Source: a virus. From it: 37,098 nucleotides of DNA. The DNA is taken from positions 1 to 37,098 of the IMG/VR virus record IMGVR_UViG_3300017963_000154; one strand, 5' to 3'. Shown piece after piece: positions 1 to 37,098 of the stretch (position 1 is its first letter; each line of letters opens with the position of its first letter). The position numbers were made by a program, and so were the translations under genes. The notes below the pieces were generated by a model, which saw nothing but the letters and a program-made list of their open reading frames with translations, was not told where the DNA came from and did not search any database.

Positions 1-123
1 AGTAGGTCCTAATGGCACTGTTGCTCTCGCTAGATTATTATATCTACGATAACGAACAGTTGTACCACTTCTATAAGGAAGCCTTTTTTTCATAGCCATT
101 TTATTATGGATAAGTAAAGGCTC
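1..123. repeat. Terminal direct repeat, left copy
   Basis: Bases 1-123 are identical to 36976-37098. Since the major capsid reading frame is continuous across the join, this is best read as assembly overlap of a circular or circularly permuted molecule, giving a unit length of 36,975 bp. A true short terminal repeat on the virion DNA is possible but less likely, because it would sit inside the major capsid gene. Confidence 0.95.
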
Positions 124-198
124 AGGACGAGACAATAACACATCATCAAACCATTGTTGCACCGGAGGCGGAAGTAAAGTTGTTGTTGTAATTGACAT
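1..198 (-). CDS. Major capsid protein, N4-gp56 family (5' part, continues across the circular join)
   Basis: This is the N-terminal part of the major capsid protein. The ATG at 198 has a GGAG Shine-Dalgarno site 7 bases upstream. The frame runs off base 1 and continues, through the terminal overlap, into 36975-36223. The whole protein is 316 residues (33 residues before the internal Met that opens the right-hand piece). It starts MSITTTTLLPPPVQQWF and has the stretch LLIHNKMAMKKRLPYRSG, typical of the N4-gp56 capsid family, whose members build the icosahedral shell. It lies 13 bp after the scaffold gene, the usual scaffold-capsid order. Seen directly: frame continuity and motifs. Known of the family: capsid role. 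Confidence 0.9.
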   Translation of the reverse strand, partial: MSITTTTLLPPPVQQWFDDVLLSRPEPLLIHNKMAMKKRLPYRSGTTVRYRRYNNLARATVPLGPT

Positions 199-211
199 TT
201 TTTACTCCAGT

Positions 212-907
212 TTAACGCCGCGAAGCATACTCTTCTGCTAGTTTCCTTATTTCAGCCGCTCGGTCAGGAGTCATTCTTGCATAATTTTTAGCTTCATTAA
301 GTGGAGACGTAGTTCCAACAGACGAAGAACTCATAGGCTTTTTCACGTTTTCCAAAGCTTTCTTTGCATCATCAGACACGTTTTTCGAAGCAACCTGTCT
401 TTGATACATAGTAGAAGACTTCACAAGTTGATAAGCCGTTAACCGAGGATTAGGACTAGCTAAAATCGCCGCTTCAGCAGCAGGATTTTCTTTCACGTAA
501 TCATCAACTAATTTAATGACATCGTTGTAGTCGCTAAATTGAGAAGGAACTTGATCAATCGCTTGTTTCCTCGAAGATTCTTGGTAGATCTCAGATGCGT
601 ATCTTTTCGCCATTGATGCGACTAATTTTTTCGTGTCGCCGACAGTTACTATGTCTTCGTCCGAAAGATTTGCAAATGGATCTTCTTCTTCTTTCGCAGG
701 CTTTTCACGACTCATTAGTTTTTCTTCCAATTCAGCAATTTTTTGTTTTTGATGCTGCATAATATCACGAACTTCTCGCCAGTTTTTATCTTCTGACTTT
801 GGCCGTTCATCAGTAGATTCAACTGTACGATTTTCTCGTACATCTGAAGCATCTGCGCCCTCTTGTGGTTGAACGACTTCCTCTACGTTCTTCTTTTCCT
901 CAGGCAT
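212..907 (-). CDS. Capsid scaffolding protein
   Basis: This is a 231-residue, highly charged protein with an acidic N-terminus, a predicted coiled coil around residues 43-70 and a basic C-terminal helix (AEIRKLAEEYASRR). These are the usual traits of phage scaffolding proteins, in which the C-terminal helix binds the coat protein. Its place, directly before the major capsid gene with a 13-bp gap, supports the role. The start at 907 has a strong AAGGAG site. The 104 bases upstream (908-1011) hold no gene; a weak leftward promoter (TTGTAT with TATATG) may lie there. There is no sequence identity evidence beyond composition and context. Confidence 0.75.
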   Translation of the reverse strand: MPEEKKNVEEVVQPQEGADASDVRENRTVESTDERPKSEDKNWREVRDIMQHQKQKIAELEEKLMSREKPAKEEEDPFANLSDEDIVTVGDTKKLVASMAKRYASEIYQESSRKQAIDQVPSQFSDYNDVIKLVDDYVKENPAAEAAILASPNPRLTAYQLVKSSTMYQRQVASKNVSDDAKKALENVKKPMSSSSVGTTSPLNEAKNYARMTPDRAAEIRKLAEEYASRR

Positions 908-1011
908 TTATTCTCCTTTAGCGCGGGGATACGCCAATACACCCATATAGTTATTTAGTATTAAATACAAAATTTAATTATATATTAAGATATTTTTAAG
1001 TTTTGAAGATT

Positions 1012-1449
1012 TTAATTTTCCAGATCTTCTGCTTTCTTTTTTAATCTTCCATCAATAAATTCTTCGATCCATTCAATTAAAAGAGAATCAAAGCCTTCTT
1101 TATGCATCAACATAACATAAGCTGTTTCTTTGTTGGGAAGGCACCAATGAATAAGAAGCTCATCAGTCTCATTATTATAAGAATAGACGCATTGACGCCA
1201 TTCAGGATAAGGAATTGTTTTTCTGACAATCCATTTAGTTCTGACTACTTGCTCTGAAAATATTTCTTTATGCGCGAAAATAACGATGTAATATTTTTTA
1301 GCATAATTTTTATGCTCTTCAATAATTTTTTCGATCCGTTGATTAAAAGCTTTACCCCATTCAAGAGTAACTTCGCGGCATTCTGGGTTTTCTTCAGGCT
1401 TTTTGTTTTTTTCGATGATTTCTTCACCGACTGTTTTCCTTTTTTCCAT
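1012..1449 (-). CDS. Conserved hypothetical phage protein of the portal-scaffold interval
   Basis: A 145-residue soluble protein with no membrane segment. The N-terminal third is a charged helix (residues 1-48); the rest looks alpha/beta with many aromatic residues (YYIVIFAHKE, IVRKTIPYPEWRQCVYSYN, ELLIHWCLPNKE). The KE...(I/V)VRKT.P.P...W-LP pattern resembles a family of unknown function often found near the portal and capsid genes of short-tailed marine-type phages; this is from memory of the pattern, not a search. Start at 1449 with an AGG site close upstream. No function is assigned. It may act in head assembly, given its place. Confidence 0.7.
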   Translation of the reverse strand: MEKRKTVGEEIIEKNKKPEENPECREVTLEWGKAFNQRIEKIIEEHKNYAKKYYIVIFAHKEIFSEQVVRTKWIVRKTIPYPEWRQCVYSYNNETDELLIHWCLPNKETAYVMLMHKEGFDSLLIEWIEEFIDGRLKKKAEDLEN

Positions 1450-1465
1450 TTTCCTACTAATAAAA

Positions 1466-1558
1466 TTAGTAATTAAGACGAAAATTAATAACTAAGGCGG
1501 GCGAAGACGCTAGCTTTTCTTCTACTATCCCTCATAAAAATGCGAGACAGATTCCGCC
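1466..1558 (-). other. Structured intergenic element (hairpin plus possible three-way junction)
   Basis: In the gap 1450-1564 an 11-bp inverted repeat with one mismatch (1466-1476 with 1485-1495, 8-base loop) adjoins a GGCGG/CCGCC closing stem (1496-1500 with 1554-1558). That stem encloses two small stems: GAAGA/TCTTC (1503-1507 with 1518-1522) and CTCAT/ATGCGAG (1531-1546). On the leftward transcript it would be the 5' leader of the 145-residue gene. It could be a terminator/attenuator or a structured leader. The pairings are read by eye; no known riboswitch class was recognised. Confidence 0.45.
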
Positions 1559-1564
1559 AGTTTA

Positions 1565-1825
1565 TTATCTTTGAGGTAGAATTGAAGAGCTTATTTTCCT
1601 TGCATCTTCTCTATCTACTTCTTCTTTCGCTCTACGATAATCCATAGAACCATTACTTTGTTGTCTCATTGGAGCATCTTTCATTAATCCCCAATCTTCA
1701 ACATGAGTTTCAGCAGTTTTGCTTTTATTAAACTCACCGTAATGTTCTTCACCTCTTTCAACCATCCGAGATTTATTTCTGTCGTATTCTTTAACAGACT
1801 CTCGGTATTCTTTTCGTCTTGCCAT
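1565..1825 (-). CDS. Small basic hypothetical phage protein
   Basis: An 86-residue, very charged protein starting MARRKEYRESVKEYDRN. I chose the ATG at 1825 because an AGGAGG site sits 9 bases upstream; a longer frame from a TTG at 1855 has no such site. The high content of Arg, Lys and Glu suggests a mostly helical or disordered protein that could bind nucleic acid or capsid, but no domain is recognised. It is part of the string of small late genes between portal and scaffold. Confidence 0.65.
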   Translation of the reverse strand: MARRKEYRESVKEYDRNKSRMVERGEEHYGEFNKSKTAETHVEDWGLMKDAPMRQQSNGSMDYRRAKEEVDREDARKISSSILPQR

Positions 1826-1890
1826 ACCTCTCGTCCTCCTATTTTGTTGTTTCAACGAGTTAGTAAGAAAAGCTTAATAACTCTTCTTAC

Positions 1891-2079
1891 TTATTTTTTC
1901 TTTTTGGCAGCCATCTTTTTTAATGTGACGGCTAACCGAGCTCTTTTACCTAATTTTCCTTTTGCTTTCGCTGCTTTTTTCAGCTTTCCCATCGGAATAT
2001 TTTTCTTTTCGGGTATTCCCATTTGTTTAGATAAAGCACCAGGCTTTTTAATTGCTGCCTGAATCCATTTTTTAGCCAT
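1891..2079 (-). CDS. Small Lys-rich conserved phage protein
   Basis: A 62-residue, strongly basic protein. The pattern MAKKWIQ.AIKKPGAL followed by KLKKAAKAKGKLGKRARLAVTLKK is familiar from short proteins in late gene clusters of short-tailed phages, where the KKPGAL and GKLG.RARLA..L blocks recur. The function is unknown; the charge suggests DNA or capsid binding. The start at 2079 has an AGGAAGGA site. It lies between two other small late genes on the same strand. Confidence 0.7.
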   Translation of the reverse strand: MAKKWIQAAIKKPGALSKQMGIPEKKNIPMGKLKKAAKAKGKLGKRARLAVTLKKMAAKKKK

Positions 2080-2090
2080 TTTCTTCCTTC

Positions 2091-2303
2091 CTATGGAATT
2101 TCATCCATTTTTGATTCCCATATAAAATTATAGAGTTTTTCTACTATCTTCTCTTTGTCATCTTCACAATAACCTTTCTCTATTGTACGAATATATTCTC
2201 GGATGTCCCAAAGAGCAGAATGCATACTTGCTGCATTCTCGAATAATTTTCTTTCATCTATTGAATCAGAGTCTGAAGTGTCAAATTCATATATTATTTT
2301 CAT
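2091..2303 (-). CDS. Small acidic conserved phage protein
   Basis: A 70-residue acidic protein (MKIIYEFDTSDSDS...). The pattern of a short beta strand (IIYEF), an acidic turn, then helices with HSALWDIREYIR resembles a small phage family of unknown function. The start at 2303 has an AGAGG site, and the gene begins 1 bp after the stop of the upstream gene, so translation may be coupled. Confidence 0.65.
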   Translation of the reverse strand: MKIIYEFDTSDSDSIDERKLFENAASMHSALWDIREYIRTIEKGYCEDDKEKIVEKLYNFIWESKMDEIP

Positions 2304-2304
2304 C

Positions 2305-2523
2305 TTATTCCTCTGGAGGATTAGGAAGTTCTATCCAATGAGTTACGTTTTTATAATCATCGGCATATGTATTGGCAAAACAATAACTATCTATGAAATC
2401 TTCAGTTTCTCCTAGATTCATAAGGTAATCAACTCTAAATGTCTTGTCGTGAGAACAATAAGTTAAAACAGGCTCTCCTTCTGGGGGTAATTCATCACGA
2501 ATATTCTTCCATTTGTTTTTCAT
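2305..2523 (-). CDS. DUF551-like small protein
   Basis: A 72-residue protein with the DUF551 pattern: KWKNIRDELPPEGEPVL at the N-terminus and VTHWIELPNPPEE at the C-terminus. DUF551 proteins are common in phages and have no settled function. The start is set at 2523 (MKNKW) because a GAAGGA site lies just upstream and it follows the stop of the upstream gene by one base. The longer frame to 2628 would overlap that gene by about 100 bp and has no good ribosome site. Confidence 0.7.
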   Translation of the reverse strand: MKNKWKNIRDELPPEGEPVLTYCSHDKTFRVDYLMNLGETEDFIDSYCFANTYADDYKNVTHWIELPNPPEE

Positions 2524-2524
2524 T

Positions 2525-2707
2525 TTATCCTTCATATCTTTGGATTTCTTTAGCACTTGCATATCTCCATCTGCTAAATCCATCATAAGTATCGCCTTCA
2601 TGGACATGACGATAGTAATAGTTGCCACAAATACAATCTTTAACTTCCATCATGATTTTATCGTCTGCTTGAGGCATTTCTTCTGAAAATTTCTTCCATT
2701 CACTCAT
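2525..2707 (-). CDS. Small DUF551-like hypothetical protein
   Basis: A 60-residue protein starting MSEWKKFSEEMPQADDKI and ending WRYASAKEIQRYEG. The W-K-x-F...MP...D..I opening and the WRYA ending resemble the DUF551-type proteins that often sit in pairs in phages, and it does neighbour one. The ATG at 2707 overlaps the TGA of the upstream lipoprotein gene (ATGA), and a GGAG site is present 9 bases upstream. The function is unknown. Confidence 0.65.
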   Translation of the reverse strand: MSEWKKFSEEMPQADDKIMMEVKDCICGNYYYRHVHEGDTYDGFSRWRYASAKEIQRYEG

Positions 2708-2877
2708 TTTTCTGGACTCCTTGCTGTAAAATCTATATCTAATCCTGTTAAATCTTCTATTTTTTCTTCAACAAACTCTTCTACAGGATTATCATCTGGA
2801 TATTTCCAATAAGAATCTTTTTTAAAAATTTCACATGAAATGAACAATAAAAAAATTAATATCCATAATTTATTCAT
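2704..2877 (-). CDS. Small putative lipoprotein
   Basis: A 57-residue protein with a signal sequence MNKLWILIFLLFISC: a basic start, about 10 hydrophobic residues, and a lipobox-like LFIS-C with Cys15 as the likely lipid-modified residue. The mature part has the pattern SYWKYPDDNPVEEFVEE.IEDLTGLDIDFT..SPE, which recurs in short lipoproteins of phage late clusters. Both ends overlap neighbours by ATGA, so it is translated as part of a coupled chain. An outer spanin role in lysis is possible but unproven; no inner spanin partner was recognised. Confidence 0.7.
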   Translation of the reverse strand: MNKLWILIFLLFISCEIFKKDSYWKYPDDNPVEEFVEEKIEDLTGLDIDFTARSPEK

Positions 2878-3314
2878 GGGCTTCTTCCTTCTAATGTCTC
2901 TAAATATTCAAAAGCTTTAATAGTCACTTCAGAGATCTTCTTATTTAAGTCTTTTATTTGTTTAACGCTTAAAGGAGTAGATAGATCAAAGAAATTAGCT
3001 CCGCTGTCTGTAATTAAATTAGCTAAAATCCCATTAACAAAAATATCTAATCTGCCTTTGTCGTTAAAAAGTTCTGGATAATGATCTCTTACTATTAATT
3101 TTAGTCTTGTCCTCAAAAATCCCGTTATTCTAAGTGTCGTTTTTTCTATTTCATCTCCTCTTGTCGCTTTTCTTTTGTCAAACTTCTCTATGTTATTGCG
3201 ACTATTTACATATGCAAAATGTTTATCTCTTAACGGAGAAACGCAGCAACAACAATTACAAGCATTTTCAAAATCAAAATAAATATCTCTTACTTGAACT
3301 TTTATCGGTGTCAT
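2874..3314 (-). CDS. Hypothetical late protein with a cysteine cluster
   Basis: A 146-residue soluble protein. Residues 18-24 read ACNCCCC, five cysteines in six positions, which could bind a metal or form disulphides. The remainder (about 50-146) is mostly helical and charged. It resembles no family I can name. The start at 3314 overlaps the stop of the 42-residue gene upstream (ATGA), and its own stop overlaps the lipoprotein start, so it sits in a translationally coupled chain. The Shine-Dalgarno site is weak (purine-rich AAAAAGAAAA). Confidence 0.6.
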   Translation of the reverse strand: MTPIKVQVRDIYFDFENACNCCCCVSPLRDKHFAYVNSRNNIEKFDKRKATRGDEIEKTTLRITGFLRTRLKLIVRDHYPELFNDKGRLDIFVNGILANLITDSGANFFDLSTPLSVKQIKDLNKKISEVTIKAFEYLETLEGRSP

Positions 3315-3439
3315 TTTTTCTTTTTATTTTTTAAATGTTTCAAAAGTTTTTTATCTTCTTTTTTCTCTTTTTCAAACATTTTCATGTCTTCTTTTAGATG
3401 TTTTTTAACTTTTGCACACATTCCTTTTTTCTTTTGCAT
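3311..3439 (-). CDS. 42-residue Lys-rich small protein
   Basis: A tiny basic protein starting MQKKKGMCAKVKKHLKEDMK and ending in a Lys tail. An AGAGGA site precedes the ATG at 3439, and its TGA overlaps the next ATG, so it is very likely translated. The C..VK.HL.ED...F.KE..ED..L.K pattern recurs in short proteins next to phage portal genes. The function is unknown. It lies 9 bp from the end of the portal gene. Confidence 0.65.
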   Translation of the reverse strand: MQKKKGMCAKVKKHLKEDMKMFEKEKKEDKKLLKHLKNKKKK

Positions 3440-3448
3440 CTTATCCTC

Positions 3449-5479
3449 TTATTTTAAAGATTGAACTGGAGTTTTAGGTTTTTCTAAACTCTCGGCTTTT
3501 ACTTCTTCTTGCTTTCTTAATCCTTCTACTATTTCTAGAAGCTGTTTTAAGTAATTTAGATCCATACCCGCTAATTCTTTTGCAGCTTTTATTTTATCGA
3601 GATTACCCATTTCTAAGTCTTTAATAGCTTCAGCTCTTCTTTCTTCAGCTAGAGCTCTATTTTCTTCTACTCTTGATACTCTTTCAATTCCAAGTCCTTG
3701 ATCAGCTTGAGCCCTTGCGTTTGCTAAATTAATTCTAGATCCAATTTCTTGCATTTGCAATTGTTCTTGCTGCTGTTGCATTTGTTGCGCTTGTTGCTGT
3801 TGCTGTTCTAATGATTGAATGAGATCTTTTTTGTTTTGAAGCGGAGCATTTTTAATTAATATTTCTGGAGGAATAGGCAAGCCTGCTTGATGCATTTCCC
3901 AGAGCTGTCTAAATTCCATCATTTGTTGTGTTGGTGTCAATGCTCCATCTATTACTTGACAGTCAAACTTTAAGAAATCTTTATTCTTTATAATAGGAGA
4001 AGGCTCTTCGTTAAGAATTCTTCGTATTTTGCCTTCAGAGAAATTTGCTTGGATTAATTTTAAGAAAAGAGTTCCCATTACCTTTTGAGAAAAATCAAGA
4101 TTATCAAATAAAGGCTGCAATGTAGTAAGCCCAGCTCCTTGTCTAAGCATAGAAAGAACGCCAGCTTTATCATCGTCAGCAGCTCCAAGAAGCTCTTCAT
4201 TCACTCCTGATATCTTCATCATGTCTGATTGCAATTTCTCTATTTCTTGAAACCAAGATGTTGGGATTTGAGGAGGCAAAATCTCTTGAACTTCATCTAA
4301 ACTATGCCCTTTTTTAATAGGAAGAGAACGACCTGCTCCAGAAAGAAACGCATCTTCAGGATCTACTAATGCATCTTCAATATATTTTATTCCTCTAGAG
4401 ATACCTGCTTCTAAATACTCCATATTGAGGCGCATTCTTCGGTTATAAGACCATTGAGCATCTCTTAAATCTCTTACAATCCCCTGAATGCGAGAATGAA
4501 AATAAGGAATATCAGGCTCAAAATATCCAACAATAGGGACAAATGGGTAACAATCTATATTGTAAGGGTTTGAGCCGTGATAGAATACTTTTCCGTTCAC
4601 AACTATAGCTTTTTTAACTGTTGGAACTTGTTTTCTAATTTTTTCAACTTGAGGATATTGAGATAGGAAAAGATCTAAATTCTCTTCTCTTCCTTCCCAA
4701 TCCATTGTTTCGCCTGTTTCTTTATCTAATAAAAGAGTCTTTAGTCTAGTGTCCATATACCAGAATTCATCATAAGGTAATAGACGTCTTGCCCAATAAT
4801 TTAAGCTTTGCGGCATGTAAGGGAATTTGCCATCTCTGTTTCCTTCTTTAGGGAGAGCATCAATTTCATCTTCTCTGCCAGGAAGAAGCGTTTTCATCTG
4901 ATTTTTAGACAACCACTTACGTATCCATATATAGTTACAATCAGAAAGATCTAACTTTTTAAAGAAAGGATCAATTAGAAATGCATTATAAGCAATATTC
5001 GAACATTTAATGTCTCCGTTCACAGGATCAGAAGTATAATCCATATAAACATCAATAAGGTTTAATCCGGCGGTAATTCCTCCTTCAAAGGATTTAGAGA
5101 TACAACTAAAAGCATCAGCTCTTTGCATAGTCCACATCAAAAGATTCGATAATTGATCAGCAGTATTTTGGTCTTGAATTTCTTGAGGAATAACGATTGA
5201 AGTCTTTCTATTCTTTCTCTGATGTCCTGTAATCATATTGCGAATTGTTCTGATCAAATTAAAATTAATCTGATTGCGTTTATAATAGTTGTAATTAGTC
5301 GCTATATAATTATAGATAGCTTCCTGATCACCAGCAGCAAAACGAGTGTCAATATCTCCTTCATACATGAATTGAAGCCATTGAGATGAATTTTGCTCAT
5401 AAACTTCGTTCATATAAGAAATTATTGATGTATCATTGTTTTCATAAAATGGCTGATATTGAGTAGAATCTGATGGCAT
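3449..5479 (-). CDS. Portal protein (P22-like type)
   Basis: A 676-residue portal protein, the dodecameric ring through which DNA enters and leaves the head. Support: length; an N-terminal region typical of podoviral portals (INFNLIRTIRNMITGHQRKNR near residues 71-92); the stem/crown region with SYNRRMRLNMEYLEAG and KISGVNEELLG; and a C-terminal tail with a Gln-rich stretch (555-577) and a long coiled coil (580-655), as in portals with a barrel. It is the first gene after the terminase gap, has an AGGTAAAG ribosome site and its own likely promoter (5541-5513). Confidence 0.88.
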   Translation of the reverse strand: MPSDSTQYQPFYENNDTSIISYMNEVYEQNSSQWLQFMYEGDIDTRFAAGDQEAIYNYIATNYNYYKRNQINFNLIRTIRNMITGHQRKNRKTSIVIPQEIQDQNTADQLSNLLMWTMQRADAFSCISKSFEGGITAGLNLIDVYMDYTSDPVNGDIKCSNIAYNAFLIDPFFKKLDLSDCNYIWIRKWLSKNQMKTLLPGREDEIDALPKEGNRDGKFPYMPQSLNYWARRLLPYDEFWYMDTRLKTLLLDKETGETMDWEGREENLDLFLSQYPQVEKIRKQVPTVKKAIVVNGKVFYHGSNPYNIDCYPFVPIVGYFEPDIPYFHSRIQGIVRDLRDAQWSYNRRMRLNMEYLEAGISRGIKYIEDALVDPEDAFLSGAGRSLPIKKGHSLDEVQEILPPQIPTSWFQEIEKLQSDMMKISGVNEELLGAADDDKAGVLSMLRQGAGLTTLQPLFDNLDFSQKVMGTLFLKLIQANFSEGKIRRILNEEPSPIIKNKDFLKFDCQVIDGALTPTQQMMEFRQLWEMHQAGLPIPPEILIKNAPLQNKKDLIQSLEQQQQQAQQMQQQQEQLQMQEIGSRINLANARAQADQGLGIERVSRVEENRALAEERRAEAIKDLEMGNLDKIKAAKELAGMDLNYLKQLLEIVEGLRKQEEVKAESLEKPKTPVQSLK

Positions 5480-5512
5480 TTCTTTACCTAATTAGTTTGT
5501 TCTTCAAATTTA

Positions 5513-5541
5513 GGTATAAATATTTTATTTAACAACGTCAA
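5513..5541 (-). promoter_or_regulatory. Leftward promoter for the portal operon
   Basis: On the minus strand TTGACG (5541-5536), a 17-base spacer and TATACC (5518-5513) form a sigma70-like promoter about 34 bases before the portal ATG. It would drive portal, small late genes, scaffold and capsid. Confidence 0.55.
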
Positions 5542-5564
5542 TGTTTTTATATAGTCCTTTTTTC

Positions 5565-5592
5565 TTGACAAATTAATCTAAGCCCCAATAAT
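5565..5592 (+). promoter_or_regulatory. Rightward promoter before the GC-rich hairpin
   Basis: TTGACA (5565-5570), a 16-base spacer and AATAAT (5587-5592). Spacing and boxes match the two other rightward promoters of this genome. No coding frame follows, so it may drive a non-coding RNA. A second, weaker candidate (TTGACA at 5679-5684, TAAAAC at 5701-5706) lies downstream. Confidence 0.5.
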
Positions 5593-5814
5593 TAGAAAGC
5601 GCTGTAACGCAGCGAAGCTTGAGCAGCGTAAGCAAGTGCGATCAGCAAGCAAGAAGGCGCTTTCTAAAACAAGAATTCTTGACAACAGACTCTGTTTTTA
5701 TAAAACTAATCATTGATTGCTTAATAAAAGAAAGAGCTTAAGCAATCTCTTCTAAAAGAAGATAAGGGAAAAAAGTGGGAGCAGTAGTAGCGGGATGTTG
5801 CTGCTGCTCTTTTT
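5593..5814 (+). ncRNA. Candidate ~215-nt structured non-coding RNA
   Basis: A rightward transcript from the promoter at 5565-5592 would start near 5599 and end at the terminator at 5779-5814. It contains one long hairpin closed by a 10-bp stem (5593-5602 with 5657-5666) around a GC-rich 54-base loop with smaller self-complementary parts (CGCTG/CAGCG at 5600-5604 and 5610-5614), a perfect 10-bp hairpin and a 6-bp hairpin. No open frame of use is present. The 3' end is convergent with, and touches, the terL stop codon. The class is unknown; a pRNA-like or antisense role is only speculation, and the DNA could instead be a packaging site. Confidence 0.35.
5779..5809. terminator. Bidirectional rho-independent terminator after terL
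   Basis: A 13-bp stem with three G-U pairs (5779-5791 with 5797-5809) and a 5-base loop. It is flanked by T5 on the plus strand (5810-5814) and T6 on the minus strand (5774-5769). It would end leftward terminase transcripts and any rightward transcript from the gap. Confidence 0.75.
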
Positions 5815-7969
5815 AATTCCAGCCAGGTCTCATAAAACTATCTATTGATTTGTCTTTAAATCCAGAATGCTTTTGTCTCATTGCCCTATACTCTTCTACT
5901 GGCATATGAGAGTCATCCATTCTTTCTAAAGAAGCCGAGAGATAGCGAAGGGCATCGCAGTTATGAACTATTGCCCCATTTGATAGAGAAAATGACTTTT
6001 CAATAGGTACATTTATACAATAGACATCTTCTTTATGGTCTATCTTTTTGACGTCTTCTATATGCAGCTGCTTTACAATTGGCATGACAGTATTTGTGGA
6101 AATGGCCATTCTTTCTAATGAGGGCATCAAACTCTTTTCCACAAGATAGGCAATTCCTTTTTTCTCTTTTCCATTTAGTCCAGCTTTTAGAACGCTCAGC
6201 ATGTCTTTTATGCCATAGTCGTCCTTTATCTGATGCGTGCCATTCAGCTGCTTTTTGTCTAGCATCTTCTGAAAATTTTCCCGGATGTCTATGGTTAATT
6301 GATCTTGCATGTTCTGATGCATCAATGCATTGAAGATTTGTAAGGGAGTTATTTGCTTTATTTCCATCTCGATGATGAATATGGCAATGTTTGGGAATCT
6401 CTCCAAAAGCCACTCGCCAAATCTCTCTGTGTAATTTTTTGCCTCCCCGAGCATAATATTGTTCTTTTGGATATATGCGATATAAACCACCATCAAAATA
6501 TTGAGTAATCTCGTCAAGGACGATTGGAGGACGGAATGTTTCTGAAGGTCTTTTGCGTATTTCCACCCTTTGTCCGTTAAGAACATATGATCCGGCGTAC
6601 ATCTCACTATCGTATTGTCTTCGAATGTAATTTCCACAAGTTGGGCATTTACTCCAGTCTTCGTTACGTTTGAGCTCTTCTTCCATCCTTCCTTTGTCCA
6701 TACTTCATCACCATCTTTTATCTCTATAATAGGACGAATACCGTTACGCGTCAAGATTAATGTGTCTTTTACAAAGCACATATGCGAGGCCCAATTATGC
6801 TTGGGAGCAGTTCTATAAACATGGTCTTTCTCGTTGAAGTCTGCATGATATTCTAAAAGACAACGAATAAGATAGTCACATTTCTTTTCGTCGATGCAAA
6901 CCCTTGGCAATAAGCCTCTAACTCTTTCTATCCCAGTAAGAATATTCCTATCTTGAGGAAGGACAGTCATCTCTATTCCCATGCCTCTCGCGACCTCTAC
7001 AAAGTTTGTTCCTGTATTGTTGTGCATCTTCCCATCGTGTGGTATAAAATGCTTGCCATAAGCATATTCTTTAGATTTAATAAGTTGAATATAATGAGAA
7101 AGTTGGTAGCCCTGGTTTTCATAACAGTCGATGATGAGGATCTCGCTTCCTCTCTTTTGATAGAAAATGATGCTCATGCTATCGGAGAATCCAAGGTCCC
7201 AGGCCGTATAGACGAGCAGGTTATCATCGTAAGAGACTCTACCGATTCTACTATCCTTTTGCATTTGCCTAATATATTTACCGTAGTAACTTCCCTGGAC
7301 TCCGATGTCGAAAGAGCAGTAATATTCTTGGGCGATTAATTCTTCCGAAATGCCACCTGTAATCTTTTTATCCAATTCCTCTTTAGAGACGTAATTCGTA
7401 TCCTCATTAGTGATTTTAGATACAAACCATTCATTAGAATTGCCGCTAGCATAGTTATAAAGGTCGTAGAAATGATTTTTACCATTAGGGGTGCTATTGA
7501 ATATAGCCCAGCCTTTGTTTTTGCTTAAAATAGGGTCTAAAACGAGTTTCCAGACATTCGGGTTTTGATAAGCATATTCTGATAAGACAACACCTGTTGG
7601 ATTTGTTCCTCTAATTGCATCATAATTGTCAGACCCCACTACTTGAATAATGGAGCCATTATGAAGATAGACCTTCATTTCATGGTTAAGTCTTTTTTTA
7701 ATAACTTCCTTTGGAATGAAGTCCAGATAATTAAGCCCATCTTCAGTAATGGCATCCCATAAAGCTTTTCTAGCTTGAGCATATTCGGGAAATATATAGA
7801 AATAAGTCCCTTTTTTACCTAAAGCTTCCCAGATGAGATAATTCCAGCAAGCGAGATCTTTCCCATGTCTCCTAGCCCAGCAAAGAACAGCTCTTTTCTT
7901 CTTTGCCATAGCCTCTTCCATCTTTTCCTGGTACCAGAAGGGTTCATATGGAATATAGGCTTTAATCAT
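5813..7969 (-). CDS. terL: Terminase large subunit, interrupted by an intein
   Basis: The DNA-packaging motor: N-terminal ATPase and C-terminal RNase H-like nuclease. The 718-residue precursor has a Walker A-type motif CWARRHGKD (30-38), a Walker B-type VVLSEYAY (127-134) with Glu131, the STPNGKNHFYDLY block (159-171) after it, and nuclease motifs AWDLGFSDS (256-264) and DALRYL (672-677). Residues 398-670 are an intein; removing them joins ...NWASHM to CDALRYL and leaves a 445-residue protein of normal length. The start overlaps the end of the small terminase gene by 8 bp without a ribosome site of its own, so translation is probably coupled. The 3' end runs into a terminator. Without splicing, the catalytic Asp672 would be displaced from the fold, so packaging should depend on splicing. 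Confidence 0.93.
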   Translation of the reverse strand: MIKAYIPYEPFWYQEKMEEAMAKKKRAVLCWARRHGKDLACWNYLIWEALGKKGTYFYIFPEYAQARKALWDAITEDGLNYLDFIPKEVIKKRLNHEMKVYLHNGSIIQVVGSDNYDAIRGTNPTGVVLSEYAYQNPNVWKLVLDPILSKNKGWAIFNSTPNGKNHFYDLYNYASGNSNEWFVSKITNEDTNYVSKEELDKKITGGISEELIAQEYYCSFDIGVQGSYYGKYIRQMQKDSRIGRVSYDDNLLVYTAWDLGFSDSMSIIFYQKRGSEILIIDCYENQGYQLSHYIQLIKSKEYAYGKHFIPHDGKMHNNTGTNFVEVARGMGIEMTVLPQDRNILTGIERVRGLLPRVCIDEKKCDYLIRCLLEYHADFNEKDHVYRTAPKHNWASHMCFVKDTLILTRNGIRPIIEIKDGDEVWTKEGWKKSSNVTKTGVNAQLVEITFEDNTIVRCTPDHMFLTDKGWKYAKDLQKHSVLQSSLTRLLNILMVVYIAYIQKNNIMLGEAKNYTERFGEWLLERFPNIAIFIIEMEIKQITPLQIFNALMHQNMQDQLTIDIRENFQKMLDKKQLNGTHQIKDDYGIKDMLSVLKAGLNGKEKKGIAYLVEKSLMPSLERMAISTNTVMPIVKQLHIEDVKKIDHKEDVYCINVPIEKSFSLSNGAIVHNCDALRYLSASLERMDDSHMPVEEYRAMRQKHSGFKDKSIDSFMRPGWN
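5960..6778 (-). mobile_element. Intein in TerL at the DALRY nuclease motif
   Basis: This is a 273-residue protein intron (TerL 398-670). Block A: Cys398 as first residue in CFVKDTLILT, then RPIIEIKDGDEVWT. Block B: RCTPDHMFLTDKGWKYAKDL with the T-x-x-H signature (458-461). Block F: EDVYCINVPIEKSFSLSNG. Block G: AIVHN ending in Asn670, followed by Cys671 as the +1 nucleophile. All key splicing residues are present, so it should splice. The middle (about residues 483-640) has no recognisable endonuclease in this frame: it is overlapped by an HNH gene read in the -1 frame. Inteins favour conserved catalytic motifs of phage enzymes, as here. Confidence 0.9.
6033..6701 (-). CDS. HNH homing endonuclease nested out of frame inside the terL intein
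   Basis: A 222-residue protein read on the same strand but in the -1 frame relative to terL/intein. The HNH core is clear: LHREIW (90-95), then IHHRDGNKANN (108-118), TNLQCI (121-126) and SEHA (129-132), followed by AAEWHASDKGRLWHKRHA (151-168) and a C-terminal zinc motif CLSC...CHANC (C184, C187, C205, C209) with AAAYRRR. This whole layout is that of phage HNH homing enzymes. The recognised domain starts near residue 63, where the N-terminal splicing domain ends in the other frame, and its TAA (6035-6033) falls just before intein block F. Start choices are Met1 (6701), Met6 (6686, with AAAGGA 3 bases upstream) or Met34 (6602); none has an ideal ribosome site. The first 62 residues overprint the splicing domain. 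Confidence 0.82.
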   Translation of the reverse strand: MDKGRMEEELKRNEDWSKCPTCGNYIRRQYDSEMYAGSYVLNGQRVEIRKRPSETFRPPIVLDEITQYFDGGLYRIYPKEQYYARGGKKLHREIWRVAFGEIPKHCHIHHRDGNKANNSLTNLQCIDASEHARSINHRHPGKFSEDARQKAAEWHASDKGRLWHKRHAERSKSWTKWKREKRNCLSCGKEFDALIRKNGHFHKYCHANCKAAAYRRRQKDRP

Positions 7970-8600
7970 CGAATTCGCTAGGTTTACGGCGAGTTACTTC
8001 TATTTCAGTATCCTTGCTATCTGGGTTTCTGTTAAGTTCTCTGATCCATTCTTTTAGTTCAGGATCGGTAAGAGCCGCATATGTTTTTACAAGGCCAGAA
8101 TTCCATTCTCCGGAAAGTCCTTTAAGACAGTATCTTGCGTTAATTTTTTCGCGCGCAGACCGCAAATGTCGGGCTATGTCCTCATGGTCTTCTGCAAGGT
8201 CATAAAGCCATTTTCTATCCCTATTATACTGCCCTGCAAATTCTCCTAAATGGCATGAAGTATCCTTATCTGCCCATTTAGAAAGCTTAAGACAGATATC
8301 TTCTATATCTTCTATGGAATAAGACCACATTGACTTTTTAGGTTCTCTAATATTTCTTTTTTTTCCTTTATGGACTAAGTTTTCTGCATTAGAAACAATA
8401 AGAGATTTTTTATCTACCTGAAGAACATTAGCTATTCTGCCTAGTTCTGGGACAGATACTTTTCTTCTCGTATTTTCAATATCTTCAATTGTTTTTCTTT
8501 TTAGATTGACTAGATCACCTAGAGCTTCTGCAGTTAGGTTTTTTTGAATTCTTGCGGCTTTCATGTTAGCCGAGTTAATCCAATATTTAATAACCTTCAT
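7962..8600 (-). CDS. terS: Probable small terminase with an N-terminal XRE-type HTH
   Basis: A 212-residue protein directly upstream of terL and overlapping it by 8 bp. Residues about 12-70 form an XRE/Cro-type helix-turn-helix (LTAEALGDLV.LKRKTIEDIEN). Residues about 93-200 resemble terminase small subunits: an HTH-like DNA-recognition part (CHLGEFAGQYNRDRKWLYDLAE) then helical DIARHLRSAREKINARY and a variable acidic tail. Small terminases recognise the packaging site and load TerL. The extra XRE domain is unusual; it may add sequence recognition or let the protein control its own promoter in 8601-8726. The start at 8600 has a GGA site. TerS identity rests on context and fold pattern. Confidence 0.7.
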   Translation of the reverse strand: MKVIKYWINSANMKAARIQKNLTAEALGDLVNLKRKTIEDIENTRRKVSVPELGRIANVLQVDKKSLIVSNAENLVHKGKKRNIREPKKSMWSYSIEDIEDICLKLSKWADKDTSCHLGEFAGQYNRDRKWLYDLAEDHEDIARHLRSAREKINARYCLKGLSGEWNSGLVKTYAALTDPELKEWIRELNRNPDSKDTEIEVTRRKPSEFDD

Positions 8601-8619
8601 AGATATATCCTTTTTTTTA

Positions 8620-8648
8620 ATGATTCATGGCGAGACATTTATAGTCAA
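8620..8648 (-). promoter_or_regulatory. Leftward promoter for terS-terL
   Basis: On the minus strand TTGACT (8648-8643), a 17-base spacer and AATCAT (8625-8620), about 20 bases before the terS ATG. It lies back to back with the rightward promoter at 8663-8690, so a regulator could control both. Confidence 0.5.
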
Positions 8649-8662
8649 AGAATTTTTGTATC

Positions 8663-8690
8663 TTGTATTTATTACCGAATAATGTATAAT
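8663..8690 (+). promoter_or_regulatory. Rightward early promoter
   Basis: TTGTAT (8663-8668), a 16-base spacer and a perfect TATAAT (8685-8690). The leader then carries ACCAAAGGGGA before the ATG at 8727, matching the leader of the ERF operon. Confidence 0.65.
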
Positions 8691-8726
8691 GGTGACACAT
8701 TTTAATCTTAACCAAAGGGGATAAAA

Positions 8727-8924
8727 ATGAAAGATAAAAAGAACAAAAAACGTGAATGTCCGCGATGTGGATGTGATTTTCCTAATATTCCCATATATGA
8801 GAATTATTGTGCTAATTGTGAAATTCCCGAGGAGCTTTATGATAATTCAATGCGCAAATTAATGAATTTATTAGATGAATCGGAGGTAAAACGAGCAACC
8901 TGGAGAAGGAAAAATGGCATTTAG
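8727..8924 (+). CDS. Small zinc-ribbon protein
   Basis: A 65-residue early protein with two CxxC pairs, CPRC (residues 11-14) and CANC (28-31), which should bind one zinc in a ribbon. Its N-terminus is Lys-rich and its C-terminus basic. Zinc ribbons of this size usually mediate protein or nucleic-acid contacts; no specific function is seen. It is the first gene after a good promoter, with an AAAGGGGA site, and overlaps the next gene by 11 bp. Confidence 0.75.
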   Translation: MKDKKNKKRECPRCGCDFPNIPIYENYCANCEIPEELYDNSMRKLMNLLDESEVKRATWRRKNGI

Positions 8925-9240
8925 TGAATATACACCTAATATAAACAATCTATTATATGCTCATCCTAATGTACTGGGCAATCAAGTTGAAGCTCCTGTA
9001 GTAGGAAATGATAGCAATCATATTTACGCTTTACTTACGGACAGACGCGAAGCAATAAAATTAGCTCTTATTATTCTATTCTCAATAGTATACGTTTCAT
9101 TTAAAGAATTAGGGAAAGATTATGTTTTAAGTTTTTCCCTCAATTTAGGAATTTTAGGAATTTATGTTTCAATTCTTTTTATTGCTATTTACTCATTGGT
9201 AAAAATTAGTGAATATTTTCAAGCACATAACTTGACATAA
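8914..9240 (+). CDS. Two-helix membrane protein
   Basis: A 108-residue protein with a soluble N-terminal 45 residues and two hydrophobic helices (about 48-63 and 71-96), joined by a short polar turn (ELGKDY). The start at 8914 overlaps the previous gene and has GGAGAAGGA upstream. In size and topology it could be a holin, but its place in an early rightward operon and the absence of a neighbouring endolysin argue against a firm call. It may alter the host membrane early in infection. Confidence 0.65.
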   Translation: MAFSEYTPNINNLLYAHPNVLGNQVEAPVVGNDSNHIYALLTDRREAIKLALIILFSIVYVSFKELGKDYVLSFSLNLGILGIYVSILFIAIYSLVKISEYFQAHNLT

Positions 9241-9250
9241 AGGAGGAAAA

Positions 9251-9304
9251 ATGAGCCATTTAGAAAAAAAAGATTTATTAGATAAAAAAAATGAAAGAGT
9301 TTGA
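9251..9304 (+). CDS. 17-residue micro-ORF
   Basis: MSHLEKKDLLDKKNERV follows a perfect AGGAGG site at good spacing and ends 5 bases before the next start. It is likely translated, as a small peptide or to couple translation to the downstream gene. Confidence 0.4.
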   Translation: MSHLEKKDLLDKKNERV

Positions 9305-9309
9305 GGATA

Positions 9310-9546
9310 ATGAGTTTTTTTAATTTTCTAGAATACAGATGCTATGCCTATAACAGAGTAAAGCATCCAGATTTAAAACCCGTGATGTTTAGACATGTCT
9401 TTGATAATTGGGAAGATTATGAAGAGAGATTTCAAAGAGAGATGGATAAATGGATAAAGATGTTAGAAGAAGAGGATGAAATTGATGAAGCTTTAGAAAT
9501 GCTAGAAGAAGATGAAGATGATGATTTTATAGACGAGGAGCTATGA
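9310..9546 (+). CDS. Small acidic hypothetical protein
   Basis: A 78-residue protein. The first half is aromatic and basic (FFNFLEYRCYAYNRV, FRHVFDNWEDYEE). The second half is a very acidic helix or tail (residues about 45-78, mostly Glu and Asp). Such acidic tails are common in DNA-mimic or inhibitor proteins, but nothing specific supports that here. The start at 9310 has GAGG just upstream; the TTG at 9301 is an unlikely alternative. Confidence 0.6.
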   Translation: MSFFNFLEYRCYAYNRVKHPDLKPVMFRHVFDNWEDYEERFQREMDKWIKMLEEEDEIDEALEMLEEDEDDDFIDEEL

Positions 9547-9584
9547 GCAGCGTTGCAAAAAGAAAAGCGAATATAAGAACATAA
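9543..9584 (+). CDS. 13-residue micro-ORF
   Basis: MSSVAKRKANIRT starts on the ATGA overlap with the stop of the acidic gene and has GAGGAG just upstream. It is the last rightward frame before the leftward genes. It may be a remnant or a small basic peptide. Confidence 0.25.
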   Translation: MSSVAKRKANIRT

Positions 9585-9602
9585 AGTACACACTTCATCT
9601 TT

Positions 9603-9866
9603 TTATTCTTCTTTAAATTCTGATACCGCATTTTTAACATTTTTCTTCATTAAACCTAGGACTTGATCTACTTTTACATGATCATAAGTTCCCGAGCTAT
9701 ACCTTTTATGTGTAGTTCTTTTTTTAAATGGAGTTTCATTTGTCGGTGGTTGTATTGGAATGGGGGCTGACTTAGTCATTGGGGGTTCTTCATTAACTTT
9801 CTTATTTTGATCTAGGTTTGCTAGAGCATGAATAAATTCTATTTTTGAAGAAACTGGATTAGTCAT
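9603..9866 (-). CDS. Hypothetical protein, Pro-rich centre
   Basis: An 87-residue protein. The middle (about 27-48) is Pro/Thr-rich and probably disordered; the C-terminal part ([23 protein letters not shown]) is a likely amphipathic helix. Its ATG overlaps the TGA of the 51-residue gene upstream, so it is translationally coupled in the leftward set 10511-9603. No family is recognised. Confidence 0.55.
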
Positions 9867-10018
9867 TTTTTCTTTTTCTTTTTAGGGATTTTAGCTCCGG
9901 CTTTTCTTGCTTGATGAAGAGCCGCTGCTACAGCTTGTCTTTGGGGATGTCCTGCTTCCATCATTTCTTTTATATTTTCTGATATTACCTTTTTAGAACG
10001 GCCTTTTTTAAGGGGCAT
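9863..10018 (-). CDS. 51-residue DUF6496-like small phage protein
   Basis: Reads [20 protein letters not shown], then [14 protein letters not shown] and a Lys-rich tail. This matches the pattern of a very common short phage and plasmid protein (MP...KGKS...VS.NI..L...G.P..QAVAIAL). The function is unknown; it is basic and probably DNA-associated. A strong AAAGGAG site precedes the ATG at 10018, and its stop overlaps the next start. Confidence 0.7.
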
Positions 10019-10030
10019 TGAAGTCTCCTT

Positions 10031-10342
10031 TTACTTTTTTACTGTGATTTTAATAGGATAAAGAGATTCTACCAACTTTTTTTTCATTAACCATTCTTGA
10101 GTTTCATAACCTTTTATTTCTGTGAATATTATATCTCCATTGGCCCAAAATTCCATGAAGTCTACTCGATAAATTACGCCACCTGGCAAGTGGAAAGGGA
10201 CCTGTCGAAGAAAGAAGAGAATATCGCCATTTTTCTTTAAAATATTTAATTGATAGTAATATTTAGCTTCTTTTTTAGAAGAAAACTTTATTCCATCAGC
10301 TTCTGTAATAGTGGCCTTAAACTTGTGACGCATTCCAATCAT
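10031..10342 (-). CDS. DUF1064 family nuclease-like protein
   Basis: A 103-residue protein with the DUF1064 layout: FSSKKEAKYYYQL (Glu25), RQVPF, YRVDF (Asp61), then FTEIKGYET (Glu75, Lys77) and LMKKKLVESLYP. The spaced E...D...E-x-K set is that of PD-(D/E)xK nucleases, and DUF1064 proteins are often placed near recombination genes as possible Holliday junction or branched-DNA nucleases. It overlaps the Cro-like gene by 26 bp and sits beside the ERF/YqaJ genes. The start could also be Met4. Confidence 0.72.
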   Translation of the reverse strand: MIGMRHKFKATITEADGIKFSSKKEAKYYYQLNILKKNGDILFFLRQVPFHLPGGVIYRVDFMEFWANGDIIFTEIKGYETQEWLMKKKLVESLYPIKITVKK

Positions 10343-10511
10343 CTCTAGAAACGTCTCCTGATGTTAAGTATTCTATAGCCAGCTGGATAGAGAGAGAGGG
10401 AACTGTTCTTTTAAAGATATATCTTTGCAAAGTTACTCTAGAAACGCCTACTTTTTTAGCAAATCTTTCTCGAGTCATTTTTTCTCTTTTCAAATAATCT
10501 CTAAGATTCAT
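10317..10511 (-). CDS. Cro-like HTH regulator
   Basis: A 64-residue protein almost entirely made of an XRE/Cro helix-turn-helix: MTRERFAKKVGVSRVTLQRYI (residues 12-32) with the usual A-x-x-x-G turn, then FKRTVPSLSIQLAIEYLTSGDV. It is transcribed away from the ERF operon, with a 112-bp shared region containing a consensus rightward promoter, the classic layout of a phage switch regulator. It probably represses or times that promoter. Confidence 0.75.
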   Translation of the reverse strand: MNLRDYLKREKMTRERFAKKVGVSRVTLQRYIFKRTVPSLSIQLAIEYLTSGDVSRDDWNASQV

Positions 10512-10562
10512 GTGTTTACTCTAACCCCGGTTTTTTTGATAAATAATAATACATTTATATAT

Positions 10563-10590
10563 TTGACAAAAGTATTTTATTTTGTATAAT
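10563..10590 (+). promoter_or_regulatory. Consensus rightward early promoter for the ERF operon
   Basis: TTGACA (10563-10568), a 16-base spacer and TATAAT (10585-10590), both perfect. It is followed by a leader with AACCAAAGGAG before the ATG at 10624. It is the strongest promoter seen here and is the likely target of the Cro-like regulator encoded just upstream on the other strand. Confidence 0.8.
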
Positions 10591-10623
10591 GAAGTTACAA
10601 TCTTTTAACCAAAGGAGAAGATT

Positions 10624-11265
10624 ATGGATTTTGCTATAGAGAAAACGGAAGAAAGTTTTTCTTCTGATACTTTAGATTTATTATTTACAGCCTTAGCCAA
10701 AGCCCAAGGGGAGATGGAAATAGCTAAAACTGTTTCTGCCAATCCTTATTTTAAAAGTAAGTATGCTGATTTAAGATCAGTTATCAACGCATCTCGTCCT
10801 TATTTAGCTAAGAATGGTCTTTCAGTAATTCAAAGAGTCTTAACCAACGGCAATGGGCAAATATATTTATATACAAGGCTTGGACATACTTCAGGTCAAT
10901 GGATAGAAAGTAAAATGCCTATAAGTCCACCAAAGACAGATATCCAGTCCATTGGAAGTTATATTACTTATTTAAGAAGATATAATTATGCCTGTTTAGT
11001 TGGAGTGGCTGCGGCTGATGAAGATGATGACGGTGAAAAAGCTATGGAAAGAAATGGTAAAAAGGTAGTCTTTGTTAGTGAAGGGCAGATTGAGAAAATA
11101 GAAGAATTATTAATGCAATTAGAAGATGGAGAATATGAGAAACTCTTAAGGTGGGCTCAAGTTAAAAGTTTAGAAGAAATCCCTGCTAATAAATTCGGAG
11201 CTATTGTCCAGGCATTAAAGGCAAAGATAGAGAAAAAAGAGGTAGTTAATGGAACAAGGAACTAA
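10624..11265 (+). CDS. erf: ERF family single-strand annealing protein
   Basis: A 213-residue ERF-type recombinase, which anneals single-stranded DNA during phage recombination and end-circularisation. Signatures: KSKYADLRSVINASRPYLAK followed by NGLSVIQ (residues about 39-65) and QSIGSYITYLRRYNYACLVG followed by an acidic DEDDDG (about 109-139), both hallmark ERF blocks. The C-terminal third is a variable helical region. It overlaps the exonuclease gene by 17 bp. The pair forms a two-component annealase plus exonuclease system like Red or RecET. Confidence 0.9.
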   Translation: MDFAIEKTEESFSSDTLDLLFTALAKAQGEMEIAKTVSANPYFKSKYADLRSVINASRPYLAKNGLSVIQRVLTNGNGQIYLYTRLGHTSGQWIESKMPISPPKTDIQSIGSYITYLRRYNYACLVGVAAADEDDDGEKAMERNGKKVVFVSEGQIEKIEELLMQLEDGEYEKLLRWAQVKSLEEIPANKFGAIVQALKAKIEKKEVVNGTRN

Positions 11266-12109
11266 AGAATGGTATTCTTATAGAAGAGAACATATTGGCT
11301 CTTCGGACATAGCTGCCGTTTTAGGGCTTTCTCCTTGGAAAACTCCTTATCAGCTTTGGCTAGAAAAGACTGGCAGGAAAGAAGAAAGCGAGCCTAATAG
11401 CGCAATGATACGAGGTAAGGTCTTAGAACCTAAGGCTCGCCAAGTATATATTGATTTTACTGGTAATATCATAATCCCAAATATCTGTACATCGCCAAAG
11501 TGGAGCGTTGCGATGGCCTCCTTAGACGGAATCTCGGAAGATGGAAGTCTGATAGTAGAGATTAAATGTCCGTCTTTAAACGTCTTTAATCTTTCTTTGG
11601 AAAAAGTTATTCCCCCTCATTATTTGGCTCAGATACAATGGCAGCTTTGGGTTACTGGAGCTAAAGAAGCCCATTACTTTTGTTATTTAGAAGAGGGCTT
11701 TTCTAATAATGTAATTGTAAAACCGGATTTACATTATCAAGAAGAAATAGTAAGCCAAGCCAAAGAGTTTTGGAAGCTAGTTGAAGGAGATATTCCTCCT
11801 GAAATCCTAGATAAAGACTTTTTGATGATAGAAGATAAAGAAGCTAATGTCTTGGCTAGAAAGTGGATAGAGCTAAAAGAAAAAGAAGAACAGGCAAAGG
11901 AAGCAAAAAAGGCTTTGGAGAAAAGGTTATTAGACCTTTCTGATGATGGGAATTGTATTTTCCCAGAAGCCAATGTTAAGATAAGTAGATATTACAGAAA
12001 AGGAGCTATAAATTATTCAAAAGCCTGTAAGCTACTGGACATAGACCTCGATAAAATAGAAAGTTTCAGAAATCCTCCTATTTTGTGTACTAAAATAGAA
12101 GCTAAATAA
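11249..12109 (+). CDS. YqaJ-type viral recombinase exonuclease
   Basis: A 286-residue 5'-3' exonuclease of the YqaJ/lambda exonuclease-like PD-(D/E)xK fold. Motifs: EWYSYRREHIGSSDIAAVLG (7-26), GKVLEP with Glu60, ASLDG with Asp93, EIKCP with Glu104 and Lys106, then AQIQWQLWVTG (127-137). These are the full set of catalytic residues expected. It resects DNA ends so that the ERF protein can anneal the strands. It overlaps erf and is probably translationally coupled. The C-terminal part (about 190-235) is a coiled helical region. Confidence 0.9.
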   Translation: MEQGTKEWYSYRREHIGSSDIAAVLGLSPWKTPYQLWLEKTGRKEESEPNSAMIRGKVLEPKARQVYIDFTGNIIIPNICTSPKWSVAMASLDGISEDGSLIVEIKCPSLNVFNLSLEKVIPPHYLAQIQWQLWVTGAKEAHYFCYLEEGFSNNVIVKPDLHYQEEIVSQAKEFWKLVEGDIPPEILDKDFLMIEDKEANVLARKWIELKEKEEQAKEAKKALEKRLLDLSDDGNCIFPEANVKISRYYRKGAINYSKACKLLDIDLDKIESFRNPPILCTKIEAK

Positions 12110-12111
12110 AA

Positions 12112-12133
12112 AAGGCCCAGTTTCCTAGGCCTT
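12112..12133 (-). terminator. Leftward terminator at the end of the fibre read-through zone
   Basis: A 6-bp stem, AAGGCC/GGCCTT (12112-12117 with 12128-12133), with a T6 run after it on the minus strand. It would stop leftward read-through from the fibre operon before it reaches the recombination genes. Confidence 0.55.
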
Positions 12134-12153
12134 AGTTTCCCGAGGGATATTAT

Positions 12154-12177
12154 AAATCCCTTTAAAGAGGATTTTTT
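12154..12177 (+). terminator. Rightward terminator after the recombination genes
   Basis: AAATCC/GGATTT (12154-12159 with 12169-12174) with a T-run to 12177. A competing hairpin, GGGAT/ATCCC (12144-12160), overlaps its left arm, so the site could act as an attenuator. Confidence 0.5.
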
Positions 12178-12186
12178 ATTATTAAC

Positions 12187-12383
12187 AAACCAAAAGGAGC
12201 GTTAATAAAGCACCCAAACTAAAAGGGCTGACATTAAAAACATCAACCCTAAAAACTTTTAGGAGCTCTAAAATGAACACAACCAAAGGATGCATTCAAA
12301 GTAAACACTGCCAATAAAGGAGCTTCCAAAGCAAATACACAAAAAATGAGTATTTTAGAATAAACCAATAAAGGAGCATTCGA
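12187..12383 (+). repeat. Repeated CCAA(T)AAAGGAGC leader units
   Basis: Four imperfect copies of an element like AAACCAATAAAGGAGCATTC start at 12187, 12279, 12309 and 12362; the last supplies the ribosome site of the gene at 12385. Related sequence (ACCAAAGGRG) precedes the genes at 8727 and 10624, and AACCAAAGGATGCA recurs exactly at about 24091. The stretch 12110-12384 otherwise holds terminators and micro-ORFs only. Confidence 0.55.
12273..12317 (+). CDS. 14-residue leader peptide
   Basis: MNTTKGCIQSKHCQ with an AGGAGC site upstream lies inside the repeated leader region and overlaps two of its units. It may regulate translation or transcription of the replication genes. It may also be chance. 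Confidence 0.25.
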   Translation: MNTTKGCIQSKHCQ

Positions 12384-12384
12384 C

Positions 12385-12606
12385 ATGAATATACAAGCGC
12401 TTGATAATAAAATCAAGATCCCAAAGAAATTTTTAAAAGAGCCAAAACTTTCAGAAGAATCTAAGATTTTCTTAAAGTTAATGTTTCAATATACAGAAAA
12501 AGAATCCATGAGTTTAGAAGACATGTTTTGGATTCTCATCGGCCCTTTCCAAGATTATTTAAAAGAAATATTTAAACTATTGGAGGAACAAAATGGCAAT
12601 AATTAG
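12385..12606 (+). CDS. Small helical hypothetical protein
   Basis: A 73-residue, mostly helical protein (LDNKIKIPKKFLKEPKLSEESK, then LEDMFWILIGPFQDYLKEIFKLLEE). An AAGGAGC site lies 8 bases upstream of the ATG at 12385. It overlaps the replication initiator gene by 14 bp and may be its partner. No family is recognised. Confidence 0.6.
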   Translation: MNIQALDNKIKIPKKFLKEPKLSEESKIFLKLMFQYTEKESMSLEDMFWILIGPFQDYLKEIFKLLEEQNGNN

Positions 12607-13549
12607 AAAAGCTCACAACAAGGAAAATCCTTATGCACAAATCAGCCGTAAGACAATACAAGATAAACGTCTCTCTTTAAAAGCGATAGGTCTTTTAGTA
12701 CGCCTATTATCTTTGCCCGGAGATTGGAGGATTTCCATTTCTGATTTAAATAAAAAATTTAAAGAAGGAAAGGATGCAATTCGATCCGCTTACCAAGAAT
12801 TGGAAGAGTTTAATTATATTAAAAGACAACAACTTAAGGATGGAAAAGGTCAATTTTATGATTGGGAATACTTAGTTTATGAGGAACCCCACAAAGATGA
12901 AGCCGAAGAGGTGAAAACACCTGCGTCGGGTTTACCTCCGTTGGATAAGCCCACACTACTAAATAATATAAGTAATAAAGAATATATAACAGTTACTAAT
13001 ACTACTACTTATAAGGGCGATACCGAGTCCGGAGAAAAAGAGTCGTCGGCAGAGAAGGTAATAGTTCCTTCCAATCTTCATTTTAATGAAAACCATTTAT
13101 ACCAGCTTCATTCTAAGTACCGAGAAAGAACTCAAAAGATTCTAGACTGTTTTAGCGAATTAAAGAAAAAGGGGAAAAAAGTCTATAGCGACTATGCTTA
13201 TCTTATCACTTATGGAGACCAAATGCTAGAAGAGAAGGAAGGGTCGGAGACAGCTCAAAAGAATTATTCTTTAAGAGAAGAATTGTTGCTAAAAGAGCTG
13301 CATAAATATTATCATTTTTGGCACCAACATAAAAAAGCAAATGATCCATACTGGCAAAACATCGTTGGCTATCTGGAACTTAAAGAAAATTACCTTCAGA
13401 TTTATGGGAAAGAAATTAAATTCAAAAGAAGCCTGGCAAGCTTATGGAATTTTTTGATGAGCGAGTTTGCTGATGACGAGACTTTTATTGAAAATATGCC
13501 TAAGGGGTTGCTTGAGAAAATTAAAGAATTCTTACCAAAGGAAGAATGA
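12593..13549 (+). CDS. Winged-helix replication initiator (DnaD/RepA-like)
   Basis: A 318-residue protein. Residues about 3-95 form a winged helix of the phage replisome-organiser kind: NPYAQISRKTIQDKRLSLKA, IGLLVRLLSLPGDWRIS, KEGKDAIRSAYQELEEFNYIKR. A linker rich in Thr/Asn/Pro (about 105-150) follows, then a helical C-terminal region that probably loads or recruits the host helicase. In such phages this protein marks the replication origin, often within its own gene or upstream; I see no clear iterons. It overlaps the next gene (ATGA). Exact family placement needs a profile search. Confidence 0.75.
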   Translation: MAIIRKAHNKENPYAQISRKTIQDKRLSLKAIGLLVRLLSLPGDWRISISDLNKKFKEGKDAIRSAYQELEEFNYIKRQQLKDGKGQFYDWEYLVYEEPHKDEAEEVKTPASGLPPLDKPTLLNNISNKEYITVTNTTTYKGDTESGEKESSAEKVIVPSNLHFNENHLYQLHSKYRERTQKILDCFSELKKKGKKVYSDYAYLITYGDQMLEEKEGSETAQKNYSLREELLLKELHKYYHFWHQHKKANDPYWQNIVGYLELKENYLQIYGKEIKFKRSLASLWNFLMSEFADDETFIENMPKGLLEKIKEFLPKEE

Positions 13550-13836
13550 TTATGGAAAAAAGTCCATTTTTTAAAGAGCATCCTGATCATGAGAAAAATA
13601 AAAAAGCTTCTATTAAGTTTTTAGAAGAGAATTGGAGAAAAGTATATTACTCCCAGGTTTATCCTGAATATTTTAGAATCACCCTTCACAAGCCTCCGAA
13701 TCCGGTCATCTTCATCGTGGATTTTAATCAGGAAAACCAAACCTTTCTGGGTAAGCTCGAAAAAATAAAAAAAAGAATAGAGGAGCTGTCCGGAAATTCC
13801 GGTAAACTGAAAACTGGAGACGATCCTTCTTTCTAA
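13546..13836 (+). CDS. Hypothetical protein downstream of the initiator
   Basis: A 96-residue protein whose start overlaps the initiator stop (ATGA), with AAGGAAG upstream; Met3 at 13552 is an alternative. It has a helical N-terminus, a probable beta pair (YFRITLHKPPNPVIFIVDF) and a charged helix. No known family. The coupling suggests a role with the initiator. The 163 bases after it hold only an 8-codon frame with a GGAGG site. Confidence 0.55.
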   Translation: MIMEKSPFFKEHPDHEKNKKASIKFLEENWRKVYYSQVYPEYFRITLHKPPNPVIFIVDFNQENQTFLGKLEKIKKRIEELSGNSGKLKTGDDPSF

Positions 13837-13999
13837 AATCGTTAAGAAGACCCTTTATTTGCCGTATTTAACGTTATTGGAGGTAAAAGAGTATGGATAT
13901 AGCTTGTAATTCTAGATAAAGCAAAATAAGGCCCTTAAAAAGAGTTTTACGAAAAATAGCTGAATAGCATATGAAGGAATAAAGAAAAATGGAGTCATT

Positions 14000-14164
14000 A
14001 TGAACGACCAACTTTTTTGGGGATACTTAGTATTAAACTTTATTATCTTTTGGTTTCTGAGTTTATTTTATCATAATAAAATGTTAAAGCAACAAAGATC
14101 GTATTACGAATATTTTAAAAAAGAAATAGAAATAATTAAAAGAGCTTTATCTAAGGATAGTTAG
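14000..14164 (+). CDS. Single-span membrane protein, 54 residues
   Basis: MNDQLFWGYLVLNFIIFWFL begins a short polar start and one membrane helix (about 6-24), followed by a charged helical tail (KMLKQQRSYYEYFKKEIEII). A GGAG site lies 5 bases upstream. The N-out/C-in topology and tail resemble small phage membrane proteins of many kinds, including inner-spanin or holin-type ones, but there is no specific support. It is the last rightward gene before the fibre operon. Confidence 0.55.
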   Translation: MNDQLFWGYLVLNFIIFWFLSLFYHNKMLKQQRSYYEYFKKEIEIIKRALSKDS

Positions 14165-14255
14165 AACTTCATATTATTACTAGTAAAGAAAAAGTAAGAA
14201 GCTATTATACAAAGTAAGATTGAAGTTGATATACTTATCCAAATAAAATGCATAA

Positions 14256-16232
14256 TTAAGCCTTATATTCTGTTACTGTTATAAAACTTTTCCCAACTCC
14301 CCCATATCTTCTAGCTCCCCCAGCTGTTCCTCCGTATGTCCAGAATTGATTAACAGATCCTCCTCCTCTTATTCTAAACGTAATTGGGGAAGTAGTTCCG
14401 GCTGTCATATAATGGTCTAGAAAGATGCTCTCTCCCAAAGGACCTTGTCCTCCTGAAGAATAAGACCCTTGGCTTGGGAAGGCCGCTAAAGCATTTGCTA
14501 CGGCATCTCTGAATAAAGCTATAGTCATGACTATTACATTGTTGCTGGCAGACCAGAAAAACCCACCATGAATATGTAAAATGCTAGTAGCAGAAGTAGG
14601 AGTAATTGAGACTGTTACTATTTGGGTTCCTTCCCCGATCTGAGGGATTGTGTCATCATAAGGGATTACTGTTTGTTGTTGCTGTACTCCATTTGTAGAG
14701 TTTCTAACTATTTGTACTACTTCTCCAGAAGAAGATTCATCTCCCCAGTCTACATTTCCTGCTCCATCAGTGATCAATACCTGTCCGGCTGTTCCGTCTG
14801 TAATGGGGAATTCATACGCTTGATTAAAGGTAATATCTCCAGTTGTTTTGACGGAAATAGAGGAAGTTCCTGTAGAAGGGTCAGCATTAGGCCCTATTTT
14901 AAGTTTATCAGCGTCTGAATTGTCTATTCCTACTGACCAATCTGTAGAGCCCGGAATCTTATAATTTACGTAAGCATCATTTCCTGCGGCTGATGTTTTA
15001 GAATAGATTCTTGTAGGTCCATCGGCTATTAAAGTAGAAGCTTGAATAGTTACTCCAGTAATACCGGAATTAGTTCCGAAATCTACATCTCCTAACTTAA
15101 CCGTTCCTGTGCCTGTAATAACGTTAGCAGCGGAGGATTTTATGGAGACTTGAGATAGAGTCAAAACATTAGAAGAGTTATGTGTAATAGCAATGTTGAC
15201 TCCAGTGTTAAACAAGGTGTTTGTACAACTTACCGTTGCAGTTGCAGAAGTAGTTAAAGTATGACTTAACCAACAGCCTCCATTTAAAGTTGAAGTAGCT
15301 GCTCCTTGGATAGTTATCGGGCATTGAATATGAACATTATAAAAAGTACAACTCCCAGAAACAGTCATAGTATTTCCAGAACCTGCCCCTATTGTTGCGT
15401 CTGTCATAAAGATAGTAGCGCCTGCAGTATTATTCACGACTCCATCGTTAGTAGAAATGCTTCCAATATCGAAATAGACAAAAGCACCAGTCCAGTTAGG
15501 TAAGTTAAAAACATATCCATTTGTTACGTCAATTTGGGAGTCCACTATTATGATACTTGAAGTCCCAGCAACCGCACTATTTAAAATGTCAGTTGCACTT
15601 TGCAAATAAAGATTTCTGATGGTAATCGTACCGCTTGCTGGAGGAGTATGTACGCCATTTATAATACATGTTGCGTTATCAGCTATTCCGATAGCTCCCC
15701 ATAAATCTACTTTGTCATATAAAGTTAAGTTTTCGTTATAGATTCCTTCTCTAATCCAAACGGTTCCTCCACCAGCGGCATTTGCGGCATCTAAAGCGCT
15801 TTGTATAGTTTGATATTCCGTCTCTCCGGCAGTAGGATCTACAACGTATTTAGTTATGTTTCTTAAGTCTTTAAAAGTTAGAGTATTGTTTCCAGGATCT
15901 CCCGTTACTTGCACACCGTTATCATAAGGGGAAGTGTTCCCTTTAAGATCAATATTTTCTAAACCATCTGGAGAAACTGCTCCTCCACTATCTCCTGTTA
16001 AAGTCTCTATTGCACCTGTTCCACCAATTCCTACCCAAGTAGATACACCACCACTCTTTAAAACAAGGATATAGGCCTCTAAAGCATTTTGATCGATCCA
16101 GATATCTCCCATATCATAAGCTCTATAGTCAGCTGTAGTTGGAGCTCTATTTCTAAAATAAAGCTGAGGAGGATTGGTTTCCTTTAAACCTACATAAGCT
16201 GTAGGATTTGAAGATGGTATTTTTGTAGACAT
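14256..16232 (-). CDS. Tail fibre / adhesin with beta-helix (658 aa)
   Basis: A mosaic adhesin. Residues 1-75 are an attachment module (NPPQLYFRNRAPTT, YDMGDIWIDQ) shared with the 528-residue protein. A LTGDSGGAVSP module follows (78-120). A right-handed beta-helix begins with the block KYVVDPTAGETEYQTIQSAL (128-147) and continues to about 400. Then comes GDAYVNYKIPGSTDWSVGIDNSDADKLKIG, also in the 317-residue protein. The last 150 residues look like a globular receptor-binding head (TPTSATSILHIHGGF). Beta-helix fibres bind or cut surface glycans; no catalytic residues can be assigned here. Start: AGGTG site. Confidence 0.8.
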   Translation of the reverse strand: MSTKIPSSNPTAYVGLKETNPPQLYFRNRAPTTADYRAYDMGDIWIDQNALEAYILVLKSGGVSTWVGIGGTGAIETLTGDSGGAVSPDGLENIDLKGNTSPYDNGVQVTGDPGNNTLTFKDLRNITKYVVDPTAGETEYQTIQSALDAANAAGGGTVWIREGIYNENLTLYDKVDLWGAIGIADNATCIINGVHTPPASGTITIRNLYLQSATDILNSAVAGTSSIIIVDSQIDVTNGYVFNLPNWTGAFVYFDIGSISTNDGVVNNTAGATIFMTDATIGAGSGNTMTVSGSCTFYNVHIQCPITIQGAATSTLNGGCWLSHTLTTSATATVSCTNTLFNTGVNIAITHNSSNVLTLSQVSIKSSAANVITGTGTVKLGDVDFGTNSGITGVTIQASTLIADGPTRIYSKTSAAGNDAYVNYKIPGSTDWSVGIDNSDADKLKIGPNADPSTGTSSISVKTTGDITFNQAYEFPITDGTAGQVLITDGAGNVDWGDESSSGEVVQIVRNSTNGVQQQQTVIPYDDTIPQIGEGTQIVTVSITPTSATSILHIHGGFFWSASNNVIVMTIALFRDAVANALAAFPSQGSYSSGGQGPLGESIFLDHYMTAGTTSPITFRIRGGGSVNQFWTYGGTAGGARRYGGVGKSFITVTEYKA

Positions 16233-16273
16233 TCAACACCTAGATGTTTACGTTTTAATGTTTTTGTATACTT

Positions 16274-17227
16274 TTAACCTAATAAATAGCCCATAAAATA
16301 GTTTATGGTCCCTGTATTTGCTACATCGCAAGTATCTGCTCCTTTCCCATTAGCTTGAACTCTAGCTATACATGTATCTGTAGCATCCATATCTGCAATT
16401 ACTGTCATGGTAACGGAAGCATCGTCTGATGCTACAACTCTTATTGGAGTGATATTCTGGAAGTTGGCTACATAGCTTCGTAAAGTTGTAGTAATATAAG
16501 TTTGAAAAGCAGTAGTTCCATTTACTTTTTCAAGTTCAACCCCCATTACAAAAAGGTATTTTCCAGTAACAGGAGCCGTGAAGGTATATGTTGCATTGTT
16601 ATAATCGCTATTATTATCCCATCTTTCAACGTTATAAGCGATAGTATAGATAGTTCCATTACCGGTAACGTTAGCTCTTACGGTCGCGTTATAAGCCATA
16701 AATCCAGGCTGTAAGGGGACGGTTCTTTCTCCTACCGTTGTCATCGCCCAAAGATTAGTTCCAGTAGAAGGTGACACTGTCGCAGAACCATGGTTTATTT
16801 TTAATTTATCTGAATCAGAATTGTCTATTCCTACAGAATATGCACTTCCTCCCTGTATTAAATAGCGAGAAAAAGCATCTCCTCCGGAAGCTCCCCCAGC
16901 TCTCATTATATGAACTGCGTTAGAAGTTGCAGAAGTATTATCTGTATTATAAGAGCTTATATATACTTCATTGCCGGTAGATGATAAAAGTTGTACAAAT
17001 TCCTGAACGGCTGTTGTAGTTATCGAAGCTCCTTGAAAGACTAATAATTCTGTACCACTTGAGGGATCTGTAGAATTTGTTACTTTTAAAAAGTTGTCAG
17101 TCGCATCTACACCAAAACTAAATTTATTAGCAGAATTAACATCAAACTTTACAAAACTATCAGCTACTGAACCAGGATCAATAGTTAAAGAAGAAGCGTT
17201 ACTATTTATTGCATTACTTTTAGACAT
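16274..17227 (-). CDS. Fibre protein with C1q-like head (317 aa)
   Basis: It has no beta-helix. The middle (about 130-170) carries SRYLIQGGSAYSVGIDNSD followed by SDKLKIN, shared with the 658-residue protein, and the C-terminal 150 residues (from RTVPLQPG) align with the end of the 848-residue protein: VTGNGT, ERWDNNSDYN, FTAPVTGKYLF, VIADMDATDTC. The FTAPVTGKY(L/W) block and overall pattern suggest a C1q/TNF-like jelly-roll trimer head, a common receptor-binding end of phage fibres. AGAGGGG ribosome site. Confidence 0.72.
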   Translation of the reverse strand: MSKSNAINSNASSLTIDPGSVADSFVKFDVNSANKFSFGVDATDNFLKVTNSTDPSSGTELLVFQGASITTTAVQEFVQLLSSTGNEVYISSYNTDNTSATSNAVHIMRAGGASGGDAFSRYLIQGGSAYSVGIDNSDSDKLKINHGSATVSPSTGTNLWAMTTVGERTVPLQPGFMAYNATVRANVTGNGTIYTIAYNVERWDNNSDYNNATYTFTAPVTGKYLFVMGVELEKVNGTTAFQTYITTTLRSYVANFQNITPIRVVASDDASVTMTVIADMDATDTCIARVQANGKGADTCDVANTGTINYFMGYLLG

Positions 17228-17251
17228 AATCCCCTCTTTTTAAGCTTATTT

Positions 17252-18055
17252 TTAAGCAACTGTTAAATTACCCATCATATTTTGAACCCTAAAGTCAGTA
17301 TCTGTAGTTATACATCTTAAAACAATACAATCACCTGCATCTGTAGCAGTTAAAGAACCGCCAACGCCTGTAGTTGTATTTTGGTTTCCTACATATATAG
17401 TTTGCCCTGCATTTTGAGCTACTGACCAGTTTCCTGCTTTTCCAATTACTTCAATTACAGAACCAGCAGCACATGTAGCTGGAAGAGTAAAAGCGATTCC
17501 TCCGCCTAAGTTCGCAGTATAAGCATGGTCAGCTTCCATTGTTTTAGGAGTAGCTGTTATTTCTTCATAGTCAAGGCCTGTAGCAGTAGAATCAATTGTT
17601 ATTGTTCCAGCACCGTTAGAAATTGAAATTCCAATTCCAGCAGTTATGGTAGCAGCAACAGGGTCGGCTCCAGTTGATCCGATTACAAGCTGTCCATTTG
17701 TCAAAGGCCCTATTTCAGTTACAGCAGCCGTTCCTGACCCAACAATCAAAGCATGATCAGTTATTGAAGCTGCTCCAGTTCCTCCACCAGGCACGGTCAA
17801 AAGCCCAACGCTAAAAGCGCCAGCGCCATCTGTTATTATTGGCTCTCCCGGATTCCCATCAGTTTTTGGATAATCCAAACCATCGATTGTTACTGCTTCT
17901 GTCCCTTTAGGGGTAATGGTTATTGGGATATTAGCATCAGTACCATCTGCAGCTAAAGTTGTTCCTGATAAAGTTACTGCAGCTGCTGCTACATTTGTAT
18001 CAAAAGTAGTCGCCCAGAGTGTATCTGAGGTTCTATTAATTGAGTTTTGTGTCAT
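17252..18055 (-). CDS. Fibre protein (267 aa) with shared AQNAGQ cap
   Basis: The N-terminal 120 residues are Thr/Ala/Gly-rich repeats of fibre type (ITPKGTEAVTIDGLDYP, LIVGSGTAAVTEIGPL, QLVIGSTGADPVAATI). The C-terminal 100 residues are a cap module: GNWSVAQNAGQTIYVGNQNT then TGVGGSL and an ending GNLTVA. The same module ends the 528- and 171-residue proteins, so they probably assemble or swap as adhesin tips. AGAGG site before the ATG at 18055. Confidence 0.72.
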   Translation of the reverse strand: MTQNSINRTSDTLWATTFDTNVAAAAVTLSGTTLAADGTDANIPITITPKGTEAVTIDGLDYPKTDGNPGEPIITDGAGAFSVGLLTVPGGGTGAASITDHALIVGSGTAAVTEIGPLTNGQLVIGSTGADPVAATITAGIGISISNGAGTITIDSTATGLDYEEITATPKTMEADHAYTANLGGGIAFTLPATCAAGSVIEVIGKAGNWSVAQNAGQTIYVGNQNTTTGVGGSLTATDAGDCIVLRCITTDTDFRVQNMMGNLTVA

Positions 18056-18069
18056 TTTATCACCTCTTG

Positions 18070-19656
18070 TTAAACGACATTAAGGTTTCCTATGGCCTGT
18101 CTTACTGTAAATTCTGTATCAGCGACAGAACATATTAAATCTACTTGGTCATATTGCTGTGTTGAATCTAAACTTCCCCCAACTCCTGCTGTAGTACTTT
18201 GATTTCCAAAATGTATTTGTTGACCAGCATTTTGGGCAATTGACCAACCACCAGCACCTTTACCGCAGATTTTAATCTTTTGACCTACAGAACAAGTTAC
18301 AGGCAAAGTAGCAGTTACTAATCCTGCATTGTTCAATATGTATCCATTATCTGGATTCATAGCTACTGCGACTCCAGTAACTTCTGTCCAAGTAGTTCCT
18401 CCTCCAGTTGAAGAGATTTGGATTGTTCCAGGGCCATTAGCGATTACTATTCCAGAACCTGCAAGTAGATTTGCTATTATTGGATTGACGCCAGTGGCTC
18501 CTATTATAAGCTCTCCATCATTAGCTACAGTTGTTGTTCCTCTATCAAAGCTTACATTTTGCAAATAAGCTGTTCCAGCTTCAAAAGAAGTAGGAAATGT
18601 TTCAGTTATTGTGCCGGCTATGTGGGCATCGGTAATAAAATCTAAAGAACCAACCTGGATAGTACCGTTTCCTCCAACCGCTGGATTATTAGAAGAATCA
18701 ATAGAAACATTATCGAAAGAAAAAGTGTTCGCTGAATTATGCGTGATTGCTTGATTTGCCCCAGTAGAAATAATAGAAGAATTTATAGAAACAGTGGCTG
18801 TGTCTGCAGTTGTAATGGTTCCTAATAATCTTGAATCAGAAATAGTTACATTAGAATCCCCTCCGAAGGTGCCTCCTATCACAATTATGCTGTTTCTAAT
18901 GGTAACGTCATTATTTTGAATAGTGAATGTAGCTGCTCCAGCTCCTAAGTAAGAATTTGTGATTCTAAGATTTCCTCTGTTTATACCTACAAGAAGACTA
19001 CTTATAATTCCGCAAGTAGTGCTTAAAGTATTGGTATCATTTATAATAAAAGCACCCGACCAATTCGGCATATTGAAGATAAAGCCGTTAGTACAATTAA
19101 CATAGCAATTATCTATAACTACTGTTCCAACACCCGGTAAAACTGTCGCAATGATATCTGTAGCAGATGTTAATGTTAGATTTTGAAAGACAACAGCTCC
19201 TAAAAGGGGAGGAACATGAGTTCCTGTAATAATTGTATTATCATTAATAGCTCCAGCTATATTAATACCATCGTAAAGAGTTAAGTTTTCGGTATAAACT
19301 CCAGCCCTGACATAGACAGTAGCATCTGAACCAGAAGCATTAGCGGCGTCTAATGCTGATTGAATTGTTACATAATCTGCAGTTCCATCAGCATCAACAA
19401 TATATTTTGAAATAGGAGCTTCTCCAAGCCCTCCAATAGCTTCCCAAAGAGCTGCAGTTTTAGTCTTTTTAATAAGAATAAATGTAAGATCAGAGGTTTG
19501 GTTTATCCAAATATCACCTGGATCATATTGCCTTATATCTGTTGTAGTTGGGTTTCTATTAGAAAAATAAAGCTGAGGGGGATTTTTTTCTTTTATCCCT
19601 TGATATGCTAAAGGATTAAAATTAGGGATAATATTCCCAGGAGTTTTTGCACTCAT
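18070..19656 (-). CDS. Tail fibre / adhesin with beta-helix (528 aa)
   Basis: Module order: attachment module (residues 1-85; NPPQLYFSNRNPTTTDIRQYD, with an extra Trp-containing loop WEAIGGLGE); beta-helix starting SKYIVDADGTADYVTIQSAL and running to about 340; a linker; then the AQNAGQ cap (about 420-528; GGWSIAQNAGQQIHFGNQST). It thus combines the N-terminus of the 658-residue fibre with the C-terminus of the 267-residue one. It is probably a virion surface fibre that contacts host glycans. AGAGG site before the ATG. Confidence 0.8.
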   Translation of the reverse strand: MSAKTPGNIIPNFNPLAYQGIKEKNPPQLYFSNRNPTTTDIRQYDPGDIWINQTSDLTFILIKKTKTAALWEAIGGLGEAPISKYIVDADGTADYVTIQSALDAANASGSDATVYVRAGVYTENLTLYDGINIAGAINDNTIITGTHVPPLLGAVVFQNLTLTSATDIIATVLPGVGTVVIDNCYVNCTNGFIFNMPNWSGAFIINDTNTLSTTCGIISSLLVGINRGNLRITNSYLGAGAATFTIQNNDVTIRNSIIVIGGTFGGDSNVTISDSRLLGTITTADTATVSINSSIISTGANQAITHNSANTFSFDNVSIDSSNNPAVGGNGTIQVGSLDFITDAHIAGTITETFPTSFEAGTAYLQNVSFDRGTTTVANDGELIIGATGVNPIIANLLAGSGIVIANGPGTIQISSTGGGTTWTEVTGVAVAMNPDNGYILNNAGLVTATLPVTCSVGQKIKICGKGAGGWSIAQNAGQQIHFGNQSTTAGVGGSLDSTQQYDQVDLICSVADTEFTVRQAIGNLNVV

Positions 19657-19672
19657 TTTTTACCTCTTATAG

Positions 19673-20224
19673 TTAAGCTTCTAATTCTTTTTCAGCTCTT
19701 GGTTTATAACCTACTTCTTGAACTACTAAATTAATACAGTCATCTACATTGGCAGGAATGGTTGTTCTTGCTGGATCTTTAAGATAATCTTTTATGAAAG
19801 CTTCTTTCCTAAGAGCTATCTTATTTTCCATATAGTCTTTCAAAACTTGTTCAGGATTATCATAAAAAGCTTTTAAAGCTTGATCTTCATAGTCTTCGAT
19901 AGAAAAACCACCAGACCAGATTTCTTGGTCTTTTACTTCTTTTCTTTCAGCGATTCTCTTCTCTAAAGAGCTTGTATTGTATGGTTTGAATTCAGGAAGA
20001 GCTATTAAATTAGGGATTAATATAGGAAGATCGATTGAAAAAGTTCCTGTTTGTTTTTTTCTATATATCTCAAAATAATCTCTTTTTATTGTTTTAAGGG
20101 CTTTATTGATCATTCCTTTCAATGCTTTTTCTGCCCATTCTTTCGGTGTTTCAAGTAGATAATGATCCCATGCTTTCTTGTCAGCAAGAGATATCTTGAA
20201 TCCATCAGAACATAAAGTTTTCAT
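19673..20224 (-). CDS. Conserved hypothetical protein between fibre genes
   Basis: A 183-residue, non-repetitive, helical protein unlike its fibre neighbours. Recurrent blocks: AWDHYLLETPKEWAEKALKGMI, IYRKKQTGTFSIDLPILIP, EIWSGGFSIEDYE, KAFYDNPEQVLKDYMENKI. Proteins with this block order are found in fibre clusters of other phages with no known function. Its position suggests a fibre chaperone or a small tail component. Strong AAGGAG site at the start. Confidence 0.68.
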   Translation of the reverse strand: MKTLCSDGFKISLADKKAWDHYLLETPKEWAEKALKGMINKALKTIKRDYFEIYRKKQTGTFSIDLPILIPNLIALPEFKPYNTSSLEKRIAERKEVKDQEIWSGGFSIEDYEDQALKAFYDNPEQVLKDYMENKIALRKEAFIKDYLKDPARTTIPANVDDCINLVVQEVGYKPRAEKELEA

Positions 20225-20239
20225 GTTTTTCTCCTTATA

Positions 20240-22786
20240 TTAACAAATTAAAGCTACTTCTAAGTAAGTGACAGCGATAGCTGCTGTTCCGGCAATATCA
20301 ACAGTTTTTCCTACATCTCCCTGTACCTCTAAAGAAATACCTACAGTATCAGCCGCATCCATATCTATTAAAGCAGAACAGTCAAAACTGGCTGCATTGT
20401 CTGACATTCTTACATTTGAAGGATTTAATCTATCTCCTTTATAAGTGCGGTTAGAAGAAAATATTCGAATTTCCATTAATGTATGGTTTGCATTTAAATC
20501 CTGAAGTGTCACGCATGCATCTACCCAATATCGTCCTGTTACGGGAGCTGTGAAATAGCCAGTTCCTGTATTGTAATCATTATTTTGATCAAATCTTTCA
20601 CTATTAAAAAGCACTAAAACAGATGTTGCATCGCCTGTAACATTGCTTTGGGCACTGCTTCTTTCGACACATACCGCCGGTTGGAGTGGCATTGTTCTTT
20701 CTCCGGCAGCTGTCATCTTCCAGACATTTGTGCCAGCAGAAGGAGTTGCTCCTCCTTGGTTTATCTTTAAAGCATCTGCGTCATCGTCATCTACTCCCAT
20801 TACGAATTCATCCACATCATTTATCTGGAAAAGCACATAGCTATCTCCTGAAACTCCGGGATCTAAAGTTAAGGAAGCAGCATCATGTGCCGCACAAGAA
20901 ATATCATGTACTGTCAAATCCCCAGAAGAATCCCAGCAATACTGAGTAGAAGATAATATTTTTATGGTTCCTTCTGTAGGTGGAGTTGTTAAAGCATTTT
21001 TAGTTCTGGTTATTCTTATCCAATAATAATTTTGGCCATTAACAGTAGTCGCGACCCAGCCTACTAAATCAGAAGAGGAGAAAGAAATCAATCCATCTTG
21101 AACAAATCCTTGTGTATCATCTTGAGGAGAAAAAGTTGTCCACGCAGGGCCTACTATAGAATATTCGAAAACAGGTTTTATACTTACACTTGCAGCTATG
21201 ATTAAAGCAACTTCTATTTGATCAAAAACAGCATTGCTGCCTATATAAATTTCATCATTATCATTTACAAAAATTTGAACATTAGAAGCTCCGGAACCAA
21301 AAGCTGCGGTTACGTCGGTAAAAACTCCATCATACTTCCATGCGAAAGAAGGACCGGCAAATGCTCCTAATAATTGTCTAACAACTCCTAGCCCTGGATG
21401 AACTACTATCCCACAAACATTAGGGGCAGAAGCTCCTACTCTAGAAACATCTATCGCGTGGATAAATCCTCCTGTAGAAGTCCCTGTGTTTACAACTATA
21501 TCATGCCCTGTCTCAGTGTCACCAGCAACTAAACCAGTTTCATTAAAGTCATGATGTATTTCCCCATCGACAAATATTGCTTCATTATCTATAGGGCAAA
21601 GAAGTCTTACTTCGCATCCCCAGCCAAAAGCTCTTAGAGCAGTATGGCATAAATCTCCTGTATAAGTAGTGGGGAGAGTAATCATCACCGCTGCCATCTG
21701 GGGATCGTTAGTTAAATCCATCCCAGATAAATCTATATTTAATGCATTTACAAAAGCGCTCCCTGCGGTAGGATCTAAATCTGAGCCGTCTATATTTATT
21801 CCTTGCCAGGTAGAACCAGCTATCGCAGTATCAGGCGTTATATCAATTACATTTTGAGTGCCCGTTCCTTCTCCTCTTGCATTAAGATAATTTGTATTTA
21901 TAGTTCCTGAATTAAATGTTTTTCTATTCAAAGTTAAAGATGAATCATAATTGGCATTATCCAAAAATGTTATGGATCCAATTGTATAAGTTCCATTCCC
22001 ATCGATCGCAGGATCGTTAGAAGTATCTATTGTTAATTCGCTTAAGACAACTGTTGAAGAAGACAAATGATTAACGGCTTCTCCTGTTGATGGTATTAAA
22101 GTAGAATTGAATATTTCTCCACTCGCAGACCCTCTTATATTAACAGTATTCAATAAAAGACATCCTTGATCAAAATTAAATTGAACAGAACCATTTAAAT
22201 TAAGCGTGCATCTAATTTCTGAATTTACAGCAACAATTGCTCCTGAAGCTAGCAAGAATTGATAGGTAGTTCCGCTTCCGCCAAGTCTTGAATCTACAAT
22301 TCTGATATCCATTGTCCCTGAAGTATTATCCATAATTCCATTATCAGAACCTATAGATTCACAACGTTTCATAATTAAAGTTCCAGACCATTGAGGAGTT
22401 AAGAAAATGTGTCCATCCGTACAACTGAAAAGACAGTCTTCAAAATAAGCATCAGATAATGTTGGGCCTGCATTAGTAAATATATTGCTGCCAGTATGAG
22501 TAAAGTAGATAGATTTAATAGATATTTCATTAGAAACAGGAAGTTGATGGGTTCCTTCAATTGTTACAGCTGTTGGAGCATCAGATGTTTGGGCTCCTAT
22601 TAAATTAACTCCATCATAAAGAGTTAAGTTTTCAGTATATGTTCCCGGGCGTATATAAATTACGCCTCCTCCTGCTGCTTGAGCTATATTAATAGCTTCC
22701 TGGATCGTCTGGTAACAGGAGACATCATTAGTATCTACGATGTATTTTGATATCTCGTAGAGATTTGTTGAACTATGGGTAGTCAT
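20240..22786 (-). CDS. Largest adhesin with beta-helix and C1q-like head (848 aa)
   Basis: The beta-helix module starts almost at the N-terminus (SKYIVDTNDVSCYQTIQEAI, residues 13-32) with no attachment module, and runs to about 275. A long middle follows (NVIDITPDTAIAGSTWQGIN; a globular part near 420-620 with WATTVNGQNYYWIRITR). The end, from RTMPLQPA, is the C1q-like head shared with the 317-residue protein. Lacking the attachment module, it may dock onto another fibre. AGGAGG ribosome site. Confidence 0.8.
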   Translation of the reverse strand: MTTHSSTNLYEISKYIVDTNDVSCYQTIQEAINIAQAAGGGVIYIRPGTYTENLTLYDGVNLIGAQTSDAPTAVTIEGTHQLPVSNEISIKSIYFTHTGSNIFTNAGPTLSDAYFEDCLFSCTDGHIFLTPQWSGTLIMKRCESIGSDNGIMDNTSGTMDIRIVDSRLGGSGTTYQFLLASGAIVAVNSEIRCTLNLNGSVQFNFDQGCLLLNTVNIRGSASGEIFNSTLIPSTGEAVNHLSSSTVVLSELTIDTSNDPAIDGNGTYTIGSITFLDNANYDSSLTLNRKTFNSGTINTNYLNARGEGTGTQNVIDITPDTAIAGSTWQGINIDGSDLDPTAGSAFVNALNIDLSGMDLTNDPQMAAVMITLPTTYTGDLCHTALRAFGWGCEVRLLCPIDNEAIFVDGEIHHDFNETGLVAGDTETGHDIVVNTGTSTGGFIHAIDVSRVGASAPNVCGIVVHPGLGVVRQLLGAFAGPSFAWKYDGVFTDVTAAFGSGASNVQIFVNDNDEIYIGSNAVFDQIEVALIIAASVSIKPVFEYSIVGPAWTTFSPQDDTQGFVQDGLISFSSSDLVGWVATTVNGQNYYWIRITRTKNALTTPPTEGTIKILSSTQYCWDSSGDLTVHDISCAAHDAASLTLDPGVSGDSYVLFQINDVDEFVMGVDDDDADALKINQGGATPSAGTNVWKMTAAGERTMPLQPAVCVERSSAQSNVTGDATSVLVLFNSERFDQNNDYNTGTGYFTAPVTGRYWVDACVTLQDLNANHTLMEIRIFSSNRTYKGDRLNPSNVRMSDNAASFDCSALIDMDAADTVGISLEVQGDVGKTVDIAGTAAIAVTYLEVALIC

Positions 22787-22795
22787 TTATTCCTC

Positions 22796-23311
22796 CTAAT
22801 TAACCTTTAAAGTTCCGACAACTGATAAAACTGACCAAGTAGTATCTGCAACTCGGCAAACTATTTTTACACAATCATATTGATTCTTAGAGTCTATAGA
22901 TCCAGCTACGCCTAATGTTGTTGCTGCTGAACCGAATTGGATTTGTTGACCAGCATTCTGTGCAATAGTCCATCCGCCAGCGCCTTCGCCGCATATCTCT
23001 ATAATAGATCCTACTGCAGCAGTTGCAGGCAATGTCACTGTGGTTAAAGCTACGTTTGTAGGAATGTATCCAGTATTAATATCAGCAGCTTGCGTAGTCC
23101 CTGCTACTCTATACCATTTTACGCCTCCACCGACTACATCAAACGTAATTTGATAAGATCCCGGTGTTCCTGTAGTTGTAAGTCCTGTGCCGCCTATTAA
23201 ATCAATGTTAAAACTTGCCGGATGAGGATGGACAGCAGCCCCTATATCTCCGGTAAGTGATTCTATATCAGGCAGAAATGAATCGTCAGCATATCTTCCA
23301 GCTTGAGACAT
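22796..23311 (-). CDS. Small fibre protein with AQNAGQ cap (171 aa)
   Basis: The start is set at 23311 because of a perfect AAGGAGG site; the longer frame to 23389 overlaps the next gene. It opens MSQAGRYADDSFLPDIESLTG with the LTGD.G.AV module, then IDLIGGTGLTTTGTPGSYQITF, and ends with the cap (GGWTIAQNAGQQIQFGSAAT). It is a minimal version of the fibre architecture: joint plus tip without a beta-helix. Confidence 0.75.
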   Translation of the reverse strand: MSQAGRYADDSFLPDIESLTGDIGAAVHPHPASFNIDLIGGTGLTTTGTPGSYQITFDVVGGGVKWYRVAGTTQAADINTGYIPTNVALTTVTLPATAAVGSIIEICGEGAGGWTIAQNAGQQIQFGSAATTLGVAGSIDSKNQYDCVKIVCRVADTTWSVLSVVGTLKVN

Positions 23312-23322
23312 GTTTATCCTCC

Positions 23323-23655
23323 TTATGCATGAATAACTTCGATATATACAGAGCCTACTGTTGGAGCAACTCCTGTATGTTTTACCCAAATATAGCCTTG
23401 TTCAGCCAAGAAAAAGCCATCATCACGTACTTTATTTGTAGTAATATCAATTAATTTAAAAGAACGAGGAGGTAAGATGAAATGATTGTTTGTTCCGTCT
23501 ATTGAAAAATAAACATCAGCATCGGTTAGGTTGTTTAGGATTAATATTCTAGCTGGATCAGCTAAAACAGCTCCTACTGCACTATAATTTGCGCCAATAG
23601 CTCCAAAAGCTGCGCTTCTTATAGCATCGATTTTTACTCTATTTTTATATGCCAT
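23323..23655 (-). CDS. Small virion structural protein of the fibre cluster
   Basis: A 110-residue all-beta protein: MAYKNRVKIDAIRSAAFGAI, ADPARILILNNLTDADVYFSI, FILPPRSFKLIDITTNKV, GYIWVKHTG, VYIEVIHA. This pattern (NR.K.DA.RS...G.I...Y..VG..L..P.R...I.N.TD) recurs as a small structural protein beside tail fibre genes of short-tailed phages and may form a fibre collar or adaptor. Start at 23655 with AGGA upstream. Confidence 0.7.
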   Translation of the reverse strand: MAYKNRVKIDAIRSAAFGAIGANYSAVGAVLADPARILILNNLTDADVYFSIDGTNNHFILPPRSFKLIDITTNKVRDDGFFLAEQGYIWVKHTGVAPTVGSVYIEVIHA

Positions 23656-23673
23656 AAGTTATCCTGTTTTGTA

Positions 23674-23696
23674 GAGGCAATTTTGGCCTCGTTTTT
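23674..23696 (+). terminator. Small rightward terminator-like hairpin
   Basis: GAGGC/GCCTC (23674-23678 with 23686-23690) and T5 at 23692-23696 on the plus strand. It lies upstream of the rightward gene at 23780 and could block antisense transcription coming through the fibre genes. Confidence 0.35.
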
Positions 23697-23779
23697 AAAC
23701 TTATATTAAACTTTTTACTACTAATGTAAAGTAGATTTTATAACTTATCAAAATAAATATTTAAAAAAAGGAGAACATT

Positions 23780-24049
23780 ATGTCAGAAGAAATTAAACAG
23801 GAAAATCCACCGAAAAAAATGTTTGCAGAAGCTAGAGGAAAATATACATTGATTGATGGTCAAAAGGTATTTTCTTTCGAATTTTATAATCAGGCAACAT
23901 TAATGGAAAATTACGATGTCTTAACTTATATGAGAGATCGATTATGGGCAGCTATTGAAGAACAGAAAAAAAAAGAGAAGGAAACGATCCCGATGACAGA
24001 AGAAGAATTTCAAAATGCCGTAAAAGAAGGTGAAGTAGTCCAAGAATAA
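23780..24049 (+). CDS. Small charged rightward protein within the fibre region
   Basis: An 89-residue, charged protein: MFAEARGKYTLIDGQKVFSF at 14-33, then a helix ending in KKKEKETI and an acidic tail. AAAGGAG precedes the ATG. It is the only plus-strand gene between 14165 and 25723, so it must have its own promoter (the 84 bases upstream are very AT-rich; no clear boxes chosen). No family is recognised. Its orientation matches the early genes. Confidence 0.55.
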   Translation: MSEEIKQENPPKKMFAEARGKYTLIDGQKVFSFEFYNQATLMENYDVLTYMRDRLWAAIEEQKKKEKETIPMTEEEFQNAVKEGEVVQE

Positions 24050-24057
24050 ATAAAAAA

Positions 24058-24077
24058 GGAGCCTTTTTATAGGCTCC
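24058..24077 (-). terminator. Leftward terminator after the 504-residue fibre gene
   Basis: GGAGCC/GGCTCC (24058-24063 with 24072-24077) followed by T6 on the minus strand. It separates the first fibre gene from the remaining fibre genes, which therefore need read-through or another promoter. Confidence 0.65.
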
Positions 24078-24110
24078 CACATGTTTTACTAACCAAAGGA
24101 TGCAATTATG

Positions 24111-25625
24111 TTAAGGACTGATTGTAGTCCAGTATGGAATATATCTCACATTCGCATTTGCGTAAATCTTTAACCATCCAGATGAATTAGCAGGATTAGC
24201 AGTTTTCATTAATACTGTTCCAATTCCAGCGCCTAAAGCTTCATCATAAACATTTGTAAGACCAACAGTTGCGGCAATCCCTACTCCAGCATCTCCGTCA
24301 ATATCAACCTGTCTAGTTTGAGTATTCAATGTGACGTCCATTTGATTGAATCCAGCATCTCCAAGTGATGTAATAGCAGCAACAGGAGTTCCGGTAGAAT
24401 CTTCAATTTCTACTTGATTAGCTCCAGCAGCGTCTCCACATCTAAGTCCTAAATTCCTACCTAATGGAGACATAACATGCGCTGATGCAAAAACACCTTG
24501 GGCTGAAGTAGTTAAAGCTGGGTTAATATGATCATCAATACCAAACTCGACTCCGAGAAGTTGAAGTACGCCAGCTCCAACTCCATCTATGATTGGATTG
24601 TTAGACCCACTTATAGAAGTCATTTGGACGATTAAAGAATTTCCAGAACCATGAGATATTGCTTCTTTAACGTCATTTGTCATAACGCAATTTAATAAGA
24701 AGTTGCTAGCTGTATCAGCAGTAGTTAAAGTAGCATCTGTAAAAATACAGCTGTAGAATCTACCAAAACCTGTGCTAGAAACAGTAATGTCTTCAAGGAA
24801 ATAAGTATTGTAAAAGTCATGTATGAAAGTTAAACCAGTAAATACAGAAGGACATCTTATCCCTGAATTTTGAATAAAAGAAGAAGAAGAACAGGTCATG
24901 GTATTACCAGTTCCATCTCCTACTGTTGATTCAAAAATAAATATAGGAACTCCTCCAGTGTTAGTCATAACACCATTGTCAACGCTTGAATCATAACATT
25001 GACTTATAGTGAAAGTCGCAGGCGCTGTCCAATTGAGCAAATTAAAAATATATCCATTAGTTATTTCAACTACGCATCTTACTAAAGTAATACTAGAAGC
25101 TCCAGCAGCCGCAGAATTAAATATATCTGTAGCTGATTGAAAGTCTATTGCACAAAATGAAACATATCCAGTAAGTGGAGGAGTATGAACTCCAACGATA
25201 ATTACTTTTTGAGCTAATGGAGAAGCAGTAGCTCCAACCACATCAACAGCATCATATAGAGTTAAGCTTTCGGTATAGGTTCCAGGTCGTACATAGACAG
25301 TTCCGCCACCAGCAGCATTTGCGGCATCAATAGCTGTCTGTATTGTTGTATAATCAGCAGTACCATCCGGGTCTACTATAAATTTAGATATAGGGGCATT
25401 TCCTCCTGCTGATTGAGAGACTGGCTCCCAGTTAGCAGCTCCTGCAGCAATTGACGTCAATGTCCAAATATTATTAGTGGATTCATTAATCCAATCAGTT
25501 CCAATAGAATAGCCTATATCGGCTGCTAATGGATTTCTTTGAGCTACAACAGGCAAAGGTCCTAACTTTTGCAAAGGATTCCTTATCCCATATGCTCTTG
25601 ATTTTCTTTTTACATCTGAACTCAT
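24111..25625 (-). CDS. Tail fibre / adhesin with beta-helix (504 aa)
   Basis: It has a divergent N-terminal attachment module (1-92; RNPLAADIGYSIGTDWINEST replaces the NPPQLYF version) and then the beta-helix, starting SKFIVDPDGTADYTTIQTAI, to about 370. The C-terminal part is short (VEIEDSTGTPVAAITSLGDA ... WLKIYANANVRYIPY) and lacks both the cap and the C1q-like head. It is the first gene of the fibre region, with an AAGGAGGG site, divergent from the RHH regulator, and has its own terminator. Confidence 0.8.
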   Translation of the reverse strand: MSSDVKRKSRAYGIRNPLQKLGPLPVVAQRNPLAADIGYSIGTDWINESTNNIWTLTSIAAGAANWEPVSQSAGGNAPISKFIVDPDGTADYTTIQTAIDAANAAGGGTVYVRPGTYTESLTLYDAVDVVGATASPLAQKVIIVGVHTPPLTGYVSFCAIDFQSATDIFNSAAAGASSITLVRCVVEITNGYIFNLLNWTAPATFTISQCYDSSVDNGVMTNTGGVPIFIFESTVGDGTGNTMTCSSSSFIQNSGIRCPSVFTGLTFIHDFYNTYFLEDITVSSTGFGRFYSCIFTDATLTTADTASNFLLNCVMTNDVKEAISHGSGNSLIVQMTSISGSNNPIIDGVGAGVLQLLGVEFGIDDHINPALTTSAQGVFASAHVMSPLGRNLGLRCGDAAGANQVEIEDSTGTPVAAITSLGDAGFNQMDVTLNTQTRQVDIDGDAGVGIAATVGLTNVYDEALGAGIGTVLMKTANPANSSGWLKIYANANVRYIPYWTTISP

Positions 25626-25706
25626 TATCCCTCCTTATTAAAGAATTTTTGAGTACAGTGTCATCTTATTAAAATAATCTTTTATATTGTAGATAATTCT
25701 CATTTG

Positions 25707-25714
25707 GTGTACAC
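25707..25714. promoter_or_regulatory. Possible operator palindrome GTGTACAC
   Basis: A perfect 8-bp palindrome in the 98-bp divergent region, 10 bases before the start of a ribbon-helix-helix gene. Regulators of that fold usually bind such palindromes in their own promoter. No test beyond position. Confidence 0.3.
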
Positions 25715-25723
25715 ATATACATT

Positions 25724-25885
25724 ATGCCAATGAAGAATAGTAAGAGAATTATAATTGAAGTAGAGCCTGAATATCATGAAATCGTGAAAAATCAGGCAAA
25801 AAAGCTCAATATGACGATAAAAGCATATATTCTTTATTTGATAAATAATGAAATAACCAAAAGAGAGGAACTTAAAAAATGCTAA
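25724..25885 (+). CDS. Ribbon-helix-helix (CopG/Arc-like) regulator, 53 aa
   Basis: A 53-residue protein: KRIIIEVEPEYHEIVKNQAK gives the beta strand and first helix, LNMTIKAYILYLINNEI the second. This is the minimal RHH fold, which binds DNA as a dimer through the strand. It overlaps the next gene by 7 bp. There is no clear ribosome site before the ATG at 25724 (Met3 is an alternative), so translation may be leaderless or weak. It probably controls the divergent region between early genes and the fibre operon. Confidence 0.65.
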   Translation: MPMKNSKRIIIEVEPEYHEIVKNQAKKLNMTIKAYILYLINNEITKREELKKC

Positions 25886-26271
25886 AAAAAGAAAAATATA
25901 AGTTTAAGTCAGAGCGTGAAGAACAAATTTATAATCTAAGAAATAAAGGAATGACTTACACTGAAATTTCTAAAATTTTTCGAGTTACTCCTCCAGCAAT
26001 TCGTCAATCATTTTTACGAATAGAACGACAAATAAAAGACATTCAAGAAGCAGAAAAACCAAATTCGCTAGACCTTATTCAATGGGAATCCCAAGAAGTA
26101 AGAATAAAAAATGGTTTAAAAAATTTAGAGATTACTACCATTGATGAATTAATTTCTTTAACACCTTCAGATCTCTTAAAGGTTAGAAATTTAGGAAGAA
26201 TATGTATTTATGTAATACGTTCTACATTAAAAAGGCATGGATATAAATTAAAAGAAAATAAAGGAACTTAA
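25879..26271 (+). CDS. HTH protein fused to an RNA polymerase alpha-CTD-like domain
   Basis: A 130-residue protein of two parts. Residues about 12-50 are a sigma region 4/LuxR-like helix-turn-helix (EEQIYNLRNKGMTYTEISKI, then TPPAIRQSFLRI). Residues about 71-124 match the C-terminal domain of the bacterial alpha subunit: EVRIKNGLKNLEI, TTIDELISLTPSDLLKV, RNLGRICIYVIRSTLKRHGY. Against the E. coli 265 determinant, Arg265, Asn268 and Gly296 are kept (R75, N78, G106) while Lys298, Ser299 and Glu302 are changed. It likely acts on host RNA polymerase or on promoter DNA as a phage transcription factor. AGAGG site; followed 2 bp later by the next gene. Confidence 0.75.
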   Translation: MLKKEKYKFKSEREEQIYNLRNKGMTYTEISKIFRVTPPAIRQSFLRIERQIKDIQEAEKPNSLDLIQWESQEVRIKNGLKNLEITTIDELISLTPSDLLKVRNLGRICIYVIRSTLKRHGYKLKENKGT

Positions 26272-26273
26272 AG

Positions 26274-26468
26274 ATGACAATCTTAACTCAAAATTTGCTA
26301 AGTATACGCCAGTTTGCGTTGAAACATCCAAGCATCACTGAACAAACCCTTAGAAATTTAATTAGATTTCGTCAAATAGAAGGATGTATTGTTCATGTTT
26401 CTAATAAAATATTTTTAGATGAAGATAAGTTTTTTAAATTATTAGCTAATAGAGCGAGGTTAATATGA
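26274..26468 (+). CDS. Small HTH-like DNA-binding protein
   Basis: A 64-residue protein with a MerR/excisionase-type pattern: SIRQFALKHPSITEQTLRNL, then IRFRQIEGCIVHVSNKIFLD. The TLRNLI(R)xR...G...V...N..FLDE layout is that of short phage HTH proteins with a beta wing. It starts 2 bp after the alpha-CTD gene (AAGGAAC site) and overlaps the next gene (ATGA). It may be a regulator or a replication accessory. Confidence 0.6.
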   Translation: MTILTQNLLSIRQFALKHPSITEQTLRNLIRFRQIEGCIVHVSNKIFLDEDKFFKLLANRARLI

Positions 26469-26932
26469 AGATTTTTACTAAAGAAAGTTTAGAAGAATTA
26501 CAAGACAATGTTTTTTTCGACGAAATCTTATCGGAAAACTTAGATCCATCAGATATTATAATATTAGAATCTAATTATGGTCATTCGGCTTGGCTTTGCA
26601 AATGTCCTTTTTGTGAATGTCCTGACAAATCTTTTATAAGCGTTTATCCTTTTGGACACTACTTTTGTTTTGAATGTAAGGCCCATGGAGATGCAGTATC
26701 TTTTCTTATGTGTATTAAAAAATGGACTTTTGAAAAGTCAGCAGAATATTTAGCTAAAAAATTTAAGATTAAACTAGAAGAAGTAGATAAATCCCAGAAA
26801 TGTGACAAAAATGATCCTAAAGTTATTGAAAGAACTGCAAGGATGCATGATTTATTAAAAAGATTTCAAAATAACGAAGTTAATGATCTTACTAAAGAAA
26901 TTTGCGACATTTTGGAGGAAGATGATGAATGA
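26465..26932 (+). CDS. CHC2/primase-type zinc finger protein without TOPRIM
   Basis: A 155-residue protein whose zinc finger follows the DnaG N-terminal pattern: CPFC (47-50), a 17-residue beta hairpin with FISVYPFGHYF, CFEC (68-71), then KAHGDAVSFLM and a helix ...FEKSAEYLAKKF. DnaG primases use this domain to recognise the template start site. The TOPRIM catalytic domain is missing: the protein ends in about 50 charged residues and no other primase gene is present. It could guide or inhibit host primase. GAGG site; overlaps the upstream stop. Confidence 0.75.
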   Translation: MKIFTKESLEELQDNVFFDEILSENLDPSDIIILESNYGHSAWLCKCPFCECPDKSFISVYPFGHYFCFECKAHGDAVSFLMCIKKWTFEKSAEYLAKKFKIKLEEVDKSQKCDKNDPKVIERTARMHDLLKRFQNNEVNDLTKEICDILEEDDE

Positions 26933-26990
26933 TTCTGAAAAAGAAAGACATCCTTTTCGTAAAGAATTTGGGAGAAATAGCGGAGCTTAA
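26925..26990 (+). CDS. 21-residue micro-ORF
   Basis: MNDSEKERHPFRKEFGRNSGA starts within the last codons of the zinc finger gene, close behind GGAGGAAG, and ends 2 bp before the next start. Probably translated by coupling; function unknown. Confidence 0.35.
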   Translation: MNDSEKERHPFRKEFGRNSGA

Positions 26991-26992
26991 CT

Positions 26993-27130
26993 ATGTTTTT
27001 TTTAATTATTTTTGGGTGCCTTCTTTTAATTTATATCAGTCATAAAAACTATAAAGCCGAAATATCTGAAATTGAAGATTCGCCTTTTCCAGAGAAAGAA
27101 AAGAAATATTATTTTCCTGAAGATTTTTGA
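26993..27130 (+). CDS. Single-span membrane protein, 45 residues
   Basis: MFFLIIFGCLLLIYISHKNY gives one membrane helix, followed by a charged tail rich in Glu and Lys. A GGAGC site lies upstream. It converges with and overlaps the end of the ejection protein gene by 22 bp. Function unknown. Confidence 0.5.
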   Translation: MFFLIIFGCLLLIYISHKNYKAEISEIEDSPFPEKEKKYYFPEDF

Positions 27131-28377
27131 TTTTTAGGTATAAATTCAAATTCTTCTTCCAGAAGTTCCGGATATTCTTTATTAGCGGCTCTTTCAAATC
27201 CTTTTATTTCATTGACTGCCCCTTTTCCTCCCCTTTGGAAAGCTCTGCCTATTGCGTTCAAATAATGTTTTCTCAATGCAGGAGTTGTTACAATCCTATG
27301 GATCATTTCAGAGGCTTTAGCAAGACCTAATCCAGACAAATAAGTTCTTGGGCTTAAACCAAAGGCGATCCACGAGAGTGGATTTTTTAGATCTGCAGGA
27401 GCTTTTGCTCTTAATATTCTTGTCGCTTTTGCAGAATTAGAAAGGCCTTGCAATATTTGATCTCCTTCATTTAAATATGCCAAAAATTTAGGATTTTGCG
27501 TCTTTCCATATAACTGTAATTCTTTATTGAGAGATTTATTTATTCCACTTAAATATCGCTTTGCTCCTGTCATGGTAGTAGGATCTTTTATAATGTCGTT
27601 TACAGCTGTTCTAAAAGCATAGGTTTCATTAGCAGGTATCATTCCATTATTTTTGTCTATTATATTAATAATTTCGTCTGCTTTTTTTAATACAGGGACT
27701 TTAGAAGGAGAAGTACCGCCTCGGGACAATTTAGTTCTTATATTTTCCATGTCTCTTTTTAACGCTTTGGCATTGATCATTGCTCCTTCAGGGATAACAT
27801 TGTCGGCCGCTCTGTGATATTCTCTAGCTATTCCTCTAGCTCCTTTCCCTCCTCTACTACCTATAAGCATATCTGTTAATAAAATAGTCCCACTTCTGAT
27901 AATATCTGGCACTTTAAAAAATCTTTTATCAACCTGATCAAATCCCTCATTTAACCCTATGTTTATAGCTGGCAATAAGACAGTTGCTAATTTTCCTCCG
28001 GCTCCTCCTAAACCCATTAAAGAACCTAATCCTCCAGCATATTCTTGAGCTAATTGCTCACCTTTTCCTGAAGGAGCTAAACTTTCTCCAGTTTGCCTTT
28101 CGAGAAATTTCATAAAATTCTCCGAAGAAGGCATTTTTTCTAAATCTCGTTGAGGAACTCTAAAAAAAGTAGCAGCCATTTTAAGTAAATCTGCTGGAGC
28201 TCCTAATAATCTTGCACCCCAAGTTGTTCCAACTTTCCGTATGGGTTCTCTAACTTTTTCAATTTGTTCAGGAGTAAATAATTCTTTGCCAAAAAAACTT
28301 AAGTCTTTACTTATTTCTTCAGCTTTCTGTCTTGATTTTGGAATAAATTCAAAATCCCCTTCTATATTTGCCGTCAT
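27109..28377 (-). CDS. Probable ejection (internal virion) protein, 422 aa
   Basis: The last gene of the virion block. A largely helical, basic protein with a Gly-rich hydrophobic stretch (about 113-143; YAGGLGSLMGLGGAGGKLAT), suited to membrane passage, and no enzyme domain. The motif FEFIPK occurs at both ends (residues 9-14 and 410-415). Internal proteins of short-tailed phages leave the head first and build a channel through the host envelope; this assignment rests on position and composition. It overlaps its upstream neighbour by ATGA. Confidence 0.6.
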   Translation of the reverse strand: MTANIEGDFEFIPKSRQKAEEISKDLSFFGKELFTPEQIEKVREPIRKVGTTWGARLLGAPADLLKMAATFFRVPQRDLEKMPSSENFMKFLERQTGESLAPSGKGEQLAQEYAGGLGSLMGLGGAGGKLATVLLPAINIGLNEGFDQVDKRFFKVPDIIRSGTILLTDMLIGSRGGKGARGIAREYHRAADNVIPEGAMINAKALKRDMENIRTKLSRGGTSPSKVPVLKKADEIINIIDKNNGMIPANETYAFRTAVNDIIKDPTTMTGAKRYLSGINKSLNKELQLYGKTQNPKFLAYLNEGDQILQGLSNSAKATRILRAKAPADLKNPLSWIAFGLSPRTYLSGLGLAKASEMIHRIVTTPALRKHYLNAIGRAFQRGGKGAVNEIKGFERAANKEYPELLEEEFEFIPKNQKSSGK

Positions 28378-29459
28378 TTTTCACCTTTTACTGGTTTCCA
28401 TTCTTTTCCTGTCCAAACATATTCTTGATTAGTTTTTTTGCTTCGTGCTCTATCTCCAACCTTTAGATTGCCAACTTTTTCCTGTATGTCTTCTAGTCCC
28501 TTAAAACTTCTTCCTGTTTTCCCTGGAATTTCAGTTGATTTATTAATTTCTTTATATTTTTCGACTAAATCCTGTTCAATTTCTGAAGACAAGCCTTTTA
28601 ATTCTTTTCTAACTAAATAATCAAAGTTTCCAGGTATTTTTTCTCCGGCTTCCATATATTCTTCTTGCATTCTATCTGCCAATTCTACTTCAGCCTGATT
28701 TAATTTTACTCCTGCTTCCATAGCCGCTGCGATTTTAGCATTTGCTTTAGGGTCATACCCTGCTTTTGTATAAGATTGGGATAATTGTTGTTCAATAAAC
28801 TGATTGGGACGACCACCTTTAACTTTGCCCAAGTCCGATAATAAAAATTCTTTTACAGCTGACTGCAATGCGGCTCCGGAAGAAGTACGTAAATAATCAT
28901 TATTAAAGAAGTCTGCTACAAAGTTTTGCAAACTTTTTAAATCGTTCGCTTGTAATGCATCATTAATACGCACCATAGCTATTCTTTTACCTGGCAAGTC
29001 AGAAGCCTTCTCTCTAATACTATCTATATAGCTTTTAGATTCGGTATAAGCTTGTTTTTCTCTTTCTAATTTTTCTTTAGACTGAAATTGTCTCTGCTTT
29101 ATCAAATTTCCATACATTTCTTGTATTTGTGCAGCTATTTGCGGCCTATTAGCAGCTAATATAGCCATTGCTTCAGGATTGGTAGCAATTTGTTCCAGTC
29201 GACTTTGTTGCATTTCTTCAGCTCTTTGAGGAGAGGCTCCTATAGGTCTTCCTTCAACTCTTTCTGCATAATCTTGAGTAGGTTGAGCCGCTAATTGAGG
29301 ACTTAAAGCTTGTTTTAAGCTTTGTTGCATAATTTGTTGTTCCATTAATTTACCTAATGTAGGAACAACGCTTTGGATACCTGCTCCCAAACCTGTTCCT
29401 AATTGTTCCATTAAAGATGGTTTTGGAATTTCTACAGGCCCTGGCATAGTCATTGTCAT
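28374..29459 (-). CDS. Probable ejection (internal virion) protein, 361 aa
   Basis: A helical, Gln-rich protein. Residues about 30-125 contain many Gln/Ala (MEQQIMQQSLKQALSPQLAA) and a coiled region (KQRQFQSKEKLEREKQAYTE). The C-terminus ends in a small basic part (VGDRARSKKTNQEYVWTGKE). It is linked by ATGA overlaps to both neighbours, forming a three-gene ejection cassette (30001-27109). There is no lysozyme motif. The role is inferred from place and composition. Confidence 0.58.
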   Translation of the reverse strand: MTMTMPGPVEIPKPSLMEQLGTGLGAGIQSVVPTLGKLMEQQIMQQSLKQALSPQLAAQPTQDYAERVEGRPIGASPQRAEEMQQSRLEQIATNPEAMAILAANRPQIAAQIQEMYGNLIKQRQFQSKEKLEREKQAYTESKSYIDSIREKASDLPGKRIAMVRINDALQANDLKSLQNFVADFFNNDYLRTSSGAALQSAVKEFLLSDLGKVKGGRPNQFIEQQLSQSYTKAGYDPKANAKIAAAMEAGVKLNQAEVELADRMQEEYMEAGEKIPGNFDYLVRKELKGLSSEIEQDLVEKYKEINKSTEIPGKTGRSFKGLEDIQEKVGNLKVGDRARSKKTNQEYVWTGKEWKPVKGEK

Positions 29460-30001
29460 GATTGACCTCCTAATAATCCTTTAAGCATTCCCATTCTACT
29501 CATTCCGAATAATCCTCCTCCCATTCCTAAAGCTTGGCCGAGTCCTCCCATTATCGGAGCCAATGCTCCTTGAGTACCAGGAAGTTGTCCCCATTGAAAA
29601 GCAGGCTGCATTCCCATCCCATATAAACCACCTAATTGTCCTACTGCCTGCTGTTGTTGCTGAGCTTTCATAGCTGCCAGTCTTTCAGCGAGAGACGCTC
29701 CAGCCGCTCCCATTTGCTGACCAAAAGCGCTCGATCCTTGAGCTCCGGCTCCCATCCCTGAAAATCTTTCAGCGAGACCTGGAACAATTTCTTCTCTAAA
29801 TTCTCTCATCGCAGGAGCACGATATGCTTCTAAAGCTTCTGGAGAGCCTGATAATATTTGTGATAAATATTGTAAAGCTTCTTGCATTGGAGCGCTAAGT
29901 CCACCAACTAACTGTCCTTGCAATGCCTGTTGTTCAGGAGTACCAGTAGGTAAAGGTTGGAACTTTCCGGGAGTTCCCATTAAAATATCTCTTAAAGCCA
30001 T
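29456..30001 (-). CDS. Small Gly/Gln/Met-rich virion protein
   Basis: A 181-residue protein: helical N-terminal half (LGSP-free; QEALQYLSQILSGSPEALEA), then low-complexity Gly, Ala, Gln and Met (GMGAGAQGSSAFGQQMGAAG; GLGQALGMGGGLFGMSRMG). Such proteins precede the larger ejection proteins in many podoviruses and are part of the internal core or ejectosome. AAGGAAA site; overlaps the next gene by ATGA. Confidence 0.6.
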   Translation of the reverse strand: MALRDILMGTPGKFQPLPTGTPEQQALQGQLVGGLSAPMQEALQYLSQILSGSPEALEAYRAPAMREFREEIVPGLAERFSGMGAGAQGSSAFGQQMGAAGASLAERLAAMKAQQQQQAVGQLGGLYGMGMQPAFQWGQLPGTQGALAPIMGGLGQALGMGGGLFGMSRMGMLKGLLGGQS

Positions 30002-30070
30002 GGTTATTTCCTTGTTATTGCATTTTTAGTAAAAAACTTTTTTTGTTTTGTATCAAGTTGTGTTTTTAAT

Positions 30071-30574
30071 TTATGCTTTCCAAAACTCTAAAATCACATA
30101 ACTTTGAGTAAAAGCGGATAAATTAACAGCCGTTGTAATATTGATATTTGTAGTGTCTACTCTTAATTGAACTTGATAATTAGGCCCAGCATTTGGAAGA
30201 GGAATAAAAAATGGTCTTGGCGCTGCTCCGGCTGGTTCCATGGCAGTTCCATAGATCCTAGTAAAAAACCAGTTGTTACCAATATTAGAAATTCCATGAG
30301 CTACTGATTTTGTCGCAGCATTAGGAAGAGCACCAGTATTAACTATCTTTCTAAAGATTGATCTTTTTTGTTGACCTGTAGCTCCTGGAAAAGATTGGTT
30401 GATCGGAACCTCGTATTCTTCATACTGACCTGTATCTTTTCTATTTATAAGTCTTGCATGAAGTTCGACTGTTTCTTTCATCCTTTCTCTAAATTGATCA
30501 AAATCAAAAGGAAGCTCTATTTGTTCAGGTACATAATTTCCTAAAGAATATTGAGGACTAAAATTAGTTGTCAT
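30071..30574 (-). CDS. Conserved virion protein, 167 aa
   Basis: An all-beta C-terminal domain follows a helical start: QFRERMKETVELHARLINRK, then QKRSIFRKIVNTGALPNA, KSVAHGIS, FTRIYGTAMEPAG, SYVILEFWKA. The (D/N)G.L.N...KS..HGI block recurs in a structural protein coded next to the large tail protein in several short-tailed phages, perhaps a fibre-base or tail-knob piece. The start overlaps the stop of the 830-residue gene (ATGA). Confidence 0.65.
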   Translation of the reverse strand: MTTNFSPQYSLGNYVPEQIELPFDFDQFRERMKETVELHARLINRKDTGQYEEYEVPINQSFPGATGQQKRSIFRKIVNTGALPNAATKSVAHGISNIGNNWFFTRIYGTAMEPAGAAPRPFFIPLPNAGPNYQVQLRVDTTNINITTAVNLSAFTQSYVILEFWKA

Positions 30575-33063
30575 GATTGTCCAAATAATCTTCCTGTTTC
30601 TGAAACCCTCATATTCATAGCATGAAGTTCCCAGGAAGAGGTATAATTATCTTTTTGTGTCATTTGATAGTCTGTCATTTCAAAAAGCATCTGAATAAAA
30701 TCAGAAATTGCATTAGCGTAAACTCTTTTCCATGTTTTTTGAGGATTTAAAGTTGATGTCACTTCCGATTCTGAGCTAACTATTAAATCTCTAATTGAAA
30801 TAGAGGAATCTTGATCAGAAAGAATACGACTTACAAATGATCCAATAGCTTTTTTTATTAATATATCAAAAAAATTGATTCTAATCCCTTTTTCTTGCCC
30901 AATAAATGGAGAAAATCTTTTTGTTACAGCTTTAAAGTTGTTAATAATAGAAATTTTACCAGTCCCAGTATAAGGAGCACCAAAAGTATTAAAATTAATA
31001 GAGGTTAAGGATTCATCAGGATTTACAGATGCTATTTGAAATGTATTAGTTGTCGTTGCTGTGACTTTGAAAACTCTATAGTTTAAGATATTATAAGTAT
31101 AATTCACTGTAACTGGTGTATCTATACCTAAAGCAGCAAAATTTACAGTAAATTCTCCAGTTTCATAGTTAATAGAACCTCCTAATCCTCCAGCAAATGT
31201 TCCATTTCCTAAATCAGTAAAGATATTAGCCCCAATTGTAATTTGTATTGTTGCTGGGAATGCTCCGAGATTAGTTAAAGTACCTATAAATTGAGTACTG
31301 CCAGCTAAAGCAGTACCTAATGCTTCACCTACTACATTTATTCCAAAAGCAGGACAGTCATCTATCCTTATAAATTGTTCTATTTTTAAATTATGATCAG
31401 GAAGAGAAAAAACTGCAGGCGCTGTATTTGATATTGTGGGAATAGGAAGAGTATTTACAAGATCCATAGATTCTTGATTGGAAGAAATTGTATCTAAAAT
31501 GATTACAAATCCCTTTTGATTTCCTGCGACAATATTAGAAAAGAAAGACTGAGATCTTGGATCTCCCCAAGATAATACCCATTCAGACCATGTTGCATAA
31601 GGAAGAGTTGCCCATGTATAGTCTTGTCGTTTTTGCCATCTTCCGAAACAAGTAAAACTATCATTATAAAAGCTATAGGCTCCATTGTCATAATTTAATA
31701 CCAAAACTTTATCAGGAAAAGTTTCTCCTGGATCATCATTTGGGAAAGTCCAATAAACTAATTGTCTATAGAAATCCCTAATTCCCCAAATTCTTTTAGG
31801 TCCTTCATTATCGTTATGAAAATTATAAACTTCGTCAGGGATTTTTGTGTCTATAGGTTCTACGTTGATATTATCAGCTCTAACAATTCTTTTATCACCA
31901 ACTGCTAAAATTCCTTTATCAAAAACAACAGAAGCATTTGTACTTTCAGCCCCATATTCAGAATGAATTTGCTCCCAAAGAAAAGGGAGTATTTCATTCC
32001 CCGTATAGCGAAGTCTCCAAGTTGATCTTTCAAAGAAAACAATAAGCGTATCTTTATTAAAGGCTGCAGACACTATAGCTTCTGATGTTGGAGCATCGAT
32101 ATATCCTCCTCTTCCGACTATATCTTCTCTCCATGCGTTGGCATCAACGGCAGGTAAAGGCGTCCCATTTTGAGACCATCTTGCTCTATTAGCATATCTT
32201 GTCGCAGCGCCGACACCTGGAGCTGGCCCTTCTAAAGTATTTAAGGCTACTAATCTATTTCTATAGGCAAATATAAGCAATGAGCCTCTTAAATAATTGG
32301 GAGTAGAATCTATTTGAGCTTGCAATGTTACCCAAGAAGTTCCGTTGAAATATTGAATTCCGTCTTGAAGATTTGCATTATAAGCAATGTTGTTGGTTTC
32401 CCAGATAAGTTTATTATTAGTCGCATCCACATAATAATTTTCAGTCCAGACAAAATCCGAGTTAGTAGATGTAAATTGATCGTTAGCTCCCCATGATCCT
32501 ACAGTTAATTCATCAAATATATTAGTAGCTGTATTATATAAATAAGAATGCTGTGTATCAAAACCAATCAAATCTTCTTGATTAACAGCGGCTTTATCGT
32601 AAAGACCAAGTCCCATCACAGGATTTCTTGGTAAATATCTATATGCTGTCGCATTGACGGCAGTTCCTAAGACAACAGCAGGATTAAAATTTAAATTTAT
32701 AGTTCCAGATTCATAGTCTATAGTTCCATAGTTAGCATTAGCTGCTGGAGAAGTTAATGTTCCATTGCCATTATCTGTAAATGTCAAAGCTCCAACTGTT
32801 ATAACCAAAGTCCCGGGAGAAACTGGGGAATTTGCTAAAATTGCCGTAAAAGAATTAGGGAGAACCGTTACTCCTAATGCTTCAGGTAAGGTCGGAGTGA
32901 CATGAAGTCTCCCTAAAAATGTATAACCATTTTTCTTAATAACCCTTCCTCTAAAGCAATATGCATCTTCAAGATCTACAAAAGCCTCTTCAGGAAGCAT
33001 AAAAGGTTCTAAATTCTTTTGAACTCCTGTAGAATAAGGCCCTATAAATATATTTTGGCTCAT
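30571..33063 (-). CDS. Large tail protein (tail tube/stopper type), 830 aa
   Basis: I start it at 33063 (MSQNIFIGPYS), which has an AGGT site and overlaps the upstream stop (TAATG); the frame to 33087 has no site. The N-terminus PFMLPEEAF..LEDAYCFRGRV and the central beta-rich part (RLVALNTLEGPAPG; TLIVFFERSTWRLRYTG; ILAVGDKRIVR) are typical of the large tubular or hub protein of podovirus tails. Two copies of an Ig-like domain (TVGALTFTDNGNGTLT near residue 80; TIGANIFTDLGNGTF near 605) are present. It probably forms the tail nozzle. Confidence 0.72.
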   Translation of the reverse strand: MSQNIFIGPYSTGVQKNLEPFMLPEEAFVDLEDAYCFRGRVIKKNGYTFLGRLHVTPTLPEALGVTVLPNSFTAILANSPVSPGTLVITVGALTFTDNGNGTLTSPAANANYGTIDYESGTINLNFNPAVVLGTAVNATAYRYLPRNPVMGLGLYDKAAVNQEDLIGFDTQHSYLYNTATNIFDELTVGSWGANDQFTSTNSDFVWTENYYVDATNNKLIWETNNIAYNANLQDGIQYFNGTSWVTLQAQIDSTPNYLRGSLLIFAYRNRLVALNTLEGPAPGVGAATRYANRARWSQNGTPLPAVDANAWREDIVGRGGYIDAPTSEAIVSAAFNKDTLIVFFERSTWRLRYTGNEILPFLWEQIHSEYGAESTNASVVFDKGILAVGDKRIVRADNINVEPIDTKIPDEVYNFHNDNEGPKRIWGIRDFYRQLVYWTFPNDDPGETFPDKVLVLNYDNGAYSFYNDSFTCFGRWQKRQDYTWATLPYATWSEWVLSWGDPRSQSFFSNIVAGNQKGFVIILDTISSNQESMDLVNTLPIPTISNTAPAVFSLPDHNLKIEQFIRIDDCPAFGINVVGEALGTALAGSTQFIGTLTNLGAFPATIQITIGANIFTDLGNGTFAGGLGGSINYETGEFTVNFAALGIDTPVTVNYTYNILNYRVFKVTATTTNTFQIASVNPDESLTSINFNTFGAPYTGTGKISIINNFKAVTKRFSPFIGQEKGIRINFFDILIKKAIGSFVSRILSDQDSSISIRDLIVSSESEVTSTLNPQKTWKRVYANAISDFIQMLFEMTDYQMTQKDNYTSSWELHAMNMRVSETGRLFGQS

Positions 33064-33635
33064 TAAGTACCTACAATTAAGACACAAACAGGATTTAGAT
33101 CCACTCCAAAAGCTCCTGAAAGTGCTCTAGTGAAAATTCTACAATTATTTGTATTTCTTGTTGTCGGACCAGCGAAAGCTCCATTAGCTGCGTTTGTAAA
33201 AGTAGAAACATTAACGACATAATTTGCATTTCCTAAGGCTGTTGTAAAATTAATTGTATAATCTCCTGCTGCATTTCTAACTACATTCGTAACATTGTAA
33301 CTAGATTGAATTGCTCCTGTTGTCCCATCAAAAGAAACCCAAGCTTTTAAATATGTAAGTTGAGTAACAGCTCCATTTGGAGGATAACGATAAAAAGCTT
33401 CTGTCCTTGCTCCTACTGCTTTTGTATAAACAGCTCCTTCACCAGCAGGCGTTGCAGGATCAGCTCCTGAAACAACATATGAAGATTTATTATGCTTCCC
33501 ATTATTAGAAGAAGCGTTGAAAGTAACATGATCTACATCAAAAATAGTATTTAGTTGTTGAAAATTTGCAAGTAATTGAGCTTGAGAGTCTGAAGGTCGA
33601 TCTGTTGCTTGAGGGATGTTTGGATTAAAAGTCAT
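33063..33635 (-). CDS. Tail structural protein, 190 aa
   Basis: Opens MTFNPNIPQATDRPSDSQAQ, LLANFQQLNTIFDVDHVTFN, a start seen in small tail or fibre-base proteins of many short-tailed phages (N..IP...D..S.SQ.Q...NF..I...F..NH..FN). The C-terminal part is a beta-rich fibre head (GNANYVVNVSTFTNAANGAF). It lies between connector and large tail genes. AAGGAG site. Confidence 0.72.
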   Translation of the reverse strand: MTFNPNIPQATDRPSDSQAQLLANFQQLNTIFDVDHVTFNASSNNGKHNKSSYVVSGADPATPAGEGAVYTKAVGARTEAFYRYPPNGAVTQLTYLKAWVSFDGTTGAIQSSYNVTNVVRNAAGDYTINFTTALGNANYVVNVSTFTNAANGAFAGPTTRNTNNCRIFTRALSGAFGVDLNPVCVLIVGT

Positions 33636-33650
33636 GTTTTTCTCCTTATT

Positions 33651-34811
33651 TTAAGAACCATATATATCATAAAACAACCCATATGAAGTTGTTCCAATTC
33701 CGTCACTGAAAGGTGTTACTACTTTTCTTGATGTTTGTTGTTTTACTGTTCTTCTATTAGCTAAAATTAATTGCTCTTCGAAAAGAGGACGAAATTTTGC
33801 ATATTGCTGATCGTCTCCATTGTCTTCAAATATTTTTAAAGCAGCTCCCAGAGCCAAAACTTGCCACCATTGTCTTATTCCAGGGGCTTGAGAAGTTGCA
33901 AGAAGCTCAGTAGGAACAGATTGTACTACAACGTCTACCTTGTATGCTTTATCTGGAATTGGACGAAAAATAAATTGATTATTGAAAAAGAGAATATCAC
34001 GAGGCCTTGATGCTACATATGGAATATACATAGCTTCAATGTCAGCGCCATTATCAGGAGCTGTCCCAAAGTCCATGGTGATTCCCCCGGTAATATAATT
34101 TACCGTTCCATCTCTTCTTTTTATCAATCCACCGGCAGAATATGAAGAAAAAGTTGTTGAATTAACGTTCAACGTTATTTGGTCACCAGCAACCGCAGTT
34201 ACTGTAAAAGGTCCTCCATTGATTTGCGTCATTCCTAAAACACCTTCGATAAATACATTATCGCCATTAGCTATCGAATGGCCAGGAGCCGTCACTATTG
34301 CTGTCGCTCCTTGAGTAATTCCTGTTATTTCTGTTCCTTCTGCTAAAAATGCTCCTTCCCCATCGTCAAGATAAGAAACAGATTCGCCACCAACTATAGT
34401 GGATAAAGAAACAGATTCTGGAACTACCGGAAGGTTAGATAAAGCGGCTAAAACAGGAGTAGATGTGATTCCATCTCCTGTCCCTACGAGCTGCGTAAAG
34501 TTGATTTTAGGCCAAAGACCATAAAAAGTAGATTGATCTTGATAAAATCCGACTTGATACCCTCCTACAAAAATAGGAGCATTGTTTGAAATATACATTT
34601 CTGTCGGGAAATCATATTTTTCAATATTAGGCTTTGTGAAAAATACATAATTGCGTCTTAAAGACTGCAATCTTAAATGTTCAGGAAAGTCATAAAGATA
34701 AAAAGTATTAATATAAAAGTCGATTTCATCATCAGAAATCTGATTAGCAGAAGGACGAGCTGTTACATTTCTTACTTTTTGTCTTATTGCTTGAAGTGTT
34801 GATAAAACCAT
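33651..34811 (-). CDS. Head-tail connector/adaptor candidate with inserted FCCH domain
   Basis: A 386-residue protein. The helical N-terminus (LQAIRQKVRNVTARPSANQI, DDEIDFYINTFYLYDFPEHL) is typical of a conserved protein coded just after the capsid block, likely the adaptor ring below the portal. Residues about 110-265 are an Ig-like beta domain (NLPVVPESV...YLDDGEGAF...GTVNYITGGI) interrupted at 161-232 by an FCCH-like domain (HSIANGDNVFIEGVLGMTQI). The C-terminus is helical again (EEQLILANRRTVKQQTSRKV). CAGGA site. Confidence 0.65.
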   Translation of the reverse strand: MVLSTLQAIRQKVRNVTARPSANQISDDEIDFYINTFYLYDFPEHLRLQSLRRNYVFFTKPNIEKYDFPTEMYISNNAPIFVGGYQVGFYQDQSTFYGLWPKINFTQLVGTGDGITSTPVLAALSNLPVVPESVSLSTIVGGESVSYLDDGEGAFLAEGTEITGITQGATAIVTAPGHSIANGDNVFIEGVLGMTQINGGPFTVTAVAGDQITLNVNSTTFSSYSAGGLIKRRDGTVNYITGGITMDFGTAPDNGADIEAMYIPYVASRPRDILFFNNQFIFRPIPDKAYKVDVVVQSVPTELLATSQAPGIRQWWQVLALGAALKIFEDNGDDQQYAKFRPLFEEQLILANRRTVKQQTSRKVVTPFSDGIGTTSYGLFYDIYGS

Positions 34812-34814
34812 TTT

Positions 34815-35210
34815 TTATCCTGTAATTTGAAACATAAAACGAGAGATTTTTTTATGTATCTCTTTCCTATGTTCTGGCATAGCAGGCGATTCAATAGGTT
34901 TTGCAGTCGTTTCTGATCCATCAGGAGCTACCCACTTCATTTGTATATATGCACAGTTATTATTTAAGTGATCAGCTAATTCTCTTGGTATTTCATATTC
35001 TAAACCATCAAAAAAAGTAAATTGTTTTACAGGTCCTTTCCAATTTCCTCGATAAGGAAATGATATCCCTGATCCAGGAACTTCAATGTTTTTAAAAATC
35101 CCTTTAACTTTAGGTACATCTTTATATTGAGGTATTTCGATTTTTCCTTCATGCCTGGGAACAAAATGAATATCAGTTGAGGCTTTTTGTTTTTGTTTAG
35201 CTACTGCCAT
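34815..35210 (-). CDS. Small head-associated protein, 131 aa
   Basis: Basic N-terminus (AVAKQKQKASTDIHFVPRHE), then a beta-rich part: FPYRGNWKGPVKQFTFFDGL, EYEIPRELADHLNNNCAYIQ. The PF.Y.GNW.G....F..F.DG..Y..P..LA.HLN pattern is known to me from small proteins between capsid and connector genes in phages; function unknown. AAAGGAG site; the stop overlaps the ribosome site of the connector gene. Confidence 0.65.
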   Translation of the reverse strand: MAVAKQKQKASTDIHFVPRHEGKIEIPQYKDVPKVKGIFKNIEVPGSGISFPYRGNWKGPVKQFTFFDGLEYEIPRELADHLNNNCAYIQMKWVAPDGSETTAKPIESPAMPEHRKEIHKKISRFMFQITG

Positions 35211-35230
35211 TTTTTCTCCTTTTAAAAGAA

Positions 35231-35246
35231 GGGGACAAAAGTCCCC
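35231..35246. terminator. GGGGAC hairpin, attenuator after the capsid genes
   Basis: GGGGAC-AAAA-GTCCCC is a perfect 6-bp stem with a 4-base loop, followed on the minus strand by TTCTTTT. It would trim transcription after the abundant capsid proteins and partly pass on to the tail genes. Confidence 0.6.
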
Positions 35247-35256
35247 TCACTTATTT

Positions 35257-36210
35257 TTAATGATAAGTACTAATTAACTCACCTTTCCATGCAACCCATT
35301 TGATAATATCGTCAGAAGCTCCAACTACGGAAGTTCCGAGTTCAAGTCCTCTAAATCCAACGTTATCAGTTGCACCACTAAGAACATTACCCACATCTCC
35401 AACAGGAACTACATGAGCTTGAGTTATTCCAGCAGCTGCCACAGCAGATGTTGGGAAAGCAAAAGCAGTATATCCAGTAGAATTAATGTTAACTGTGAAG
35501 GTATTAACTCCTCCAACAGCAGTAATTGTTCCTCTTAGTCCATCAATTTCTGTCATGCCATAAGCAGCAGGAACTACAAATTTCACAACTTCACCAACAG
35601 CAAAGCCATGATTTTGGGTTGTAGTTATAACAGCAGGATTAGCAGCAGTAATTGAGTTGATAAATCTTCTGCGTGGTGCAAAAGGTCTATCTTGAGCAAC
35701 TCTTCTACATGTTCCTCCTGTTCCTGCAGCAGCAAATCCAGCTCCTGAAATTGGCACAGAGAAAGTATTAGCAGTTAATCTTGTCACTGTACATTCATAG
35801 CCAGACACTTGTTGCATAGCAGTTACATTGCAAAGACGAACTAAATCTCCTGTACGAAGACCATGTGCTGCAGAAGTTACTACAACAGGAGACGCTGCAG
35901 TTGCACCTGTTATTACAGTTGCTGCATAAGTTGGAAGATTTTGATAGTCAATTCTTCTAAATCCTCCAGTTGCTCCTATTACGCTTTGATCTGTAGCTGC
36001 TCCATTTGTGTTTTGTACGCCAAGATAAGATTCATCAGGCATATCAAAATGGAACCATGCTCTTTTTAGAACTCCAGGATTCGCAGTTGAATCCCATTGA
36101 GTCCAGTTCATTTGAAAATAGTTAGTTACATCGCCAGGGAAATCTATAATTGTAGGATTCCCATCAGAGGTGAATTCACCATAGTACATTACTTGACCTT
36201 GTATACTCAT
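35257..36210 (-). CDS. Capsid-associated protein with two FCCH domains, 317 aa
   Basis: Directly after the major capsid gene. Residues about 98-170 (ATVITGATAASPVVVTSAAH, GLRTGDLVRL) and 185-255 (SITAANPAVITTTQNHGFAV, GEVVKF) are two copies of the small beta domain known as the ubiquitin-activating E1 FCCH domain, which in phages decorates virion proteins. The N-terminal 90 residues are beta-rich (MYYGEFTSDGNPTIIDFPGD). A perfect AAAGGAGGTG site suggests high expression, fitting a decoration or minor capsid protein. Confidence 0.75.
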   Translation of the reverse strand: MSIQGQVMYYGEFTSDGNPTIIDFPGDVTNYFQMNWTQWDSTANPGVLKRAWFHFDMPDESYLGVQNTNGAATDQSVIGATGGFRRIDYQNLPTYAATVITGATAASPVVVTSAAHGLRTGDLVRLCNVTAMQQVSGYECTVTRLTANTFSVPISGAGFAAAGTGGTCRRVAQDRPFAPRRRFINSITAANPAVITTTQNHGFAVGEVVKFVVPAAYGMTEIDGLRGTITAVGGVNTFTVNINSTGYTAFAFPTSAVAAAGITQAHVVPVGDVGNVLSGATDNVGFRGLELGTSVVGASDDIIKWVAWKGELISTYH

Positions 36211-36222
36211 ATTTCACCTCCT

Positions 36223-37098
36223 TTATGCTAGTGTAGTTCTTAAGTTAATCAACCAAGCATCATTCAAAAGTCTTGGAACTTGAGCAAATTTATATCCAGC
36301 TGTTTGTCTTTGCAAAAGTGGATCATTGCCAGCGCCAAGTCCTTGATAAATGAATTGAGCTGATGCACCATCTTGTTCTACGACTGCATAAGCTTCACGT
36401 CCTGTCACAAAACAGTTATATATATCATTGCCAAGTAAAGAAGAATTATCAGTAACAGATCCGATTGGGCTATAAAGCCATCGTGTGTTACCAACAGATC
36501 CCCACTCTGCATGAAGTATATTCATTTGTGCAGGATATTGTGCGGTATTAATAAATCCATCTACGTTTTCCAAGTTAGGGAGAACAGCAGAATTGCACAT
36601 TGCCCAATAAGATTCCCTAATTGGGGCTGTACCAAACTTGTCTTCTCCTTCGATATTATCAGAAATCATTCTTGCTGAGTTATTTATCAAAGCAAAAATA
36701 ACTGCATCAACATCTGCTCTTGTTAATTCTGTAGGTGAATCTCCATTTACTCCATTTACACAGTTAATGAAAGCAGCAGTAGCTTCAAGCATATTTCTTG
36801 TTAGCTCATCATCTGTCTCACGAAGAGATTGAGCTAAAAGAGAAGCTGTTTCATTTAAGACTGGATCTTGGTTTTGGATTGTTACTTGGTCAGTAACGAT
36901 CACATAAGTTCCGTACCAGTCAACAACTGCGTCTATGTCCAATGCACTTAAAGTTTGAGGAGGAGGTGTAATGCCAGTAGGTCCTAATGGCACTGTTGCT
37001 CTCGCTAGATTATTATATCTACGATAACGAACAGTTGTACCACTTCTATAAGGAAGCCTTTTTTTCATAGCCATTTTATTATGGATAAGTAAAGGCTC
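36223..37098 (-). CDS. Major capsid protein, N4-gp56 family (3' part; 5' end at 198 across the join)
   Basis: The C-terminal 283 residues and beyond: after the MAMKKRLPYRSGTTVRYRRY block come LGPTGITPPPQTLS, DWYGTYVIVTDQVTIQNQDP, LRETDDELTRNMLEATAAFI, a glycan-free alpha/beta core, and a C-terminus with GREAYAVVEQDG and TAGYKFAQVPRLLNDAWLIN. These blocks match N4-gp56 family capsid proteins. The internal ATG at 37074 is not the start: the frame is open to the window edge and, through the 123-bp overlap, to the ATG at 198. Full length 316 residues. Confidence 0.92.
   Translation of the reverse strand, partial: EPLLIHNKMAMKKRLPYRSGTTVRYRRYNNLARATVPLGPTGITPPPQTLSALDIDAVVDWYGTYVIVTDQVTIQNQDPVLNETASLLAQSLRETDDELTRNMLEATAAFINCVNGVNGDSPTELTRADVDAVIFALINNSARMISDNIEGEDKFGTAPIRESYWAMCNSAVLPNLENVDGFINTAQYPAQMNILHAEWGSVGNTRWLYSPIGSVTDNSSLLGNDIYNCFVTGREAYAVVEQDGASAQFIYQGLGAGNDPLLQRQTAGYKFAQVPRLLNDAWLINLRTTLA
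36976..37098. repeat. Terminal direct repeat, right copy
   Basis: Identical to 1-123 and lying within the major capsid frame. It shows that the sequence is circular in assembly. Confidence 0.95.

What the first reader, a model, noticed from the sequence alone, without database searches (positions are those of the whole stretch)
6033..6701. Homing endonuclease encoded out of frame inside an intein: 669 bp of dual-coding DNA
Seen: the terL precursor frame is open through 7969-5813 and has intact intein blocks A, B, F and G (Cys398 to Asn670, Cys671). The endonuclease expected between blocks B and F is not in that frame. On the same strand in the -1 frame lies a 222-residue HNH enzyme with full HNH and C-terminal zinc motifs; its recognised domain starts where the N-splicing domain ends and its stop falls just before block F. 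The third frame is closed (for example TAA at 6579-6577). Known: inteins normally carry the endonuclease in frame, or have lost it; some split inteins have separate endonuclease genes. Inference: selection keeps both frames open, the splicing frame so that TerL is made and the -1 frame so that the homing enzyme is made. An open but meaningless linker of about 160 residues would arise by chance only rarely in AT-rich DNA.
Basis: partly seen in the sequence, partly recalled or inferred. Interest (0 to 1): 0.93.

Follow-up and report, generated by a model that had tools for sequence, protein, structure and literature searches.

The report
Homing nuclease hidden inside intein, out-of-frame
A self-splicing insert (intein) in a virus packaging gene carries its DNA-cutting 'homing' enzyme in a shifted reading frame of the same DNA, and about 140 other virus and prokaryote sequences examined here do the same, so one stretch of DNA is kept readable as two different proteins.

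Summary
The terL frame (7969-5813, minus) is open through a complete intein. A 222-codon HNH endonuclease lies in the -1 frame inside it. The closest family ("class A") has about 70 distinct loci in IMG/VR. Every one has both frames open in the same register, whether searched from the HNH side or the intein side. With HNH residues held fixed, synonymous shuffling predicts 142 terL-frame stops; none occur.

There are two zones. Over about 150-180 bp the HNH N-terminus and the intein splicing domain (block B) are both under protein-level constraint. Over the remaining ~450-490 bp only the HNH is constrained; the intein frame is an unstructured spacer that merely avoids stops. The HNH has its own conserved start codon and Shine-Dalgarno sequence. 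Intein plus HNH moves between divergent TerLs, at four points within one nuclease motif. A second intein class (TJE1, Highwayman, Frankia, a Halobacterium plasmid) uses the same register. Split relatives, with a stop in the spacer, suggest a route to split inteins.

Closest precedent: the 2025 ShiLan out-of-frame HNH insertion, which has no splicing domain. Verdict: new variant of a known kind. Splicing, HNH expression and homing are inferred.

The parts
6779..7969 (-). TerL N-extein (residues 1-397)
   Evidence: Pfam Terminase_6N residues 32-222, E 1.6e-6; PHROG terminase large subunit, E 2.2e-24
6518..6778 (-). intein N-terminal splicing domain with blocks A (Cys398) and B (CTPDH); its 3' two thirds are also HNH coding sequence
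   Evidence: AF2 pLDDT 93-98 and Hint fold closest to the gp41-1 intein
6033..6701 (-). HNH endonuclease ORF in the -1 frame (222 aa; alternative start ATG at 6686)
   Evidence: HNH_3 E 3.4e-13; PHROG HNH E 2.6e-23; AF2 mean pLDDT 83.6
6708..6712 (-). GGTGA Shine-Dalgarno-like site, 6 nt before ATG 6701 (a second, AAGGA at 6694-6690, lies 3 nt before ATG 6686)
   Evidence: family consensus GGaGAGGTtCTnACgccATG
6518..6701 (-). zone read as two constrained proteins: intein splicing domain and HNH N-terminus (statistical test made over intein residues 37-87, about 6518-6670)
   Evidence: HNH-frame stops 0 against 51 expected; HNH wobble divergence 0.167
6071..6517 (-). HNH catalytic and zinc region; in the terL frame an unstructured spacer kept open
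   Evidence: stops 0 against 90 expected over 62 loci; HNH wobble divergence 0.687; spacer pLDDT about 30
5960..6070 (-). intein C-terminal splicing domain with blocks F and G (ends His669-Asn670)
5813..5959 (-). TerL C-extein (Cys671 to stop), completing the motif HNWASHM^CDALRYL
   Evidence: uninterrupted motif in about 71 of 77 TerL homologues

Best explanation
This is a mobile TerL intein whose homing endonuclease is encoded as a separate, overlapping gene in the -1 frame. The terL mRNA is translated twice. Ribosomes that start at terL make the TerL-intein precursor, which self-splices to TerL with the ~150-aa spacer looped out of the Hint fold. Ribosomes that start at an internal Shine-Dalgarno/ATG inside the intein make a free HNH endonuclease. 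The HNH cuts intein-less terL genes in the HDWSSHxADA nuclease-motif codons during co-infection, and recombination copies the whole intein plus HNH unit across. Purifying selection keeps the intein frame open and the HNH frame coding. Shown here by sequence: both frames are maintained, the start/SD is conserved, and the unit is patchily distributed and moves as one. Inferred: splicing, HNH translation, cleavage and homing.
For: 70 unique class A loci, all with both frames open in one register; 62 of 62 unique loci when searched from the intein side. terL-frame stops 0 against 142 expected, spacer only 0 against 90; HNH-frame stops in the splicing-domain overlap 0 against 51, with 12 HNH columns at least 90% conserved against 0 in shuffles. 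Conserved internal SD/ATG, wobble A in 33 of 34 against 4.7 expected. Hint fold with disordered spacer. HNH and splicing domain co-vary (rho 0.57) but not with TerL (0.14). About 71 of 77 TerL homologues lack any insert.
Against: No experiment shows splicing, HNH translation or cleavage. The HNH matches its best solved relative, I-HmuI, only weakly by fold (E 0.064). In this window the start codon differs from the family's commonest position, with two candidate ATGs. No broken HNH was seen in class A, which is unusual for homing endonucleases that cycle through decay.
Confidence: 0.85

Rival explanations
1. The HNH is produced by -1 programmed ribosomal frameshifting, as a TerL/intein-N/HNH fusion, rather than by internal initiation.
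For: The HNH frame is exactly -1 relative to terL in every locus.
Against: A start codon with a Shine-Dalgarno sequence is conserved beyond terL protein constraint. The HNH frame opens only 8-44 codons upstream of CPxC, in some loci (L026, L071) directly at the start codon. No search for slippery sites was made.
Confidence: 0.06
2. The HNH is not a homing enzyme but serves phage DNA packaging, like HNH proteins encoded beside terminase genes; the overlap only saves space.
For: Homologous free-standing HNH genes lie next to terL or terS in PAE1, FBPa53, SN1, PhiSTP1, EauM-23 and BP10.
Against: Most TerL homologues have neither the intein nor the HNH. The HNH always travels with the intein and tracks its sequence rather than TerL's. 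The best fold match is the homing enzyme I-HmuI, though weak.
Confidence: 0.06
3. Assembly or sequencing artefact: the HNH is really in frame and two compensating indels hide it; or the overlap is chance.
For: In this one window the terL frame would be open by chance in about 0.5-0.8% of synonymous recodings. Two GC-rich free-standing homologues (L020, L022) happen to be open in this register.
Against: About 70 class A loci without exception, 62 of 62 from the intein side, and genomes sequenced elsewhere (TJE1, Highwayman, Frankia AgB32) with the same register.
Confidence: 0.01

Closest known systems
ShiLan domain / Pacc40 out-of-frame HNH insertion in phage DNA methylases (Arsenault, Gosselin, Gogarten 2025, PMC11855218)
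   Same: HNH endonuclease with zinc motifs, out of frame in an insertion whose host frame stays open. From the paper's coordinates (GTG at bases 18-20 of an insert lying between two codons) the register is the same as here.
   Different: No intein splicing domains, host is a methylase, and the authors found no detectable ribosome-binding site. Here a complete intein is present, its splicing domain shares DNA with the nuclease, and an SD/start codon is conserved.
Inteins with an in-frame HNH_3 endonuclease, e.g. cyanophage CL131 dCTP deaminase (PMC6293099)
   Same: Hint splicing domain plus an HNH_3 nuclease in a phage gene; splicing was shown there.
   Different: The nuclease is in the same frame as the splicing domains.
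Fractured genes: split inteins with an endonuclease gene between the halves (Dassa et al. 2009; from memory, paper not held)
   Same: The nuclease is a separate gene between intein halves. Split terL relatives of this kind were found here (CL2, Vibrio phage 1.245.O, L104, L108, L168, L180).
   Different: In the window and classes A and B the intein is continuous and the nuclease gene overlaps it.
Free-standing HNH genes beside terL (PAE1, FBPa53, SN1, EauM-23, BP10, PhiSTP1)
   Same: Homologous HNH core and C-terminal zinc motifs, near terL.
   Different: Separate genes outside terL, without an intein; matches begin after the CPTCG N-terminus.

Membership tests
Class 1 intein | Blocks A, B, F, G with Cys1, TxxH, His-Asn and +1 Cys/Ser/Thr | tested here: met
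   C398, T-P-D-H, H669-N670, C671; conserved across the family. A few relatives have K or R instead of the penultimate His (L278, L279, L283, L290, L293, L044).
Class 1 intein | Hint fold | tested here: met
   AF2 pLDDT 93-98; gp41-1 intein 6qaz TM 0.84 by target
Class 1 intein | Protein splicing | not testable with these tools
   needs expression
Class 1 intein | Endonuclease, if present, in frame between blocks B and F | tested here: not met
   HNH in the -1 frame in every locus examined
HNH homing endonuclease | HNH motif and zinc-binding cysteines | tested here: met
   HNH_3 E 3.4e-13; C184, C187, C205, C209 invariant
HNH homing endonuclease | Patchy distribution and transfer between divergent hosts at a conserved site | tested here: met
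HNH homing endonuclease | Site-specific cleavage of the empty site | not testable with these tools
   needs a cleavage assay
ShiLan-type out-of-frame HNH insertion | Out-of-frame HNH in an insert whose host frame is open | tested here: met
ShiLan-type out-of-frame HNH insertion | No intein splicing domain | tested here: not met
   complete splicing domain present
Split intein (fractured gene) | Intein halves in separate ORFs | tested here: not met
   window and classes A and B are continuous; some relatives are split
Group I intron | Intron covariance-model match | tested here: not met
   no Rfam match at E up to 1 over 5000-9000

The most novel reading that the evidence does not exclude
Overlapping, -1-frame homing endonucleases are the standard architecture of HNH-bearing TerL inteins across bacterial viruses and at least one haloarchaeal plasmid. 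They form a class in which splicing domain and nuclease share DNA, and this class is a stepping stone to split inteins: one stop in the spacer turns a cis intein with a nested HNH into a split intein with an HNH gene between the halves.
Probability: 0.45. Interest if true: 0.88.

Novelty: new variant of a known kind. Interest (0 to 1): 0.82.

Why it matters
Homing endonucleases in inteins are normally thought of as in-frame domains. Here the two functions of a mobile element are separated at translation but locked together in the DNA, including an active-site block of the intein that doubles as coding sequence for the nuclease. That gives a natural, deeply sampled case of overlapping genes in which both constraints can be measured. 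It explains why annotation shows only 'terminase' (the HNH is unannotated in TJE1, Highwayman and LS06), and it offers a simple, testable route to split inteins. It also raises the question why no decayed nuclease was seen in this family.

Tried and rejected
Paired-indel artefact (rejected: about 70 loci). Group I intron (no Rfam hit). HNH in frame in relatives (none found). Ascertainment bias from searching with the HNH (an intein-side search gave 62 of 62 with HNH). Full 669-bp dual selection (rejected for the spacer). A single-sequence TerL search for empty sites found nothing; a profile search worked. Literature: five searches on the architecture and three on fractured genes, phage terminase inteins and dual coding found only ShiLan/Pacc40 and the Applejack announcement as out-of-frame precedents. 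Dassa 2009 was not held, so prior description in closed-access work cannot be excluded. In one search the codon-usage control for five loci near contig starts (L030, L046, L053, L055, L061) used a wrong reference stretch; the permutation figures, which are unaffected, are the ones quoted.

Full report
OBSERVATION. The terL ORF 7969-5813 (-) is continuous over 718 codons. A 222-codon ORF, 6701-6033, runs in the -1 frame inside it, and the third frame is closed. Pfam finds Intein_splicing over residues 405-670 and HNH_3 in the nested ORF; NCBIfam finds the intein N-terminal region at 398-465. The window is a virus record.

THE FAMILY. A protein scan with the HNH found nine viral loci, every one with the same architecture. 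A profile scan found 267 relatives, of which 80 were fetched. In all 70 unique sequences of this closest family ('class A', window included) the HNH frame and the terL/intein frame have no stop, while the third frame has 6-34. Searching from the other side, with the intein N-domain, gave 62 unique loci, all with an unbroken HNH in the same register (the two sets overlap). Two compensating sequencing indels are therefore excluded.

IS IT MORE THAN CHANCE? The register is naturally permissive. An HNH-type protein gives about 1.9-2.6 stops per 100 codons in this register but 6.6-9.5 in the other, which probably explains why the HNH is always in -1. For the window alone, shuffling synonymous HNH codons leaves the terL frame open in 0.45% of cases. 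Over the 70 loci 142 stops are expected and none is seen. In the spacer alone, over 62 non-redundant loci, 90 are expected (minimum 73 in 1000 shuffles) and none is seen; an ATG in the HNH frame is never followed by A (0 of 119), which would make TGA in the terL frame. Fourteen HNH relatives not counted as overlapping (mostly free-standing, two split) show 80 stops against 83.6 expected, so the null model is well calibrated. Sequences are related by descent, so the counts are not independent trials.

TWO ZONES. (i) Where the HNH N-terminus overlaps the splicing domain (tested over intein residues 37-87, about 150 bp), holding terL residues fixed and shuffling synonymous codons predicts 51 HNH-frame stops (minimum 32 in 500 shuffles); none occur. 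Twelve HNH columns are at least 90% conserved, none in any shuffle. HNH wobble sites, which are terL second positions, differ in only 0.167 of comparisons. CPTCG and EMxAG of the HNH and the block B region of the intein are read from the same bases. (ii) In the remaining spacer, HNH wobble sites differ in 0.687 of comparisons, like unconstrained wobble sites of the C-terminal splicing block (0.709). So the terL frame there carries no detectable protein constraint beyond being open. The AF2 model agrees: splicing domain pLDDT 93-98, spacer about 30, and a Hint fold closest to the gp41-1 intein.

EXPRESSION. The HNH has its own translation signals. The family consensus upstream is GGaGAGGTtCTnACgccATG. 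The terL wobble base that creates the ATG is A in 46 of 47 loci (33 of 34 where a control is possible, 4.7 +/- 1.9 expected from extein codon usage). The HNH frame opens at most 44 codons upstream of CPxC. The window has two neighbouring ATGs (6701 with GGTGA, 6686 with AAGGA). Internal initiation is therefore favoured over -1 frameshifting. This is inference from sequence.

MOBILITY. The intein inserts at four points within five codons of one TerL nuclease motif: HDW^SSHxxDA (24 loci), HDWS^SHxxDA (9), HDWSSH^xxDA (14), HDWSSHx^xDA (21). Site choice changed at least 17 times on the element's tree (quick method, many weak branches). HNH and splicing domain each share about 59% mean identity while their TerL hosts average 34%. 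HNH identity tracks the splicing domain (rho 0.57) but hardly the TerL (0.14). Among 77 TerL homologues at 43-49% identity whose site could be read, about 71 have an uninterrupted motif, 3 carry this intein with its HNH, and 3 carry another intein.

BREADTH. A second intein class ('class B', HNH roughly 30-45% identical within the class) shows the same register in 71 unique loci. These include Tetrasphaera phage TJE1, Acinetobacter phage Highwayman, the record LS06-2018-MD07, Frankia sp. AgB32, three bacterial MAGs and a Halobacterium plasmid. The stop count for this class is partly circular because open frames were used to define it. No intein-embedded HNH of this kind was found in frame. Class A itself was not seen among 50,697 phage records or in the GTDB scan.

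SPLIT RELATIVES. In Lactobacillus phage CL2, Vibrio phage 1.245.O, L104, L108, L168 and L180 the terL frame stops in the spacer, and the N-half, HNH and C-half are separate ORFs. Brochothrix phage BL3 keeps only an HNH remnant. MW202478 has a short intein with a class A-like splicing domain and no HNH. This suggests a path from overlapping cis intein to split intein; the order was not tested by phylogeny.

LITERATURE. The nearest precedent is the ShiLan/Pacc40 out-of-frame HNH insertion, explicitly not an intein (PMC11855218). In-frame HNH_3 inteins are known (PMC6293099). The held mycobacteriophage intein survey (PMC5050341) does not mention out-of-frame endonucleases in the passages searched.

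VERDICT. A new variant of a known kind: an intein with an overlapping, separately translated HNH homing endonuclease. The architecture and its conservation are shown. Splicing, translation of the HNH, cleavage and homing are inferred.

Noticed in passing
class A loci L002-L102; window junctions 6779 and 5959: The same intein sits at four different points within five codons of the TerL nuclease motif HDWSSHxADA, with many changes of site on its tree: an unusual insertion-site shift.
   Followed up: partly
L190 (CL2), L195 (Vibrio phage 1.245.O), L104, L108, L168, L180, L191 (BL3): Split terL inteins with an HNH gene (or its remnant) between or overlapping the halves; possible descendants of overlapping inteins.
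   Followed up: partly
L193:969-3281 (Halobacterium sp. GSL-19 plasmid): A haloarchaeal plasmid carries a TerL-like gene with an intein and an HNH in the same -1 register, annotated only as Hint domain protein.
   Followed up: partly
L103:748-4320: A TerL ORF of 1191 aa in a Berkelbacteria MAG appears to hold two inteins; only the second carries the overlapping HNH.
   Followed up: no
L278, L279, L283, L290, L293, L044: The penultimate intein residue is Lys or Arg instead of His (VKNC, VRNC), which would be expected to affect Asn cyclisation.
   Followed up: no
L189:1091-3037 (MW202478): A short intein with a class A-like splicing domain and no endonuclease, in a different TerL.
   Followed up: partly
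window 16274-17227 and 20240-22786: Two different ORFs on the minus strand share a C-terminal match to phrog_15750 (unknown function), suggesting a repeated domain.
   Followed up: no
window 7962-8600: The gene upstream of terL overlaps the terL start by 8 nt and matches helix-turn-helix regulator families at its N-terminus; probably the small terminase subunit.
   Followed up: no

Follow-up and report, generated by a model that had tools for sequence, protein, structure and literature searches.

The phage genome analysed here encodes a small protein in which a sigma-region-4-like helix-turn-helix (HTH) is followed by a domain resembling the C-terminal domain of the RNA polymerase alpha subunit (alpha-CTD). 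Judged by sequence comparison, this HTH-alphaCTD combination is a recurrent phage protein architecture and not a lone oddity. The DNA analysed, a stretch of 37,098 nt representing the IMG/VR virus record IMGVR_UViG_3300017963_000154, is referred to as the window throughout. Alpha-CTD and sigma region 4 (sigma4) are the parts of RNA polymerase that meet at the boundary of the -35 region and the UP element, and they are phage targets (T4 AsiA, Alt and ModA). Transcription regulators of phages are already known, as are alpha-CTD domains and sigma4 HTHs; for the fused form, phage HTH-alphaCTD or sigma4-alphaCTD proteins, no description was found in the open full-text literature searched, which holds few subscription journals and preprints. 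The features of the gene and its surroundings are compiled in Table 1.

Table 1. Positions of the cassette genes, protein domains and putative operator in the window
Feature	Position	Strand	Remarks
Candidate operator of the ribbon-helix-helix (RHH) protein, GGTGTACAC, containing the palindrome GTGTACAC	25706..25714	.	before the cassette; 10-mer in common with the sister phage
RHH protein, 53 aa	25724..25885	+	heads the cassette; 7-nt overlap with the HTH-alphaCTD gene
HTH-alphaCTD protein, 130 aa	25879..26271	+	ATG start; PF03118 match; syntenic ortholog in L121
Sigma-region-4-like HTH, residues 11-47	25909..26019	+	Sigma70_r4_2 below cut-off; hhalign to phage sigma4 domains
Alpha-CTD domain, residues 73-126	26095..26256	+	PF03118, rpoA NCBIfam models, PDB 1z3e
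Small protein, 64 aa, probably MerR/Xis-type HTH	26274..26468	+	weak similarity to cassette gene of relatives
DnaG-type CHC2 zinc-ribbon protein, 155 aa	26465..26932	+	PF01807 49.3 bits; phrog_6444 DNA primase E 2.8e-13
ORF, 45 aa, hydrophobic N-terminal stretch	26993..27130	+	no family match

Domain composition of the HTH-alphaCTD protein

An alpha-CTD-like C-terminal part had been proposed in a preliminary description made from the sequence alone, and the profile search bore this out. The Pfam profile RNA_pol_A_CTD (PF03118) matched residues 74-118 with 38 bits (E 1.4e-9), the curated gathering threshold being 23.8 bits. Residues 73-128 matched the RpoA models of NCBIfam, and the best PDB sequence was the B. 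subtilis alpha-CTD (E 3.8e-6), with related alpha-CTDs also among the top ranks. Using our own alpha-CTD model, which was built without the window sequence, the protein reached 49.5 bits whereas none of about 3,800 scored shuffles exceeded 10.0 bits. The likeness to alpha-CTD (PF03118; B. subtilis RpoA, 1z3e) extends over about 55 residues and includes the VR..N motif and the KVRNLGR loop, whereas the fusion of an HTH in front and the altered residues 298, 299 and 302 set the protein apart from the alpha-CTD of RpoA, and the first 21 positions of the PF03118 profile are unmatched. A better match to a DNA-repair family of the helix-hairpin-helix (HhH) type, named beforehand as the finding that would speak against an alpha-CTD, was absent: the Pfam search returned no HhH repair family at E up to 1, and the protein matches alpha-CTD specifically and not the general HhH families.

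The ORF has an HTH in the place of an N-terminal domain of the alpha subunit (alpha-NTD), and its 130 residues stay below the full-length rpoA cut-offs (227-523 bits). Due to the missing alpha-NTD, the protein cannot be a replacement alpha subunit. A special closeness of its alpha-CTD to the RpoA of Chlamydiota was considered as well and dropped (best 40%, E 1.8e-5).

The claimed presence of both HTH and alpha-CTD in one protein was confirmed, the HTH being weak by itself. Sigma70_r4_2 matched with 18.4 bits, under its Pfam cut-off of 25.7, and the HTH barely exceeded shuffled sequences (14.5 versus 13.2 bits). The ortholog of a sister phage, introduced below, likewise scored below cut-off on the Sigma-70 region 4 profile (15.5 bits). 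When the HTHs of both orthologs were compared jointly with phage sigma4 domains, hhalign gave a probability of 96.2% with an E-value of 2.4e-9. In terms of sequence similarity, the HTH assignment is therefore weak for the window protein alone and convincing once the sister ortholog joins. Of the earlier wording, sigma4/LuxR-like, the first half held; the LuxR-like reading was unsupported for the window protein and was rejected, sigma-4-like being the better class.

The protein has the order of the HTH and the IRQ core of the recognition helix in common with Sigma-70 region 4 (PF04545/PF08281), and differs from Sigma-70 factors in its sub-cut-off region 4, in the absence of sigma2 and sigma3 and in a Pro-Pro pair within the recognition helix TPPAIRQ. 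In the alignment, this pair occupies the positions of Arg584 and Glu585 of sigma70. Because the equivalents of these two residues are Pro-Pro, a consensus -35 element is an unlikely target of the HTH.

Cassette organisation, sister phage and genome context

The HTH-alphaCTD gene is the second gene of its cassette and not the first, as had been stated, since the RHH ORF precedes it. Small DNA-binding proteins as its neighbours had been correctly foreseen, with RHH and probable HTH genes adjoining. The RHH protein matched the Arc-like repressor family phrog_582 (E 2.6e-4) and, below cut-off, a NikA-like profile (20.8 bits). For the 64-aa protein no family match was obtained in Pfam, PHROG or NCBIfam; it resembles the first cassette gene, 67-68 aa, of two relatives (G006 and G008) with 8.3 bits versus 7.5 bits for the best shuffle. 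The idea that it is the split-off HTH_17 of the sigma4-alphaCTD proteins of other phages was unsupported, as 44 of 1000 shuffles scored as high. The slot of the 45-aa ORF is occupied in relatives by several small hydrophobic proteins.

Upstream of the cassette, the palindrome GTGTACAC is present as a single copy in the window (expected 0.17) and as a single copy in the sister genome, in each case before the RHH gene, and the 10-nt sequence TGGTGTACAC, which spans it, precedes the RHH gene in both phages. A shared 9-mer with an 8-nt palindrome arose by chance in 10 of 2000 shuffled pairs. From its position and conservation we infer that the palindrome is a candidate operator for the RHH protein. 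A promoter scan of the cassette region yielded nothing above shuffled sequences.

A full-length ortholog of the HTH-alphaCTD protein was found with a scan using a 15-member profile in the sister phage IMGVR_UViG_3300031707_000076 (37.7 kb; L121:3896-4525). The two proteins are 38% identical over residues 5-126 (E 3e-23), the ortholog matches PF03118 with 33.9 bits, and its gene occupies the same slot, between homologs of the tail-fibre-like gene and of ORF 27109-28377. With 209 aa it is extended at the N- and C-termini relative to the window protein. The RHH gene, 54% identical, also lies upstream in the sister phage; there, two small genes separate it from the HTH-alphaCTD gene, whereas the pair overlaps in the window. 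Identity amounts to 23/54 residues in the HTH and 21/55 in the alpha-CTD versus 3/13 in the linker, and across the 123 aligned codons the mismatch rate is 0.29 at codon position 2 compared to 0.48 and 0.55 at the other positions. This minimum at position 2, together with the higher identity of the domains over the linker, fits a selected protein and is as expected if both HTH and alpha-CTD are under selection.

PF03118 was absent from the other related phages of 37-40 kb, all full-size records, and these carry other small genes in the cassette slot; in two relatives, a small HTH-like gene comes first and is followed by hydrophobic proteins. As far as these genomes tell, the cassette slot is variable and the HTH-alphaCTD gene is an accessory that the phage lineage can do without, because related full-size phages lack it. 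Close relatives were not found in IMG/VR or in GTDB genomes by single-protein search, and every tblastn hit of the protein in INPHARED and PLSDB was either of the bacterial rpoA type or in a stretch without annotation.

The CHC2 zinc-ribbon gene is the second gene after the HTH-alphaCTD gene within the cassette, which is in keeping with a role as replication or recombination accessory, whereby the HhH-type domain and the HTH would help to load the DnaG-like zinc-ribbon protein at the phage origin. Such a role is highly improbable: the sister phage possesses the RHH and HTH-alphaCTD genes but gave no match to the CHC2 protein at E 1e-3, and the genes that probably serve replication and recombination (ERF, YqaJ, DnaD-like) are located elsewhere in the genome.

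The window carries an exact 123-nt direct repeat at its ends (1-123 and 36976-37098), and one contig (L003) crosses both. Because of the end repeat and this contig running across the ends, the window probably represents an entire, circularly assembled phage genome of 37 kb. Two further observations were made in it. The terminase large subunit gene (5813-7969) contains an intein at residues 405-670 (PF14890 Intein_splicing, 49.4 bits), and the tail-fibre-like paralogs at 14256-25625 (beginning at 14256, 18070, 20240 and 24111) have a common repeated module of the type SKYIVDADGTADYxTIQSALDAANAAGG. Capsid relatives were detected in bins of Simkaniaceae, Parachlamydia, Saccharibacteria, Methanomicrobiales and Methylococcaceae. 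The Chlamydiota bins among these give no more than a hint of a tailed phage of Chlamydiota, as relatives also turn up in bins of three other groups. Two of the capsid relatives (L072 and L075; 60-63% in the best segment) lie on contigs of 35-40 kb binned with Simkaniaceae and Parachlamydia, and in the latter the homolog of the major capsid gene (L075:8013-9719) is broken up by short repeated inserts.

Alpha-CTD proteins of other phages and their contact residues

IMG/VR was scanned with a degenerate DNA pattern for D-[LIMF]-x-K-x-R-N-x-G-[KR]. The pattern matched 29 stretches with about 27 alpha-CTD ORFs, none of which looked like a full-length RpoA, and roughly nine distinct proteins have one or more HTHs ahead of the alpha-CTD. 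Three of them (L046, L044 and L058) scored above the curated thresholds for Sigma70_r4 as well as for RNA_pol_A_CTD. An N-terminal HTH_17 was found in L044, L048, L049 and L058, above cut-off in the latter three. The genes in L046, L048 and L049 are phage genes, given that head-morphogenesis, terminase, NinG and SSB genes are among their neighbours. In the PDB, a profile of 15 phage relatives including the window protein matched alpha-CTD at E 4.9e-26 and region 4 of SigA at E 5.7e-11, and hhalign of the window protein with the phage sigma4-alphaCTD proteins gave 99% over both domains. These proteins (L046, L044 and L058, and with HTH_17 plus alpha-CTD L048 and L049) resemble the window protein in having the HTH first and the alpha-CTD second; in contrast to it they comprise 191-332 aa, with a longer linker, mostly conserved Lys298/Ser299 and often an N-terminal HTH_17. 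The PHROG families matched by them are general sigma/HTH families or have no description, and none states the HTH-alphaCTD architecture.

PF03118 was also matched above cut-off by Goe8 gp5, Microbacterium phage Mazun gp26, Morganella phage Mecenats66 ORF34 and Mycobacterium phage Marley1013 gp51, in which, unlike in the window protein, an HTH partner was not found. The alpha-CTD is fused to NinX (Mecenats66; L037), and in L038 it is followed by a Cys-rich zinc-finger-like sequence. One candidate carrier of an alpha-CTD relative was discarded: MT836419.1, an UNVERIFIED fecal 'Bacteriophage sp.' record, is a bacterial chromosomal rpoA locus and not phage DNA. Apart from the phage proteins, a number of Chlamydiota genomes encode a second alpha-CTD protein besides RpoA, of about 400-430 aa with the domain internal and scoring up to about 39 bits (L117:659-1927 and L118:1050-2342).

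The fusion to unrelated partners in other phages means that alpha-CTD can serve as a mobile module. Together with the location of the gene in an operon that encodes small DNA-binding proteins and opens with an RHH gene preceded by the conserved palindrome, these fusions favour a plain DNA-binding regulator or autoregulator, in which the two modules would lengthen the footprint on its own or a divergent late promoter, mainly for repression and with no contact to polymerase. This reading is rather unlikely, as the match is specific to alpha-CTD and the module that recurs beside it is sigma region 4, to which alpha-CTD is naturally adjacent at promoters.

With regard to DNA contacts, the alignment agreed at all six positions with the pattern described beforehand, with the E. 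coli alpha-CTD sequence serving as residue ruler. R75, N78 and G106 correspond to the conserved Arg265, Asn268 and Gly296 (E. coli numbering), and I108, C109 and V112 stand where Lys298, Ser299 and Glu302 would be, so that the full DNA-contact set is absent. Every sequence in a table of alpha-CTDs from phages and mobile elements has Arg265, most have Lys298 and Ser299, and none departs as far as the window protein at 298, 299 and 302 combined; the trio of losses as I, C and V is seen in no other phage sequence of this table. The sister ortholog still has Arg298 and Ser299. R265 and N268 are critical residues of alpha-CTD for DNA binding (PMC11434276). With I, C and V at positions 298, 299 and 302, minor-groove binding by the window alpha-CTD may be weakened.

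These residues bear on a possible function as decoy or inhibitor of host transcription, by which the alpha-CTD copy would occupy UP elements or host activators and lower the activity of host promoters, those of rRNA above all. The conserved equivalents of Arg265 and Asn268 would suit it, as would the precedent of phages that attack alpha-CTD: T4 Alt and ModA modify Arg265 (PMC2988021), and the alpha subunit is the target of Rac in phiKMV-like phages (PMC7552054). Nevertheless, a decoy is improbable, since the loss of Lys298, Ser299 and Glu302 should weaken competition for UP elements, the HTH would be needless, and the gene is an accessory present in some relatives only.

Proposed role at phage promoters

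What is observed is the presence and order of both domains, their conservation in the sister phage and the location of the gene downstream of an RHH gene that a conserved palindrome precedes. Every functional step beyond domain identity, operon structure and conservation is one that we infer. On this basis, the chances are about even that the protein is a transcription regulator, an activator or appropriator, which brings HTH and alpha-CTD next to each other on promoter DNA. The searched ORFs of the window included neither a phage RNA polymerase nor a complete sigma factor, and the phage therefore probably relies on the host polymerase. At promoters, sigma4 binds the -35 element and alpha-CTD the adjoining UP element (PMC2988021), and alpha-CTD and sigma4 are present together, each as a chain of its own, in the PDB entry 3n97. 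One chain of the HTH-alphaCTD protein would thus combine two holoenzyme modules for the upstream half of a promoter, namely a sigma4-like HTH for the major groove and an alpha-CTD for contact with the minor groove and as docking surface for sigma4 and activators. In the proposed sequence of events, the RHH protein would bind the palindrome GTGTACAC and set the expression of the operon, the HTH would bind phage promoter DNA near -35, the alpha-CTD would clamp the adjacent AT-rich minor groove and/or touch host sigma4 or alpha-CTD, and the polymerase would be stabilised at the phage promoter, with the protein lying beside the polymerase's own sigma4 and alpha-CTD contacts or competing with them.

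Sigma appropriation by T4 MotA/AsiA, where a phage DNA-binding protein is situated at -35 beside sigma4 (PMC2988021), is comparable in the way of working; no alpha-CTD homology is known for the T4 proteins, and membership in that system is not claimed. In the Spx-alphaCTD complex of B. subtilis, regulator and alpha-CTD read the promoter as a unit (PMC2801614), but there the alpha-CTD is that of the polymerase, whereas in the window protein it is fused to the regulator.

It is tentatively suggested that phages have repeatedly built regulators that copy the sigma4 plus alpha-CTD face of the promoter complex in one small protein, which would stand in for or compete with polymerase contacts and thereby select phage promoters. 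The window protein would then be a minimal member, with an alpha-CTD drifting from DNA binding to protein docking. A phage protein with both modules would be a compact tool for asking what the sigma4-alphaCTD contact does, and it may represent a host-takeover route that is missing from current phage annotation.
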